This document shows positions 1 to 64,000 of a stretch of DNA of 64,000 nt, piece after piece. Location of the stretch: positions 29,349,666 through 29,413,665 of the forward strand of contig NC_092579.1 of the NCBI RefSeq assembly GCF_037975245.1. The letters run 5' to 3'. The stretch is from Apostichopus japonicus. Its lineage: Eukaryota > Echinodermata > Holothuroidea > Aspidochirotida > Stichopodidae. The position numbers and the translations under genes were made by a program. Each line of letters starts with the position of its first letter. The stretch's first letter is position 1. Under the pieces are notes generated by a model. The model had not been told where the DNA came from. It ran no database searches and saw nothing but the letters and a program-made list of their open reading frames with translations.

Positions 1-1552
1 CAATCTGCATATCGCCAGTACCATTCAACTGAGTCAGCTTTACTAAGAGTACATAACGATATTGCCGCAGCTCTTGACAAGAGGTCCCAAACAATGATGG
101 TCATGTTGGACATATCGGCAGCCTTCGATCTTATTGATCATGAGATCTTATTTAATCGTCTCCAACATACTTTTGGAATTGCGTCAAACTCATTAAAATG
201 GTTTTAGTCATATTTTAGGGACAGAATGCAATGTATACAATTGATAATGTTATATCTGATGAGAAACAGCTAAGATTTGGGGTGCCACAAGGATCTGTAC
301 TTGGTCCTTTGATATATTGTATGTTTACCCGTCCAGTTGGAGAAATAATTCAGCGCCATAACATCAACCATCACTGTTATGCTGATGATACGCAATTGTA
401 TTTGAATTTTGGTGCCCTTGAGTCCTGGAATGATGTATCTTTTAAGGTCCAAGCATGCCTTTCAGATATAGTCAGGTGGATGCGGGTTAATTGTTTGAAA
501 CTTAACCAGGACAAAACTGAGTTCATTGTATTTTCACCAAAATTTCAGGGTAATGCTATTCAAGACTTGTATATAAATATGGGACCTAACACCATATTTT
601 CAGTTCCTAAAGTAAAGAATTTAGGTGTATATCTTGATCACAATCTTACCATGGATAATCAAGTTGACTCTATCTGTAAGTCCTGTTATTGGCAGATCCG
701 GAATATTGGCAAAATTAGAAGGTATATCTCAGATGATGCGTGTAAGACTTTAATCCATGCCCTTGTGACATCAAAACTGGATTACTGCAATGCCCTGCTA
801 TATGGCCTGCCTCACAAGCTAACCGATCGCCTTCAGCGAGTTCAGAATTGCGCTGCACGGCTTGTAAGTCGCACTCGTAGACATGAGCATATTACACCCA
901 TATTACGTGACTTACATTGGTTGCCGATTCATTGCAGGTTCAATTATATGTTATATACATATAAGTCACTTAATGGTTTAGCCCCTACAGTATCTACCTC
1001 TCTGAATTAATACATTAATACAAGCCTACTCGATCTCTACGCTCAGAATCCAAGTCCTTACTTACCAAACCTGTCATTAAAACTTCTACATACGGAAACA
1101 GGCGTTTCGATTACTCATCTGCGACATTATGGAACAGTTTATCGGAGGAAGCTAAGTGTGCCAAAAATATAGATGAATTTAAAAAACTAGTCAAAACCTT
1201 TCTATTTAGATCTGCATTCCATTAATTGTGCTTTCTATACTATATATTGTCACATTATTACAACGCATTTTCCATTTTGCGTTTATAGCGTTTTTAAAAT
1301 TTAAAATTGTTCACATTTACATATATTTTAAATTTTAAGAATTTGTTTGTATAATTTTCACTTTTACATTTGCAGTTTTTATACAATTTATAGTCAGATG
1401 GTATTTAACAAATTTTCTACCCTTTTTATACCTTACATTATCGATTTATATATTTGTATATCATGATTGTTTGTATTTTACTGTAAAGCGCCTTAGAGCA
1501 ATTTCTGATTGGATAAGGCGCTATAGAAATTTTGTATAATAATAATAATAAT
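1..1552 (+). mobile_element. Degenerate CR1/L2-like non-LTR retrotransposon (LINE), 3' half
   Basis: Reverse transcriptase remnant cut off by the left edge of the window. Frame 1 (1-230) shows the RT block beginning QSAYRQYHSTESALL and containing DISAAFDLIDHEI. A stop codon (TAG, about 205) interrupts it and a frameshift near 230 moves the reading to the frame running to 1010. That part carries [10 protein letters not shown], the catalytic [10 protein letters not shown] (about 370-405) and the C-terminal block ending in LHWLPI. A short stretch at 1021-1225 resembles the usual LINE C-terminus (FKKLVKTFLFRSAF). The 3' region ends with a hairpin-like motif (AAGCGCCTTAGAGCA with GGCGCTATAGAAAT, 1485-1535) and an (ATA)n tail, typical of CR1/L2-type elements. 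It is a dead copy; the exact clade is inferred from memory of the family. Confidence 0.88.
231..1010 (+). pseudogene. LINE reverse transcriptase fragment (259 codons, 5' part frameshifted)
   Basis: Longest open stretch of the LINE at the window start. It begins just after the frameshift, so its ATG is not a genuine start. It contains the RT fingers/palm motif [10 protein letters not shown] near residue 18, the metal-binding YADD within YADDTQLY near residue 50, and the connection region ([10 protein letters not shown], then [17 protein letters not shown] and [20 protein letters not shown]). In an intact element this protein copies the element's RNA into the target site. Here it is non-functional, because the upstream half carries a stop and is out of frame. 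Confidence 0.85.
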
Positions 1553-2385
1553 ATAGACTTTAATCAGTTCGAGTCAGTATGCATCTTCAGAACATTTAGG
1601 GACACTAATGTTGTTCTTTTATACATTTGGGACAACAATTTCAGTCACAGTGTCCTTACTAACACTTTCCTCATATTTTAAACATCAGTTCTCTTCTTCA
1701 GTACATCAATGCCATTCAAGACTCTTAGCAATATACTCCTCCAAAACATACTCCAATATGTCTCCTGACCCTCGTAATAGCCCTTTACATTTCCACTTCA
1801 CTTTTTTCTCTGCATCAGTAATGGTTTTGCCTTGTCATTGCCTGCTTTCTAACTCTACTTCTAAAATTTGACCATTAAGCCACTGTTGTAAACTTCCTTA
1901 AACATTTTATTCTCAATTAAACTAATAAGACTGCGGCTTGTTTCCTATATCAGTTCACCCTTTGAATGTTATGTATGATATTGTGTACAGAAATTGCTCT
2001 CTTGTCATTTTAATTTCTTATGTTCAATCTAGGAAGAGGAAGAAGAAAGGTGGTAATATGAATTTGATCGGAGGTGGTGAGCCATATCTATTGAAGAATG
2101 TAGTGCCATACCTACAGTTGCTGCCCAACCACTATATATAGCTACTACAGAGAACATGCCTGTAACTCACATTTGATAATTTAAATTATGTTTGAGCACT
2201 GATAATAATGTTAATGAAACCATTATGCTTATCCTTATGATCCAACCATGGATGGACTCATCTGGACTTAAACTTAATTCAGAGTCCAGGGATCCCAGTG
2301 TTAGACAATACCGGGTCAAAGACATACTGAGTCTGGATTCTGGTCTCAGTCTGGACTCAAGTACTTACAGTACTGCAAAATAGTG

Positions 2386-2885
2386 TTACACGGTAATCAG
2401 AACAGCTGATTCAATTTCATATATTCCACTATGATGATTACATTTAGCACAAACATTTAATATAATCTGTCCCAGTTCTCCTAACATCAATACTGTTTTA
2501 CTCACATCTACTTTTTCAAGTCTCGGGTCACGTTGGATTGGTCTTAGATAGATAGGTGCCTTTCTAAAGATTGACTTCATTTGCTGTTTACCAGATCCCC
2601 TCGCTGGATATGGAATAGCATCCAGCACTTTGTTGGAAGCATTAGCTTTCAGGTATTCAAAGCCTCCACCATCTCTTAGTTTTGGGCTTTTAGGCCTGTA
2701 ACACCTTCTCCCATACTTCATGAGGACTATCATCAGAGTTGAGAAGACCCTTCTTTTCCACCAATCCAGCCTCACCTAAGAAGGTCTTACCTATAGTGGA
2801 TGGTGTTTTTTTTCTTTCTGAAATCAAAAACAATATTGTCTTTTCTTCTTTATATACTAATTCAAAAGTATGATCAACTAAAGCC
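2386..2885 (-). pseudogene. Frameshifted gene fragment, possibly from a G2E3/HECT-like multicopy family
   Basis: Two overlapping reverse-strand frames read as one protein with a shift near 2690-2700. The upstream part includes SPHEVWEKVLQA; the downstream part includes PKLRDGGGFEYL, then PIYLRPIQRDPRLE and a Cys/His pair in CAKCNHH. This order (a K-rich segment, then a GGGFE block, then an IYLRPIQRD block) resembles the region before the HECT-like domain in expanded invertebrate G2E3-like proteins. That resemblance is from memory and weak. The frame break and lack of other domains make a working gene unlikely. It may be a retroposed or transposon-carried fragment. Confidence 0.35.
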
Positions 2886-3089
2886 AAAACAAATGATAGA
2901 TATTACAAATGAAACTAGATCAGCCCATTCTATAATCAAATCAAAACCAAATCATACTGCAGTAAGTTTGTAGTCATGACACACTGCATAAAATATGGAC
3001 TTTATATACCACACTCTAATCAATTCATAAGTAATTTGCTCCATAATACCTGATATTTTTGGTTTTGATGATAATCGTAACCTTTGCAT

Positions 3090-3385
3090 TCATGATGACG
3101 TATATATGTGCATGTTTGTGACGCTCAGCTTGTAAAAGTGATATCTTAAGAAGGGAAGGGAAGGTTAAATTCATGTGTAGAAGTACCACATTGAGTACAA
3201 TAAGCCTTTTATCTTGGTGGAGGTCAAAGGTCATTGGGGTCACCAGAGGTCAAATTAAAAATGTTTAAACACGATATCTCAACAAGGGAAGCTTGGGCAG
3301 ACCTCACATTTGGTGTGTAGAGCACAAGAAGCCTATTGTTGAGGTAAGAGGTAAAAGGTAAAAGGTTATTCGGGATCATTAAGTA
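3090..3385. repeat. Dispersed repeat with AGGTCA half-sites (copy 1)
   Basis: The unit reads roughly GGTGGAGGTCAAAGGTCATT, then GGGGTCACC, then AGGTCAAA, followed by a line resembling AAACACGATATCTCAACAAG. It contains an exact DR1 (AGGTCA, one base, AGGTCA) at 3221-3233 and another AGGTCA at 3247-3252. A related copy lies at about 38170-38560, in PARN intron 15, which shows that this is an interspersed family. No coding potential was seen. Confidence 0.7.
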
Positions 3386-3822
3386 TGGATGAATTGGGTG
3401 GCAATTCTTACATTACAATAATGCCTAGATTTATTGATCCTTTTGGTCATAGACCATTTTATGACATTGACAAAACACGTATATATGCAGGCACAGTATA
3501 GCCTAACTTACACTAAAACTAACTTAGGTCTGAGCTAGGCTTTAAAAGTTAATTAAGCATAGCTCAGCCTAGGCCTAAGTAAGGCTAGCCTATTTGCGTT
3601 TTGACAAATGACAGTTCCATGGGATCTAGCCTCATGCCTTTATATTTCTCATTTTATAAGACATGAATGCCTTAGAAAATACCCTACATGACATAAGAAC
3701 ATACAGGGCACAATGTTACCTTTCTAAATATGTACTTTGCGACCTTTACCCGTAGATAGACATCTAAGTTACGCAGGAACGTTTTTCGCATTTTCTCATT
3801 GGGTAACAGCAGACGGCTCTGT

Positions 3823-4015
3823 CAATGGCGGAGCTAGCGGTATTGGTCAGAGGGGGCGAGAATGGTCTGTATGGGCGCTTTCGACACTTTCAGAGCCGTT
3901 TCTAAGCGGAGCGCCACCACAGGTTGCCGCGGAGCGTACAGAAATTTTTTGAGTAAAGATACTCCCTAGATAGCAGGAAATGACCCTTTCCGGGCCTTGC
4001 TAATTTGCAGATAAA
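3823..4015 (-). mobile_element. Inverted fragment of the hAT-type element family found at 4582-6170
   Basis: The reverse complement of 3895-4000 matches the block at 5090-5200 and 6000-6110: the CCGTTTCCGG core, AAAATTTTC-like spacer, TACGCTCCGCG and the GGTGGCGCTCCGCTTAGA end. The left edge begins CAATGGCGGAGC, resembling a hAT terminus. The 8 bases before it (GGCTCTGT) are not found at a matching right end, so this is scored as a fragment. Confidence 0.6.
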
Positions 4016-4119
4016 CGAAGATTAAATAGGTTTCATCGCCATTTTGTCAGAAAATTACACCAACAAAATGTGACAAATGTCAATAGGTTGATGAGAGCGC
4101 AATAAAAAAGTCAATAATC

Positions 4120-4452
4120 GCAGTACTAGTAGTACGTGAACATGTAGATAATGTAGTACACATTAATTTAGTAGTAGTACTTCAAATTAGTAGTAGTGGT
4201 ACATGTCAAACTAGTAGTAGTACATGTCAAATTAGTAGTAGTACATGTCAAATTAGTAGTAGTACATGACAAATTAGTCATAGTACACTTCAAATTAGTA
4301 GTAGAACATGACAAGTTAGTAGTAGCTTAGGCTAACATGACAAATTAGTAGTTGTACATGACAAATTAGTAGTAGTGCATGTCAAACTAGTAGTAGTACA
4401 TGTTAAATTAGTAGTAGTATACGTTAAATTAGCAGTTTTGTCAAATTAGGCT
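4120..4452. repeat. 21-bp tandem repeat (TAGTAGTAGTACATGTCAAAT)n
   Basis: About 14 degenerate copies of a 21-base unit made of TAG triplets followed by ACATGTCAAAT or ACATGACAAAT. Drift increases toward both ends. It has no coding sense and lies directly left of the hAT element insertion. Confidence 0.85.
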
Positions 4453-4690
4453 GTTTATTATAACTATCTACAGTTCATGCCGTATGTTAGTAAACCGACT
4501 CGAGAAAAGAAGTAAGAAATATATTTTTCATTTATCAAACTATTCAAATTACTAAGGATGTCAAGGGAGGTGCATTCAAGACATAGGCGTACGAGGCGGG
4601 GGGCAGGGGGGCAGACTGCCCCCCCCCCAAATTTCCAGAGGACAAGAATTTCGGGCAAAAGTCCTGAAAAATTCGGGCAGCCTAAGAGGG

Positions 4691-4693
<3 letters not shown>

Positions 4694-4765
<72 letters not shown>
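4694..4765. repeat. (TA)n microsatellite
   Basis: About 36 uninterrupted TA dinucleotides inside the outer hAT-type element. They produce spurious open frames of alternating Ile-Tyr on both strands. Confidence 0.98.
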
Positions 4766-4768
<3 letters not shown>

Positions 4769-4944
4769 GTAGCTTGCCCGAATCTTGTTCAAATTTTGGC
4801 CCGACAATTCCATGATTTTCTTTATTTAGCATCATGATGCCCGAATACTTCCGTGTAACACCACCATAAGCGCAGTTCATCTGGGCTACCACGCATTTTG
4901 CACGATCAATTTTTTTTTCTAACTAGTCAATTGTATACCTGGAC

Positions 4945-5599
4945 CAAGTGCGGCGGAACCGGGTGAAAAAGGGGCACGTGCCCCTCCCCCACTTTTCCTC
5001 AGGTTAAAAATTTGTCTTTTTTCTACATAAAAATTGAGGTGCCTCAAGTTAGCAAGAGGCCAGGGAACCAGAATGAACACTCGGGAAGGGCCGTTTCCGG
5101 CCATCTGAGGGGTTTGTTAAACCAAAAATTTTCTAGTACGCTCCGCGCCAACCGATGGTGGCGCTCCGCTCAGATAATCGTGCATCCAACTTTGCAAATC
5201 CTGGCTAAGCCCGTGACTTTTAATGAATTTTTGTGAGTCAAACTCAAAGCATTTTCGAATGGAAAAAAATTGTTAAGATATTAAAAAGAAAAAACTCTAA
5301 TTCGGAAGATTCCTACATTAGCAACTAGCATGATTTCACCTCATTTTGTCTCAAAAGAAAACTTGTTCCTTGTTTCCCAATTTGCGCATTGGATATTGCA
5401 GTGCTAGTATGCATATTTTTCTTGAGGGGGGGGGGGGGCGTTGATGGAGTGATGTGTATACACAAATAAGATAATACAATAAGAGTTATAAAGGGTACTG
5501 AATATAAGGCTGCATCATTCCAATCGAATTTCTGCAAAGTGCCCTTTGAAGTCGGTGCCCTCCCCCCCCCCCAGATTAAAAGTGCCTCCGCCGCCCTTG
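4945..5599. mobile_element. Nested hAT-type MITE with near-perfect 8-bp target duplication
   Basis: The left end is CAAGTGCGGCGGAACCGGGT and the right end, reverse-complemented, is CAAGGGCGGCGGAGGCACTT. The flanks are ACCTGGAC (4937-4944) and ACCTGGAT (5600-5607), 7 of 8 identical. The internal block at 5090-5200 matches 6000-6110 of the outer element, including the short palindrome GCGCCAACCGATGGTGGCGC, so the two are related families and this one inserted into the other. No transposase is encoded. Confidence 0.75.
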
Positions 5600-6170
5600 A
5601 CCTGGATATCCCCGACATGAGTGTATAAAAGAAACATTTTCTTTTTCTTGGATGGTGGGGGGGGGGGGGGGAGTGCCTACACGCCTAGAAGTACTGGTTT
5701 ATCATATTCTTTGTTATATTTTATACTTTTTGTGAGACAAATTGCAGTCTCACCCGACACAGCGACATTATCCCGCCTACGTGTCGTTGAACAATTTATG
5801 TTTTTCTGGAGGTAGCTGAGTACTGTGTTAAAATTATAAATAAGTTAACTAAATATAGGAGCTTAAAAAATAAAATGTCCCATATTTTCCCTTCAAAGTG
5901 ATGTTACTATTTTTTCTTCTTCTAATTTACCAAATTTTTTGGGAAGTGTAAATATCTAAAACGTGAGATTATAAAATAAAGAATGTTTAGATGCAACTTG
6001 CAAGGCCTCAGAAGTGCCGTTTCCGGCAATCTGAGAGGCATTGTGTGCCAAAAATTTTCTTGTACGCTACGCGCCAACCGATGGTGGCGCTCCGCTTAGA
6101 TAGTGTCACGGGAACTCTAGGGCACAAAAAGTTCTGCCCCCCCAAACTGAAATGGTCCCGTACGCCTATG

Positions 6171-7778
6171 ATTCAAGACAACAACAAACATAAAAGGAAG
6201 CAGACGATTGTCGTGTAATTATTCAAAATTTAGAAACCTAATCCGTTCTCCAGTAGCCTACTTAACTAGGCGTCTGTCTTGCTCAGCGAAAGTAATTTGA
6301 TGCGCCGATCTTTCATCTAGTGTGATTTTGTGTTGCATGCAGTATACGGGCTGCGCATGTGTATAGGCTATGATGTTTGTATACTCTTCTGTACATTAAA
6401 AAAATGTACAATAAGTAACTGTTCTGTATTTTTTTTTCAAATTCAATCGTTTCATCTAACCTTGCATTTTCGTTAAAAGTCAGGCATGGTGCGGTCTCTC
6501 TTAATGAGTAAGACTAATTAACTGTCCCTCAACCTCTTCTCAGCTTCTTCCCTACCCTTCCCCACAGTTCTCTATCTTCTGCTGAATAAAAATCAACAAC
6601 CAGAAAAAAATAGCAATTTTTGCGTTAATTGAGTTTATTTATTTAACATTGAAGGGTATGCTCATTTAGCGTAAAGCTTAGTCCCTGTAATATATGTTAC
6701 AGTGGTGCATTTGAAGTTGTTAATAAAAATAGGATAATTTGTTACAGTACAAATTGCACCTGAAACGCGAAAGAAACTGTACAGCACTATATCAAATATA
6801 TATGAGGGTTGAAAGTCTTCTACACTTGGTTTAAGCTGTTGATAAATCACTTATTAATATTGTCATTTGATAATTGTTACCTTGTATCTTCATTAGTTAG
6901 ACTAGATATTATAATCGAGTTATGTGCGAATATTACACGCCGTTATTCAGAATGACACAAAATAAATATCACCGGCTCAAAACGTATAGCTTTATTATTT
7001 TTTTTATTTTTAATCTCTTCTCTAGTTTCTTTTTCTCATTCACTTTAATGAAAATATATACCAAAACAGCGACTGATATAAGCATATATGTCCCTGCATT
7101 GTATACTGGGATATATGAATGATATAGGCACTTCGAATACTAATTATAAATTTGTCAAACTTTCTAAACTAACCATGCTGTAAATCTCAATACACTATAT
7201 ATGCCAAACGCAGTGCATATACATAACTTGCTTACTGCTTTGATTGCTTGAATGAACTTTGTTTCAAGGTGTACATCAAGTGAACTGGTAAATTTATAAG
7301 ATTGAAGGGTATGCTTTAATATATTGGTAATTTTGGAAAGTGTGGACATATGAAAAGCGAGATATTGTCATCGGCAATTATACTGTTGAAACTGTTGACC
7401 TCTTGTGACGTCAGAGCGAACCTTGATATGGTGGAGGTGTGTCAATGTCCGATAAGTTCAGACGGCTGTGGTGTATTAATCTAAACGAACAAGGATTCCT
7501 AAAGTAAATAAGGTCGAAAAACTTTATCATAGATATGGCATAAAATGCATGTATTGTTTCACCGTGCTCAGAGCTGCATGGGGCATATCGTAGCTACTAA
7601 GTAAACCTATACAGTCTCTGCCACTATAACGTGCATGCCAGGTACTATACTTCTTGGCAGCAAAGTCTGACGAGAAGGTTGACAAGAAGGAAGGATTTCT
7701 TGCATCTTTATTGAGGGACACCAGAAGCTTCTAAGGGTATCTCGACTTTACCTTTCAGTTGTTAAACTTGGAGATCGG
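6171..7778. other. Intergenic AT-rich DNA upstream of the MFSD6-like gene
   Basis: Only short frames without motifs were found. The part closest to the gene (about 7370-7778) probably holds the promoter and 5' UTR. A good splice-acceptor pattern (TTTACCTTTCAG, ending at 7758) precedes the start codon by 20 bases, so an upstream non-coding exon is possible. No clear TATA box was recognised. Confidence 0.4.
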
Positions 7779-7824
7779 ATGGATAAATTACAGTCTGAAA
7801 GAGACGAAACGGAGGATTTATTGG
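7779..7824 (+). CDS. MFSD6: MFSD6-like coding exon 1 (start codon exon)
   Basis: Encodes MDKLQSERDETEDLL plus one base, a short acidic cytosolic N-terminus. The donor is G|GTAAAT. The start was chosen because this exon ends in the phase exon 2 needs (G + AG = Glu16) and no other suitable ATG was seen nearby. The Kozak context is weak at -3 (C) but has G at +4. Confidence 0.72.
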
Positions 7825-10800
7825 GTAAATTTCAATATTGTAAAATTTGAACGTGTAATATTAATATTTCATTCATCCAATGGTATATTCATTACCGAGG
7901 TCAGCACGTCGATGTCTCTGTAACGATCTAACGATAATTAGGACCGTATATACACAGATGGACTGGGAGGCATGCATAGGGTGCAGGAAGGAATTCTGTA
8001 GAATCGTAATTGAGTTTTAGCTCAGCTGCGGAAAACATTCAGCTGAGGTATAGCGATGGAGCGATTTTGCCGAAATTCTGTTATTTTTTGGCCACCGTGA
8101 TTGAATGAATGACTTTTCGTTATTTTCCTTCGATTTGGCTAATATTTTTTAAGAGGTTTGTGTGAGTTAACTTTCATAAATATGAATCATGTATATTTGT
8201 AGGTCGTTTGAGGTCCCGACAGGTCATTTTCTGATAACGTAAAAAATGCTACTCCTCTAGAGGTTTTGTCTTAATTTACTGAAATGTTGTGGATATATCG
8301 TTTCAATGGCGGTGCATTGAAGTTGTTCAATGAAAATATGTGTGGGTCGAAAACAGGGGCTTTTGTATAAAGATTTCAGTTATGATGTACCCTTGGACAG
8401 CTCATAAGTCCACCACTCCTTTGTCAAAATTTATGGAAAAGTCCCGCAAAAGTTGTACAGAACTTTTCCATACTCGAGAGTATCAAGCATGATGTGATTG
8501 GTCCATCATTACACCCTCGGACATCACCATTTAACAATAAGGGTTGATTGATGTAGTTTCTACGGACTTTCCCCACTCCTTTGTCAAATTTAGTGGAACG
8601 GTCCAACAAAAGTTGTACATAACTTTTCCATACTTGAGAGTATAAAGCATGATGTGATTGGACCATCATTACACTTCGGACATCACCATATAAAAATAAG
8701 GGTTGATTGATGTAGTTTCTACGGACTTTCCCCACTCCCTTGTCAAATTTAGTGGAACGGTCCAACAAAAGTTGTACATAACTTTTCCATACTTGAGAGT
8801 ATCAAGCATGATGTGATTGGACCATCATTACACTTCGGACATCACCATATAAAAATAAGGGTTGATTGATGTAGTTTCTACGGACTTTCCCCACTCCTTT
8901 GTCAAATTTAGTGGAACGGTCCAACAAAAGTTGTACATAACTTTTCCATACTTGAGAGTATCAAGCATGATGTGATTGGACCATCATTACACTTCGGACA
9001 TCACCATATAAAAATAAGGGTTGATTGATGTAGTTTCTACGGACTTTCCCCACTCCCTTGTCAAATTTAGTGGAACGGTCCAACAAAAGTTGTACATAAC
9101 TTTTCCATACTTGAGAGTATCAAGCATGATGTGATTGGACCATCATTACACTTCGGACATCACCATATAAAAATAAGGGTTGATTGATGTAGTTTCTATC
9201 GACTTTCCTCACTCCCTTGTCAAATTTAGTGGTCCACAAAATTTGTACAGAACTTTTTCATACTTGAGAGTATCAAGCATAATTTGATTGGCCCATCATT
9301 ACACCCTCGGACATCACCATTTAACAATAAGGGTTGATTGATGTGCAGTTTCTATGAAATTTCCCACTCCCGTGTCCAATTTAGTGGAACGGTCCAACAA
9401 AAGTTGTACAGAACTTCTCCATACTTGAGAGTATCAAGCATGATGTGATTGGTCTATCATTAACAAATTTGGGTTGATTGATATAGTTTCTACGGCCTTT
9501 TCCCATTCCCGTGTCAAAGTGAGGCCTTGTTTAGTGAATGTACGGTATAAATGTCACTATGGTTGTAGCTCCATGAAGTTCACAAATTGCAGTATATTGG
9601 CCTAATACACACTTCTCTATAGGTAGCCACACCAAGGTGGCAAGCATCTGTTCATAAGATAATGTATTTTGCTTTCTTTTTTTCTGTTTTGTATTATCAT
9701 TGTATCTCTATATTTTAATACAGAGAAGAATGAAACTACTGTACACTGGTATGATGGCATTAATCGAGCGCTTCTACCCGTTAAGTTGACGTATCTCCTT
9801 GGTCTATCTGGTGAGTGCTTAATTCCAAGTTTAATCGTATACATAACCGCCCCTCCCCCTCCCCTCTCCCTCCCCACGACTGCCCCTTAAACTGACCCTT
9901 GTTCTAAACCCACAGACTACCGTATATCCCATATGGGTATCATCAAAGAACCAATTCCATAACCCTCCATATCAAGTGAGATATGTACAGATATCCGAGA
10001 TGAAGTTCCCTGTTCAAGGTGCAGAGTACATCATAACAGACTTTATGTCAATCACCCGAAAATGTTCAATCCCCTATCTCAGGAAAAGTGCCGAATAACA
10101 AAAGTTGGGAAAATGAAAGAATTTTGTAGACCGCGTTAGGCCTTCAAAGAGGAGCGTGTGAGAGTAAAAGGCTCGTCATGTTAAAACAAGTGACGGAAAC
10201 CTTGGATTCTCGTTACTCAAAATGTACACGGTTAGGATCCGAAAAATTGTTGGAAAAACGTTATGATTGGCCATGATATCAGATATCCAGAGAGAGGGCT
10301 ATAGCATTCTTTGAGAGTCACAATTCTACCAGGCTCCAGCGACCACATCACTTGGACGATTTAATGTGTGAGTCTATACGGGGGATTTATATGGAGATTG
10401 CTTTACCCTAAGCATCCCGATTCAAGAGGCACCCATCTTATTCTAGACTTCTTCAAGTCTTCTTCACAGAAACAAAACTTTCAGATTCCACAGGGGAAGA
10501 AACCTCAGAACAATTACTGAGTTATTTCGTTGTCTCACACCATGAATAGTTCCGAATTGGTGGCTGATATGAAATGACTAGTTATTGATGATTATACATT
10601 CAGGGGAGGGCTAGTTGTGTTAGGATAGTGAATTCACGATGTTTTGGCATTGTAATCGGCGCACTGTGGCCAAGTATGCGGGTCATGCCTTGGGCATGCA
10701 CTCACTATAGCTGGAATCGAACTTCATATAACGTATTTCAGAGACTTGTTATATCACCCAATGAGACGTATTAATTTATAATAAGTAAATTGGGGTCGGG

Positions 10801-13677
10801 GGGGGGGGAGAATAATTATGGTTTCAATAATAATGTATATTTTTATTTTCATACAGACATACGGTACTTCATATAAGGGTATACCCAATAAAATTATTTC
10901 CTATTTGGAATTGGAAATTTTTCAGATTTTGTTGTTGTTGAAACTTTATATGTAAAGAAAAACACTATAGATTGTTAAGGTTTCCGTTACGTTTAACGTC
11001 CTATGTCACTAAGGATGAATTAAGTATGACGAACAGCTTTATTAACAGCTAAAGGGAGTAATCACTAATGTTGAACTTCCACCTTGTAAATAGAGTTTTA
11101 TAACGTCCATAATGAAAAGCAGTGTTTGTTACGAAACTTTGTATAAATTTTAACACTCCCCCTCCCCCCCCTTTTTCTTTCGTTTTTCTTTCCCTTAGCG
11201 TGGGCGGTGATGAAACCTTATCTTCCAGTCTTCATGTATGAGATCGGTCTGAATACTGTACAGATCGGTTTCTTACGATCTCTAGAGCCGGTAACCGTCT
11301 TCACATCAAGTCCAATCTGGGGAACCGTAGCTGATAAGTTTAGCGTACACAAACCCTTAATGGTGTTATGCCTGGTCGGATCTGCCATCAGCTTCCCTCT
11401 ACTACTCTTCGTACCGCCGGTACCTGAATCAAACTCAATGACAGATGAATACCCCGATGGGGTACAACCAGAGGTTTACTCGAACATAACCAGCACAGAC
11501 CGATTGGACCAAAAAGGGAACCTTTCTTTCATAATGGACGATGGAAATGTCACCTCTCAACAAAGGATAGTAGATACAAGCGTCTTTTCGCAAACTTCTT
11601 TGCTGACCTTTCTTCTGGTTGCACTAGTGACAACAACTGACAATATCTTTCATTCTGGATTCTATTGCTTGTTAGAAGCAACTACGGTGGACTTATGTAA
11701 ACTGTACCCGAAGCAATGCTTCGGCAGACAACGATCACTGGGTACTCTAGCAGTCGTAGTAGTATCACCTCTAGTCGGAATTGTAATTGACTCGTATCAG
11801 ACTCATGACTTTCAAGTCGACTTATACTTTCTTCAAAGTGTATTCACTCCTTCGTTCATCCTCTACACTGTAATTTTAGTAATCGCTTTATTCCCAGTAG
11901 TGCAAATAGAGATTGCAAACACAGCTATAATGCCAACGACCTCTTTTTCCCATGAGGTAATCACTCTGTTTAGTGATCACCACGTGACTATGACGTTTCT
12001 CGTAGCAACTGTTGCTGGGGTCTGCAAAGGTATCAACGCGGCATATTTGTTTCTGTATCTTGAAGAGTTAAACGCATCTAAATTTCTTATGAGCTTGACT
12101 TTAGTAGCCACGTGCCTGCCGGAAACAGTTTTCCTCATCTATTCTGGGAGATTGATACGCTGTTTGGGCTATGAGGGCGTCTTTTGTTTGGGTTTGGTCG
12201 CTTATATTCTTCGTTTCCTAGGTTACACACTTGTCACAAACCCATGGATGATCTTACCATTGGAGACGTTGCATGGAATATGTTACGGACTTCTTTGGCC
12301 AAATTGTACCGAATATGCCAATCATGTCGCTCCGACAGGAATGTCGGCCACACTACAAGCAATTATGACCGCTCTGAAAGCAGGCATTGGTGAGTAAAAA
12401 AGCAAGCAAATAAACAAACAAACATCAAAGGAACAAACACAAACATGATTTCAGCAGGAAGAGCAAGTCGTCGGCGGATACCTCCATATCACGCATACGT
12501 CTGCGCAAGCTCTATTGCTTTCTCGCGCATGCGTGCACAACGTCATGGTACTTATAGAGATGGCGCTCTTTCTAAATAGCAACACTATATGCATGCATCA
12601 TTTTTATCGTGCGTATTATGTATATATCATCAAGGGCGTAGGAACCGGGGGGTGGGGGGCGCCAGCCCCCCCCCCAGTGAAAAATGTGGAGGGGCGGAAG
12701 TATCATTCCGCCCCCCCCCCCCGCTTCGCAAGTCAGAAAACCCCTTTTTCATTTCCAAATGAGAAAAAAAATCTCATTTGGACCACCAAATTGCATCTAA
12801 GGCCAGGTGAAAATACAAAATTAAGTTTACAAAATGGAGTGGGTGTTGAAGTGTGCTATATTGCACCAAATTGCATCTGAGGCCACCTGGAAATGCAAAA
12901 AATTCCAAAAGGGAGGGGGACACCCCCTCCCCTTAGACCCCTCCCCCAGGCCGGCCATCAGTTTTCAGCCCCCCCCCCCACTCAAAAGTACCTTCCTACG
13001 CCACTGTATATCATCGTTATACTTCCTATATCTGCTTGCAGTAAAATGAAGTCTCTGTTAGGTTACTGTCGATATCGAAGGTTAAAGGTGGTTGCCATGT
13101 GCTATGGCCTAAATAATACAAGAAGTTGATACATTGCCAACATAGCCATGACGTCACAATGTTCATTATACGGTGTATCAGTAAAATTCAGTGTGCTTTG
13201 GAACCGTTCTGCAGTCTACCGTAGACTCGTGCATGATTCGAAGCTACCCAGAAATATATTCTGTGCACTGCAGGGCTTGCACAATACAAAAGGCGTCCTC
13301 AAATTCTATAGTGTAAAGATGCTATACGCCAAGTCTTTTCTATTTGAAGTTATAAATAGGTTTTCTCATAAATTTTATACTTCATTTGGCTTAGATTACT
13401 TAGATTCGAGTTTTTCTAAGCAATGTTTAGTTATCAGCTTCTTTTCTGTTTATCTCACAATTTTGTTTTCATTTTATTTTCTTTCTCATCAATACTAGGA
13501 GAAACCATTGGGATCGTCGCTGGTGGATTTATCTTCTACATCTACGGAGCGAGACATTTGTTTAGGTTAACAGCTCTGCTAGCTCTGTTAGCATTGTGTA
13601 TTTATTGTGTTGATATCTGGATATACCACAGGCAGAAGAGACACGTTACCAATAGCAAAGAAGCAATGCAGAATTAG
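7779..13677 (+). CDS. MFSD6: MFSD6-type major facilitator superfamily transporter, four coding exons, complete
   Basis: Coding exons are 7779-7824, 9724-9810, 11199-12389 and 13499-13677, 1503 nt in all, giving 500 residues plus TAG. Phases agree at each join (one base carried over every time). The first segment NRALLPVKLTYLLGLS followed by YLPVFMYEIGL, then IWGTVADKF, and the later FGRQRSLGTL match the MFSD6 family order: TM1, the loop motif between TM2 and TM3, and the GRQR motif. Residues about 118-178 form a hydrophilic loop with sequons at N140, N152 and N161, probably outside the cell or in a lumen. The rest is hydrophobic, in keeping with about 12 membrane spans. Vertebrate MFSD6 is longer (about 790 residues) because of extended loops and tail; this one is compact. 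The substrate is unknown. Family assignment is strong; one-to-one orthology versus MFSD6L is not decided. Confidence 0.87.
7825..9723 (+). other. MFSD6-like intron 1
   Basis: Starts GTAAAT and ends TTTTAATACAG. Nearly 60 percent is the 159-bp tandem array (8405-9530). The remainder shows no features. Confidence 0.7.
8405..9530. repeat. 159-bp tandem array, about 7 copies
   Basis: The motif GGTTGATTGATGTAGTTTCT recurs at 8542, 8701, 8860, 9019 and 9178 at exactly 159-base spacing, then in diverged copies at 9332 and 9472 (154 and 140 bases). The central copies are almost identical and the outer ones are diverged, as expected from unequal exchange or slippage. It produces a spurious reverse-strand frame at 8424-8768. 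Confidence 0.93.
9724..9810 (+). CDS. MFSD6: MFSD6-like coding exon 2
   Basis: Residues 16-45, ending in NRALLPVKLTYLLGLS, the first part of membrane span 1. The acceptor TTTTAATACAG has a pyrimidine-rich lead-in and the donor is CTG|GTGAGT. 87 nt, phase 1 in and phase 1 out. Confidence 0.82.
9811..11198 (+). other. MFSD6-like intron 2
   Basis: Ends in a long pyrimidine tract and CCCTTAG. A G-run lies at 10797-10810. No other feature was recognised. Confidence 0.7.
11199..12389 (+). CDS. MFSD6: MFSD6-like coding exon 3 (main exon)
   Basis: Residues 45-442: the rest of TM1 (AWAVMKPYLPVFMYEIGL), the loop motif IWGTVADKF, a glycosylatable loop, the FGRQRSLGTL motif (about 219-228) and most of the C-terminal half including YGLLWPNCTEYANHVAP. 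Acceptor CCCTTAG|CG, donor ATTG|GTGAGT. 1191 nt, open throughout. Reading past the donor hits a stop at once, which supports the splice. Confidence 0.9.
12390..13498 (+). other. MFSD6-like intron 3
   Basis: Carries a complete hAT MITE (12631-13006). The remainder, including 13130-13490, is AT-rich with no recognised feature and ends in a long T/C-rich tract and AATACTAG. Confidence 0.7.
12631..13006. mobile_element. 376-bp hAT MITE with perfect 8-bp target duplication
   Basis: The left end is CAAGGGCGTAGGAACCGGGG and the right end, reverse-complemented, is CAGTGGCGTAGGAAGGTACT. Both flanks are TATATCAT (12623-12630 and 13007-13014). Poly-G and poly-C tracts lie just inside the ends, as in the 4.6-6.2 kb elements. 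It contains an internal partial repeat (GCACCAAATTGCATCTGAGG resembling an earlier segment). It has no transposase, so any mobility would depend on an enzyme encoded elsewhere. Confidence 0.85.
13499..13677 (+). CDS. MFSD6: MFSD6-like coding exon 4 (stop codon exon)
   Basis: Residues 442-500, ending TAG. Encodes GETIGIVAGGFIFYIYGARH, then a Leu-rich last span (LFRLTALLALLALCIYCVDIW) and a short basic cytosolic tail. Acceptor AATACTAG|GA, phase 1. Confidence 0.88.
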
Positions 13678-14736
13678 ATGTTCGCAGTCAGAGAAGCTGC
13701 ATTTTACGATTACCATCTGAGTACGACCCAATGATATGTATAGTTTATGGACATATTAAACTTGACATGACACGTACAACCGAATCATTGTTTAATGTCG
13801 TCCCGGGACGATTTGCCAACATCCGAGCTCTGCGGGTGTCACGGTGAGAATAATTGAACACAAGGATTACTTAATTAAAAAGTTGGTTGCCTTTCGGCAA
13901 AAGATTCCACCTCACCTCACCAGATTCATCAAAGTTATGTACACAATGTTTTCTCCGCGCTGTGTCATAATTATGTCCATTTTCTATTCTTTAAAACAAA
14001 AGAGAAATGCTGCTAACGTTTGCCGGTCAAGCTATGAATATTATGTACATAATGATTCCATATTCGTTAAAGCATTTTTTGAGGATAATTTGGTGCATTT
14101 AATTTAAACTAATGCATTGACCATTGATAATATAAATATTATGTCCATGTGGGGAGGGGCGAGGGGGGGGGTATGACATAGTCGGATAACATGACTGAAT
14201 CTTACGTGATAATCTCTCAAGATTGATTTCATTTTTCGTTGCAGTAATTTACTCATCGTTTTATCAAACCGTCCGAGAACGCTTAGTTTTATTTTAGCTT
14301 AGCTATAAAGTTTCAGTATATACGGTACCTCCCAGTAATGTCTCAAATTAAATATTTGTGCAATTGTATTCCAATTGGTGGCTGTCACATCCATTGCCAA
14401 ACGAAGATATTGATAACGTTTAAAATCAGTGTGTCTATATATGTCATGAGTACTTGTCGCATTTATAGGCCTATACACGGACGATGCTTTTCTCAAAGTA
14501 GTTTAGGCTCAGCCTATATACTTTTTACTATGTCAGATTTCTCAATGGTGTATGTGTTGCACCAGGATGCATATAACAGTCAATAGCGTAGAAGTAGCCT
14601 AGTACATTCCTGATACGATAAGTGTTGCAAATGTGGTATACTGGTAATTCATTTGTCATGTATTCATTGACTCCTTTAATTTATGATTTAATATTTATAT
14701 ATTGTCTCAGGTATAATATGTTACATTTATCGAGAA

Positions 14737-14742
14737 AATAAA
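14737..14742 (+). terminator. Candidate poly(A) signal AATAAA for the MFSD6-like transcript
   Basis: First good AATAAA seen after the stop codon, about 1.06 kb downstream. It is followed within about 40 bases by a TG/T-rich stretch (GTGTGCTCTGTTTTTTTG), as expected of a downstream element. A second AATAAA lies near 14854. Not proven by any transcript. Confidence 0.4.
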
Positions 14743-15002
14743 AATGTTGTTGGATCATGGATGTCATAGAAGACAGTGTGCTCTGTTTTTTTGTTTTTCG
14801 TAAAAAAAAAATTGTAATGGATTTCTTTTGATAAGCGTATCAATTAGTCTGAAATAAACCAGCGAGAGCAGGCATTATTTAAATGGTAATTACGTTTGAA
14901 GATTTTTGTCTTTCAAATCTCACAGAAAGACTTACAAGTTCCCTTGTTTATATCGTCAGTTAACCCACTCTTCAACCCCTCACCTCACCTATACAATTCG
15001 GT

Positions 15003-15543
15003 CAGAAGCGTAACAAAACGCCCTTTTTTATGAGGGCCAATGCTTTTATGGAAACTGCAGGTAGAAACTATTTTCTACATAAAAAAACTGACTGTTTTTG
15101 AGAGGGCCTGACAAATATGTAGAAGGCGCTAGCCCTCGTCATACCCCCACGGTAAGGGGCGTTGCTAAACGTCTTTTTAGGGGGAGTCAGTGCATTTTAG
15201 ATTGGCAGACAGAACCTGTTTTCCGTAAAAAAAAAATATGACTGTAGTATGAGAGGGTGGGTGGGGGGGGGGGTGGGGGCAGACAACTATTTGGAAGGAG
15301 CTAGCCCACCCATCCCCGTGTTTACACCATCATTAAATACCCCTCCTCAACCCCAAACCCACCTATGTATTTCCATCCTTATGCAGGATGTTTCCTTGAG
15401 ACACGAAGTCATTGGGTAGCTAAACCCCAATTTAAAAAAGTGCATTTCGTTCCCCCAAAAAAGATTATTATTAAGGTGGTTAGACAGATATTTGGAAGAG
15501 GTTCCAGCCCTCATTCCTTCTCCTCTCGGTGATTACGCTACTG
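15003..15543. mobile_element. Possible degenerate hAT-like MITE or repeat cluster
   Basis: The left edge CAGAAGCGTAACAAAA and the reverse-complemented right edge CAGTAGCGTAATCACC are partly inverted. Inside are two to three diverged copies of a block with GGAGCTAGCCC or GGCGCTAGCCC and poly-G tracts. The flanking 8-mers differ (AATTCGGT and CACGCAGC), so there is no target duplication to confirm it. Confidence 0.3.
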
Positions 15544-15960
15544 CACGCAGCACATTATGATTTACATCCCTTTTAATTAATCCTTGACGAAAAGCATAAA
15601 AGTACTCCCATCTTTGAGATTATTTCGAAGATTCAACGAAAGAGCTAAATTACCTATGCACAAGTTGTGTGAATGATATTACATGGCATCCGTAGTGACA
15701 TCGTTTTCTGTGCCAAATTTGGTTTTTAATAATGTCTTTAATATGCTTTCCAAACTTATCTTTTGAACTGATTGTGATAATGACAACATCTAAGGACTTT
15801 TTAGCCATTATTTGGTATCCAGTTGAATATTCTCGCAGAGATATTAATGGATGAATTTTGCGTACGTTTTCACGGTAGGCCCCTCTGTTCAAGGTCAACG
15901 GATGACTATAACATTAGGTCCAAAATATTCGGATTTGGGTCTCTGATCTCAGGGCTCACA

Positions 15961-16013
15961 CAGTGCTACGTATCTAAATCAGCGCTACGTATCTAAATCA
16001 GCGCTACGTATCT
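15961..16013. repeat. 19-bp tandem repeat, about 2.8 copies
   Basis: CAGCGCTACGTATCTAAAT is repeated head to tail. The first copy has CAGTGC and the last ends after GTATCTA. Short and probably neutral. Confidence 0.9.
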
Positions 16014-17263
16014 ATGGAGTCTCCTAAAGGTCATCATATTTATCAACTTTCTATAGGATTGACATATATATATTTGAGATAGTATTCATACTCTCTACCT
16101 GAAATATGTATACCGCTCTGAAAAAACATGTCACAGTTCGACGTTTAGAACACAGAAGAGGGGAGTTAAATGTCATGTTCAGTAACCGAAAGGCTGTTTC
16201 GCGTTCCAAACTTTGCTTTATTCCGAAACAGCGCGCTCATTTAATTCGGGACTTCCCAATCGTAGTCTGCCTGTCCACACAGATCATCGAAACAAGAAAG
16301 AACCCAGCAATCGTTTATTGCAAGTACTATCTCGTAAGTATAATCGTTGTATTCAACTACTGACTGGCTAAAAGGAGGGTCACCGCTAAGCCAATAAGAA
16401 TTGAAAATAAAAGCTCTCCCTGTGGAATCTTTGTTCGTCAAGTTCGAGATAACAGCTAATAACGTAACTATTTACAGAGCCCAATGCAGGCACACCGTGT
16501 GTAACTTTTTAGCCTAGGCCTACGTTTGCAGCGGAAGGTTGACAGTAATATTTGGTTATGTATGATAGGCTAGTTGGGTTCAAGTATGACGTATTTAAGA
16601 CTTTCAATTGATCTCAATTGATGTCTCATATTCTAATTCCATATCGAGCCTTGAAGTGTATGCACCTCTCTCGTTACATTTTACATATTAAGGAAAGTTT
16701 GTTAAAGAAACTCTGGGCAATTTCTGTACGGTAGCTTGCTAAATACTAGTACGGTATAGTATTAGTATTATGGTTACAATTCTAACTAAGTATTGTGTCA
16801 TAGTTTACTTCTAAAAAGTTGAATACGTCATTAGTTTAAGTGGATGACAATAAATGAGTTTAAGAATACTACCCATGCTTAATACAAATGTACATGGTTA
16901 GCGATTCACTTATTATTTCCCAGCTGACTTCATATTGGTTGAGACATGAACCTTGGATATGCCTTTATTGCTTTGACAATATTAAATAACTTAAACTATG
17001 TTGCTGGCAGCCCATTTTGTCTTAGCCATTTTATGAACAAAGGCGTCCCCTGTTTAGTCAACATTCATGATGAAATAATTGAAGGTGGAAATAGCAAGAG
17101 TGTAAATTTTGAAAAGGTTATCTGAAAATTCATATATTTATAGGTAAGCACCTAATCACTGCCTTGGAACCACGCATCGATGTTCAACAAAAACTAGCAA
17201 GGTGGAAATGCAATAGCACCTTACCTCACATTCAGCAAGGCCCTCAATTGTGATTTCAGCCGG

Positions 17264-17304
17264 ATGTGCATCAGTGACTTACAAAATGGAAGTTACCAGA
17301 CATA
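17264..17304 (+). promoter_or_regulatory. Upstream open reading frame overlapping the PARN start codon
   Basis: ATG at 17264 opens a 13-codon frame ([13 protein letters not shown]) that runs through the PARN ATG in another frame. It ends exactly at the exon 1/exon 2 junction: unspliced it ends TAG, spliced it ends TAA, so the stop survives splicing. If the transcript includes 17264, ribosomes would meet this start first. The transcript start is unknown. An acceptor-like GATTTCAG ending at 17259 suggests that an exon could begin right before it. Confidence 0.45.
17286..17304 (+). CDS. PARN: PARN exon 1 (start codon)
   Basis: Encodes MEVTRH plus the first base of Asn7, with donor A|GTAAGT. Spliced to exon 2 it reads HNFK, paralleling the vertebrate N-terminus (ME..RSNFK). 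The start context AAAATGG is strong. Only 19 coding bases, so gene finders are likely to miss it. Confidence 0.9.
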
Positions 17305-20300
17305 GTAAGTACAGAAACCAACTTGTCTCTTGGCATACATATTGTATTCTGTTCCCGTCAGATATAGTATCACTTTTAAGAACTGATCTGTCGTAGCCAG
17401 ATGTACATATAATATCAGTTCAAGACTTTTACATTTGGAACACAAAAATAATCCACTCTGACCTGTGGAATGAATAGCTCATTAATGCAATGTCTTGGGG
17501 ATAAGGTTTGTCACCCCACCTTAAGCTTGCACGGTTTCGCGAAAACTTACAACCGGTTTTTCTCTAGCAAAAAACCGAATCTGGCTCAAAAACCGGTTTT
17601 TTTCCCCCTCCCGAATTGCATTGAAAACATCCAAATCTCGATCGCTAAGATGCGTATTTTTGAAGCTTTACCAACAGCGTGTTCAAGTATGTTCGTTCGC
17701 AGTAAATTGTTAAAAATAAGAAGAATAAATTCAAGAAATGTTACTGCCTTCTGACTCTCATTTTATAACCTATGTTAACTAAACTGAAGTAAATATGTCG
17801 AAAAGAAATAGGTTAGTAAAAAATTTACTTAAAGTTTTAACATCACGTACACCTATCGTTTGTCTTGTGTTTACTGTACTTCACGAAGTTCAAATTCGTG
17901 TTCAGAAAAAAAATATCACGTTCATGTTAAATGTTATATTATATGTTCTAGCCATGTTCGCGGGTGGTATCTTGGCGGTAAAATAAATTTCTCTTCAAGG
18001 AGTGAAGAGAATTTACCGTCTACACTTTCAAGTACAAGTTGAAAAATATCCCTGGCAAAAGCGGGGATTAGGTCGGCAAAGAATATAAATTGTTAACGTT
18101 TAAGTTGGAAACATGTGTTCTTCAACGCAAACGAAAACCAACTGAGAGACGCCTTGTCTGATAACTGATAAGAAGAAATGTTTAAAGGAAACTTACAAAG
18201 AAAATAAAATCTATTAGCGTACAAAGGAGAATTGTCCCAACAGCAACATCTGTAATTTCCAGCCATGTATGCAACATTGTTACTCCTTTAATATTCCTTG
18301 ACTCAAGCCTGACGCCAGGTGTGTCTTGTGAATAATGGACTGTGATTGTTCTAATGTTACTTGTTGCATCTTAGTTGTTAAACTCAGAGCCCCCCCCCGT
18401 GATTGTTCTAAAGTTACTTGTTGCATCTTAGTTGTTAAACTCAGAGCCCCCCCCGTGATTGTTCATTGTTCTAATATTACTTGTTGCATCTTAGTTGTTA
18501 AACTCCCAGAGCCTCCCCCCCCCCCTCCTTCGACTGTACATGTCGTGTGGTATTGTGGATTGCGCAATGTACCTTTCAAGTTTTAACGTTCATTTTTTGA
18601 ACACGAACTGTGATCAATGTGTTTGAAAAGATTTTCTCCATATCCTCTACTATTAAATTGAAGTTAAATAATAAGAAGAACACAAAGAGGACAAACACGG
18701 ATATAATTTATTTTGAACTGCATCTCGTCATTTGAGTGTGTACTTCTCACAACTACTAACGTTGGCAACCAAGGTCAGTTCAATACTACAAGGTACCTAA
18801 CTGATGCACGCATATAAGGGCTGCATAGCCTAATGTTAGGCCTAGCTATCCACCCTCAAGCACTGGTTATGGCGTGTGCCGATCGTAGCTGACAATGTCG
18901 TCTTTCAGAAAAGCTTTCTCTTGTTGCAATTTACTTTCATATTGCAAAAAGAACTGTAAATAGGAGAAACCAAAGTCAACAAACTTGGTTTTTTCCAGTA
19001 TTTGAAATTCACATTTCGGTTTTTCCGGTTTTTTCGGTTTTTCGGTTTTCTTAAAATAAAAAATAGTACCGAAATTCGGTTGGAAAAAACCGGTTTCGGT
19101 ACTAAAACCGGTTTACCGTGCAAGCCTACCCCACCTCCCCCCCCCCCAAAAAAAATGGGTTGATAAAATGTACGATCTTTGTTTGAAAGATCACAGGAAG
19201 TCCTGTGCTATTCCAAGTGAGTAGTGAAGTGCTTTAGGTTGATAGTGATTCCTATTCTACCATTTTCCCTAAGGGACCCGTGCCATTTAGAAGCTGGATA
19301 ATAAGGCTACTGAGCCTCGCATAAATTGTATTATCAGGGATCATGCACCCCCCCCCCTAACGCTAGCCCTAACCCTCTCAAGAAAAAGTGATCTGTAGTT
19401 GGATTTGTTTTTGAATTGAACTGTGTTTAGAGTTTAGTTATCTAAAGTTATTGAATTATAATAAATTGAGTCATCAGTTTTTGAACCCCATTGGCCCCTC
19501 AAGATTCAAACCAAAATATGACATAAAAATGTATGTACAATAGCCTAGTTGCTATGGGAACCAATATATGAAAATGTTGGTGGCCCAGAGTAGGCTGATA
19601 TGATGGAAGATTTTTCTTCCAGATTTCAATATATTCCATACTTTTTGAACGAAATGTAATATTTTCACTCCTCTGAAGTAACATTTTGCCTTCGTAATTC
19701 CTGGTATTTCTTGTGGTCAGATACAGTTTGTATATTGTGGATTGGGAGACATGCAATCTACATTTTCTAGAATCTCTGCTAATTTTTTGTTAATTTATGC
19801 TCATAGATTTCAAGGAAGGATGCCAACTTCTCTCTCAAGCTCTAGAGAATGCATCGTTCGTAGCCATCGATGGAGAATTCACTGGTCTACACGGTATCCA
19901 CAAACCGAATCAATTTGACTCTCTCGAGGAGCGATATCAAAAGCTGAGAACGGTATAAATGAGAGTTCTAAATCAGTCTAGCACTCACTAGAAGGTTTAA
20001 GCAACAGAGCAGAAAAATACCGTAACCTTTTATTATCGAGATGGTTAAAGATGAACAGCCCTCCCTAAACAGCTCTCGAAGATGTTTGGTAGTATCTCAG
20101 ATTAAAAGATTGTCAGGGGGGCTGCCTTGTTTGGAAGTCATGCAAGTTGTAACCATCTCTATCATATGTTAATCATGATATTCCTTTCAGGGGATGGAAG
20201 GGGGGGGGGAGTGTTGGTGGAAGGGAGTAACTTCATTCTATGTATCCCTCTATTGTGTACAGTGTATTCTAACTTATATCATAATTGTAAACAGAAAGAA

Positions 20301-23300
20301 TGTAGTTTCTTGTTGTCACCTCCAATTAATTCACATTAATTTTTTCTCCCTGTTTTTCAAAAGGGTTCAATGGATTTCCTGTTAGTTCAGTTTGGCCTAT
20401 GTGTCTTCAAATACGACGGTGCAAAATCAAGGTATGTAATCATCGCTGTGTATTTGAACGACGTTTATACAACTTTTGCTACGAGCTGTTTCTCTTAAAT
20501 TTGCAGATACTTGATGTGTTCTTTGATCCCGCCAATTCCTCCTATTCAAAACCAGACTGTAATAATAATAGATGTCGAAAGCTGGGCACACACTTCGTAT
20601 GGTTTAATGTTTTATAGTTTGTTTAACTTGCACAGGGCAAGCACTTAATACTGGCTACACTCTGCACACAGCAAAGAAAAAGTTCAGAAGCTCATCTGAA
20701 TAGCAGATTTCTTCTTTATAAATCTGGCCATGTGGTGCCCCTACTGGTCGTAACCAAGATCAACTTGACTTTATAGTGACCTATTTTTCTATAGTGGTCC
20801 AGACCATTTAAACTTGCAAGATGCAACTAACCACTCTACACTGAACAACTGAAAATGACTGTTTCTGGTAAACGATTGGTGCTCGGTTTAGTCACGCGCA
20901 AAGTCCTTTCCCTGTGATATATACTATGCTATTATGTATACTATGCTGTATGCATATATCTCCTAATGCTATAGATACAGATCAGCTGTATGCTATGCTG
21001 TGTACTATGCCATGATGTATACTATGTTGTATGCATATATGCTAATGCGATAGATACAAATAAGCTGTGTGCTATGCTATTATGTATACTATGCTGTATG
21101 CATATATATGCTAATGCTATAGATACAGATCAGCTGTATGCTATGCTGTGTGCTATGCCATGATGTATACTATGTTGTATGCATATATGCTAATGCGATA
21201 GATACAAATAAGCTGTGTGCTATGCTATTATGTATACTATGCTGTATGCATATATCTCCTAATGCTATAGATACAGATCAGCTGTATGCTATGCTGTGTG
21301 CTATGCCATGATGTATACTATGTTGTATGCATATATGCTAATGCGATAGATACAAATAAGCTGTGTGCTATGCTATTATGTATACTATGCTGTATGCATA
21401 TATATGCTAATGCTATAGATACAGATCAGCTGTATGCTATGCTGTGTGCTATGCCATGATGTATACTATGTTGTATGCATATATGCTAATGCGATAGATA
21501 CAAATAAGCTGTGTGCTATGCTATTATGTATACTATGCTGTATGCATATATATGCTAATGCTATAGATACAGATCAGCTGTATGCTATGCTGTGTGCTAT
21601 GCCATGATGTATACTATTCTGTATGCATATATGCTAATGCGATAGATACAAATAAGCTGTGTGCTATGCTATTATGTATACTATGCTGTATGCATATATG
21701 CTAATGCGATAGATACAAATAAGCTGTGTGCTGTGCTATTATGTATACTATGCTGTATGCATATATCTGCTAATGCTATACAGATCAGCTGTATGCTATG
21801 CTATGCTGTGTGCTATGCTATGATGTATACTATGTTGTATGCATATATGCTATAGATACAGATTCTTTTTACTTGATTAGCAATGAACCATCTTTTTTAA
21901 CTTTGAAGGCTAGGTCTTTTTTCATTTTCTCCTTGAATTTTCAATTGTTTTTAACACCAGTGTATTTGTCATCTCTCATAGGTACACCGCGTACCCTTTC
22001 AACTTTTATGTATTTCCCCGCCCGGTCAACAGACATGCTCCTGATATCCGATTCCGTTGTCAGGTGAGAAAGAAGCAGTCATGTTGTAAATACAAGTGGC
22101 ATTGTTTCATGCGGATTTGCCTGCTTTTGAAGTATTTTTGCTGTAGGCTAGATGAAAGCAGTATATAGTTTTGATAGTTAAACAAATAGTATACTGTTTA
22201 TATAAACTATCCATGTAAATGTTTGTTCATGTTTTAATCTGACCTTGGAACTGTATTTTTTTGTTGTTCAAATTGTCACAATTTTGTGGATTCTTAAAAT
22301 GAAAGATGAATGTGTTGATGGCATAATCTGTCACTCTGCCAAAATGATCGTAAAAATTTTCTTGAAGTTGAGAACTTGAGACAATGGATGAGTCGTACTC
22401 CTATTATGCTGGTAATATTTCAGCATGTCAAAACTTAGTGACAGAATCATTTATGGCACTGATACAGGCTAAGGTTAATCTGTGCCTCATTATAGTCACA
22501 ATTTAATTTGTTGTTTGGTGCAACAAGCTGCAAGGGTGCGACGTAGACCTTCCTTGTCAACGATTGTACGACTAACTGAACAGTTTTACAGGCGTTGCAA
22601 AATAAGGTACACAAGAGCATTAGATGTCTTGCTCAGTTTTAAGTCACAATGGAAACTTGTGAAGAGAAATATTGTCATAAAAGTTAGAAACATCCTGGAA
22701 ATAGATGAAAAGTGTAAAGGAAAGCCAAAAATGTCTTCCCTAACCCTTCCAAAATCAAAAAGGGTTTTTGAAGCTTAGTAGTGAATTCTTTTTAATAGCA
22801 TATCTAGCAGTTTGTTATGAGGGTCACTTGTGGTCTGCATTTGTGATTTTGCCATCAAATGTCTTAGATAGTCAGGGATCTCTGTTAGGTGACAAATTTA
22901 ACACCTCGCTCAACAAAACTTTACACAATCTGTTTATTTATTCCAGAGCTCCAGTATTGATTTTCTGGCATCCCATAACTTTGATTTCAATAAAGTTTTC
23001 CGCGATGGTAAGTGTTTACTGCGTACTAAAGTAACCTTACCTTTGACCATTGCAATCACATGTTTGATCGTCCAGAATTGCATTGTTCAGCGACTGGTGT
23101 GTTCTGGCTGGATCAATGTGTTTGTAATGTCCTGCTTACTCCCATTTTCTGTGTTCTTTCCATGTTCTTATTAGTCATTAGGGACTTATTTGTCATACTA
23201 ATGAGATGTACAATAGACCAATATCATTTGTCTTTGTGACAGAGCAACTTATGATGAACAACGGCTCTAATGTCTTATTACAAAAGTTCAATCTAAAATA

Positions 23301-26300
23301 TTAAAACCTTTAACACAAAGTTATACTGACATTGATATCAGTTGAACACTTTTGAAAGTCACCTTGAAAATATGGAAAGGAATACAAAGACATAATGAAA
23401 TGGTTTCATAGCCTTGTGACACTATCACAAATTTTACGTTCCAAATGGGGCAAGATTTTCCATAGATAGTGGTGGGAGTTGTTCATCAGAAAAATCTGTA
23501 CCATACAAGCTAACAATGATATTTGCATTGGCTTCTTTTTCCATCCTTGTCTTATCAAATAATTCCTGTAATGATTTTTTCCTTTTCATAGTGTTATTTA
23601 CTACTGGGTTTCCTTCAATAGTTTTGTTGTTGTTGTTGTTGCTAAAATTGCACCTCCAATATCTTGCAATTCTAGCCTGCAATTTATCAGCTTTTCTCAA
23701 AATGTTCCAAAAAAGAGAGGTGAAATTTGTTCGCAAATATGAACAATTCTATACCAGTGTCTGTATGCCGGACGTTAGTAATTTCATCTTCTTGTGACAA
23801 AGAAAATGTCATGGATCTGTAATAGATAATACTGTATTCAAATTACAAACCCTATTTACTTACTCTCTGTTGTACAATGAATAACTCTGTACAGGAATTT
23901 AAAGTGCTTAATTTGTTTTATAGTTGACAGTGAAGTAACATTAATTGTTAACCAATAGGGAAGCTTGTCTCACAAGGCTGTTGATCATTTTGTTGAGCTA
24001 TGAAATGTACTTCTCACTTGCATCATTCTTAGGAGACTGACCTTAAGTAGAGAAACATAAACTCAACAAACATATTGATCTATTATGATGGGGATAAGTG
24101 TCATGTTTAACTTCACCCAAAACAGCTAAGAAAAATATTATTCCATTCTGGAGATAAATATATATAGTTTTTTCACACACAAGGAAGAGGACTTGATCAA
24201 GTCTAAATATGACATCATTGAGCCACATGTGCTACAATTATACATGTCTTTTTATTTTACTTTTTTATTTATTACTATGTTTTGTTTTCTGTGATGGAGA
24301 TTGACATTTTATATTAGGCGCAGTATAAGTCCACATTGATTGATGGAAGAGCACCATGTTTCCTTGACTTTAGCAATAACCAAATCAACCTTTCTTTGAT
24401 TATCTCTCAGGTATTCCATTCTTGACCAACATGGAACAAGAGAGGTTGAAGGACCTTGTGCTGGAACGACATTCCCAGTCAGAGGTTGCCTACAACCCCG
24501 TCGGTGGCACAGGCAAAAGTCCAAAGTTTGTCTCACCGGCTACGAACAAAGCACCGGTGGATGTCCCCGAGGAGGAGAAGGAATTCCTAGAGGGAATATG
24601 GTAAAAAATATGATATTCTTTCTTACATCCATTTAATCTTTGGCAACACATAGACATTTCAAAAACAGAGTTTAAATTCTACATAATATTTCATCATTGG
24701 CTGGTGTCATTCTCTTTCCCTTTTTTTTTTACTATGTGAGAATTAACATTTGATATTAACAATATGCAGTGTCGTGTTTATTAATTTGTACCACTAACAA
24801 CAAGGGCAGAGGTTTGTGTAAAGCAAGTGTAGGTTTTACTTTCAGAACATTTTGTCACCTATGTTCATAAAATCAGAAAAAAAGAAAAAGAAAAGTGATT
24901 TAGCAAGGTTTGCAAAACAGTCAACAAGGCCACACGTAGGCTGAACGAAGGTCTTATGTTGGTTCAGTCTATGTGGACTTGTCTGATCCAATAGGCTAAA
25001 AATGAGAGTTTATTTAGTGTCATTTATTGTATGTGTTTATCTTGTATAAATTAAAACCAGAATCTGGGATAACTTGTTCTCAAATAAAATCTGTGACGTT
25101 TGGAGTCTCAGAAGATACTACGTGCCGCAATCCTGCCTTCTAAAGGAACTGACCAATCTTTTGAAAATTAGCAGTAGCTTATCAAGTCATTACATTCTAA
25201 ATTGACAATTTCATATCAAATAATGACAAGAACTGGATTTCTCATTCATTCCTCATACCCCTCCCCCACCCCCCCTTCCTCACCTACATACCGAGTGTTA
25301 CCTTTGCTCTACTTTTAGATGTATCATGAGTTCCTCATTCCCCTTCCCCCACCCCCTCCCCCGCTTCACCTACATACCCAGTGTTACCTTTGCTCTACTT
25401 TTAGATGTATCATGAGTTCCTCATAGCAATCTCACGGTTTCTTCCTCACAGTAATGATGTCGAGAAGTTTCTACCGGACAAAAAGAAAGCCAATCTGAGT
25501 CTTCCACCTTGCAATGGGTAAGGTTGTCTGAACATTGTCTCTTTATAAATAGATGTCTGTTTAAATTTAAAGCATTTCCTACAATGGTACTGAAGTTATC
25601 TTGTTCTTCACGTAGAATGTTTGAATTTAGGTATTGAAGTTTATCCTTAGTTTGTAGGGTATTTCATTTGATCAGTCCTGTGTTTTTTTGAGAATACAAT
25701 AGTGGGCGTCGTGGTGGTCCAATGGAATTGCCATCTAAGGAATGAAGGGGTTGAGTCATAGCCAGATCATTACGTTGTGTCCTAAGGTGAGGTACTTGAT
25801 CTCGTTTGCCTCTCTTTACCGAGGTGTGTAAGTGGGGACCTGCGAGGTATCTGGTAAATATAGTTTGTGGCTGCATCTGTATTGGATGTCCACTCAGGGG
25901 ACATGTCAATGTGATGCCCTGTAATACCCGGGGAGAGAATATTTGAATTGTCCACACATGGGTGTGACAAGTTACCAGTGACCAGGGAGTTAAATGTTGC
26001 CTTCATACAAGACTATAAACCTTGAAAGTTTAACTTTAGTGTTGTAGACAAATAAGACCTAAAAGTGGATTAATTGATGTACTTTTGAATGAGTTTAAGC
26101 TTGTTCTCATCATGAAATGAAAGCCACGCAAGTTGTTGATGGTAACTCGGTAATGAGCAAAAACACTAGGTCATATTAACTAGCTTTGTGAGTTACCTGC
26201 TTTGAGAAATCATCTGAGGTATGCTTTGAGTAATGGGGGGTTGAGGGTGCTGGTATTACCAAGATCTTCAAGAGGAATACACCAGCGCAAGAGATCTGCT

Positions 26301-29300
26301 AATATGTGTATCTATCTGTCAGTCTCTATGTTTAAGACAATAGATCTTGTGAGGTATGCTTTCTATTGAGAGGGTCTCATTCAGTCAGAGGAACATTATT
26401 GCTCAAAAGCCTCCTACCTCTGAGGTATTCTGTTATATGTTTAACAAATGAACCTCATGTGTGGCTCGTACCTCTGAGGTATTCTGGTATATGTTTAACA
26501 AATGAACCTCATGGGTGGAAGGACAACCTTAAAATTGGGCCCTGTCAGAGTGTCCATTGGGAAGATTGTTTACAAGATGGTGGTGTGTTGGAACTCATGC
26601 CTGATGAGATGGTCACATTTGCCGAGCGGTGTGTATTTGATCATTTGCTACTTAAGTGGCTTCTGTGAGGTAGCTTCAGTCTGTAGGAGTCATGTAGTAC
26701 CTGCTTTTAATGAGTGGATTCTCTGAGCCTTTAACCTTGAGTTTTCAAAAGAACAATATATTTAGTCAAATTTGAAGGAAATATCAAACACAGTCTCTAA
26801 GTATCTTGCGGTTATAGACTTTTCTTTCATCTTTACTTTTCTCTATTTAGTTTTAAGAGGAAGCTAATCTACCAGACCATTTATGCCAAGTAAGTCTCTC
26901 TCTTTCATTTTCTGCTTTTTCTCCTTTTCTTTCCCCTCAGTTTTATTGGTCTTTGCGTTAGTAAAAACAGTCAAACAGCCAAACTAACATTATATTAAAG
27001 AGAGGGCATAAAATATTGTACGAAGCTCTAGAGAGGACATGGTATGTTATTGCGTATGTACGTAATAATACTACGTACGTATGCAATAATGATCACATGC
27101 GTACATAATAATACTACTTACGTACATGATATGTATATATGTGATAATAAGTACACACGTAGTATTATAACAATCGTATGTGATAATTGTTACGTACATA
27201 CGTAGTAATCTAGGCCTACGTACGTAATAATTAGGCCTATGTACATACGTACGTTATATAGCCTATGTTAACACTTGTCTAATGTAAGCAATGATATACT
27301 GCGGATTATATCTTCATTTCAAAGATGCGGGAGAGGGATGAACTTGTTTGTATGTATTTTAGGCACAGGCAAACCTGTAGTGTTAGTGGAACGAACGTAC
27401 CTTTGCTGTCTCCGGCATTTTGTAGTCCGCTCAATCGTTAAACTAAGTTTGACTTCTGTGGTTGGATGATTGATACATGCGAGGTTTACAATCAACGAGA
27501 AGTATTAGTATATTATAATATAGTAATACCGTACAGTAAAGCGTACATATGCAAGTATCTTTCTTGTAGGCCAATATGTAACAGTATCTACGAACTGCTA
27601 CTACCTAGGTATAGTCAACGTAAAATTATCACGTACGTACGTAATATTTATTACGTACATACGTAGTATTATTAGCTACGTACGTAATCAAATTATTATT
27701 GACCCTGTCCCATCTAGAGCTACGTAATATTGCAATGCAGGCAATTTTGAGACAACGAATCGTTTCCATGTTTGGATGTCGGGAAACATATTTTCAAGGA
27801 TAAAGTCACAGGGTCAAAATACTTCTCACATTTGAAGAAATGAAACTTGATTATACGGTCCATACCTCATTTCTGTTACTGACATAAATAGCTTACATTT
27901 TCTGCTTTCTCTGTGGTAAATTTCTTACACTGAACAGAAAATTTTGACTGGAGATTTGAATTTATTTGCAAATACTGCCCTCTATGTTATCTTATTTCTC
28001 TTCCTACCTTGTTCATCAGTATCTACCCAAAATGCAATTTTTTCCTTTTACATTCCAGATGGCCAACTGGTGTTCATTTGGAATCTCATCCTGTTGAGAA
28101 AAGTGTTAGTTTCAGTCTTATAAATATTGCTAAAAAGGGACATCTTGAGAAAACTAAAATTATGTTTCCCATCTTTTATTCTACAATACATATTTTATTT
28201 CATACCATCATTAATACATAGATTCCTTCTGTTACCTATGCCCAAGGAATTAATAATTGTGGTAGGTTTGTGTCAATGTCAGGATCTTCAATGTGATCTA
28301 AACATTTGATATTCCTGCCATGGATAATACAGAGTTTATTCATAAACAAACTCTCAGAGAGGGATTATCCTTAAATTGTAGCAAATATTTTAGCTTTCCT
28401 GAAGATCTCTGTAATTAATCCTTTATTCCAAAACGGCATTCTGGAATATTTCAAAGTTTTTCCATGTTTGAAATGATTTTCATCGTAATGAAACTTAACT
28501 GACGACCAAACATCGTTCGTGGATTTGATTAACAAAACTATCGTGAAAACTACTTTCCGTGTTGACTGAACTAGCTCTGTATAAAAACCACCCAATGTGG
28601 GGGGGTCCTTCACCCTTCTATGTTTGTCTTCACTCACCATTTTTTTTAGAGATTTTTTAGAGGTTTGTATCGCATATCTCATGTTACTTAGAAAACCAGG
28701 GTTGGTCGAAAAAGAACAAAATAACCTGAGGAATGAGAAAAGTAGTAAACTACGCAAGACGCCATTTTCGATTTTTTCTGATTTTATTCACAGAGACTGC
28801 AAAGCATTTGCGTAAACAGAGCATCTCAGGAAGAAAAGAAGAAACTGGATAAGCAGAAACTACAGAATGCCATGGTTTGTATCTTTTAATATCTATTAAG
28901 TTATCATCTTGAAATATTTCGGAGCGGATCTTTGTGTGTGTTCCGTCAAACTTTTTTGGCAATATCTTCACATGTTGAAATCTCATGATGTTCAAATCAC
29001 AGTCGAAGTCTGTGAAGTTTGCTGCAGAACAGATTTCAGCCATTCGTCTAGTCCGAGCTAAGTTTTATTGGCTTTACATAAAATGGGCTAATACTCTCCT
29101 AATTTGGCAATTTAAGAAGTTTTTACGTTCCTCGAGTGGAATTTTACAAGAACGAGTTATTACTCTTTGATGTCGCCATTCTGGGGAGAAGTGAAACCGC
29201 CTGGGTACCTGGGAATGATTGGTTAGGGTTAGAAATGGTTCCTTATTCAATTATATGTTCTGCCTGGGTACCAGGGAATGATGGGATGGGTTAGGGTTAA

Positions 29301-32300
29301 TAATGGCTCCTTATTCAATTATTTGTTCTGCTTGGGAATGATGGGATGGGTTAGGGTTAGAAATGGCTCCTTATTCAATTATATGTTCTGCCTGGGTACC
29401 TGGGGAATGGTGGGAGAGGTTAGGGTTAATAATGGCTCCTTATTCAATTATTTGTTCTGCATGGGTACCTGGGAATGGTGGGAGAGGTTAGGGTTAATAA
29501 TGGCTCCTTATTCAATTATTTGTTCTGCATGGACACTTGGGAATGATGGGATGGGTTAGGGTTAGAAATGGCTCCTTATTCAATTATATGTTCTGCATGG
29601 GTACCTGGGAATGGTGGGAGAGGTTAGGGTTAATAATTGCTCCTTATACAATTATTTGTTCTGCCTGGGTACTTGGAAATGATGGGATGGGTTAGGGTTA
29701 GAAATGGCTCCTTATTCAATTATATGTTCTGCCTGGGTACCTGGGAATGGTGGGAGAGGTTAGGGTTAATAATGGCTCCTTATTCAATTATTTGTTCTGC
29801 ATGGGTACCTGGGAATGATGGGATGGGTTAGGGTTAGAAATGGCTCCTTATTCAAATATTTGTTCTGCCTGGGTACCTGGGAATGGTGGGAGAGGTTAGG
29901 GTTAATAATGGCTCCTTATTCAATTATTTGTTCTGCATGGGTACCTGGGAATGATTGGATGGGTTAGGGTTAGAAATGGCTCCTTATTCAATTATTTGTT
30001 CTGCCTGGGTACCTGGGAATGGTGGGAGAGGTTAGGGTTAATAATGGCTCCTTATTCAATTATTTGTTCTGCTTGGGAATGATGGGATGGGTTAGGGTTA
30101 GAAGTGGCTCCTTATTCAATTATATGTTCTGCCTGGGTACCTGGGAATGGTGGGAGAGGTTAGGGTTAATAATGGCTCCTTATTCAATTATTTGTTCTGC
30201 ATGGGTACCTGGGAATGATGGGATGGGTTAGGGTTAGAAATGGCTCCTTATTCAATTATTTGTTCTGCCTGGGTACCTGGGAATAGTGGGAGAGGTTAGG
30301 GTTAATAATGGCTCCTTATTCAATTATTTGTTCTGCATGGGTACCTGGGAATGATGGGATGGGTTAGGGTTAGAAATGGCTTCTTATTCAATTATTTGTT
30401 CTGCCTGGGTACCTGGGAATGGTGGGAGAGGTTAGGGTTAATAACGGCTCCTTATTCAATTATATGATCTGCATGGGTACCTGGGAATGATTGGATGGGT
30501 TAGGGTTAGAAATGGCTCCTTATTCAATTATTTGTTCTGCCTGGGTACCTGGGAATGGTGGGAGAGGTTAGGGTTAATAATGGCTCCTTATTCAATTATG
30601 ATCTGCATGGGTACCTGGGAATGATTGGATGGGTTAGGGTTAGAAGTGGCTCCTTATTCAATTATATGTTCTGCCTGGGTACCTGGGAATGGTGGGAGAG
30701 GTTAGGGTTAATAATGGCTCCTTATTCAATTATATGATCTGCATGGGTACCTGGGAATGATTGGATGGGTTAGGGTTAGAAGTGGCTCCTTATTCAATTA
30801 TATGTTCTACCTGGGTACCTGGGAATGGTGGGATGGGTTAGGGTTAGAAGTGGCTCCTTATTCAATTATATGATCTGCCTGGGTACCTGGGAATGATGCA
30901 ATCGTCTACCTGGGTACCTGGAAATGATGCAATCGTCTGCCTGGGTACCTGGGAATGATGCAATCGTCTGCCTGGGTACCTGTGGATGTTGGAATGCTTA
31001 CCAAGGGTATCGTTCTTATTCTGCAGGATGAGGTGGAAGAGGCAGCGGGTTTTGCCAAAGTGATTCAGATGCTGTCTTCATCCAAGAGGACCATCGTCGG
31101 CCATAACATGATGCTGGACCTCATGCACACCCTCCATCAGTTCAGTGGAACTCTTCCAGAGGTAAGTTCATCCTCTTTGCTGGAAAGAAGAGACAAAATA
31201 CCTTTCCAGAATAAATTGTGAGGATTTTTTTTCAAAGTTTTGCCAATTAATTTACGCTCATAGGTCAAAACGTTACTGCGAAATTTTCATAGTCGGGTCT
31301 GCCGTTTACAACTTTTCCCTTAAACCTTTCCGTATTTTTTTTGTGCATTATTGTCACAGGCTGTTCTGATCGATTTTTACTAATTAAGGAGGAAGGAAGT
31401 ATTTACAAAAGGAGAGAGAAGTTTGGCAGATAAAACCAGAAGATAAATAAATACATCAATGAAATGACATTAGAGAGGTTGTCATATTGATTCTTGCAAA
31501 CGGATTTCCTGTTTTGATTTATCAGTTTTTTGCTGATTGAAGATCAATTAAAGGCCCTTAAATGTTAGTTTTTGTGTGATTTTGTTTGTTTGATATCATC
31601 TGGAACAGATACTCTTACAGCTTTTAAACTCTTTATGCAAATTATATTGTATAATTATTTAATAAATTTATTAGATATATATTTTGTCACTTTTTCTTCT
31701 CTCTAATTTTTAGACTCTTGCAGAATTCAAATCCATGACAAATGCCGTCTTCAACAAAATCTTTGACACCAAAGTCTTAGCCACAGCTCATCCTATCAAA
31801 GTAAAGTGAAACTTTCATTTTACAATTTAAATATTTATTTTATAATTACCAGTATCCACTTCTTATCTGTAATTGTGCACATTTGAAATAAAAAAGCTGT
31901 CGAGAAATTTAAATATTTCATCTGCAATATTGATTAGGCAAGTAAAGATATAAAAGCAAGATTTTTTTTGTCTCAAGTGCACTGTGAGTGACTTGGGGGG
32001 GGGGGAGTGGTGCTTTTCATGAAAAACTTGTCATCTCAAACCATTTTCACAATTTAAATAATTATTTATAAATTACCAGTAACAACTTCTTATCTGTAAC
32101 TGTGCACATTTGAGAAAAAGCTGTCGAGCACCTTTTAAATATTTTATCTGCAATCTTTAATAGGCAAGTTAAGATATAAAGCAAGACATTTTCATCTCAA
32201 GTGCACTGTGAGTGACTTGGGGTGGAGGAGGGGGGGGGGAATGGATGTGCATGGGTACAAGTAAGGGGGAGGTAATAGACTGAAAGGAGGACAACCTTAC

Positions 32301-35300
32301 AAGTATTTTAGACCCTAAAAAAGTCATCCACATTGCTCTTCATGAAAAACTTGTAATCTCAAAACAAAAAAACAATTAAATGTTGCTCTGTATTTCATCA
32401 ACATTTTTAATTCAGTCTCAAGATCATTTTTTTTTCACAGATTGGGGAAATAAATATAAAATTATAAGTCTTAATGTTTTTTTTTCTTATGAAAAATGCT
32501 ATTTGATTCACAGGATTTAATTCCATTTTCAAGCCTTGCTGAATTGAAATACCTATGTCATCAAGAACCGTTCCGAGTCCCTCACACAGGTAAGACTGGC
32601 TTTCTTGAATTTATTACAGGGTAAAATATGATTGTCAAGTATCGCATAGCAAAGTGCTATGTGCGAGTTGTTAGTTACACCAATGGAAAAATGAAGAACA
32701 GTGTCTGTACATTAGAACCATAGCATTATTAGAGAGACCATATTCATAGCCTTCAAAACTGCTACACTCTGAAATAACTAATTGATGTGGTTTCCTATTG
32801 GGAACTGAAAGTACTTGCGTTTATCGAAAGTACCTTTTTGTGGTGATTTTTCGTCCTTGAATTTTGCACTTTGCACCTTGAAGCAGTTGTCTTTCTTCTT
32901 GCATGTGCTTAATATGCTTATATCAGAAAGTGTCTGAGAGTGACAGGATTCCAACTGAATCGATTTTTTAATAATTGAAAAATTTTTTTAGTTTTGGTGA
33001 AGTGAGTCTTGCAGGATGTCCCAGATGGATCCCTTATAAAGTTTTTGGTATTTTTTTTATAGAAACAACTGAAAGGTTTGATGAGGGGGACAGAAATTTT
33101 CAATCCAATCGGTGTAAATGTAACATATTTGCATAGTGTTGTCTCGCTAGAATAAGGGGTTATTCACTCTATTTACTTTTGTTTTTACAAATACTAGGTT
33201 TTCCACTCTATGTAAAGACATCTGTATAATATATTCAAATCTGAAAGTTTAAGATAAATGTGAGGAATAGCCAGAGGGTATTTACACCCTACCAGCCTCA
33301 AAAAATCCTGCATGTGTTTTTTCATGTATACTTGGGGTTGTCACTGTCACTTTAAGACAAATATCTTGTTGAGTTTGAAAAGTTTGAATACCGATTTTTT
33401 ATGTCTTTGACACTGTTTTGTTTATTCTGTTCTTTTTGCACTATGAGCAAACTTGTATTTGTAAACTCCAGGTAGGAGATATTCTTGCAAAGAGAACAAG
33501 GTGTTATGTCTAATGTCAACAACATTATTGTTGATACTGATGTCTTTTTATCAGTTCATGTCTTCCTATTGGTCAGCTGATTATCTGGACACACCCCCCC
33601 CCAAATAAGATTAACATAAATTGCAGTTGCATTTGGAGTGGAAATATTAAAGTGAACTGAATGTTCATAAAAAGAAACCAATGTGTTATGTCACATATTT
33701 AGCACCATATATTCTAATACTAACTTTCAAGTTTTGTCTTTCTAATGGTCAGTTAAAGTCATTTGGACACACCCCCTCGACTAAAATTAACCTAAATTGC
33801 AGTTGTATTTGGAGTGGAAATATGAAAGTGAACTGAATGTTCTTAAAAGAAGACCAAGGTGTTATGTCACATATTTAACACCGTATTGTCTAAAACTAAC
33901 TATCAAGTTTTGTCTTCCTATTGGTCAGTTAAAGTTATTTGGACACACCCCCTCATCTGAAATTACCATAAATTACAGTTGCATTTGGAGTGGAACTATG
34001 AAAGTGAACTGAATTTTCTTAAAAGGAGACCAACGTGTTATGTCACATATTTAACACCATTTTGTCTAATACTAACTATCAACTTTTATCTTCCTAATGA
34101 TCAGTTAAAGTCATTTAGACACACCCACTCGACTTGAATTAACATAAATTTGTGGCTTCATTTTGACATTTTAATATGAACTGACTATCTGAGTGGATTC
34201 AAATAGAAAGAGAAGCAGACCCAATCGCCTGCCATATTTTAGCATTTGTGATTGAGATCATCAGAGAAGGCCACTCTCCCAACAAATCTTGTCCTATTTA
34301 TTGGGAGATATTCTAGTTTAAATTTAGGCATTTCTTTGAACTGACAATTTTGTGAATCTGTAATGATATTATGTGCAACTCAGAGGTGAAATCTTATAAT
34401 TTTCCCCTTTCGTTTTTCTTTTTCTGTTGTGAGTATTGATACTGAAACCAATGTCATCGTTAGGTCTTACCGGAAAATGCAGCTAAAAAAAAAAATTCCA
34501 ATAAATCAAGGAAACCAGGGCATGAATATTCATGCACGTGGAGCTCCACGATGTCATATTTAGATTTTATCAAGTCTCTCGTCTTTGTTTTTGTGGAAAC
34601 AGTAAACCTGTGATTTCTCTCATGTTGATGATAGGATTCATGTTTCCTGGCTGTAGAGGGTGGGGGAGGGGGTAGGGAGATGGGTAGGGAAAGGAAGGGG
34701 GAGAGGTGTTCATAACAAGTGTCTCAGTTATGTTTGCCCATGATGATGGTTTCGTTTTGCTTCTCCATTTTAAGAAATTGGAGGGACTGCTACACTCTGA
34801 AATAACTAATTAATAACCTTGTGGTTTCCTATTGGGAACTGAAAGTACTTGCGTCCATCGAAATTAGCTTTTTGTGGTTGTTATTCTTCGTCCTTGAATT
34901 TTGTGTTGAAAACTTGAAGCAATTGTCTTTCTTCTTGCATGTGCTTAATATGCTTTATATATCAGAAAGTGTCTGAGAGTTGACAGGATTCCTTAACTGA
35001 AATCGAATATTTAATTTACAGAATAAATAAATAAATTACTTTTGTGAAGTGATTCTTGGAGGATGTCCCAGTTGGATCCCTTGTTAAGTTTTTGGTATTT
35101 TTTTTTATAGAAACAACTGAAAGGTTTGATAAGGGGGACAGAAATTGTTCCAATCCAATCAGTGTAAATGTAACATATTAGCATAATGTTTTCTCACTAG
35201 AATAAGGGGCAATCAATCTATTGACTTTTTTTTTTTTTTTACAAATACTAGGTTTTACCACTCAATGAAAACATATCTGTATTATGTGTTCAAATTTGAA

Positions 35301-38300
35301 AGTTTGAGATAAGTGTGAGGAATAGCCAGAGGGTATTTACACCCTACCAGCCTTTAAAAAATCCTGCATGTGTTTTTTCATGTGTAGTTGGGATGGTCAC
35401 TGTCACTTTAAGACAAATATCTTGTTGAGTTTGAAAAGTTTGAATACCGATTTTTTATGTCTTTGACACTGTTTTGTTTATTCTGTTCTTTATGCACTAT
35501 GAGCAAACTTGTATTTGTAAAACTCCTGGTAGGAGATATTCTTGCAAAGGGAACAAGTTGTTATGTTTAATGTCAACACCACAATTGTTAATACTGATGT
35601 CTTTTTATCAGGTCATGTCTTCCTATTGGTCAGCTGGTTATCTGGACACACCCCCTCGAATAAAATTAACATCAATTGCAGTTGCATTTGGGAGTGGAAC
35701 TATGAAAGTGAACTGAATGTTCTTAAAAAGAGACCAATGTGTTATGTCACATATTTAGCACCATATTTTCTAATACTATCATGTTTTGTCTTTCTAATGG
35801 TCAGTTAAAGTCATTTGGACACACCCCCTGATCTGAAATTACCATAAATTGCAGTTGCATTTGGAGTGGAACTATGAAAGTGAACTGAATGTTCTTAAAA
35901 GGAGACCAAGGTGTTATGTCACATACTTAACACCATACTATCTAATACTAACTATCAACTTTTGTATTCCTGCTGGTCAGTTAAAGTCATTTAGACACAC
36001 CCACTCGACTTGAATTAACATAAATTTATGGCTTCATTTTAACATTTAAAAATGAACTTAGTGGATTCAAATAGAAAGAGAAGCAGACCCAATCGCCTGC
36101 CATCTTTTAGCATTTGTGATTGAGATCTTCAGAGAAGGCCACTCTCTCAACAAATCTTGTCCTATTTATTGGGAGATATTCTAGTTTAAATTTAGGCATT
36201 TCTTTGAACTGACAATTTTGTGAATCTGTAATGACATGATGTGCAACTCAGAGGTGAAATCTTATAATTTACCTCGTTTGTTTTTCTTTTCCTGTTGTCA
36301 GTGTCGATACTGAAACCAATGTCATCGTTAGGTCTTACCAGAAAATGCAGCTAAAAAAAAAATCCAGAAAACCAGGGCATGAATATTCATGCCAGTGGAG
36401 CTTCATGATGTTATATTTAGATTTTTTCAAGACTCTGATCTTTGTTTTTGTGGAAACAGTAAACCTGTGATTTCTCTCATGTTGATGATAGGATTTGTGT
36501 TTCCTTGGCTGTAGAGGGTGGGGGAGGGGGTAGGGAGATGGGTAGGGAAAGGAAAGGGGGAGAGGCGGTCATTACAAGTGTCTCTTTGCCGATGATAATA
36601 GTTTTTGGTTTTGCTTCTCCATTTTAATCTAAGAAATTTGAGGGACGTTTTTTTGAAATACCTTGATATTGTAACTTCATCAAAGTTAAGTTTGTCATTT
36701 ATTCCGCTTTGAATAAACCTAATGTTTATTCATGGTATGCAAAATAAGCAAAAAATCGAAGGTAACCTTATTAAAAAAATCACCCATTTTCTGTTATTTT
36801 TCATTTCAGTGACAGCCCAAAAATTTCCAGAATATACCCTTCACAATGAACAGCTACACGAAGCTGGTTACGACGCATTTGTGACCGGAATCTGTTTTGC
36901 GACCATGGCTAATTACTTAGGATCTCTTGTCAAGACACCCCCAAAGGGGGGTAGGGTGTCACCTACCAGTCAGCTGATGGAACCATTCATGAACAAGTAA
37001 GGTTCTTTTCTCTGGAAGTTCCATCCTTCAAAGGTCGTCGATATAGCCCCTCCAAAGTAAGCTTTGCTGACGGTTGTCAGAAACGTTTTTCAAACATACA
37101 TACCTTCCCGAAAGGGTTTGGATCCTTCAGATTATTTCCTAGCCATTGAGGAGTGTTACCCGAGAGTATTCATTAATTTTAGTGTTGACAACATTTGAAA
37201 ACATGTGACCATTCGTTGACTCTCTAGCATATTTTGGGGACCATTCGTTGACTTTCTAGCATATTTTGGTGACCTTTCTCGACAAGCAATGTGTCTTTTA
37301 ATGGAAAGAGAAGACTGAGGCGTTACAGTTTTTTTTATACCTTTTGATTCAATAAATACCTTGAATTCAGTAGGGTTGGGGGTTGGGGGGGGGGGGTTGG
37401 GTTTGAAGTGGCTAAATAGGAAGCAGTTTATTGATAGTTGATATTCCTTTCTAGGAAGTCTTAATTTTAATATAATTTATGGATTGCAAAAATGCAAAAT
37501 TTGGTGAACACTGTTATAGCTGGTTAAGCTTACAAGTCGTTTTGACTACGAGAGCGTGCGGAGATACGGCCAGGGGGTGGGGGCAGGGGGGAGTAGAACT
37601 ATTTACTAAGGAAGTGGGGTGGGAAGATTTTGCATGTATTGCTCAGCTGTGGGTGGAGGTGGGGGGGGGATAGTTGGAGGTAATGAGAGGTCCGCTAAAG
37701 GTATGTTTGTCTTTGATTTTTATACTGCTTTATTTTTTTTTACATGTGGATATTTTTCCCTTTTTTCTGACAGCTTTGCCCTTCAAAGCCTCTCTGCATG
37801 TTTCATTTGTTTTCTTTTTTTGTTCGTTGAGAGGCTAGTGAAGGGAGGCACATGAGGCATCAGTTTCACTGGTCAGTCGGTCACTTGTAAACCTCTTGTC
37901 GTCTCTGATTCCATTTTAGATTAGCGGTACATATGATCAGCGAGTTGCCCTATTTGAATTTGATCGGACTGGACCGTAAGTATGATATTTGACAGACTTT
38001 ACATGTTACATGTGTGATACATGTTGCATGAAACCCCATTTTCCTATTCGCTTTAATTGAGATGTGCATTTTGCGCTCATGTGTAATTGAATGGAAGCCC
38101 TTTAAAAATTTATGCCAAATATATCCATACACCTGCCGTGGCTAACTATGGTTCAAAATAAGTTGGCTTCTACTCGTTTAACTTGTAAAAGGAATGTATG
38201 AGATCGTTGATCTCATACTTGGCATGTGGATGCCTCATATTGAGTTCAAGAACCCTATTGTTTTTGGTGGAGGTCAAAAGTCATTTAGGGTCACCTGAGG

Positions 38301-41300
38301 TCAAATGGTGAAAACCTTGTAAACACAATATATCAAGCAGAAAACATGTCTGGATCTAATATCTGGCATGTAATAACCAAAGTTGAATGCAAGAAGCTGA
38401 TTTACGACCATGTTAACATGACTTCAGTCCGTTTAAACTTCTATTATTAAATTATTTATAAATACCTTTGGTGAGTAAAACATCCCTATTAAACTTGGTG
38501 GAGATCAGAGGTCAAACTGTCAAAGCCTTGTAAACATGACATCTCAGAGGTCAAACTTTGATAACGATTCTGTGATTCATAGTTATCAAAAATTGTTAAC
38601 TTTGCCCTTTAAAATATATAATTAGGGATCCTCTGGATAGCAGTGCTTCAGCGCTGAGCAGGACTACCCTCATTAAAGATGACAATACTAAAAAAATTTA
38701 AAAAAATTCTGTGTTGTGAATATTTATGCATGCAAATTCACTTTAACTAATAGCTTACTTATTATAACGGCTTTTTCATGTTTTCAATCATTGCAAATAG
38801 GAGACAACACTTTACACGAAAGTAAAAATTTTGAATAAGAACTGTGTAAACTTTTTTATGAAGACTACAAAAATGTGCGTATGAATTTATGAGTGTGAAT
38901 ATATGAAGAAAGTTAATTTATGATTCTTGTATTTTATGAACAGATACTATTTTATCTCAGTCCTTAGAATGACCTATATTTGTAACTTTTGATAGTAGTT
39001 TCTTTCTCAGTTGTGTTTATTAAAACCAAAATCAATTGAAATTATTAATATGGTTTAATTTACGAGCATCACAAGAGTCAGATTTGTGCAAAGAGTTATG
39101 TGCTGATCACTGGTCACATGAAACGGATGTTTGCAACTTGTGTGGTTCTGGAGTCATCCTCATAACAGTATTAGTTTCCTGATATGTCACCAGATCTGTA
39201 TGTCTGTTTCTTGCTATGTTCACTTCATTGTTGCTGTCAAGTAATCATTCTCTGCTTCTTCCTCGATCTGTAAATTGTTACCAGACTGGTCCCATCAGTA
39301 CCTTGTTATTGATCCAGTGGAGTGGCTGTCTAGTATGATCCTTTACCCTGTTTATTTCCTACCTTTAGTGTCACCAGACTGGTCCTATCAGTACCTTGTT
39401 ACTGATCCAGTGGAGTGGCCGTCTAGTGTAATCTATCTCTCTGTTTATTTCCTACCTATAGTGTCACCAGACTGGTTCCATCAGTACCTTGTTACTGATC
39501 CAGTGGAGTGGCCGTCTAGTATAATCTTTCTCTCTGTTTATTTCCTACCTATAGTATCACCAGACTGGTCCCATCAGTATCTTGTTATTGATCTAGTGGA
39601 GTGGCCGTCTAGTATAATCTTTCTCTCTGTTTATTTCCTACCTATAGTATCACCAGACTGGTCCCATCAGTATCTTGTTATTGATCTAGTGCAGTGGCCG
39701 TCTAGTATAATATTTCTCTCTGTTTATTTCCTACCTATAGTATCACCAGACTGGTCCCATCAGTATCTTGTTATTGATCTAGTGGAGTGGCCGTCTAGTA
39801 TAATATTTCTCTCTGTTTATTACCAATAGTGTCACCAGACTGGTTCCATCAGTATCTTGTTATAGATGCAGTGGTGTGGCCATCTAGTATAATCTTCTCC
39901 CTGTTTATTCCTACCTATAGTGTCACCAGACTGGTCCCATCAGTACCTTGTTACTGATCCAGTGGAGTGGCCGTCTAGTATAATCTTTCACCCTGTTTAT
40001 TTCCTACCTATAGTGTCACCAGACTGGTCCCATCAGTACCTTGTTACTGATCCAGTGGAGTGGCCGTCTAGTATAATCTTTCTCTCTGTTTATTTCCTAC
40101 CAATAGTGTCACCAGACCGGTCCCATCTGTTCCATGTTACTTTCCCTAAGGAGTGGCGGTCCAGTGATCTGCATCACCTCTTCTCTTCCGTGGGCCCAGT
40201 TCAAATCTCATGGAAAGACGACTGCTCAGCATTTGTGGCCCTCTCTCGAAAGGATATGGCTAGAAATGGTAATTGTTTTGTGAAGTTTCTACATCTTAGG
40301 GAGTTTTAGGGAGATTTATATGTATTTTGTGTTGAACATGATCATCCATCATTGAAGAAATGATAGCAAAATGATTCATTGCAAGAACAGATTTCAAATC
40401 TTATAACACAAGTCACTAAGTTTTAAGCTAAAGTTTCAGTGTAAAGTAACCCATATATATGCTGCAACTCTCACATATTCTGAATCTGAAAGTTATGGTT
40501 GGTAAGAACCAGCAATCGCAGTTGTTGAATTTTTTCAGCACTTTAAGGAAAGCTTTTCCAATGGTTTTAAAATACTGCACTGCACTCCACCTCCCTGTTG
40601 GTTGATGACCAGGTTTGGTAAAGGACTTGTGGCTAAAATTTGTTTACAATATGTATATTTGTGTAACATAGGAAGACCAATAACATGACTAGTTACAATT
40701 TGTAACCAGTTGTTCCATGTTATTCCTATCTCTCAAAATTATCAAATCAAATATGAGCTAAATTTGTTCAAAAGGATTGCAAGTTACAGAACAGCCATAA
40801 TTTGGCTTAACATTCAGACAAACATGTTTACTTAAAACATGCTGTTGTAAATTAACCGCATTCCAGGTGGGCTAGTTTTTCTTTAGCTTCCATGAAACAG
40901 ACCTTTGCCTTTTTATAATATCCTTGGTGTTCTTACAGCTTGATCTAGCATGACACTAAAATGCTTAAGCATGTTAAAGCTATTTATTTTTGAAAAAATA
41001 TATTTTTCTTGGGAATAAAGTACTAGGGATCTCCTGTCCATGTCCCAAGGTAAATTAGCTTAGTGCACTATACGTGTTAAAATAGAGGTGAGATGAGAAA
41101 CCGCACTCTCTCAACTGATAAATGGTGAATTTCCTTCGTCTCGAGCAGTTCTGGACATCCCAACTAGCCCGTCGTACGTCATCATGCCGTACAACAAATA
41201 CAAGGAAATATGTGAATACGTGAGCGAGCCCTTCCAAGCCCAGGAAGTAGCCCCAATCCGTCAATCGGAACCGCCCTCGGAACTGACATCCAAAGGGCTG

Positions 41301-44300
41301 AAGAGATCGCATGACTCTCTAGAGGAGGTGATGGGCCCAGATGAGGAGGTCGCAGAACTGACTGAGAGAGAAGCCAAGAAACAGAAGCCCATGAACCCAA
41401 AGTAAGTCGCATACCACCTCAAAGAGAAACTACAAATGTGTCCAAAAATTGTGGGTTTTTTTGGGGGGGGGGGGGGTGTTAAAGACTAGGGTTGAATTTG
41501 TACTATTATCATAGTATAGGGGTCATAGTAAGATGGGTTTTCCATACAAGAGCAATCTATGGTTTTCCCATCTGAAATGACTTTCTAAGTTGAAAAGCTT
41601 CCAAATTTGAGTTAAGTATGTTGAATTGGAAGCCACTCGATGTGTAAGTTGTAATCCATAAGCCCTTGCAGGTTTATCCCACATTTTTGGTCGCTTAAGG
41701 GTCGTAAAAATAACTGCTGATTATTCTTATTCTAATTATTTTTGTTATTAAGGTATAGTACAATGCTTTAGTACTATACTCTGAGGTTTCTGGTACTCCA
41801 AATTTTCTGTCTAGAAACTTAAATATGAAATGATGCAAAGAGGTCCTTAGCCAATTTGAGTTCACTTTTTTGACCATGGAATTTGAATATCTTGTATAAG
41901 TTTATGTTATCACGAACCTGCCACATTTCGTTAACTCTTTATGAAAGTGAGGGCAGACTTTAAAAAGGATGCCTTCCCTATATTAAAAGAGTTTTATATC
42001 GGCAATGCAGATTTTCCCAGCCTTGTAGAATTGTTCTTTTGTAAATTGAAGGACCTCGCTGGCTATGCCTACTGTCAAGCCAATCTTCCTTGAGAGGTTG
42101 TAGTGTAGATGGTATGTTCTCAACTCGTCAAGCCTTCTGCACTAAATTGCATCGTTGAAGAAATGTTATGATCTTGCACCCTGACAACTTCCCTATGAAA
42201 TTTACCCGCAGACATAATTTAACTCAAAACAAGGAACATGGAAATTTTGAGTACAGACATTCTTTTACCTAATACCAACATTTCCTGCTGTTTTGGGTGA
42301 TCTTATCTCATCTTATGGTACCTGTATGACGGCCCCCCCCCCCCCCTCTCCTGAGAAAGCCATGATTCATCATTGATAATTGTTCATATTGACCCTGTCA
42401 ATGATTTTATTCAATCCAAGGCAGAGCATGTTGAAGATAGTGAAAAATTCTACACAACTTCCTGCTCAAAAGTTTTGCTTAAGAAAGTAAACTTAACCTT
42501 GCAAAAAAAAACACCCATTGGATGCAAAAGAATTGTTCGTAGCTTATAGGTGCGCTAGTGACACCAGACATGAACACCCATTGAAACAAGAGAATTGTTT
42601 GTAGTTTATAGGTGCACTAGGTGACACATGTTTAATAATTCATTTCAAGTTTCGAACAGGCTGATAAGTTTCCTTCGGAAGTATTTTCTCTCTTCAAGAT
42701 GTTGCAGTTAGCAATATGTAATGTACCAAAGAATGATACTGACATCGTGAGACATGTGTGTGGAAAGTAGAGCCATGTATGTTGTGGTAGTAGTCTTTTG
42801 CCTACCTAGTCGGCTGTTAATATTGTATTGAAAGAATGGTTTTGTGCCCATGTAAGTGGATTGGTTTGCCACACAAGGTTGCCTTTAAAGATAAGGAAAA
42901 TTATCTCAGTCAACCAACCGTCCCCCCTCCTTCACCAAAGTATCTCTCTCTCCCAAAAAATCAATCCTTCCCTCACCAAACGATCCATTCTCTCACCCGA
43001 CTACCCCTTCCCAACCAACCACCCATGGCCCAACCAACCACCCCTTCACCCACTTTCCCAACCAACCATCAAGCCACCCCCCACCATCCCCCATCACCTC
43101 CCCAATCCAACCATCTGTCTCCTTCCCATTTCCAGGCTTTGCCCCTCCCTGCATAGTGTAAATCCGAGAACCCCCAAAAAGTAAGGTTTTTGGTTTTTTA
43201 GCTTAAATATGCGGTTTTTTGGTTAAAATGTTATCGATTAGTCCATACTTTTCTTGGATGTTATTATATTCTTGATTTAATTTATTTAACTACATTAATT
43301 ATCGCAGCCATTTTAATGACATGATTTTTTCTTGGATCAATCGTGTGTGTCTGCTCTATTGTAGGACACTCTCCAGCAATAACCATCTGTACTTAAGGGT
43401 TACTCTCTGTGTAATATACATAATCTTGAAACAGGAAGTACTGTAACAACCTGCTTCTGAGAAGAATATGTACAGGCAGCTTATCAATCAAATATATCCA
43501 GGTATCTGCTAGTCAAAAGAATATATAAATAAATAATGGCACTGGGTTTTAAGCTGATTTGTCAAATACATGAAAAGCTATAAAAACATCATATTTCAAA
43601 TGAGTGTCCCACCAATGTCATCATGATCTTTAGTTGGGGGGGGGAGGGGTTTGATAAGGGTAGGAAGGGACCTTTCTTTTTAATGGCTTTAATTTTTAAT
43701 ATTTTGTGGTGGAGGATAAATACAGCCTCTAGGTAAATGTAACAGTAGCATGAACAGCTTTATCAGATGTCAGAAAAATACAAATGTCTTGATAACTTGT
43801 TCAAAAGTAGAACCAGCAAATATGCTAGAAAGTGAAATAATGGTCACTCATGCACTAGCTCACTACATTTGCTTTCAATATCTCTGGCTTTATATATTAA
43901 CCTCACTGAGGCATTTAATTGTCTATTAATTAAGTTCTCGTTTAAACATACTTTCGACTGTCAGAATCTCAGGGACAGAAGTTTCCCGTGCTCACATTCA
44001 CAAGATCGCTAGTGACGTGATAGAGGTGAAAGGAGTGTCATGTGATGTTTGCATGGGAATCACTATAAAAAACCTAAAATATGTCTAGCTAAAACCTACT
44101 TCAGAGTTGAAACTTTGTATTATTATGTAAAATGAGTCAAAAAACTCTTTGGCTGTGTTCAGGAAGCACAGTCTTGTTGAACTTCCAAACTAATGTCCCA
44201 AATGAACCAGATTTGTTTTTGTTAATATCTTTTGCTACAAATTGAATCCTATTTGACCTTTTCGTTTCTGGGACTCTTCTACTGAAAAAAATCCTTTTGG

Positions 44301-45527
44301 ATTATTCATCCAGCGAGAGTAATAGTTTTTTATAGGTCAGTGAAAGCATACCACATAAAGTTTGTCCCTTCTCTACATAGTTTCATCAAGTTTCACCTCG
44401 GCGAATATTTCTAAACTATTCAAAAGAAGTAATTTTGTGAAAGATGCGGATACATTTCCACGAATTTGCGATTTAAATTCTGAAAGGAAGTGAAGAGTTA
44501 CAAGTTTCCCATATGAGCAGATACCTGCAGAAAAATTGAAGCATATTATATTGCATTTAAGTTGTGGCAACTGGAGAATAACAGAGTTACAAATACTAGC
44601 TCAACTAGTTTGGATTGTGGTTGAGGAAGCATTGCTAATGACGTATGTAAAAGTCATGGTTGGGTTTTTATATGAACAAATTTGGCCAAATCCAGTTCCG
44701 GGTTATATTAATAGTAACTTTGCTTCCAGTTGACGTATGTCTTGAGAAATAAAGACTTTCTAAGGTTTATGTAGAGCATATTTAAGAAAGAAATGACATT
44801 TGAGAGATATTTGATGAAATTATTATAATGAAAATAATTCAAACACTATATAGACTGTTGGTACTTCAATGGTCTGGAGACCATTTCTTGTATTAGACTA
44901 ATTGCTAGGCTGAAGGCATCTCGGATTTAAGGAACTTGCACACTGATTCAGTGGTCAGTCGATGTGAAACCAATGATTTGATTTCCATGTTGAATCTGTC
45001 TGAGCTACAGGTAACGTAATCTTGAATTAATGTCTACAAACTTGGGGATGGACCTTTCATTGTTTAGACTTTTGAAATCACTTCAATTTAGCAAAAGAAC
45101 ACTAAATTGTTCTGAAAAGCTGATAATGCTTTAAGTCACTAGTTAGAAAGGTGTGGGAGAAAGCAAGGGGTATGAAAGGGGGGGGTAGGGAAGGAGAAGA
45201 GAGGAGCAGATTTGGGAATAATGTAGGGAAAGTTGATAAAAATTTCTAGATCATGCTATAAATGTCAAATGCCTGTACTGTAGTTTTCAATTTCATGCAA
45301 AACTTAGTAACCCAATCTTCCTGTACCTGCTTATTTGAATAGAAAATAATACAATATTAAAAATAATAAAATCTAACTTGATATGATATTAGAGAATATG
45401 GGAATCTGTCAGCAATTCTATTTCCTCTTAGGTAGAAAGAAAAAAGAAGGAAATTTATATGCCAAGAACTAGTAGCACTGGATAGAATTTGAGCAAAATA
45501 TTAAATAAAATTAAATAAAAAATGTAT

Positions 45528-45562
<35 letters not shown>

Positions 45563-48500
45563 CTATTTCATTCATCCATTCATTCGTTCATAATAATAAT
45601 AAACATTTATATAGTGGTTACATAACAAATACCTGAAAGCGCTTTACAAAGAATGCAGAGAAAAAAACCACTACTCATTAAAGTACTTACCAAAGAGGAA
45701 GGTTTTTGAGATGAGACTTGATAGTTTGAAAATTATCAAGAGCATGAAGAGACTGGTAAGGTATTCCATAAACGTGGGGCGCAAACATGGAACGCCCTAT
45801 GTCCGTAGAAGTTGGAATTTCCGATAGGTTGGTGGAGACTATATGCATTTGAGCGAATTGTGCCCCCACTACTGCGTATGGTCAGTAATTCTGCCAGATA
45901 AGCCGGTGCCATGTCATGTAAAGATTTTGAATGTAAGACTTAAACTTTGATATTCATTCCGCTGCTGAATTGGAAGCCAGTGTAATTCTTGCAAGACAGG
46001 GGTAATGCGATCTCTTCTTTTGGTTTTAGTTACAAGGCGAGCAGCGGAGTTTTGCAGAAGTTGGAGGGTTTGAATTTGATGCAAAGGAAGGCGGATGAGC
46101 AAACTGCTGCGATAAGCCAATCGAGAACTGACGAAGGCATGAATTAAATGAATGGTAGAATTTTGATCTCGGAGGATATTTTCGAATTTTGGCAATATTC
46201 CAAACAGCGTATGGGGCTGACCTACTGTACGTATATTTACCACATGCTACCAGAATCATCGAATGTTACACCAAGATTACGAACAGTACAGGAAGGAGCA
46301 ATACTGATACCACTAATCCTTATGTCGCAAGGAGAAGCAGAATCTCTGTCACTAAATTTGGATGAGGAGTGTATAATTTCAGTTTTGTAAATTTTTAGGG
46401 CTGGCATATCAACACACATCCACTGACCGATATCACTAATGCAGGACTCGATTTGATCGACAGGGCCATATACCTCGCTTACAAGTGACGTACAGTTGTG
46501 TGTCGTCAGCATACAACATATACTTTAACCCATAACAGAATATAATGTCTTCAAGGGGGGGGGGGGGTTGGGCATAGACTAAATAAGACCTGTCCTAGAA
46601 CAGAACCTTGTGGGATGCCACAGTCAAGTGCCAAAGCCGCCAACACTACCGATCCATTACTCACACGCTGCATTGTACCCTTAAGATATGAACCGAACCA
46701 TTCAAACACTGATCCAGATATTCCAAACCGGATGGCACAACCTGCGTAAAAGTATAGTATGATCGATGGTGTCGAAAGGCGGCACTTAAATCTAATATAC
46801 TTGGGATGACATCATTTATGCCAATCCAGAGCACTTAGCACGCGGTCATTACGCACTCTAAGAAGTGCAGTTTCCGTCCTACGACCCTCCGGGTGAGCTG
46901 ATTGACATTTAGCATAAAGGTCATTTTGCCTTGGATACGCACTCAGTTGTTTGAACACATATTGCCCAATAATCTTAGAAAAGAATGATAAATTGGATAT
47001 CGGGCAATAGTTTTTAAAGAGGTTGTGATTATCAAGATCACATTTTGTCAACGGCGGATAGATTAAAGTTTGTTTGCAGGTTTCAAGAAATTTGCCCCAA
47101 CCTCATATATAAGTTCATTATTTCAGTTATCGGGACAACTTCATAAAATACAATTATTCAGCAGAGTGACTGGAAGAGTATCGAGAACACAAGACTTTCG
47201 TGGACATGCCTCGATGAGATTTGGTAACAAACTCATGTGTGACAGGCTCAACACGTGTCGAACTTTAAGGAAGTTGACTGCTGATGGTCAATAGGCATTA
47301 CAAGTGGGAGACTTTCTGTGATATTGAATATTTTTGTCTGAACAAATTTAGTTCACATATCGGGCAATTTCACAGTTGCAATGTCAGGCACAATAGGTAA
47401 TTCAGTTCTTTGAACCTACTAAACGGTCAATGAGACTAAACAGTTTTTATTTTTGGTCTGCGTTCGCTATTCTGTCACATTGATAATCTGGACGGTTGTC
47501 ATGCAACAGTGTGCCGTATGAACCTTGAGCAGCTTTGAAAATTTCAGGATGTACTTCGAGTCCCTCTCCAGTTTACGCAAGTCGTGGCGGGCTTCGGGTA
47601 ACTGCTCGGAAAGCCACGGAGCCCTCGGTTTATCGAGAAACAATTTTGTGATTCAGTAGGTGGGGCCTGATCAATGATGATAGATTTCAATTTCACTGTT
47701 GTATTGGTTGACCGATTCAGAAATACAGAGGTCACTAAGAGACATTGGGGGTACGAGCCTAGAGAGCGACAACTTTACTGCTTCTTGCAGGACATCGCTG
47801 TTAATGCCTTTCAATCAGCTCCAAGAGGTACAGTACGATAGATCATAGAAGCTGGCGGACGAGAAAGGTCAGTGGTGAAGTGAAGGGTGATCAGGTGGTA
47901 GCAGCCAGTCGTGATCCATGCTTGCAAATAAATTGGTCAGTTTCTCTTTTAATAACAAGATCCAATGTGTGACCCATGTTATGCATCTGAACATTGACAT
48001 GTTGACAAAGGCCCAGTGAATGGAGTAGATCAAGGAATCAGGCAGATCAAGGATCAGGCAATGAACAGTTATCGGAGGCTTCAACGTGTATGTTGAATTC
48101 CCGAATATTATCAGACGTCCCCGAGAATGAACCACCGATTCCAGACGGAAACTTGGTCGGGAACTCCGACAGGTCCAGATGGGGGTCTGTACACAACAGC
48201 AAGACGTATTACTTCAGATGTCACATTAGCGTCTAACAAATTGAACGTTTTGAAATGTGGGGGAATGTTGAATCAAAATTTCCAATTGGATTTAACAATG
48301 ACCGCAGTAACACCGCCTTTATGGTTACTCCTCTGTACCTGGTGAATTCATGTGTGTCATTCATTCATAACATTCATTCATAACATTCATTCATTCATTC
48401 CTCCAATGTTCATTCATTCATGAGTGTCATCTAATTGTTGTTGTATTAACAAATCATCAATTTTTTTTGGGAATTTGTGAGAACACATGTATGTCCAGGT

Positions 48501-51500
48501 GCAGATCTATAGGATATGCACAACCCCACCCCACACCCCCTTCAACCCTGTACAAAATGTTAAAAGACAACTATTAGCACAACCTTGCATAAAAGACCTA
48601 ATTTATAGATCTGATTTATAGCCTCAGACTGCTCTACTTCATGTCTGAAATTTTTTCTTTTTTTTTTCTTTCTGGGGGGGAGACTGCTTCAATGACCCAA
48701 AGGCCGCACCCCCTCCTAAGAATTATTTCTGGCTGAGGACCCCCCCATCCCTTACACAGGAGGCTGCTTCAATGACCCAAGGGCCACACTCCTTCCTTAA
48801 TGTTTCTGGGGGAGCTCCCATTCCTTACATGGGAGAGACTGCTTTAGGCCACACTCCTTCCTTTATAAGATCCTAAATCAGCCCCTGCATGTGGCCTGTG
48901 GAAACGTTAATGTTATGCACAAAATTTGTAAGTTATTGATTCATGATTGTGATCACATTAGCTAGTATCAGTTCTCATTGGCAATGTGAAATGTGTAAAC
49001 TTATTCAAATAACTCTTTTTGACCACTGCCGTCAATGTGTAGTTACATTATATTCAAGAATTATCCGAGTTTGTGTCATAGAACTGGTGGAGAAAATTAA
49101 TCAGCTTTTAAAGGCTGCTATTGGTCAGTCGTTCTACTATGCATAAAGTGAACATGTATGTATACACGAGTATTGTACTAGAATGCTCAAATACCTCTTC
49201 ATGACATGGCCATATAAATGACTTAAACATTCGGCTGACTATAATCCAAATTATCCGAGTTTGTGTCATAGAGCTGGTGGTGGAGGAGATAAATCAGCTT
49301 TTACAGTAAAGGCTGGTATCGGTCAGTCGTTCTACTATTCATAAAGTGAACATGTATGTATACATGAGTATTGTACTAGACTGCTCAAATACCTCCTTCC
49401 TCTTCATGACACGGCCATATAATACTATATAATACTATAATACTACTTTTCGCAATTTACACGGATGAGATACGCTCAGGTTCCAACTGCAATGTTATTA
49501 AGTATGCAGATGATACTGCTGTTTCCTGCAGAATCAGTAAAAGCACACACAGTAAAGATCAAGACGATAATCAGTACTTTATTTCTAGAATTGTTAGCTT
49601 GTGTGAGCAGAAAAATCTCATTTTGAATCCAAATAAATCAAAAGAAATCTTGTTTGAAAATATAAATGTTAAGCACAAAGGTTTAATGAATGTTAAAGAA
49701 CAGAGAACTATAATTCAGGGCTCGTGCGTTGAACGTACCTGTTGCACTATGTATCTAGGCATGTGCATTGACGATAAGTTAACTTTTACAAATCATATCT
49801 CGAAAATGTTAGCTAAAGTGTATTATATTGTTTCTACATTAGCATTCACTGTCCCATACTTTTCCAGTGATACAATAGAAAGGGTGTTCGCGGCGTCTGT
49901 CTTGCCCATCCTAGTATATATGCGGTTCCAGTATGGTACCATTTTGTGCACGTTAAAGATAAGAGAAGAATAAGAAGTTTCCTTAAATTTTGTTCAAATA
50001 TTTTCAGGCTTAATTATGAGAATCTTGTACATAGAGTCAATGAATCTGCTAGGAATGAATTTGTAAGACTATTCAAACTACTAACGAACATCCTCTACAT
50101 TCTAAGCTCAACTCTCTGTGCATTAAAACAAATTATAATTTGAGAAATCCAAATATCACGCAATGTTTTAGAATTATACTCTTTAAGAACTCGTTTATTT
50201 ACAGGGCAGCCCTCTTTGTACAAAACGGCTCCCTAGATCCTTTATTGTAGCTTTTTGATAATGTTTTAGAATTTTTACTCTTTAAGAACTTGTTTTATTT
50301 ACAGAGCAGCCCCTTTTTGTAAACTGGTAAAGAAAGCTTCTTAGATCCTTTGTTGTAGCTTTTTGATAATTTTGATAACTTTTGTAACGCTTTTTATCGT
50401 TCATAATTATCTTAATCTCATAAACTTTTATATGTCTAAACCTGCATTTTTGATGTTCTGTATATTGTTATATTTTTATCCTTTTTATAAATTTCTCTGT
50501 AAATTTATACTGGAATAAAGAAACGAACGAAAAGGAATGACTTCAAAATTCTAGCTGATTATAAACGACTGCAAAGTGACCATGGGCAGCCAAATTGTCA
50601 GAATTTAAAATTTAACTGGGACTATAGGTTAATGAGCAGCTTAAGGGATCCTTGTATGAACAATAAGCAATTCTACACTGTCATACTGTAGCTTAGTATT
50701 CAAAAATTTGAATATTTTGGGTGATTTTCAGCATGGTTGGTATAAATTGTTGCATTGAAACAGTTTAGAATTTGTTAAAATGCTGCTTTGCGCATGTCCT
50801 TTTAAATTTCTCCCCTATCATCCTCCATTAAACTAGTTTGCCGGTGTTGTATTACTTACCAGTCACAACATTTAAAGTTGTCTGCAGTTTACGGGCTCAT
50901 TATCTGCTCGATAAAACGATGTATAAACTTGTCTTCGAAAGACTCGGTGCTCATATCTATTGACAAGCTTTGTATATCCAATAAAATATGAAGATGATTA
51001 AATCCATGAATTATCATAATTTATGAAACGCAAAGTCTCAGATTTGTAATGACTCATTTATTTTTCCTGGTAGATCGAGCTCAGCAGCCACAGATAGACA
51101 TAAGAGGTGAGGCAGGCATAAAAATCCCAGCTTTTGTCATCATTTATACATCCAAAAGCCACCTTTTTTCTCTTCGTTTTCCCCCATTTTTCCTTGAAAT
51201 CCATTAAACTGCCATGCCGACTGAAATTTATTAATTTAGAGATGATTATTAATTTGCTCGCATGCCAGATCAGTTCATGCCAACATCAGGTTTTATTGTC
51301 AATTTTTATGATCATTTATGACCGACCGACAGCACGTGACTGTCGCTGACATTAGAAAAGATGGTTTAATCACAAAAGTTGCATATATAGTTTATTCGTT
51401 TTGCATGGATATCAAATTTTGCTCATAATGATCATGTTAGCAGCAGAACTTACTATAATTGGACTTCAGCTGTGTTTTGCTATAGGCAAACTGCCCTCCT

Positions 51501-54500
51501 TTAGCATTCTTCCTATATAGGTCTAGCACTTTACTTGCTATGGCCAACAACTATATGATTATTATGAGGATCATCATCATCATCATCATTACAATAATAT
51601 TTTTAAGAGGGCGAACGACACTTGGTTAGCAAAGTGTTAGTTTCTCCCGAGGCCCTCTAAAGAATATAAATAGATTATATGCTTGCTAAAGGCATACTCT
51701 TTGAAGGCAGGCAGCTCTTTACTGAATATATGCAAGCAGCTCTATACTAGCTGAAGGTAGACAGTTCTATACTTGCTACAGTAGTTGGGCAGACAGCTAT
51801 ATGACTGCTATAAGCAGACATCTTTGTACTTTCTATAGGCAGACAGGTCAATAGTTATATAGGTAGACAGTTCTATACTTGCTAGTTGGGCAGACTGCTA
51901 TATTACTGCTATAAGCAGACATCTTTATATACGCTAAATGCAGACAGATCAATAGTTTTATAGGTAGACAGTTATATCCTTGCTACTTGGGCAGACAGCT
52001 ATATGACTGCTATAAGCAGACATCTTTATACTTGCTATAGGCAGACAGATCAATAGTTATATAGGTGGACAGTTCTATACTTGCTAGTTGGGCAGACAGT
52101 TATATGGCTGCTATAAGCAGACATCTTCATTGTACTAATGTCACAACCTAAATGATGTCCAGATCCAATATATATGTGTGACATACAAACATCCCCTATT
52201 TACAGCTACACGAGTGGGATTTCCATTTATATTGGCTGTTGGAAAGTTAATAAAAATCAAGGAAAGGGTGGCTTTGATGATGCTTGCTTTTTCAAATCAT
52301 CGTGAGGCTGTGATGAAAGCATGGATGCACTTTATGTGCATAGAAGGATGTGGATGAAAGCATGGATGCACTTAATGTACAAAGAAGGCTGTAGATGAAA
52401 GCATGGATGCACTTAATGTACAAAGAAGGCTGTAGATGAAAGCATGGATGCACTTAATGTTAAAAGAAGTCTGTAGATGAAAGCATGGATGCACTTAATG
52501 TACAAAGAAGGCTGTAGATGAAAGCATGGATGTTAAAATTTTGTACTTTATGTGCATAGAATTAGTCTTGTAACAGTGTACTCTTGCATGTGTTGCTAAA
52601 AATATTAATTGCCTGCCTATATCTCTGCATGTAACCTCCCCTCCCCCTCCCACCATCTTCATTGCTGCTTCATAATGCCCTTCATCTCCCGCTTTCTTAT
52701 CACAAAACCTCATCTCGGTAAAAGGTTGGATTGCCGTGTTATTTGGAAGAAAGCAAAGAAAATGGTACTCATAATCCAAAACTGTTCCGTTCATTATTAT
52801 TGATCGTTAATATTCCACATTGATAAGAATTTAGTGTATGCTTCAGTCCACATGGTATATGTATTGTAAAATGCTCGGTAAATATAAACCAGTCTTGAAT
52901 AGTCCTATGTTTTTGTCCCGTAATATTTTTTTTGGTGATGCATGCATTAAAATCTATCAACTGCATTTGACAAGCATAGAACCATACATTTGTAAGGTTT
53001 GTCTCGTTATAAGAAAGCCAATGAAACAATGGAAATGTGATTTATGTATACGCAAAATTGATCGAAAAGTTTATATGAAAACCAAATTGAAATGAAATGT
53101 ATTAACAATTGAAAGGATTGCTTTGATAGATTCTTCTTTTCGAAATCATCGCACTTGTCCATTTTCATAAATTAAAAACTATATGGCAATAAATTGATCA
53201 ATTGGTACAGAGCATATTATAGGTTCAAGACTGTTTGATTGACTGGTTATTCCACTGTGAAAGTAGATTTGATCTCAAAAGATTACTGACTTTGATTTGT
53301 AAATTCTGCTCTCTCAAGCTCCTTCTTGCTGTCTTAACATGTACAGTAATAGCATATTCTACTACTACTGTATGGGAAATAAAATTACTTTTGACTGATG
53401 TTACAAATTTTCACAACTCCTTTGTTTTCTAATTGGTCACATTTTATTTTACAAACCTGGATCCAGTTTAGGAATACAAATTGTCAAGTTTCAAGTTTCG
53501 GTTACATGAATGTTCTTTCATTTTTACTGGGATTCATTTTTCTCTTGAATTTGTGTCTTTCTGCATACTACGACATGGGTTCTTGTCTACCCTGGTCACT
53601 CTTCAGAGGAATTTCATGAATTTTGATATGAATTTCTGTTATTTTCATCATCAAACTATTTGCCTGCTTCTCACAATAAGTGACTCTGATAAGAAATGAA
53701 AAATAGTATAGTTGAGACGTTAGCATAAATATGCAAATTTAAGCTAAATCGATGAGTCGGTTCGACCAGTAATGTAGTAGTAGTTAGCTGCTGCAGCAAT
53801 ATTCTTTTGCTCATAATTGAGCAAACGTATGAAAGTGAATTGATCACTCGAGATTAAATTACAATTTTTTAAACAATTTTTTTAAAGAAATACTTGGAAA
53901 AATTTAAATTATTATTATTATGATTATTATGATTATTATTATTTGTTTCATCACATAGTATAACAAGGTGAACAAGACAATATAACTGCAAATAAGTAAA
54001 AAATGTGAAAGGAAGTAAACTAAGAAACCCTTTTGGGCTTAATCGAATAGAGTACTGCCATCAAAGAAAATAGATAACCTTAACACCTATAAAAGGACTA
54101 CCCCCCCCCCAAAAAAACTAGATAACCTTAACATATAAGACCTATAATGCTACCCCCCCCTCCCCCTCCCCCTTTCAAACTGGCAGGTATACAGTATGAA
54201 TATTACCAGATTTATGAATCAACAATAGTACAAGCTAAAATACAGATTTCTCTTCTGAGTAATTCATCATTTTATAAATAAAATTGAATGAATCAGTATT
54301 CTGCAAAATGTTAAATTTTGCACATTTCTGGTTTACTCTTACTAATGTGAGAAAGAGACCCACCCATATTTTGAAAAGTTTTGTTTTAAATATTGTTGCC
54401 ATGGTTTCATGATTGCAACTTTAATAGGCAAAGTCAAAACTAAATGAATGAGTAATATAACACTATTAAATAAAAGTTACTGTCTGCATCATTTATGACG

Positions 54501-57500
54501 GGAACAGTCTTTTTAAATTTTTTTGAAACTTCAAAATATTGATTGGAAATAATTTGAAAGTCATATCTTTTGTATGAAATCTGTTGAAAATTTTTTAAGT
54601 AGATAATTATCATGTGACAGTATGGGTGGATGGAAATATGTATTGCAGGGGTTTTAAGGCTCTCATTTGCTGGATCAGTTCTCGCTGTGTGGACAATTAT
54701 TCTTGGTGAACTTATATGGGTAGCATCTTCATCATCATAGTGATTTATATCAATGCATATATTTATATATGCATGCCTGAGTTAATGAAAATGTTTCATT
54801 GATGTGTTTTTAACAACATTTAAAATAAACAGTTCATTCAGCACTTTTGTGAGCAGGACATGAGCATGTGACATTTATTAAATCTGAGCATGCAGTCAGT
54901 GTTGATGGTTCTGGAAATCCAGACATTGTAAGAGAGTTCACAATATTAACTGTCATGTTGTAGCTAGTTAGGAACATTAACCACTGGTACAGTTATGTAG
55001 CTAGCTAATAGATAGTCAAATTGCATGATTGGTGAGTGGTGGGGGGGGGAGAAAGTGGGGGATATCATCAAATACCAGTAAATGTTACACAGCATGATTG
55101 GTGTGTGGTTGGGGGGAGGGAGTGGGGGGGTATCATTATATACCAGTAAATGTTAGATGTCCTGATTGGTGTGTGGTTGGGGTGGGGGGGAGTGGGGATA
55201 TTATATACCAGTTAATGTTACATAGCATGATTGGTGTGTGGTTGGGGGAGTGGGGGATATCATATACCAGTAATGTAACTGCACAGTATGTGGTGGTACT
55301 GGAAACTCCACATATAAAGTTTCTAACATATCTAGCATGACTATTTAGCATGACTATTTAGCATATGAATTTAGCATGACAGTAAACTGTCATGTATGTA
55401 TACTGTGGTCTCTTGACGAGGCATCTGTGAGTGTGCAGATATCAAAAAGTTCAGAGTGCCCTCTATTTTTGAAACCAGCATTTGGGTTTGCCTTTAATAT
55501 CGACGACGAAGATGGAATAGTCCAAAGTTCATAGAGCGAAACCCTCATCGATTGCAAACCATTTAATAGCTCTGGAGAAGAGCATCATCATTATTTTTAT
55601 GATTTTTATGATTATTATCATTATTAATCCGAAACATCAAATGTTTCATGTTGCTTTCGCCCTTACAGCACTTCATCCCTAACAAAAATCAAGACTGAAT
55701 GTTAATAGTGACGAATTTACTTAGTTGAGGCACCATCCAATGATCATAACCACAATGGTCTTAAAGAGATCCCTGTGGTCCTGTGCTCAGTGTTGTGTAT
55801 GTAATGTGTGTAATATGTACATTTATGTTATGAATGTTCGTGCACACATATGTTATGAATGTTCGTGCTAGGTTACATATAGGCTACGGTAGGTCATCTG
55901 CTGTAGTGGTTAACCTTGCATCCTTTTTGCTCTTGTTTACCTTAACACTGAATTGTTACTATTTCTTTGATCAATGACGCTGGTGTCCTGAAGTGTAAAA
56001 TTGCATCCTGCCCCATTCATTGTACTAGTTACTTCAAACCTTGATCTTTACTATGTGATAAAGGTAATGGTACCAGAAATATGCTAGGGGGATTTCCATC
56101 TGTAAAATCCCCATTGGTAATCAATATTCATAAGCCGTGTGTTAGTCGAACCAATCAACAAGGAGTGCATGATTGAGGGTGTGTAAGGTATCGACCTAGT
56201 AAATGCTCAGATTAATTGTCATGTTAATGAAGGAGATCTCGTAACGTTTTCTGCAGGTAGTACATGTATGTTTAACGAGCCAGGGACTCCGAGATGACGT
56301 TGAGCGGTACGGGTAAAGTTTGAGGCGTAACAGGTTGCTGACAAATCTGGTCACTCAAAAAGATGAAGGGTGGGGGGGTGGGGGGGGCAGGGAGATCTCA
56401 CATATCAGAATTTCTTGCATGGCTTGCCTTCAAAATTCAGACTACTGGCTGAGTGCAATTGGGTGTTTGCTATTCGCCAGTAGATAGAAACAAAGACACT
56501 TGTTTTCTCAAGCTTAGACAAAAGCTTTCCGATTGTGTAACAAAATTACAGTAGGGCTACAAATGTAATTTAAATTAAGCAATTTAAGTTAGCTCAATTC
56601 AAATCAATTGTATTAGAAAACATGATAATTTTACATTGAGTCAATCACTGGGTGAGTAATGTTGAAGTCTAATTCGTGTAAGTAGCAATGTTTTATTACA
56701 TATAATTCTTTTACATAATAAATTTAAAAATATACTTTTGTTTGTATTTTGTAGTTTGTATTTTAGTGGAATACATCATAATCCAAACTGATCCCATGGA
56801 TACAAATGAGAATGCTGTACCTTGTTTTAACAAGTGGATCAAGTATCATTATAATATTTATTAGTTAAGGCTTGTCTTGTGTTTGCTGGCTAATAGTTGC
56901 CAGCAATATTTGCACTTTCAGTATCTTTGGTAACTTCAGACACCAGAGTTAATTTATTATGAAATATTGTTCAAATGTTTGCTTCAACTGATTTGCAGCC
57001 AGGCCACTGTACTTTTAGAAGTGATCCCATTGGGTATATATTGTGTAATGTGTTTCATACACATGTATTGATAGCTGCCATGATATTTACTGCACCTCTG
57101 GGCTAGTTTTGTTTATGCATATTCATGTTAGAAGAAGTAGAGAACAGTTTGTTGTAACGATTGCATCAACATAGCTGCCAATGGTAACCTAATTTTGGCG
57201 CCTTTGGTGTACCTTTGGCAGCGTGCCAGCATCTCTGAACAAGGTTATACTTCCATTTTCGAGGAATTTGGCTTTTGAGGGGTCTGTATTGTGTGTAGAC
57301 AGGTCAAACAGTTGTACTGTACATAACAGTCTCCTGTCATGGGTGTAGTAATAATTATAAGGTTCTAATAAGCATACTTAAATAATTAAACAATCTGGAA
57401 AAAATGTAGCATTATAAGTAAATCATAAGAAGACCAGCACAGTTAAGTACAGTACCATACAATGAGTATATCATTTGTGGTATGGTAGGTTTTTGAATTA

Positions 57501-57915
57501 GCAAAAAGAAAATGTAAAAACTTCACTGTATTTCATACTGAAGATAACATGTAATCAGGTATTCAATTACTGTAAAAGTTGGACTAGTTCATGTTTCAGT
57601 CACAGTAGTTATATCCTAAATATTTAGTTTCCCAATTTTGTAATTATTACAGTAATATAATGTATCAAAAGTGTCTTAGCAATGAAATAATGTTAATGGA
57701 AATCAAATTCATTGAAAGAAAAGAAATTCATTCATGAACTCTTTATAAATGGTGGAAAAATAATGCTAGGAAAGTGACAATATGGTGATCGAATCAAATT
57801 TTATTTTGAGTAACACTGGGTAGTTGTGGTAAAATTATTTACAATACCCATGAAGCTGCTTTTAGTGTCTTATTATTATTTTATTATATATAAATATATA
57901 TTTATAAACATATAC

Positions 57916-57958
<43 letters not shown>

Positions 57959-58514
57959 TATATATATATACATATTTATATATTTATACATAAACATATT
58001 TATATATACATATATACCAATATATAGTATATATTATTATTATTATTATTATGATTAATATTCAAAGCTCAGGTGACACGAACCATGGTTAAACGATGGG
58101 TATTCTGTTTCCAAAATTTGGCAGAATAAACAGCCTTTCATGGATTGATATACACTGTAGCAAAACTACAGTCTATATTAATATCATGCATCATATAATA
58201 TTAAACTTCTTCTTTTTCATTTTTTCAATGGTTAGATTGTTCACTTTTTCTTACAAAGCAGATAAGTTTTTGGATTCAAAATCTGCTTCGAAAAATTAAG
58301 TGCAAGATCTTTTTCGTTGTTGTTTGTTCTCAGCATATAGGACACTACTACATAAACCGACAATGGTCATCTGCTATTTATGAAATTGTCTGTTTTTGTT
58401 TGTATCTTTTGTTTAGTGCTGCACCCTTTGTTTCTCGCAAGAGCATCACCCCGCCCGACCCCGGAAGCAATCCAGATGAACCCAAGATCAAGATACTTAA
58501 AAGACCAGCCAATG
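17286..58514 (+). CDS. PARN: PARN, poly(A)-specific ribonuclease (exons 1-18; 3' end outside the window)
   Basis: Joined exons: 17286-17304, 19807-19952, 20364-20431, 21982-22063, 22947-23007, 24411-24600, 25452-25517, 26851-26889, 28059-28104, 28794-28874, 31027-31161, 31714-31800, 32514-32589, 36810-36996, 37920-37975, 40107-40268, 41149-41401, 58417-58514: 1852 nt, all in phase. PARN is a Mg-dependent DEDDh 3' exonuclease that trims poly(A) tails and matures small RNAs, and is stimulated by the 5' cap. Catalytic D28 and E30 ([10 protein letters not shown]) have the same numbers as in human PARN; D297 (GHNMMLD), H382 and D387 (QLHEAGYD) are shifted by five. The nuclease fold is split by an R3H region (about 180-250). 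An RRM follows (about 440-510) with W463 of FPKEW, equivalent to the human cap-stacking W475. The vertebrate protein has about 640 residues, so only a tail is missing. Confidence 0.97.
17522..19128. mobile_element. 1.6-kb hAT-type non-autonomous element with perfect 8-bp target duplication
   Basis: The left end is TAAGCTTGCACGG and the right end, reverse-complemented, is TAGGCTTGCACGG followed by TAAACCGGTTTT. Both ends continue into repeated ACCGGTTTTT-type motifs (17550-17605 and 19000-19110) that form large inverted regions. The flanks are CCCCACCT at 17514-17521 and 19129-19136. Short frames inside show no recognisable transposase. An 18.3-18.5 kb tandem repeat is carried within it. Confidence 0.82.
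18342..18515. repeat. About 57-bp tandem repeat, three copies
   Basis: The unit is TGATTGTTCTAATGTTACTT, GTTGCATCTTAGTTG and TTAAACTCAGAGCCCCCCC. The copies differ mainly in the length of the C-run. It lies inside the hAT-type element of PARN intron 1. Confidence 0.9.
19807..19952 (+). CDS. PARN: PARN exon 2 (first catalytic motif)
   Basis: Residues 7-55. Contains exonuclease motif [11 protein letters not shown] with D28 and E30, which bind the catalytic metals. Then [11 protein letters not shown], which aligns with the vertebrate TPEERYQKLKK. Acceptor CTCATAG, donor ACG|GTATAA. Confidence 0.96.
20364..20431 (+). CDS. PARN: PARN exon 3
   Basis: Residues 56-78: [18 protein letters not shown], a core strand of the nuclease domain that is nearly identical in vertebrates. 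Acceptor CAAAAG, donor AAG|GTATGT. Confidence 0.96.
20432..21981 (+). other. PARN intron 3
   Basis: Mostly a higher-order tandem array (20915-21870). The first 480 bases have nothing recognisable. Confidence 0.85.
20915..21870. repeat. 148-bp higher-order tandem array of two alternating subunits
   Basis: GATAGATACAAATAAGCTG recurs at 21049, 21197, 21345, 21493 and 21641 at exactly 148-base spacing, and again at 21709 after a half unit (68). Each 148-bp unit is a pair of related about 74-bp subunits, one with GATACAAATAAGCTGTGTGC and one with GATACAGATCAGCTGTATGC. Both are rich in GCTATG and GTATGCATATAT. It gives rise to spurious Tyr/Met/Cys-rich frames. Confidence 0.92.
21982..22063 (+). 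CDS. PARN: PARN exon 4
   Basis: Residues 78-105: [14 protein letters not shown] then PDIRFRCQ. The FNFYVFP strand is a hallmark of the PARN/POP2 family. Acceptor CTCATAG, donor CAG|GTGAGA. Confidence 0.96.
22947..23007 (+). CDS. PARN: PARN exon 5
   Basis: Residues 106-126: [20 protein letters not shown], almost identical to vertebrate PARN. Acceptor TATTCCAG, donor ATG|GTAAGT. Phase 0 in, 1 out. Confidence 0.97.
23008..24410 (+). other. PARN intron 5
   Basis: No repeat array. The only item of note is a 100-codon reverse-strand frame at 23434-23736, listed separately. A short (TTG)n run at 23622-23640 lies inside it. Confidence 0.7.
23434..23736 (-). other. Unrecognised reverse-strand open frame of 100 codons in PARN intron 5
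   Basis: The C-terminal half ([20 protein letters not shown], then [14 protein letters not shown]) looks protein-like: charged, helix-forming, with normal composition. It is preceded by a poly-Asn run made by a TTG/CAA microsatellite. No family was recognised, and no start or splice context supports a gene. It could be an exon of a retroposed fragment or chance. Confidence 0.2.
24411..24600 (+). CDS. PARN: PARN exon 6
   Basis: Residues 126-189: [20 protein letters not shown], then a low-conservation linker and [11 protein letters not shown]. It leads from the nuclease domain into the R3H region. The vertebrate equivalent begins GIPYLNQEEE. Acceptor TCTCTCAG, donor ATG|GTAAAA. Confidence 0.95.
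24601..25451 (+). other. PARN intron 6
   Basis: Contains a duplicated C-rich segment (about 25245-25420, about 88-bp unit with CTACATACCNAGTGTTACC). The rest is AT-rich and unassigned. Confidence 0.75.
25452..25517 (+). CDS. PARN: PARN exon 7
   Basis: Residues 189-211: [20 protein letters not shown]. The end of this exon corresponds to the vertebrate LDLEPCTG, the start of the R3H core. Acceptor CCTCACAG, donor TGG|GTAAGG. Confidence 0.93.
25518..26850 (+). other. PARN intron 7
   Basis: Holds a tRNA-like SINE (25702-25930) and a short 56-bp direct duplication at about 26410-26515 (TACCTCTGAGGTATTCTG). The remainder is unassigned. Confidence 0.7.
25702..25930 (+). mobile_element. Degenerate tRNA-derived SINE
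   Basis: The head has tRNA-like RNA polymerase III boxes: A-box-like TGGTCCAATGG (25715-25725) and B-box-like GGTTGAGTC (25749-25757), about 30 bases apart. After them comes CTCTCTTTACCGAGGTGTGT, then AAGTGGGGACCTG, which resembles the conserved body of marine-animal tRNA-SINEs with the wording ACCCAGGTGTATAAATGGGTACC. It is diverged and no tail was recognised. Family membership is from memory. Confidence 0.6.
26851..26889 (+). CDS. PARN: PARN exon 8 (39-nt microexon)
   Basis: Residues 211-224: [12 protein letters not shown], aligning with the vertebrate FQRKLIYQTLSW in the R3H domain. Acceptor CTATTTAG, donor CAA|GTAAGT. Phase 2 on both sides. Confidence 0.95.
26890..28058 (+). other. PARN intron 8, with an ACGT-rich zone
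   Basis: 27030-27690 is rich in TACGTACGTA and ACGTAATA palindromes and in AATAAT, as loosely spaced tandem and inverted copies. No other feature was seen. Confidence 0.7.
28059..28104 (+). CDS. PARN: PARN exon 9
   Basis: Residues 224-239: [15 protein letters not shown], vertebrate YPKGIHVETLETEKK. Acceptor CATTCCAG. The donor was placed at AGT|GTTAGT, two bases after a competing GT, because only this choice gives phase 0 and keeps exon 10 open. Confidence 0.9.
28105..28793 (+). other. PARN intron 9
   Basis: Unassigned AT-rich sequence. Antisense open frames here show no motifs. Confidence 0.6.
28794..28874 (+). CDS. PARN: PARN exon 10
   Basis: Residues 240-266: [20 protein letters not shown], then QKLQNAM. 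Corresponds to the vertebrate [20 protein letters not shown] and the charged helix linking R3H back to the nuclease domain. Acceptor TATTCACAG, donor ATG|GTTTGT. Confidence 0.9.
28875..31026 (+). other. PARN intron 10
   Basis: Mostly the 68-bp TTAGGG-bearing array (29196-30985), which reaches to about 40 bases before exon 11. The first 320 bases have no recognised feature. Confidence 0.8.
29196..30985 (+). repeat. 68-bp G-rich tandem array with TTAGGGTTA, about 26 copies
   Basis: Two 68-bp variants tend to alternate. One has GATGGGATGGGTTAGGGTTA followed by GAAATGG; the other has GGTGGGAGAGGTTAGGG followed by TTAATAATGG. Both share GGGTACCTGGGAAT, then CTCCTTATTCAATTAT and GTTCTGC. The last three copies are short (about 36 bases, GATGCAATCGTCTGCCTGGG). 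Several units have lost about 9 bases of the GGGTACCTG part. It lies on the coding strand of PARN. Confidence 0.95.
31027..31161 (+). CDS. PARN: PARN exon 11 (catalytic Asp, exonuclease motif II)
   Basis: Residues 267-311. Contains [17 protein letters not shown] with catalytic D297 (vertebrate VIGHNMLLDVMHTVHQF). Acceptor TATTCTGCAG, donor GAG|GTAAGT. Phase 0 on both sides. Confidence 0.98.
31714..31800 (+). CDS. PARN: PARN exon 12
   Basis: Residues 312-340: [20 protein letters not shown], then VLATAHPIK. Vertebrate counterpart [20 protein letters not shown]. Acceptor ATTTTTAG, donor AAA|GTAAAG. Confidence 0.95.
31801..32513 (+). other. PARN intron 12
   Basis: Contains a diverged direct duplication: 31820-32000 resembles 32035-32230 (shared TAATTACCAGTA-like, GCTGTCGAG, AAGTGCACTGTGAGTGACTT, each ending in a G-run). 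Nothing else was seen. Confidence 0.75.
32514..32589 (+). CDS. PARN: PARN exon 13
   Basis: Residues 341-366: [20 protein letters not shown], then RVPHT. Vertebrate counterpart [20 protein letters not shown]. Acceptor GATTCACAG, donor CAG|GTAAGA. Confidence 0.93.
32757..34788. repeat. 2.0-kb tandem segmental duplication, left copy
   Basis: Begins CTACACTCTGAAATAACTAA and runs to a GGGTGGGGGAGGGGGTAGGG tract (about 34656) and GAAATTGGAGGGAC. It has clear counterparts throughout the right copy. A 176-bp subrepeat (anchor GGAGTGGAAATAT at 33635, 33811 and 33987, with a fourth degenerate unit) lies at about 33480-34140. No coding potential. Confidence 0.9.
34789..36646. repeat. 2.0-kb tandem segmental duplication, right copy
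   Basis: Same order of landmarks as the left copy: CTACACTCTGAAATAACTAA at the start, the 176-bp subrepeats at about 35520-36010 (three rather than four), the GATTGAGAT and AGAGAAGGCCACTCTC segment, and the G-rich tract at about 36514. It is about 170 bases shorter because one subrepeat is missing. Confidence 0.9.
36810..36996 (+). CDS. PARN: PARN exon 14 (catalytic His and Asp)
   Basis: Residues 366-428. Contains [15 protein letters not shown] with H382 and D387, completing the DEDDh set, then MANYLGSL and [10 protein letters not shown]. The vertebrate sequence is nearly the same ([15 protein letters not shown]). Acceptor TCATTTCAG, donor CAA|GTAAGG. Confidence 0.98.
36997..37919 (+). other. 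PARN intron 14
   Basis: G-rich stretches at 37376-37400 and 37570-37675 and a short direct duplication (ACCATTCGTTGACT, about 37210 and 37241). No gene. Confidence 0.7.
37920..37975 (+). CDS. PARN: PARN exon 15
   Basis: Residues 428-447: [18 protein letters not shown], vertebrate LFLMRVMDIPYLNLEGPD. It closes the nuclease domain. Acceptor CATTTTAG, donor ACC|GTAAGT, leaving one base (C) that pairs with TG of exon 16 to give Leu447. Confidence 0.95.
38170..38560. repeat. Dispersed repeat with AGGTCA half-sites (copy 2, internally duplicated)
   Basis: Contains AGGTCAAAAGTCA at 38271-38283 (a DR1 with one mismatch), GGGTCACCTGAGGTCAAAT, and a second partial unit near 38495-38560 (GATCAGAGGTCAAACTGTC, then ATCTCAGAGGTCAAACTTTG). 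It matches 3090-3385 in order. Confidence 0.7.
39276..40106 (+). repeat. 93-bp array derived from the acceptor and start of PARN exon 16, nine copies
   Basis: Units start at 39276, 39369, 39462, 39555, 39648, 39741, 39830, 39921 and 40014. Spacing is 93 except for 89 and 91 around the seventh. Each begins TGTCACCAGACTGGTCCCAT, matches about the first 68 bases of exon 16 (TGTCACCAGACCGGTCCCAT at 40107), and ends with a pyrimidine tract and CTATAG, the same acceptor arrangement as the real exon. Since 93 is 31 codons, the copies stay open in the PARN frame: 39276-39829 and 39921 through exon 16. Encoded modules read [19 protein letters not shown]. Confidence 0.95.
40107..40268 (+). CDS. PARN: PARN exon 16 (RRM with cap-binding Trp)
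   Basis: Residues 447-501: [20 protein letters not shown], then [19 protein letters not shown] and SAFVALS. It matches the vertebrate [20 protein letters not shown] and ISWIDDTSAFVSLS. W463 corresponds to human W475, which stacks on the m7G cap. The start was placed at 40107 because there the vertebrate alignment and the one-base carry-over agree. Eight near-identical decoy acceptors lie upstream. Donor ATG|GTAATT. Confidence 0.95.
40269..41148 (+). other. PARN intron 16
   Basis: AT-rich, no repeat array or other feature recognised. Confidence 0.6.
41149..41401 (+). CDS. PARN: PARN exon 17 (end of RRM and acidic tail)
   Basis: Residues 501-585: [20 protein letters not shown], corresponding to the last strand of the RRM, then a low-complexity tail with [11 protein letters not shown], an acidic stretch and EAKKQKP, which may act as part of a nuclear localisation signal. 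Acceptor TCTCGAGCAG, donor AAA|GTAAGT read as CAAA|GT. The antisense open frames over this exon are shadows. Confidence 0.93.
45540..45562. repeat. (TA)n microsatellite next to a LINE end
   Basis: TATATATATA run followed by CATTCATCCATTCATTCGTTCA, directly before the ATA-rich 3' end of the reverse-strand LINE. Confidence 0.9.
45588..48355 (-). mobile_element. Degenerate CR1/L2-like LINE, reverse strand, about 2.8 kb
   Basis: Read on the minus strand from 48355 to 45588. An endonuclease remnant (about 48340-47540) is followed by an RT (about 47050-46240) with a visible YADDTQLY (about 46480-46510) and a C-terminal block ([14 protein letters not shown], then [20 protein letters not shown] and LHWLPIQQR). 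The 3' end has an AAGCGCTTT-type hairpin and an (ATA)n tail, as in the LINE at 1-1552. Many stops and frameshifts, so it is inactive. Both ends abut CATTCATTCATT-type simple sequence. Confidence 0.85.
48357..48425. repeat. (CATT)n-type simple repeat
   Basis: Interrupted TCATTCATTCAT blocks separated by AACATT, at the 5' side of the reverse-strand LINE. A matching stretch lies at its other end (45568-45590). Confidence 0.85.
48660..48880. repeat. Diverged tandem repeat, about three units
   Basis: GAGACTGCTTCAATGACCCA, then AAGGCCGCACCCCCTCCT, recurs in modified form at about 48770 and 48835 (AGGCTGCTTCAATGACCCAA; GAGACTGCTTTAGGCCACAC). No function seen. Confidence 0.75.
49061..49440. repeat. 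190-bp direct tandem duplication
   Basis: TTATCCGAGTTTGTGTCATA at 49061 recurs at 49251. The following TCAGTCGTTCTACTAT and AAAGTGAACATGTATGTATA segments, and CTCTTCATGACA near the end, are repeated in the same order. Confidence 0.92.
49440..50525 (+). mobile_element. Degenerate non-LTR retrotransposon fragment, different family
   Basis: RT remnant with [12 protein letters not shown], then [11 protein letters not shown] (catalytic YADD, about 49498-49530), then [14 protein letters not shown] and a C-terminal part with [20 protein letters not shown]. The motif spelling differs from the YADDTQLY elements in this window, so it is another clade (Rex1/Babar- or RTE-like is a guess). The 5' part is missing and frames break near 49970 and 50140. 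The 3' end is close to AATAAAGAAACGAACGAA. Confidence 0.8.
51074..51106 (+). CDS. PARN: Candidate 33-nt PARN cassette exon in intron 17
   Basis: TTTTTCCTGGTAG precedes it and AGAG|GTGAGG follows. The 33 bases are open in the phase set by exon 17 and return the same phase to exon 18, adding [11 protein letters not shown] at the junction, a Ser-rich insert in keeping with a disordered PARN tail. Without it exons 17 and 18 also join in frame. No conservation can be checked here, and a chance match in 17 kb of intron is possible. Confidence 0.35.
51700..52135. repeat. 101-bp tandem array, about four copies
   Basis: TATAAGCAGACATCTT recurs at 101-base spacing (anchors 51814, 51915, 52016, 52117), with GGCAGACAG and TATAGGTAGACAG segments between. 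Every unit contains several CAGACA words. Confidence 0.9.
52290..52540. repeat. 41-bp tandem array, about six copies
   Basis: The unit is GATGAAAGCATGGATGCACT followed by TAATGTACAAAGAAGGCTGTA. The first copies are more diverged (TTTATGTGCATAGAAGG). Confidence 0.93.
55020..55285. repeat. About 68-bp tandem array, four copies, G-rich
   Basis: GCATGATTGGTGTGTGGTTG, then G-tracts, then ATATCATATACCAGTAAATG. Anchors at 55027, 55096, 55164 and 55229. Confidence 0.9.
57880..58055. repeat. AT-only microsatellite zone
   Basis: Interrupted TATATATA, ATATTTATA and ATTATTATT runs with many self-complementary stretches. No function seen. Confidence 0.9.
58417..58514 (+). CDS. PARN: PARN exon 18 (C-terminal tail)
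   Basis: Residues 585-618: [20 protein letters not shown], then [12 protein letters not shown]. Proline- and lysine-rich. The KILKRP segment may be a nuclear targeting motif. Acceptor TTGTTTAG, donor ATG|GTAAGA. Chosen because phase 2 from exon 17 matches and the coding style (GC-rich third positions) fits the other exons. The tail is poorly conserved across animals, so alignment support is limited. Confidence 0.8.
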
Positions 58515-59158
58515 GTAAGATGAACTCTGGTGATGCTTTTTTGATCAAAGTTTCTGACAAGTTATTGGTGTTTCCCTGTGGTCTGGACATCCAACAAACC
58601 ACAGTATCTACACACTGTGATGATATGGTCATCATGGCAACAAGTTGAAATTATTTTTTTTCTTTGTTTTTTTCTTATTGTTAAACTGACATTCCAGTGG
58701 CTGAAATTGATTGCTAAACAAATTGTTTGGAAATTTCTTGAAGTTATTAGGTCAGAACCACACCCTCATACAGTACCATCTTGTCATTTGGTACAAAGAC
58801 AAAAGTTTCAAAAGTACAGTGATATTTTGTGAAATTTTACATCTGGCAACAGCCGAGCGAATGATCATCCACCATTGCAATTGCGCTGAAATTTAAAAAA
58901 AAAATTTTTTATGGGAAATAAATATTGCAGTCATTCAACACAGGAAAACTAATATGATGATGATTGCTTTACAAAAGAGTTGATGAAATTTTATCTACAG
59001 AGAACATTGACAGCTATTAATGCAAAGATTCCCCCAAATATTGGGCATAATAGGCTAAATCAAAAAGAAGATAAAAACATATTTTCATTAGTAGTTATAA
59101 ATAGCGATTTGAAGAATACCAAACCAGATGGCCTCATGGGCCACCTTCTGTGATTTGT

Positions 59159-61904
59159 TCATTCCTGTATTAAGGGAGGGTTTAGCCAATCAAAACATAG
59201 GTTATATTCAGTCCTGTATAAAGGGAGGGTTTAGCCAATCAAAACAAAGGTTACATTTATTCCTGTATTAAATGAGGGTTTAGCCAATGAAAACAAAAGT
59301 TACAGTCATTCCTGTATAAATGGAGGGTTTAGCCAATCAAAGGAAAAGTTACAGTCATTCCTGTATGAAGGGAGGGTTTAGCCAATCAAAACAAAGGTTA
59401 CATTTATTCCTGTATTAAATGAGGGTTTAGCCAATGAAAACAAAAGTTACAGTCATTCCTGTATAAATGGAGGGTGTAGCCAATCAAAGGAAAAGTTACA
59501 GTCATTCCTGTATGAAGGGAGGGTTTAGCCAATGAAAACAAAAGTTACATTCATTCCTGTATAAAGGGAGGGTTTAGCCAATGAAAACAAAAGTTACAGT
59601 CATTCCTATATAAAGGAGGGTGTAGCCAATCAAAGGAAAAGTTACAGTCATTCCTGTATGAAGGGAGGGTTTAGCCAATGAAAACAAAAGTTACATTTAT
59701 TCCTGTATTAAATGAGGGTTTAGCCAATGAAAACAAAAGTTACAGTCATTCCTGTATAAGGGAGGGTTTAGCCAATGAAAACAAAAGTTACAGTCATTCC
59801 TGTATTAAATGAGGGTTTAGCCAATCAAAACAAAGGTTACATTTATTCCTGTATTAAATGAGGGTTTAGCCAATGAAAACAAAAGTTACAGTCATTCCTG
59901 TATAAAGGGAGGGTTTAGCCAATGAAAACAAAAGTTACATTCATTCCTGTATAAAGGGAGGGTTTAGCCAATCAAAACAAAGGTTACATTTATTCCTGTA
60001 TTAAATGAGGGTTTAGCCAATGAAAACAAAAGTTACAGTCATTCCTGTATGAAGGGAGGGTTTAGCCAATCAAAACAAAAGTTACATTTATTCCTGTATA
60101 AAGGGAGGGTTTAGCCAATCAAAGGAAAAGTTACAGTCATTCCTGTATAAAGGGAGGGTTTAGCCAATCAAAACAAAGGTTACATTTATTCCTGTATTAA
60201 ATGAGGGTTTAGCCAATGAAAACAAAAGTTACAGTCATTCCTGTATTAAGGGAGGGTTTAGCCAATGAAAACAAAAGTTACATTCATTCCTGTATAAAGG
60301 GAGGGTTTAGCCAATCAAAACAAAGGTTACATTTATTCCTGTATTAAATGAGGGTTTAGCCAATCAAAACAAAGGTTACATTTATTCCTGTATTAAATGA
60401 GGGTTTAGCCAATGAAAACAAAAGTTACAGTCATTCCTGTATTAAGGGAGGGTTTAGCCAATGAAAACAAAAGTTACATTCATTCCTGTATAAAGGGAGG
60501 GTTTAGCCAATCAAAACAAAGGTTACATTTATTCCTGTATTAAATGAGGGTTTAGCCAATGAAAACAAAAGTTACAGTCATTCCTGTATGAAGGGAGGGT
60601 TTAGCCAATCAAAACAAAAGTTACAGTCATTCCTGTATAAAGGGAGGGTTTAGCCAATCAAAGGAAAAGTTACAGTCATTCCTGTATAAAGGGAGGGTTT
60701 AGCCAATCAAAACAAAGGTTACATTTATTCCTGTATTAAATGAGGGTTTAGCCAATGAAAACAAAAGTTACAGTCATTCCTGTATAAATGGAGGGTGTAG
60801 CCAATCAAAGGAAAAGTTACAGTCATTCCTGTATGAAGGGAGGGTTTAGCCAATCAAAACAAAAGTTACATTTATTCCTGTATTAAATGAGGGTTTAGCC
60901 AATGAAAACAAAAGTTACAGTCATTCCTGTATAAATGGAGGGTGTAGCCAATCAAAGGAAAAGTTACAGTCATTCCTGTATGAAGGGAGGGTTTAGCCAA
61001 TGAAAACAAAAGTTACATTCATTCCTGTATAAAGGGAGGGTTTAGCCAATCAAAACAAAGGTTACATTTATTCCTGTATTAAATGAGGGTTTAGCCAATG
61101 AAAACAAAAGTTACAGTCATTCCTGTATGAAGGGAGGGTTTAGCCAATCAAAACAAAAGTTACAGTCATTCCTGTATAAAGGGAGGGTTTAGCCAATCAA
61201 AGGAAAAGTTACAGTCATTCCTGTATAAAGGGAGGGTTTAGCCAATCAAAACAAAGGTTACATTTATTCCTGTATTAAATGAGGGTTTAGCCAATGAAAA
61301 CAAAAGTTACAGTCATTCCTGTATAAATGGAGGGTGTAGCCAATCAAAGGAAAAGTTACAGTCATTCCTGTATGAAGGGAGGGTTTAGCCAATCAAAACA
61401 AAAGTTACATTTATTCCTGTATTAAATGAGGGTTTAGCCAATGAAAACAAAAGTTACAGTCATTCCTGTATAAATGGAGGGTGTAGCCAATCAAAGGAAA
61501 AGTTACAGTCATTCCTGTATGAAGGGAGGGTTTAGCCAATCAAAACAAAAGTTACATTTATTCCTGTATGAAGGGAGGGTTTAGCCAATCAAAGGAAAAG
61601 TTACAGTCATTCCTGTATTAAGAGAGGGTTTAGCCAATCAAAACAAAAGTTACATTTATTCCTGTATAAAGGGAGGATTTAGCCAATCAAAGGAAAAGTT
61701 ACAGTCATTCCTGTATGAAGGGAGGGTTTAGCCAATCAAAACAAAAGTTACATTTATTCCTGTATAAAGGGAGGGTTTAGCCAATCAAAGGAAAAGTTAC
61801 AGTCATTCCTGTATTAAGGGAGAGTTTAGCCAATCAAGACAAACGTTACATTCATTCCTGTATGAAGGGAGGGTTTAGCCAATCAAAAGCAAAAGTTACA
61901 TTCA
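59159..61904. repeat. 49-bp tandem array with a CCAAT box in every unit, about 56 copies
   Basis: The unit is ATTCCTGTATAAAGGGAGGG, TTTAGCCAATCAAAACAAAA and GTTACATTC. Variants are AAATGAGGG or AAGGGAGGG in the middle, CCAATCA or CCAATGA, and AAAGGAAAAG or AAAACAAAAG at the end. Variants occur in recurring orders over several units, indicating higher-order duplication (for example the block around 60541-60870 recurs around 61080-61400). No unit-spanning frame exists because TTTAGCC carries TAG and other frames also stop. Confidence 0.96.
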
Positions 61905-61992
61905 ATATTTCTGTCTTTATGATAATTGCCGTCATCTCTTTAATTCTTTTGCATCATTTTATATATATATATATCATATATCATATCGGCTG

Positions 61993-62029
61993 AGCAAAGC
62001 CGTGGGTGATCGATCGCCCACTGTTTGCT
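61993..62029. repeat. Imperfect hairpin (GTGGGTGATC/GATCGCCCAC)
   Basis: GTGGGTGATC (62002-62011) faces GATCGCCCAC (62012-62021), with outer arms AGCAAA and TTTGCT. One mismatch in the inner 20 bases. Confidence 0.7.
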
Positions 62030-62520
62030 TGAAACCGCCCCGAGGTCAGAACAATCACAGCCTCCTCCAGTGGGGGGGGCGTCAATTTAAACACCGCCCT
62101 TGAGTGAATGTGCATCCCAGCGATAAGAAATCCGTGTGATAATAGATTCGTTAACTGCAACTCTGCTAACATGAGGAAAAAAACCAAACAAATATATCAA
62201 GTTTGTAACACTTCAAAGCATGATTTGATCTGCAATCCTGAACATACTGTCTTGCTTGTAGTATTTTTTCGCTTTGAAGGATTTGAGCAGAAAAGACAAG
62301 GCCGTCAGTGTGTTACTTTGTGTTAAATTGTAATCAACAGTGTGTTGTATTGTGAGTTGGGATACATGGTAGAAGTTGTTTGCCTGTGAAGAAGTAGTCG
62401 ACTGTGTTTAATAATACCGTAATAGGCTAGTTAGCAACGATGTATGATAAAAGTTTTTGTTCTGTTAATCAACTCCAGGCCTGTAATCTACTAGTTTTTG
62501 GTTTGAAAATGGTCTCATCC

Positions 62521-62592
62521 AGAACTTTGCACAGTTTTGTTTGCTGCAGCAAAGATTTGGTTAAGATAAAAAAATATTTTGTGCAAAGTTCT
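62521..62592. repeat. Perfect 13-bp inverted repeat with 46-base spacer
   Basis: AGAACTTTGCACA at 62521-62533 and its reverse complement TGTGCAAAGTTCT at 62580-62592. Possibly the ends of a tiny degenerate element. No target duplication was recognised. Confidence 0.8.
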
Positions 62593-63980
62593 GAAATGAT
62601 AACAGTTATTTAATTAAAGCAACGTCTTCGCTTTTGATCTGTAAATTTTCCAAATGTGGGAAACATTATACAAATAAGATTGCAGTTTTTGAGTCTGTAA
62701 GGCACCCATGATATAGACTTTTTCACCAAATTAATATTAATGATTTTGGGAGTGATAAAACTAAATTTGATAGGATCCTTAACATTTCACAGCCTAAAGA
62801 CTTTTTGATATTAAAAACATTCACATATGTGAAAGATCAGTTGGGAATTTTTTTTTTAACATACTTAACTTTTGCTTTTATTATTTGAGATAAAACTTGA
62901 GTCGTTCTACCGAATAACCATTCATTCTGATTGGATTTGATTATCAAATGTCCTCGACAATTTGATCATAATAGCTCAAAAAGGCCTTTCTCGAAAGTGC
63001 TTCTCCGAATGCGTTACATTAAGATATCCGTCAATAACTATTGATCTGCGTCCCATGAAATAAAGCAAAGAGCCGCAGATGAAACCTACTTTGCGTAAAT
63101 TTAACAAAAGTGGAATTTCCCCGCTGTGCAATACTCATTGCTACGTATATATTTGTTCAATTCAGAACTGTTTGGTTATAGCATTGTACTTGTGTAACAT
63201 GTGATTACCTCTACTGTAGGTGTGGGGAAAGTTGCAACGGTTTCTTTCTTACAGGAAATCCTGCTTTTTTAATATAAAATCAGAACTTTTCTTCAACTCC
63301 AAATGGCCCTGTTCCAAGACTGGTGTCTCAACCCATTGTAAACTTTTCGTCAAGTGTATAATCTGAGGAATTGAGGTTAAACATTCAGTCTTTTGTGTTG
63401 TGGTCAGAAATGAATTTGATCAACAGACGATATATTTCTGAAATTTCTAGGTCAAGAGGAGTACGCAGGGTTATATCGGGGTTAGGGTTACGTCTCTAAC
63501 TAAAGTCACTGCATATTCATAATCCATAACCATGTTCCAACAGACTCATTCCCTGGGACTGCATGCAACATGTTTGAGTGATACTTCCCCCACAAAAACA
63601 TCATCCATTTTATTTCATAGCTCGTTGATGGAAGTCTATTATGGACAAGTTAAAAACAAGAAAATTTGCTTTGAAATTTTGAAATTATCCATTTTGAAAT
63701 TATGGACGAGTTGAAAACAAGAAAATTTGCTTTGAAATTCATAAAATATGACAGTATTTTAGTGACCAGTTGGGTGGTGAGTTGATGTGCACAGCCTAGC
63801 TCAGTGTACATTGCACATTGGGAATAGACTTCCCCCAATTGATATGACATGTGACTTTAAGTAAGTATTATTATTGTATTCTAATGTAAATTTACCACAC
63901 GGTAGGCAGTGCCTGTTCTGTCATTAACATAACTAGCCTAGTCATGATCCTTGCTAATTAACATCAGTTTTTTTCTTCAG

Positions 63981-64000
63981 TGAGTCCATGTTACCCTGTA
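63981..64000 (+). CDS. PARN: Possible start of the next PARN exon, cut by the window edge
   Basis: TTTTTTTCTTCAG is a strong acceptor. With the one base left by exon 18 the frame reads VSPCYPV and is open to the edge. Only 20 bases are visible, so this is a guess from splice-site quality and phase. Confidence 0.3.

Follow-up and report, generated by a model that had tools for sequence, protein, structure and literature searches.

PARN and the tandem array in intron 15

The window, the whole 64,000-nucleotide stretch of DNA that was analysed, holds the gene PARN (Table 1). A profile search found CAF1 nuclease matches at window positions 19809-19961, 22917-23009 and 31024-31161, and a PARN-type RRM (PF08675) was found at 40109 in the same gene. 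We infer that the CAF1 exons and the RRM belong to one transcript. Twelve exons were placed by eye; the number 16 is taken from the preliminary description, in place of a complete gene model. Exon 16 matched the PARN RRM 1whv_A with an E value of 1.7e-17 (phmmer), and its PF08675 match (72.7 bits) places profile position 5 at 40109, where the first complete codon of the exon begins. Sequence alignment indicated that the exon 16 protein is conserved relative to mouse PARN. Across the junction of exons 15 and 16 the frame was open throughout, and the product fitted 1whv_A. A second PARN gene was considered and set aside: a single PF08675 match was reported genome-wide, and a missing match does not show absence.

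Table 1. Features of the PARN locus, and sampled loci elsewhere with tandem repeats at an exon boundary. The first row gives contig positions and the following rows window positions; each L locus has its own numbering.
Feature	Position	Strand	Description
Window (G000:C19)	29349666-29413665		holds PARN
PARN exon 15	37920-37975	+	56 nt; donor GTAAGT at 37976; in phase with exon 16
Intron 15	37976-40106	+	donor GT 37976, acceptor AG 40105-40106; array is its last 831 bp
Unit 0	39185-39275	+	decayed older copy of exon 16 start; end without AG
Unit 1	39276-39368	+	93 bp; 59 nt exon copy plus 34 nt intron end
Unit 2	39369-39461	+	as unit 1
Unit 3	39462-39554	+	as unit 1
Unit 4	39555-39647	+	as unit 1
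Unit 5	39648-39740	+	as unit 1
Unit 6	39741-39829	+	89 nt, intron end shortened; AATAG supplies in-frame TAG 39827-39829
Unit 7	39830-39920	+	91 nt, frame-shifted
Unit 8	39921-40013	+	93 bp; open, in exon 16 frame
Unit 9	40014-40106	+	93 bp; open, in exon 16 frame; closed by the true acceptor
PARN exon 16	40107-40268	+	162 nt; RRM start through ISW
Copied part of exon 16	40107-40165	+	59 nt; 47/59 identical to unit consensus
L020	1854-2354		kinase-domain locus; 31-bp unit; GT repeated
L040	1627-1949	coding strand	helicase-domain; 160 bp, two copies; GT repeated
L046	1745-2365	coding strand	helicase-domain; 67-bp and longer units; GT repeated
L054	1624-2338	coding strand	helicase-domain; unit about 156 bp; GT repeated
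L058	1619-1874	coding strand	helicase-domain; degenerate; no second donor word at up to 9 mismatches

A tandem array far beyond what chance would give occupies the end of intron 15. TRF reported it at 39276-40141 with a period of 93, 9.4 copies, 92% matches and a score of 1382. Laid out in register, 39276-40106 forms nine tandem units (seven of 93 bp, one of 89 and one of 91). The PARN RRM match and the register of the units thus bore out the preliminary description, which had placed nine copies of the acceptor and 5' part of PARN exon 16 ahead of the exon and had missed a decayed tenth at 39185-39275. Its unit length of 31 codons was right for seven of the nine; units 6 and 7 depart from it, together measuring 180 nt, with the frame shifted only inside the pair.

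The consensus of the seven full-length units was identical to exon 16 at 47 of 59 positions counted from the acceptor and then at 12 of 34; among 20,000 sampled window positions outside the array the best ungapped match was 33/59. The fall in identity indicated that a full-length unit consists of 59 nt of exon copy and 34 nt of intron end, which shortens the copied part from the roughly 68 bases first proposed. Consistent with this boundary, seven of the nine blastn self-match rows stopped at 40165, and the remaining two at 40139 and 40166. Each intron end carries a branch-point-like site (TATAAT or a near variant, with the A at -26 to -30, identified by pattern match), a pyrimidine tract and AG. 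Pyrimidines occupied 16-17 of the 20 positions from -24 to -5 in the decoys and 16 of 20 at the true acceptor. The full-length units differed from one another by 2-14% and the units from the exon by 20-29%. According to the translations, the copies have altered conserved PARN positions (F>D, H>L and K>V).

A donor-type site, CTA/GTATAA, was also seen by eye within the units; weak at +5, it would make a 57-nt pseudo-exon. A scan for bacterial-style promoters and terminators gave values at or below background and has no bearing on an animal gene. A genome search, which passed over highly frequent words and scored a single candidate region, reported no dispersed copies of the unit; all five of its matches lay within the array.

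The copied stretch had been thought to carry the cap-binding Trp of PARN. The Trp of ISW, encoded at 40211-40213, aligned to chain position 36 of 3ctr_A, a construct that we take to comprise residues 445-540 and a five-residue tag. The alignment and this assumed construct start together place on the ISW Trp the cap-binding residue, given as Trp475 in human and Trp468 in mouse in PMC10493513. The ISW codon lies outside 40107-40165; the Trp in the copied FPKEW (40154-40156) is not the same residue.

Upstream of unit 1, the flank 39176-39275 aligned to exon 16 from TGTCACCAGA at 39185 with a score of 43, which was reached by none of 20,000 controls (best 28). Against unit 9 it scored 36, again reached by 0 of 20,000 (best 30). 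The intron-like end of this unit 0 taken alone gave a weak match, its score being reached by 13/1000 window controls and 52/1000 shuffles. Unit 0 is closer to the exon than to the units and is therefore probably older than the changes common to the units. Further upstream, the similarity in 38976-39175 was weak and was equalled by 26/1000 window controls and 18/1000 shuffles.

Tandem arrays are often mis-sized in assemblies, which counts towards reading the unit number, or the array as a whole, as a product of mis-assembly. A precedent is the amphioxus BflGb6 repeat, which according to PMC3087553 seems to be aberrantly assembled in the draft genome. An artefact would be expected to yield identical units; the full-length units differ, units 6 and 7 carry private indels, and a decayed copy flanks the array. 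We regard mis-assembly as highly improbable. The exact number of units is uncertain, and variation of that number between individuals, as the preliminary description envisaged, is plausible.

Other repeats were observed in the same window. The PARN span holds 11 merged arrays, and arrays of period at least 10 make up about 16.5% of the window. Between the PARN exons at 32529 and 36812 lies a tandem duplication of about 2 kb (32758-34773 and 34786-36627, 88.7-89.8% identical), which itself contains a 176-bp repeat. At 29199-30982, a 68-bp minisatellite (25 copies, with TTAGGG-like stretches) is followed by a 31-bp array; these end about 45 bp upstream of the PARN nuclease exon starting at 31027 and do not include it. 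A 49-bp minisatellite of 56 copies occupies 59159-61904. Open frames that by eye resemble non-LTR reverse-transcriptase fragments were seen at 219-1007, 45917-46524 and 49410-49970.

Splice outcomes and tests for selection

Eight decoy AGs are intact in the array, and none is present at 39275 before unit 1. The acceptors at 39368, 39461, 39554, 39647 and 39740 are in frame and run into the TAG at 39827-39829, as the preliminary description had it. Its further statement, that the remaining upstream site would meet a stop in the shifted seventh unit, needs correction: from the acceptor at 39829, which is out of frame, translation would end at a stop at 39955 in the eighth unit. This leaves 39920 and 40013 as the only decoys with open in-frame joins. 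Exon 15 is in phase with 40107, 40014 and 39921, in agreement with the predicted gain of 31 residues from 40013 and 62 from 39920. The added residues had been assigned to the interior of the RRM; since the PF08675 match starts at 40109, either insert would instead lie at the N-terminal edge of the domain.

By sequence, the decoys equal the true acceptor; sequence strength alone therefore cannot explain why the last acceptor should win. Exon definition favours the acceptor nearest the downstream donor. On this ground, and on amphioxus precedents rather than data from this animal, exon 16 would normally be spliced at 40106. The array thus offers a natural test of spliceosome choice among nine near-identical acceptors.

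To account for the array, the preliminary description had proposed either isoforms of variable length or decoys that lower output. In the first reading, 39920 and 40013 are used, 62 or 31 residues are added at the N-terminal edge of the RRM, and the unit number varies among individuals. Both joins are open and in phase, and the branch-point-like site, pyrimidine tract and AG of both acceptors match the true site. Coding constraint on the optional segment, which together with use of both acceptors in messages marks regulated tandem acceptors, was not detected in a comparison that had few changes and low power. Exon 16 and the unit consensus differed by 3 synonymous and 9 non-synonymous changes, a synonymous share of 0.25 compared with 0.26 under neutrality; the distinct variants among the seven full-length units were 3 synonymous and 15 non-synonymous, a share of 0.17 against an expected 0.25. 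Synonymous changes were thus as rare as neutral or rarer (3/12 and 3/18), which speaks against selected isoforms. The copies appear to be free of purifying selection, and the small numbers leave room for weak selection of either kind.

The open units also carry little weight for isoforms, since a unit whose exon part is open would stay open to its end with a probability between 0.47 (using random window sequence) and 0.68 (using the shuffled intron part). Their equal length is inherited and is therefore not independent evidence for function. Moreover, normal splicing is reported for the amphioxus precedents in PMC3087553 and PMC3902484. Functional length isoforms are unlikely in our judgement.

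In the second reading, use of the six upstream acceptors (39368-39829) leads to premature stops and message decay, so that the unit number tunes the PARN level. In its favour, a stop is reached from six of the eight decoys, and AG is kept in all eight. Against it, the survival of all AGs by chance has a probability of about 0.56, calculated from the distance of the units to their consensus; the figure is rough because of the common ancestry of the units and because the seven full-length ones were used in place of the eight decoys. With no sign of constraint either, a decoy array that regulates output is distinctly unlikely. Neither proposal gained positive evidence: the synonymous share, AG retention and open units, as judged from the DNA alone, give selection for isoforms or decoys no backing and would be compatible with low-level use of the sites.

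Boundary repeats elsewhere in the genome

Among the 12 located PARN exons, exon 16 alone matched other parts of the window; the other 11 had no copies there (self-blastn, E up to 0.001, overlap of at least 12 nt). For a base rate, we used 79 loci, namely the best 30 of 134 listed PF00069 matches, 30 of 79 for PF00271 and 19/19 for PF00005; for PF00069 and PF00005 only part of the candidates was scored. Self-matches on the same strand that shared 8 nt or more with the domain match occurred at 10/79 loci. By inspection, tandem repeats at the exon boundary were present at five of the 79, in each case on the donor side: 1/30 for PF00069, 4/30 for PF00271 and 0/19 for PF00005. These five are of the same kind as the PARN array, and the small sample suggests that repeats of this kind are not rare in the genome. 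The rate of 5/79 is rough, in that the loci are not independent (some belong to the same gene), are top-ranked rather than random and cover exon ends only as far as the domain match reaches. At L054, five identical copies of exon end and donor, the true one included, stand 141-157 bp apart.

The self-matches at L025, L028, L029, L030 and L033 were set aside as tandem boundary copies; they are short and end hundreds of bases away (L025 was viewed). These five loci are kinase-like and look like one multicopy family, with a 3' end that resembles short downstream stretches.

Arrays covered 9.3% of the sampled flanks (22,145/237,000 bases). Boundary overlap seems no higher than random placement would give, which favours a neutral origin. 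A broader proposal is that boundary minisatellites form a genome-wide class, in which many exons have spare splice sites, some of them used (including the +31 and +62 joins of PARN), with isoforms that depend on repeat number and a steady supply of new introns and exons. We consider this proposal doubtful. Should the 5/79 figure apply to the whole genome, arrays of this type would be a common source of material for changes in echinoderm introns and isoforms.

Origin of the array and comparison with known systems

The array is probably a neutral mirage, that is, a minisatellite at an intron/exon boundary, mostly silent, with exon 15 normally joined to 40107. The anatomy of the units suggests an ancestral tandem duplication in which some 34 nt from the end of intron 15, together with the initial 59 nt of exon 16, were copied into the intron. 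Two or more old copies may have arisen, one of which decayed into unit 0. The other presumably drifted, released from coding constraint, before it was expanded to nine units; slippage or unequal exchange could have both multiplied the units and kept them alike. This birth order of the copies is read from one genome. The array would then be intronic and mostly silent, the spliceosome joining exon 15 to the acceptor nearest the downstream donor. Low use of 40013 or 39920, or of upstream sites that give premature stops, is possible, and no sign of selective maintenance was seen.

Several features agree with the structural definition of a mirage. The tandem unit spans an intron/exon boundary (59 nt of exon and 34 nt of intron end), many units keep splice dinucleotides (eight decoy AGs, with the AG before unit 1 lost), and the array is homogenised inside with its edges excluded, the exon standing 20-29% away and unit 0 being decayed. 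Other observations run counter to this reading. AG persists in every one of the eight decoys, with pyrimidine tracts almost the same throughout; units 8 and 9 can be read through in the exon 16 frame; the 79 sampled loci contained no acceptor-side case; and the other 11 located PARN exons have no copies in the window. On balance, a function of the array in PARN is unlikely.

The host is not a cephalochordate, the group in which the term mirage was coined, although that origin is not part of the structural definition. Its 16,099-base mitochondrial contig C35 has nad4L between cox1 and cox2, and cox1 residues are restored when AAA is translated as Asn and ATA as Ile. Named from their translations, the genes in its first 10 kb are cox1, nad4L, cox2, atp6, cox3, nad3, nad4, nad5, nad6 (minus strand) and cob. 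We take this gene order and code to be the echinoderm pattern, and the restored cox1 residues to be conserved ones. An amphioxus origin, which the mirage papers had suggested, was first tested with the GFP family; no match was reported, a result that does not show absence, and the mitochondrial gene order and code then set that origin aside. Five further cox1 matches lie on G000:C29 (31,219 bases), which may be a nuclear mitochondrial copy or an assembly remnant. The genome comprises 671.6 Mb in 35 contigs. The contigs C1-C23 all carry matches, and 21 of them were measured at 18.2-46.0 Mb; 23 chromosomes are likely, and a sea cucumber is one conjecture that would fit.

No boundary-spanning minisatellite outside amphioxus was recognised in a literature search at the level of titles and abstract starts, with subscription journals largely outside it; an echinoderm report may exist. 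The PARN array would extend the amphioxus kind of mirage beyond cephalochordates, to a phylum for which that search found no report.

The Rogers model, as cited in PMC3087553, derives intron gain from tandem duplication of segments that bear splice sites. The PARN array resembles it in that a tandem duplication yields spare splice sites inside a gene, and differs in that these are only spare acceptors in an existing intron, with no new intron or exon shown. A closer parallel is found in amphioxus PGBD5, where PMC3902484 describes similar imperfect tandem repeats over splice sites and cites the mirages of Adh and troponin C (TnC) as giving no aberrant messages. In common with the Adh, TnC and PGBD5 cases, the array is built of short tandem units containing a splice site (5' or 3'); the gene, the unit and the phylum differ.

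The mirage of the amphioxus globin BflGb6 is described in PMC3087553 as minisatellite-like tandem copies that join an intron's 3' end to the 5' part of the next exon, with units of 150-160 bp numbering 6 and 3 in two haplotypes. Splice signals occur in many of its units and not in all, the inside is homogenised and the edge units are excluded. The mirage is reported not to disturb splicing; the same source notes that the repeated AG/GT signals of mirages could serve as cryptic sites. The PARN array differs from BflGb6 in its 93-bp unit, its nine units, its gene and its host, an echinoderm rather than a cephalochordate. The two agree, as far as that source describes BflGb6, in their copies of an intron/exon boundary, in splice signals retained by many units and in homogenised units with diverged edges.
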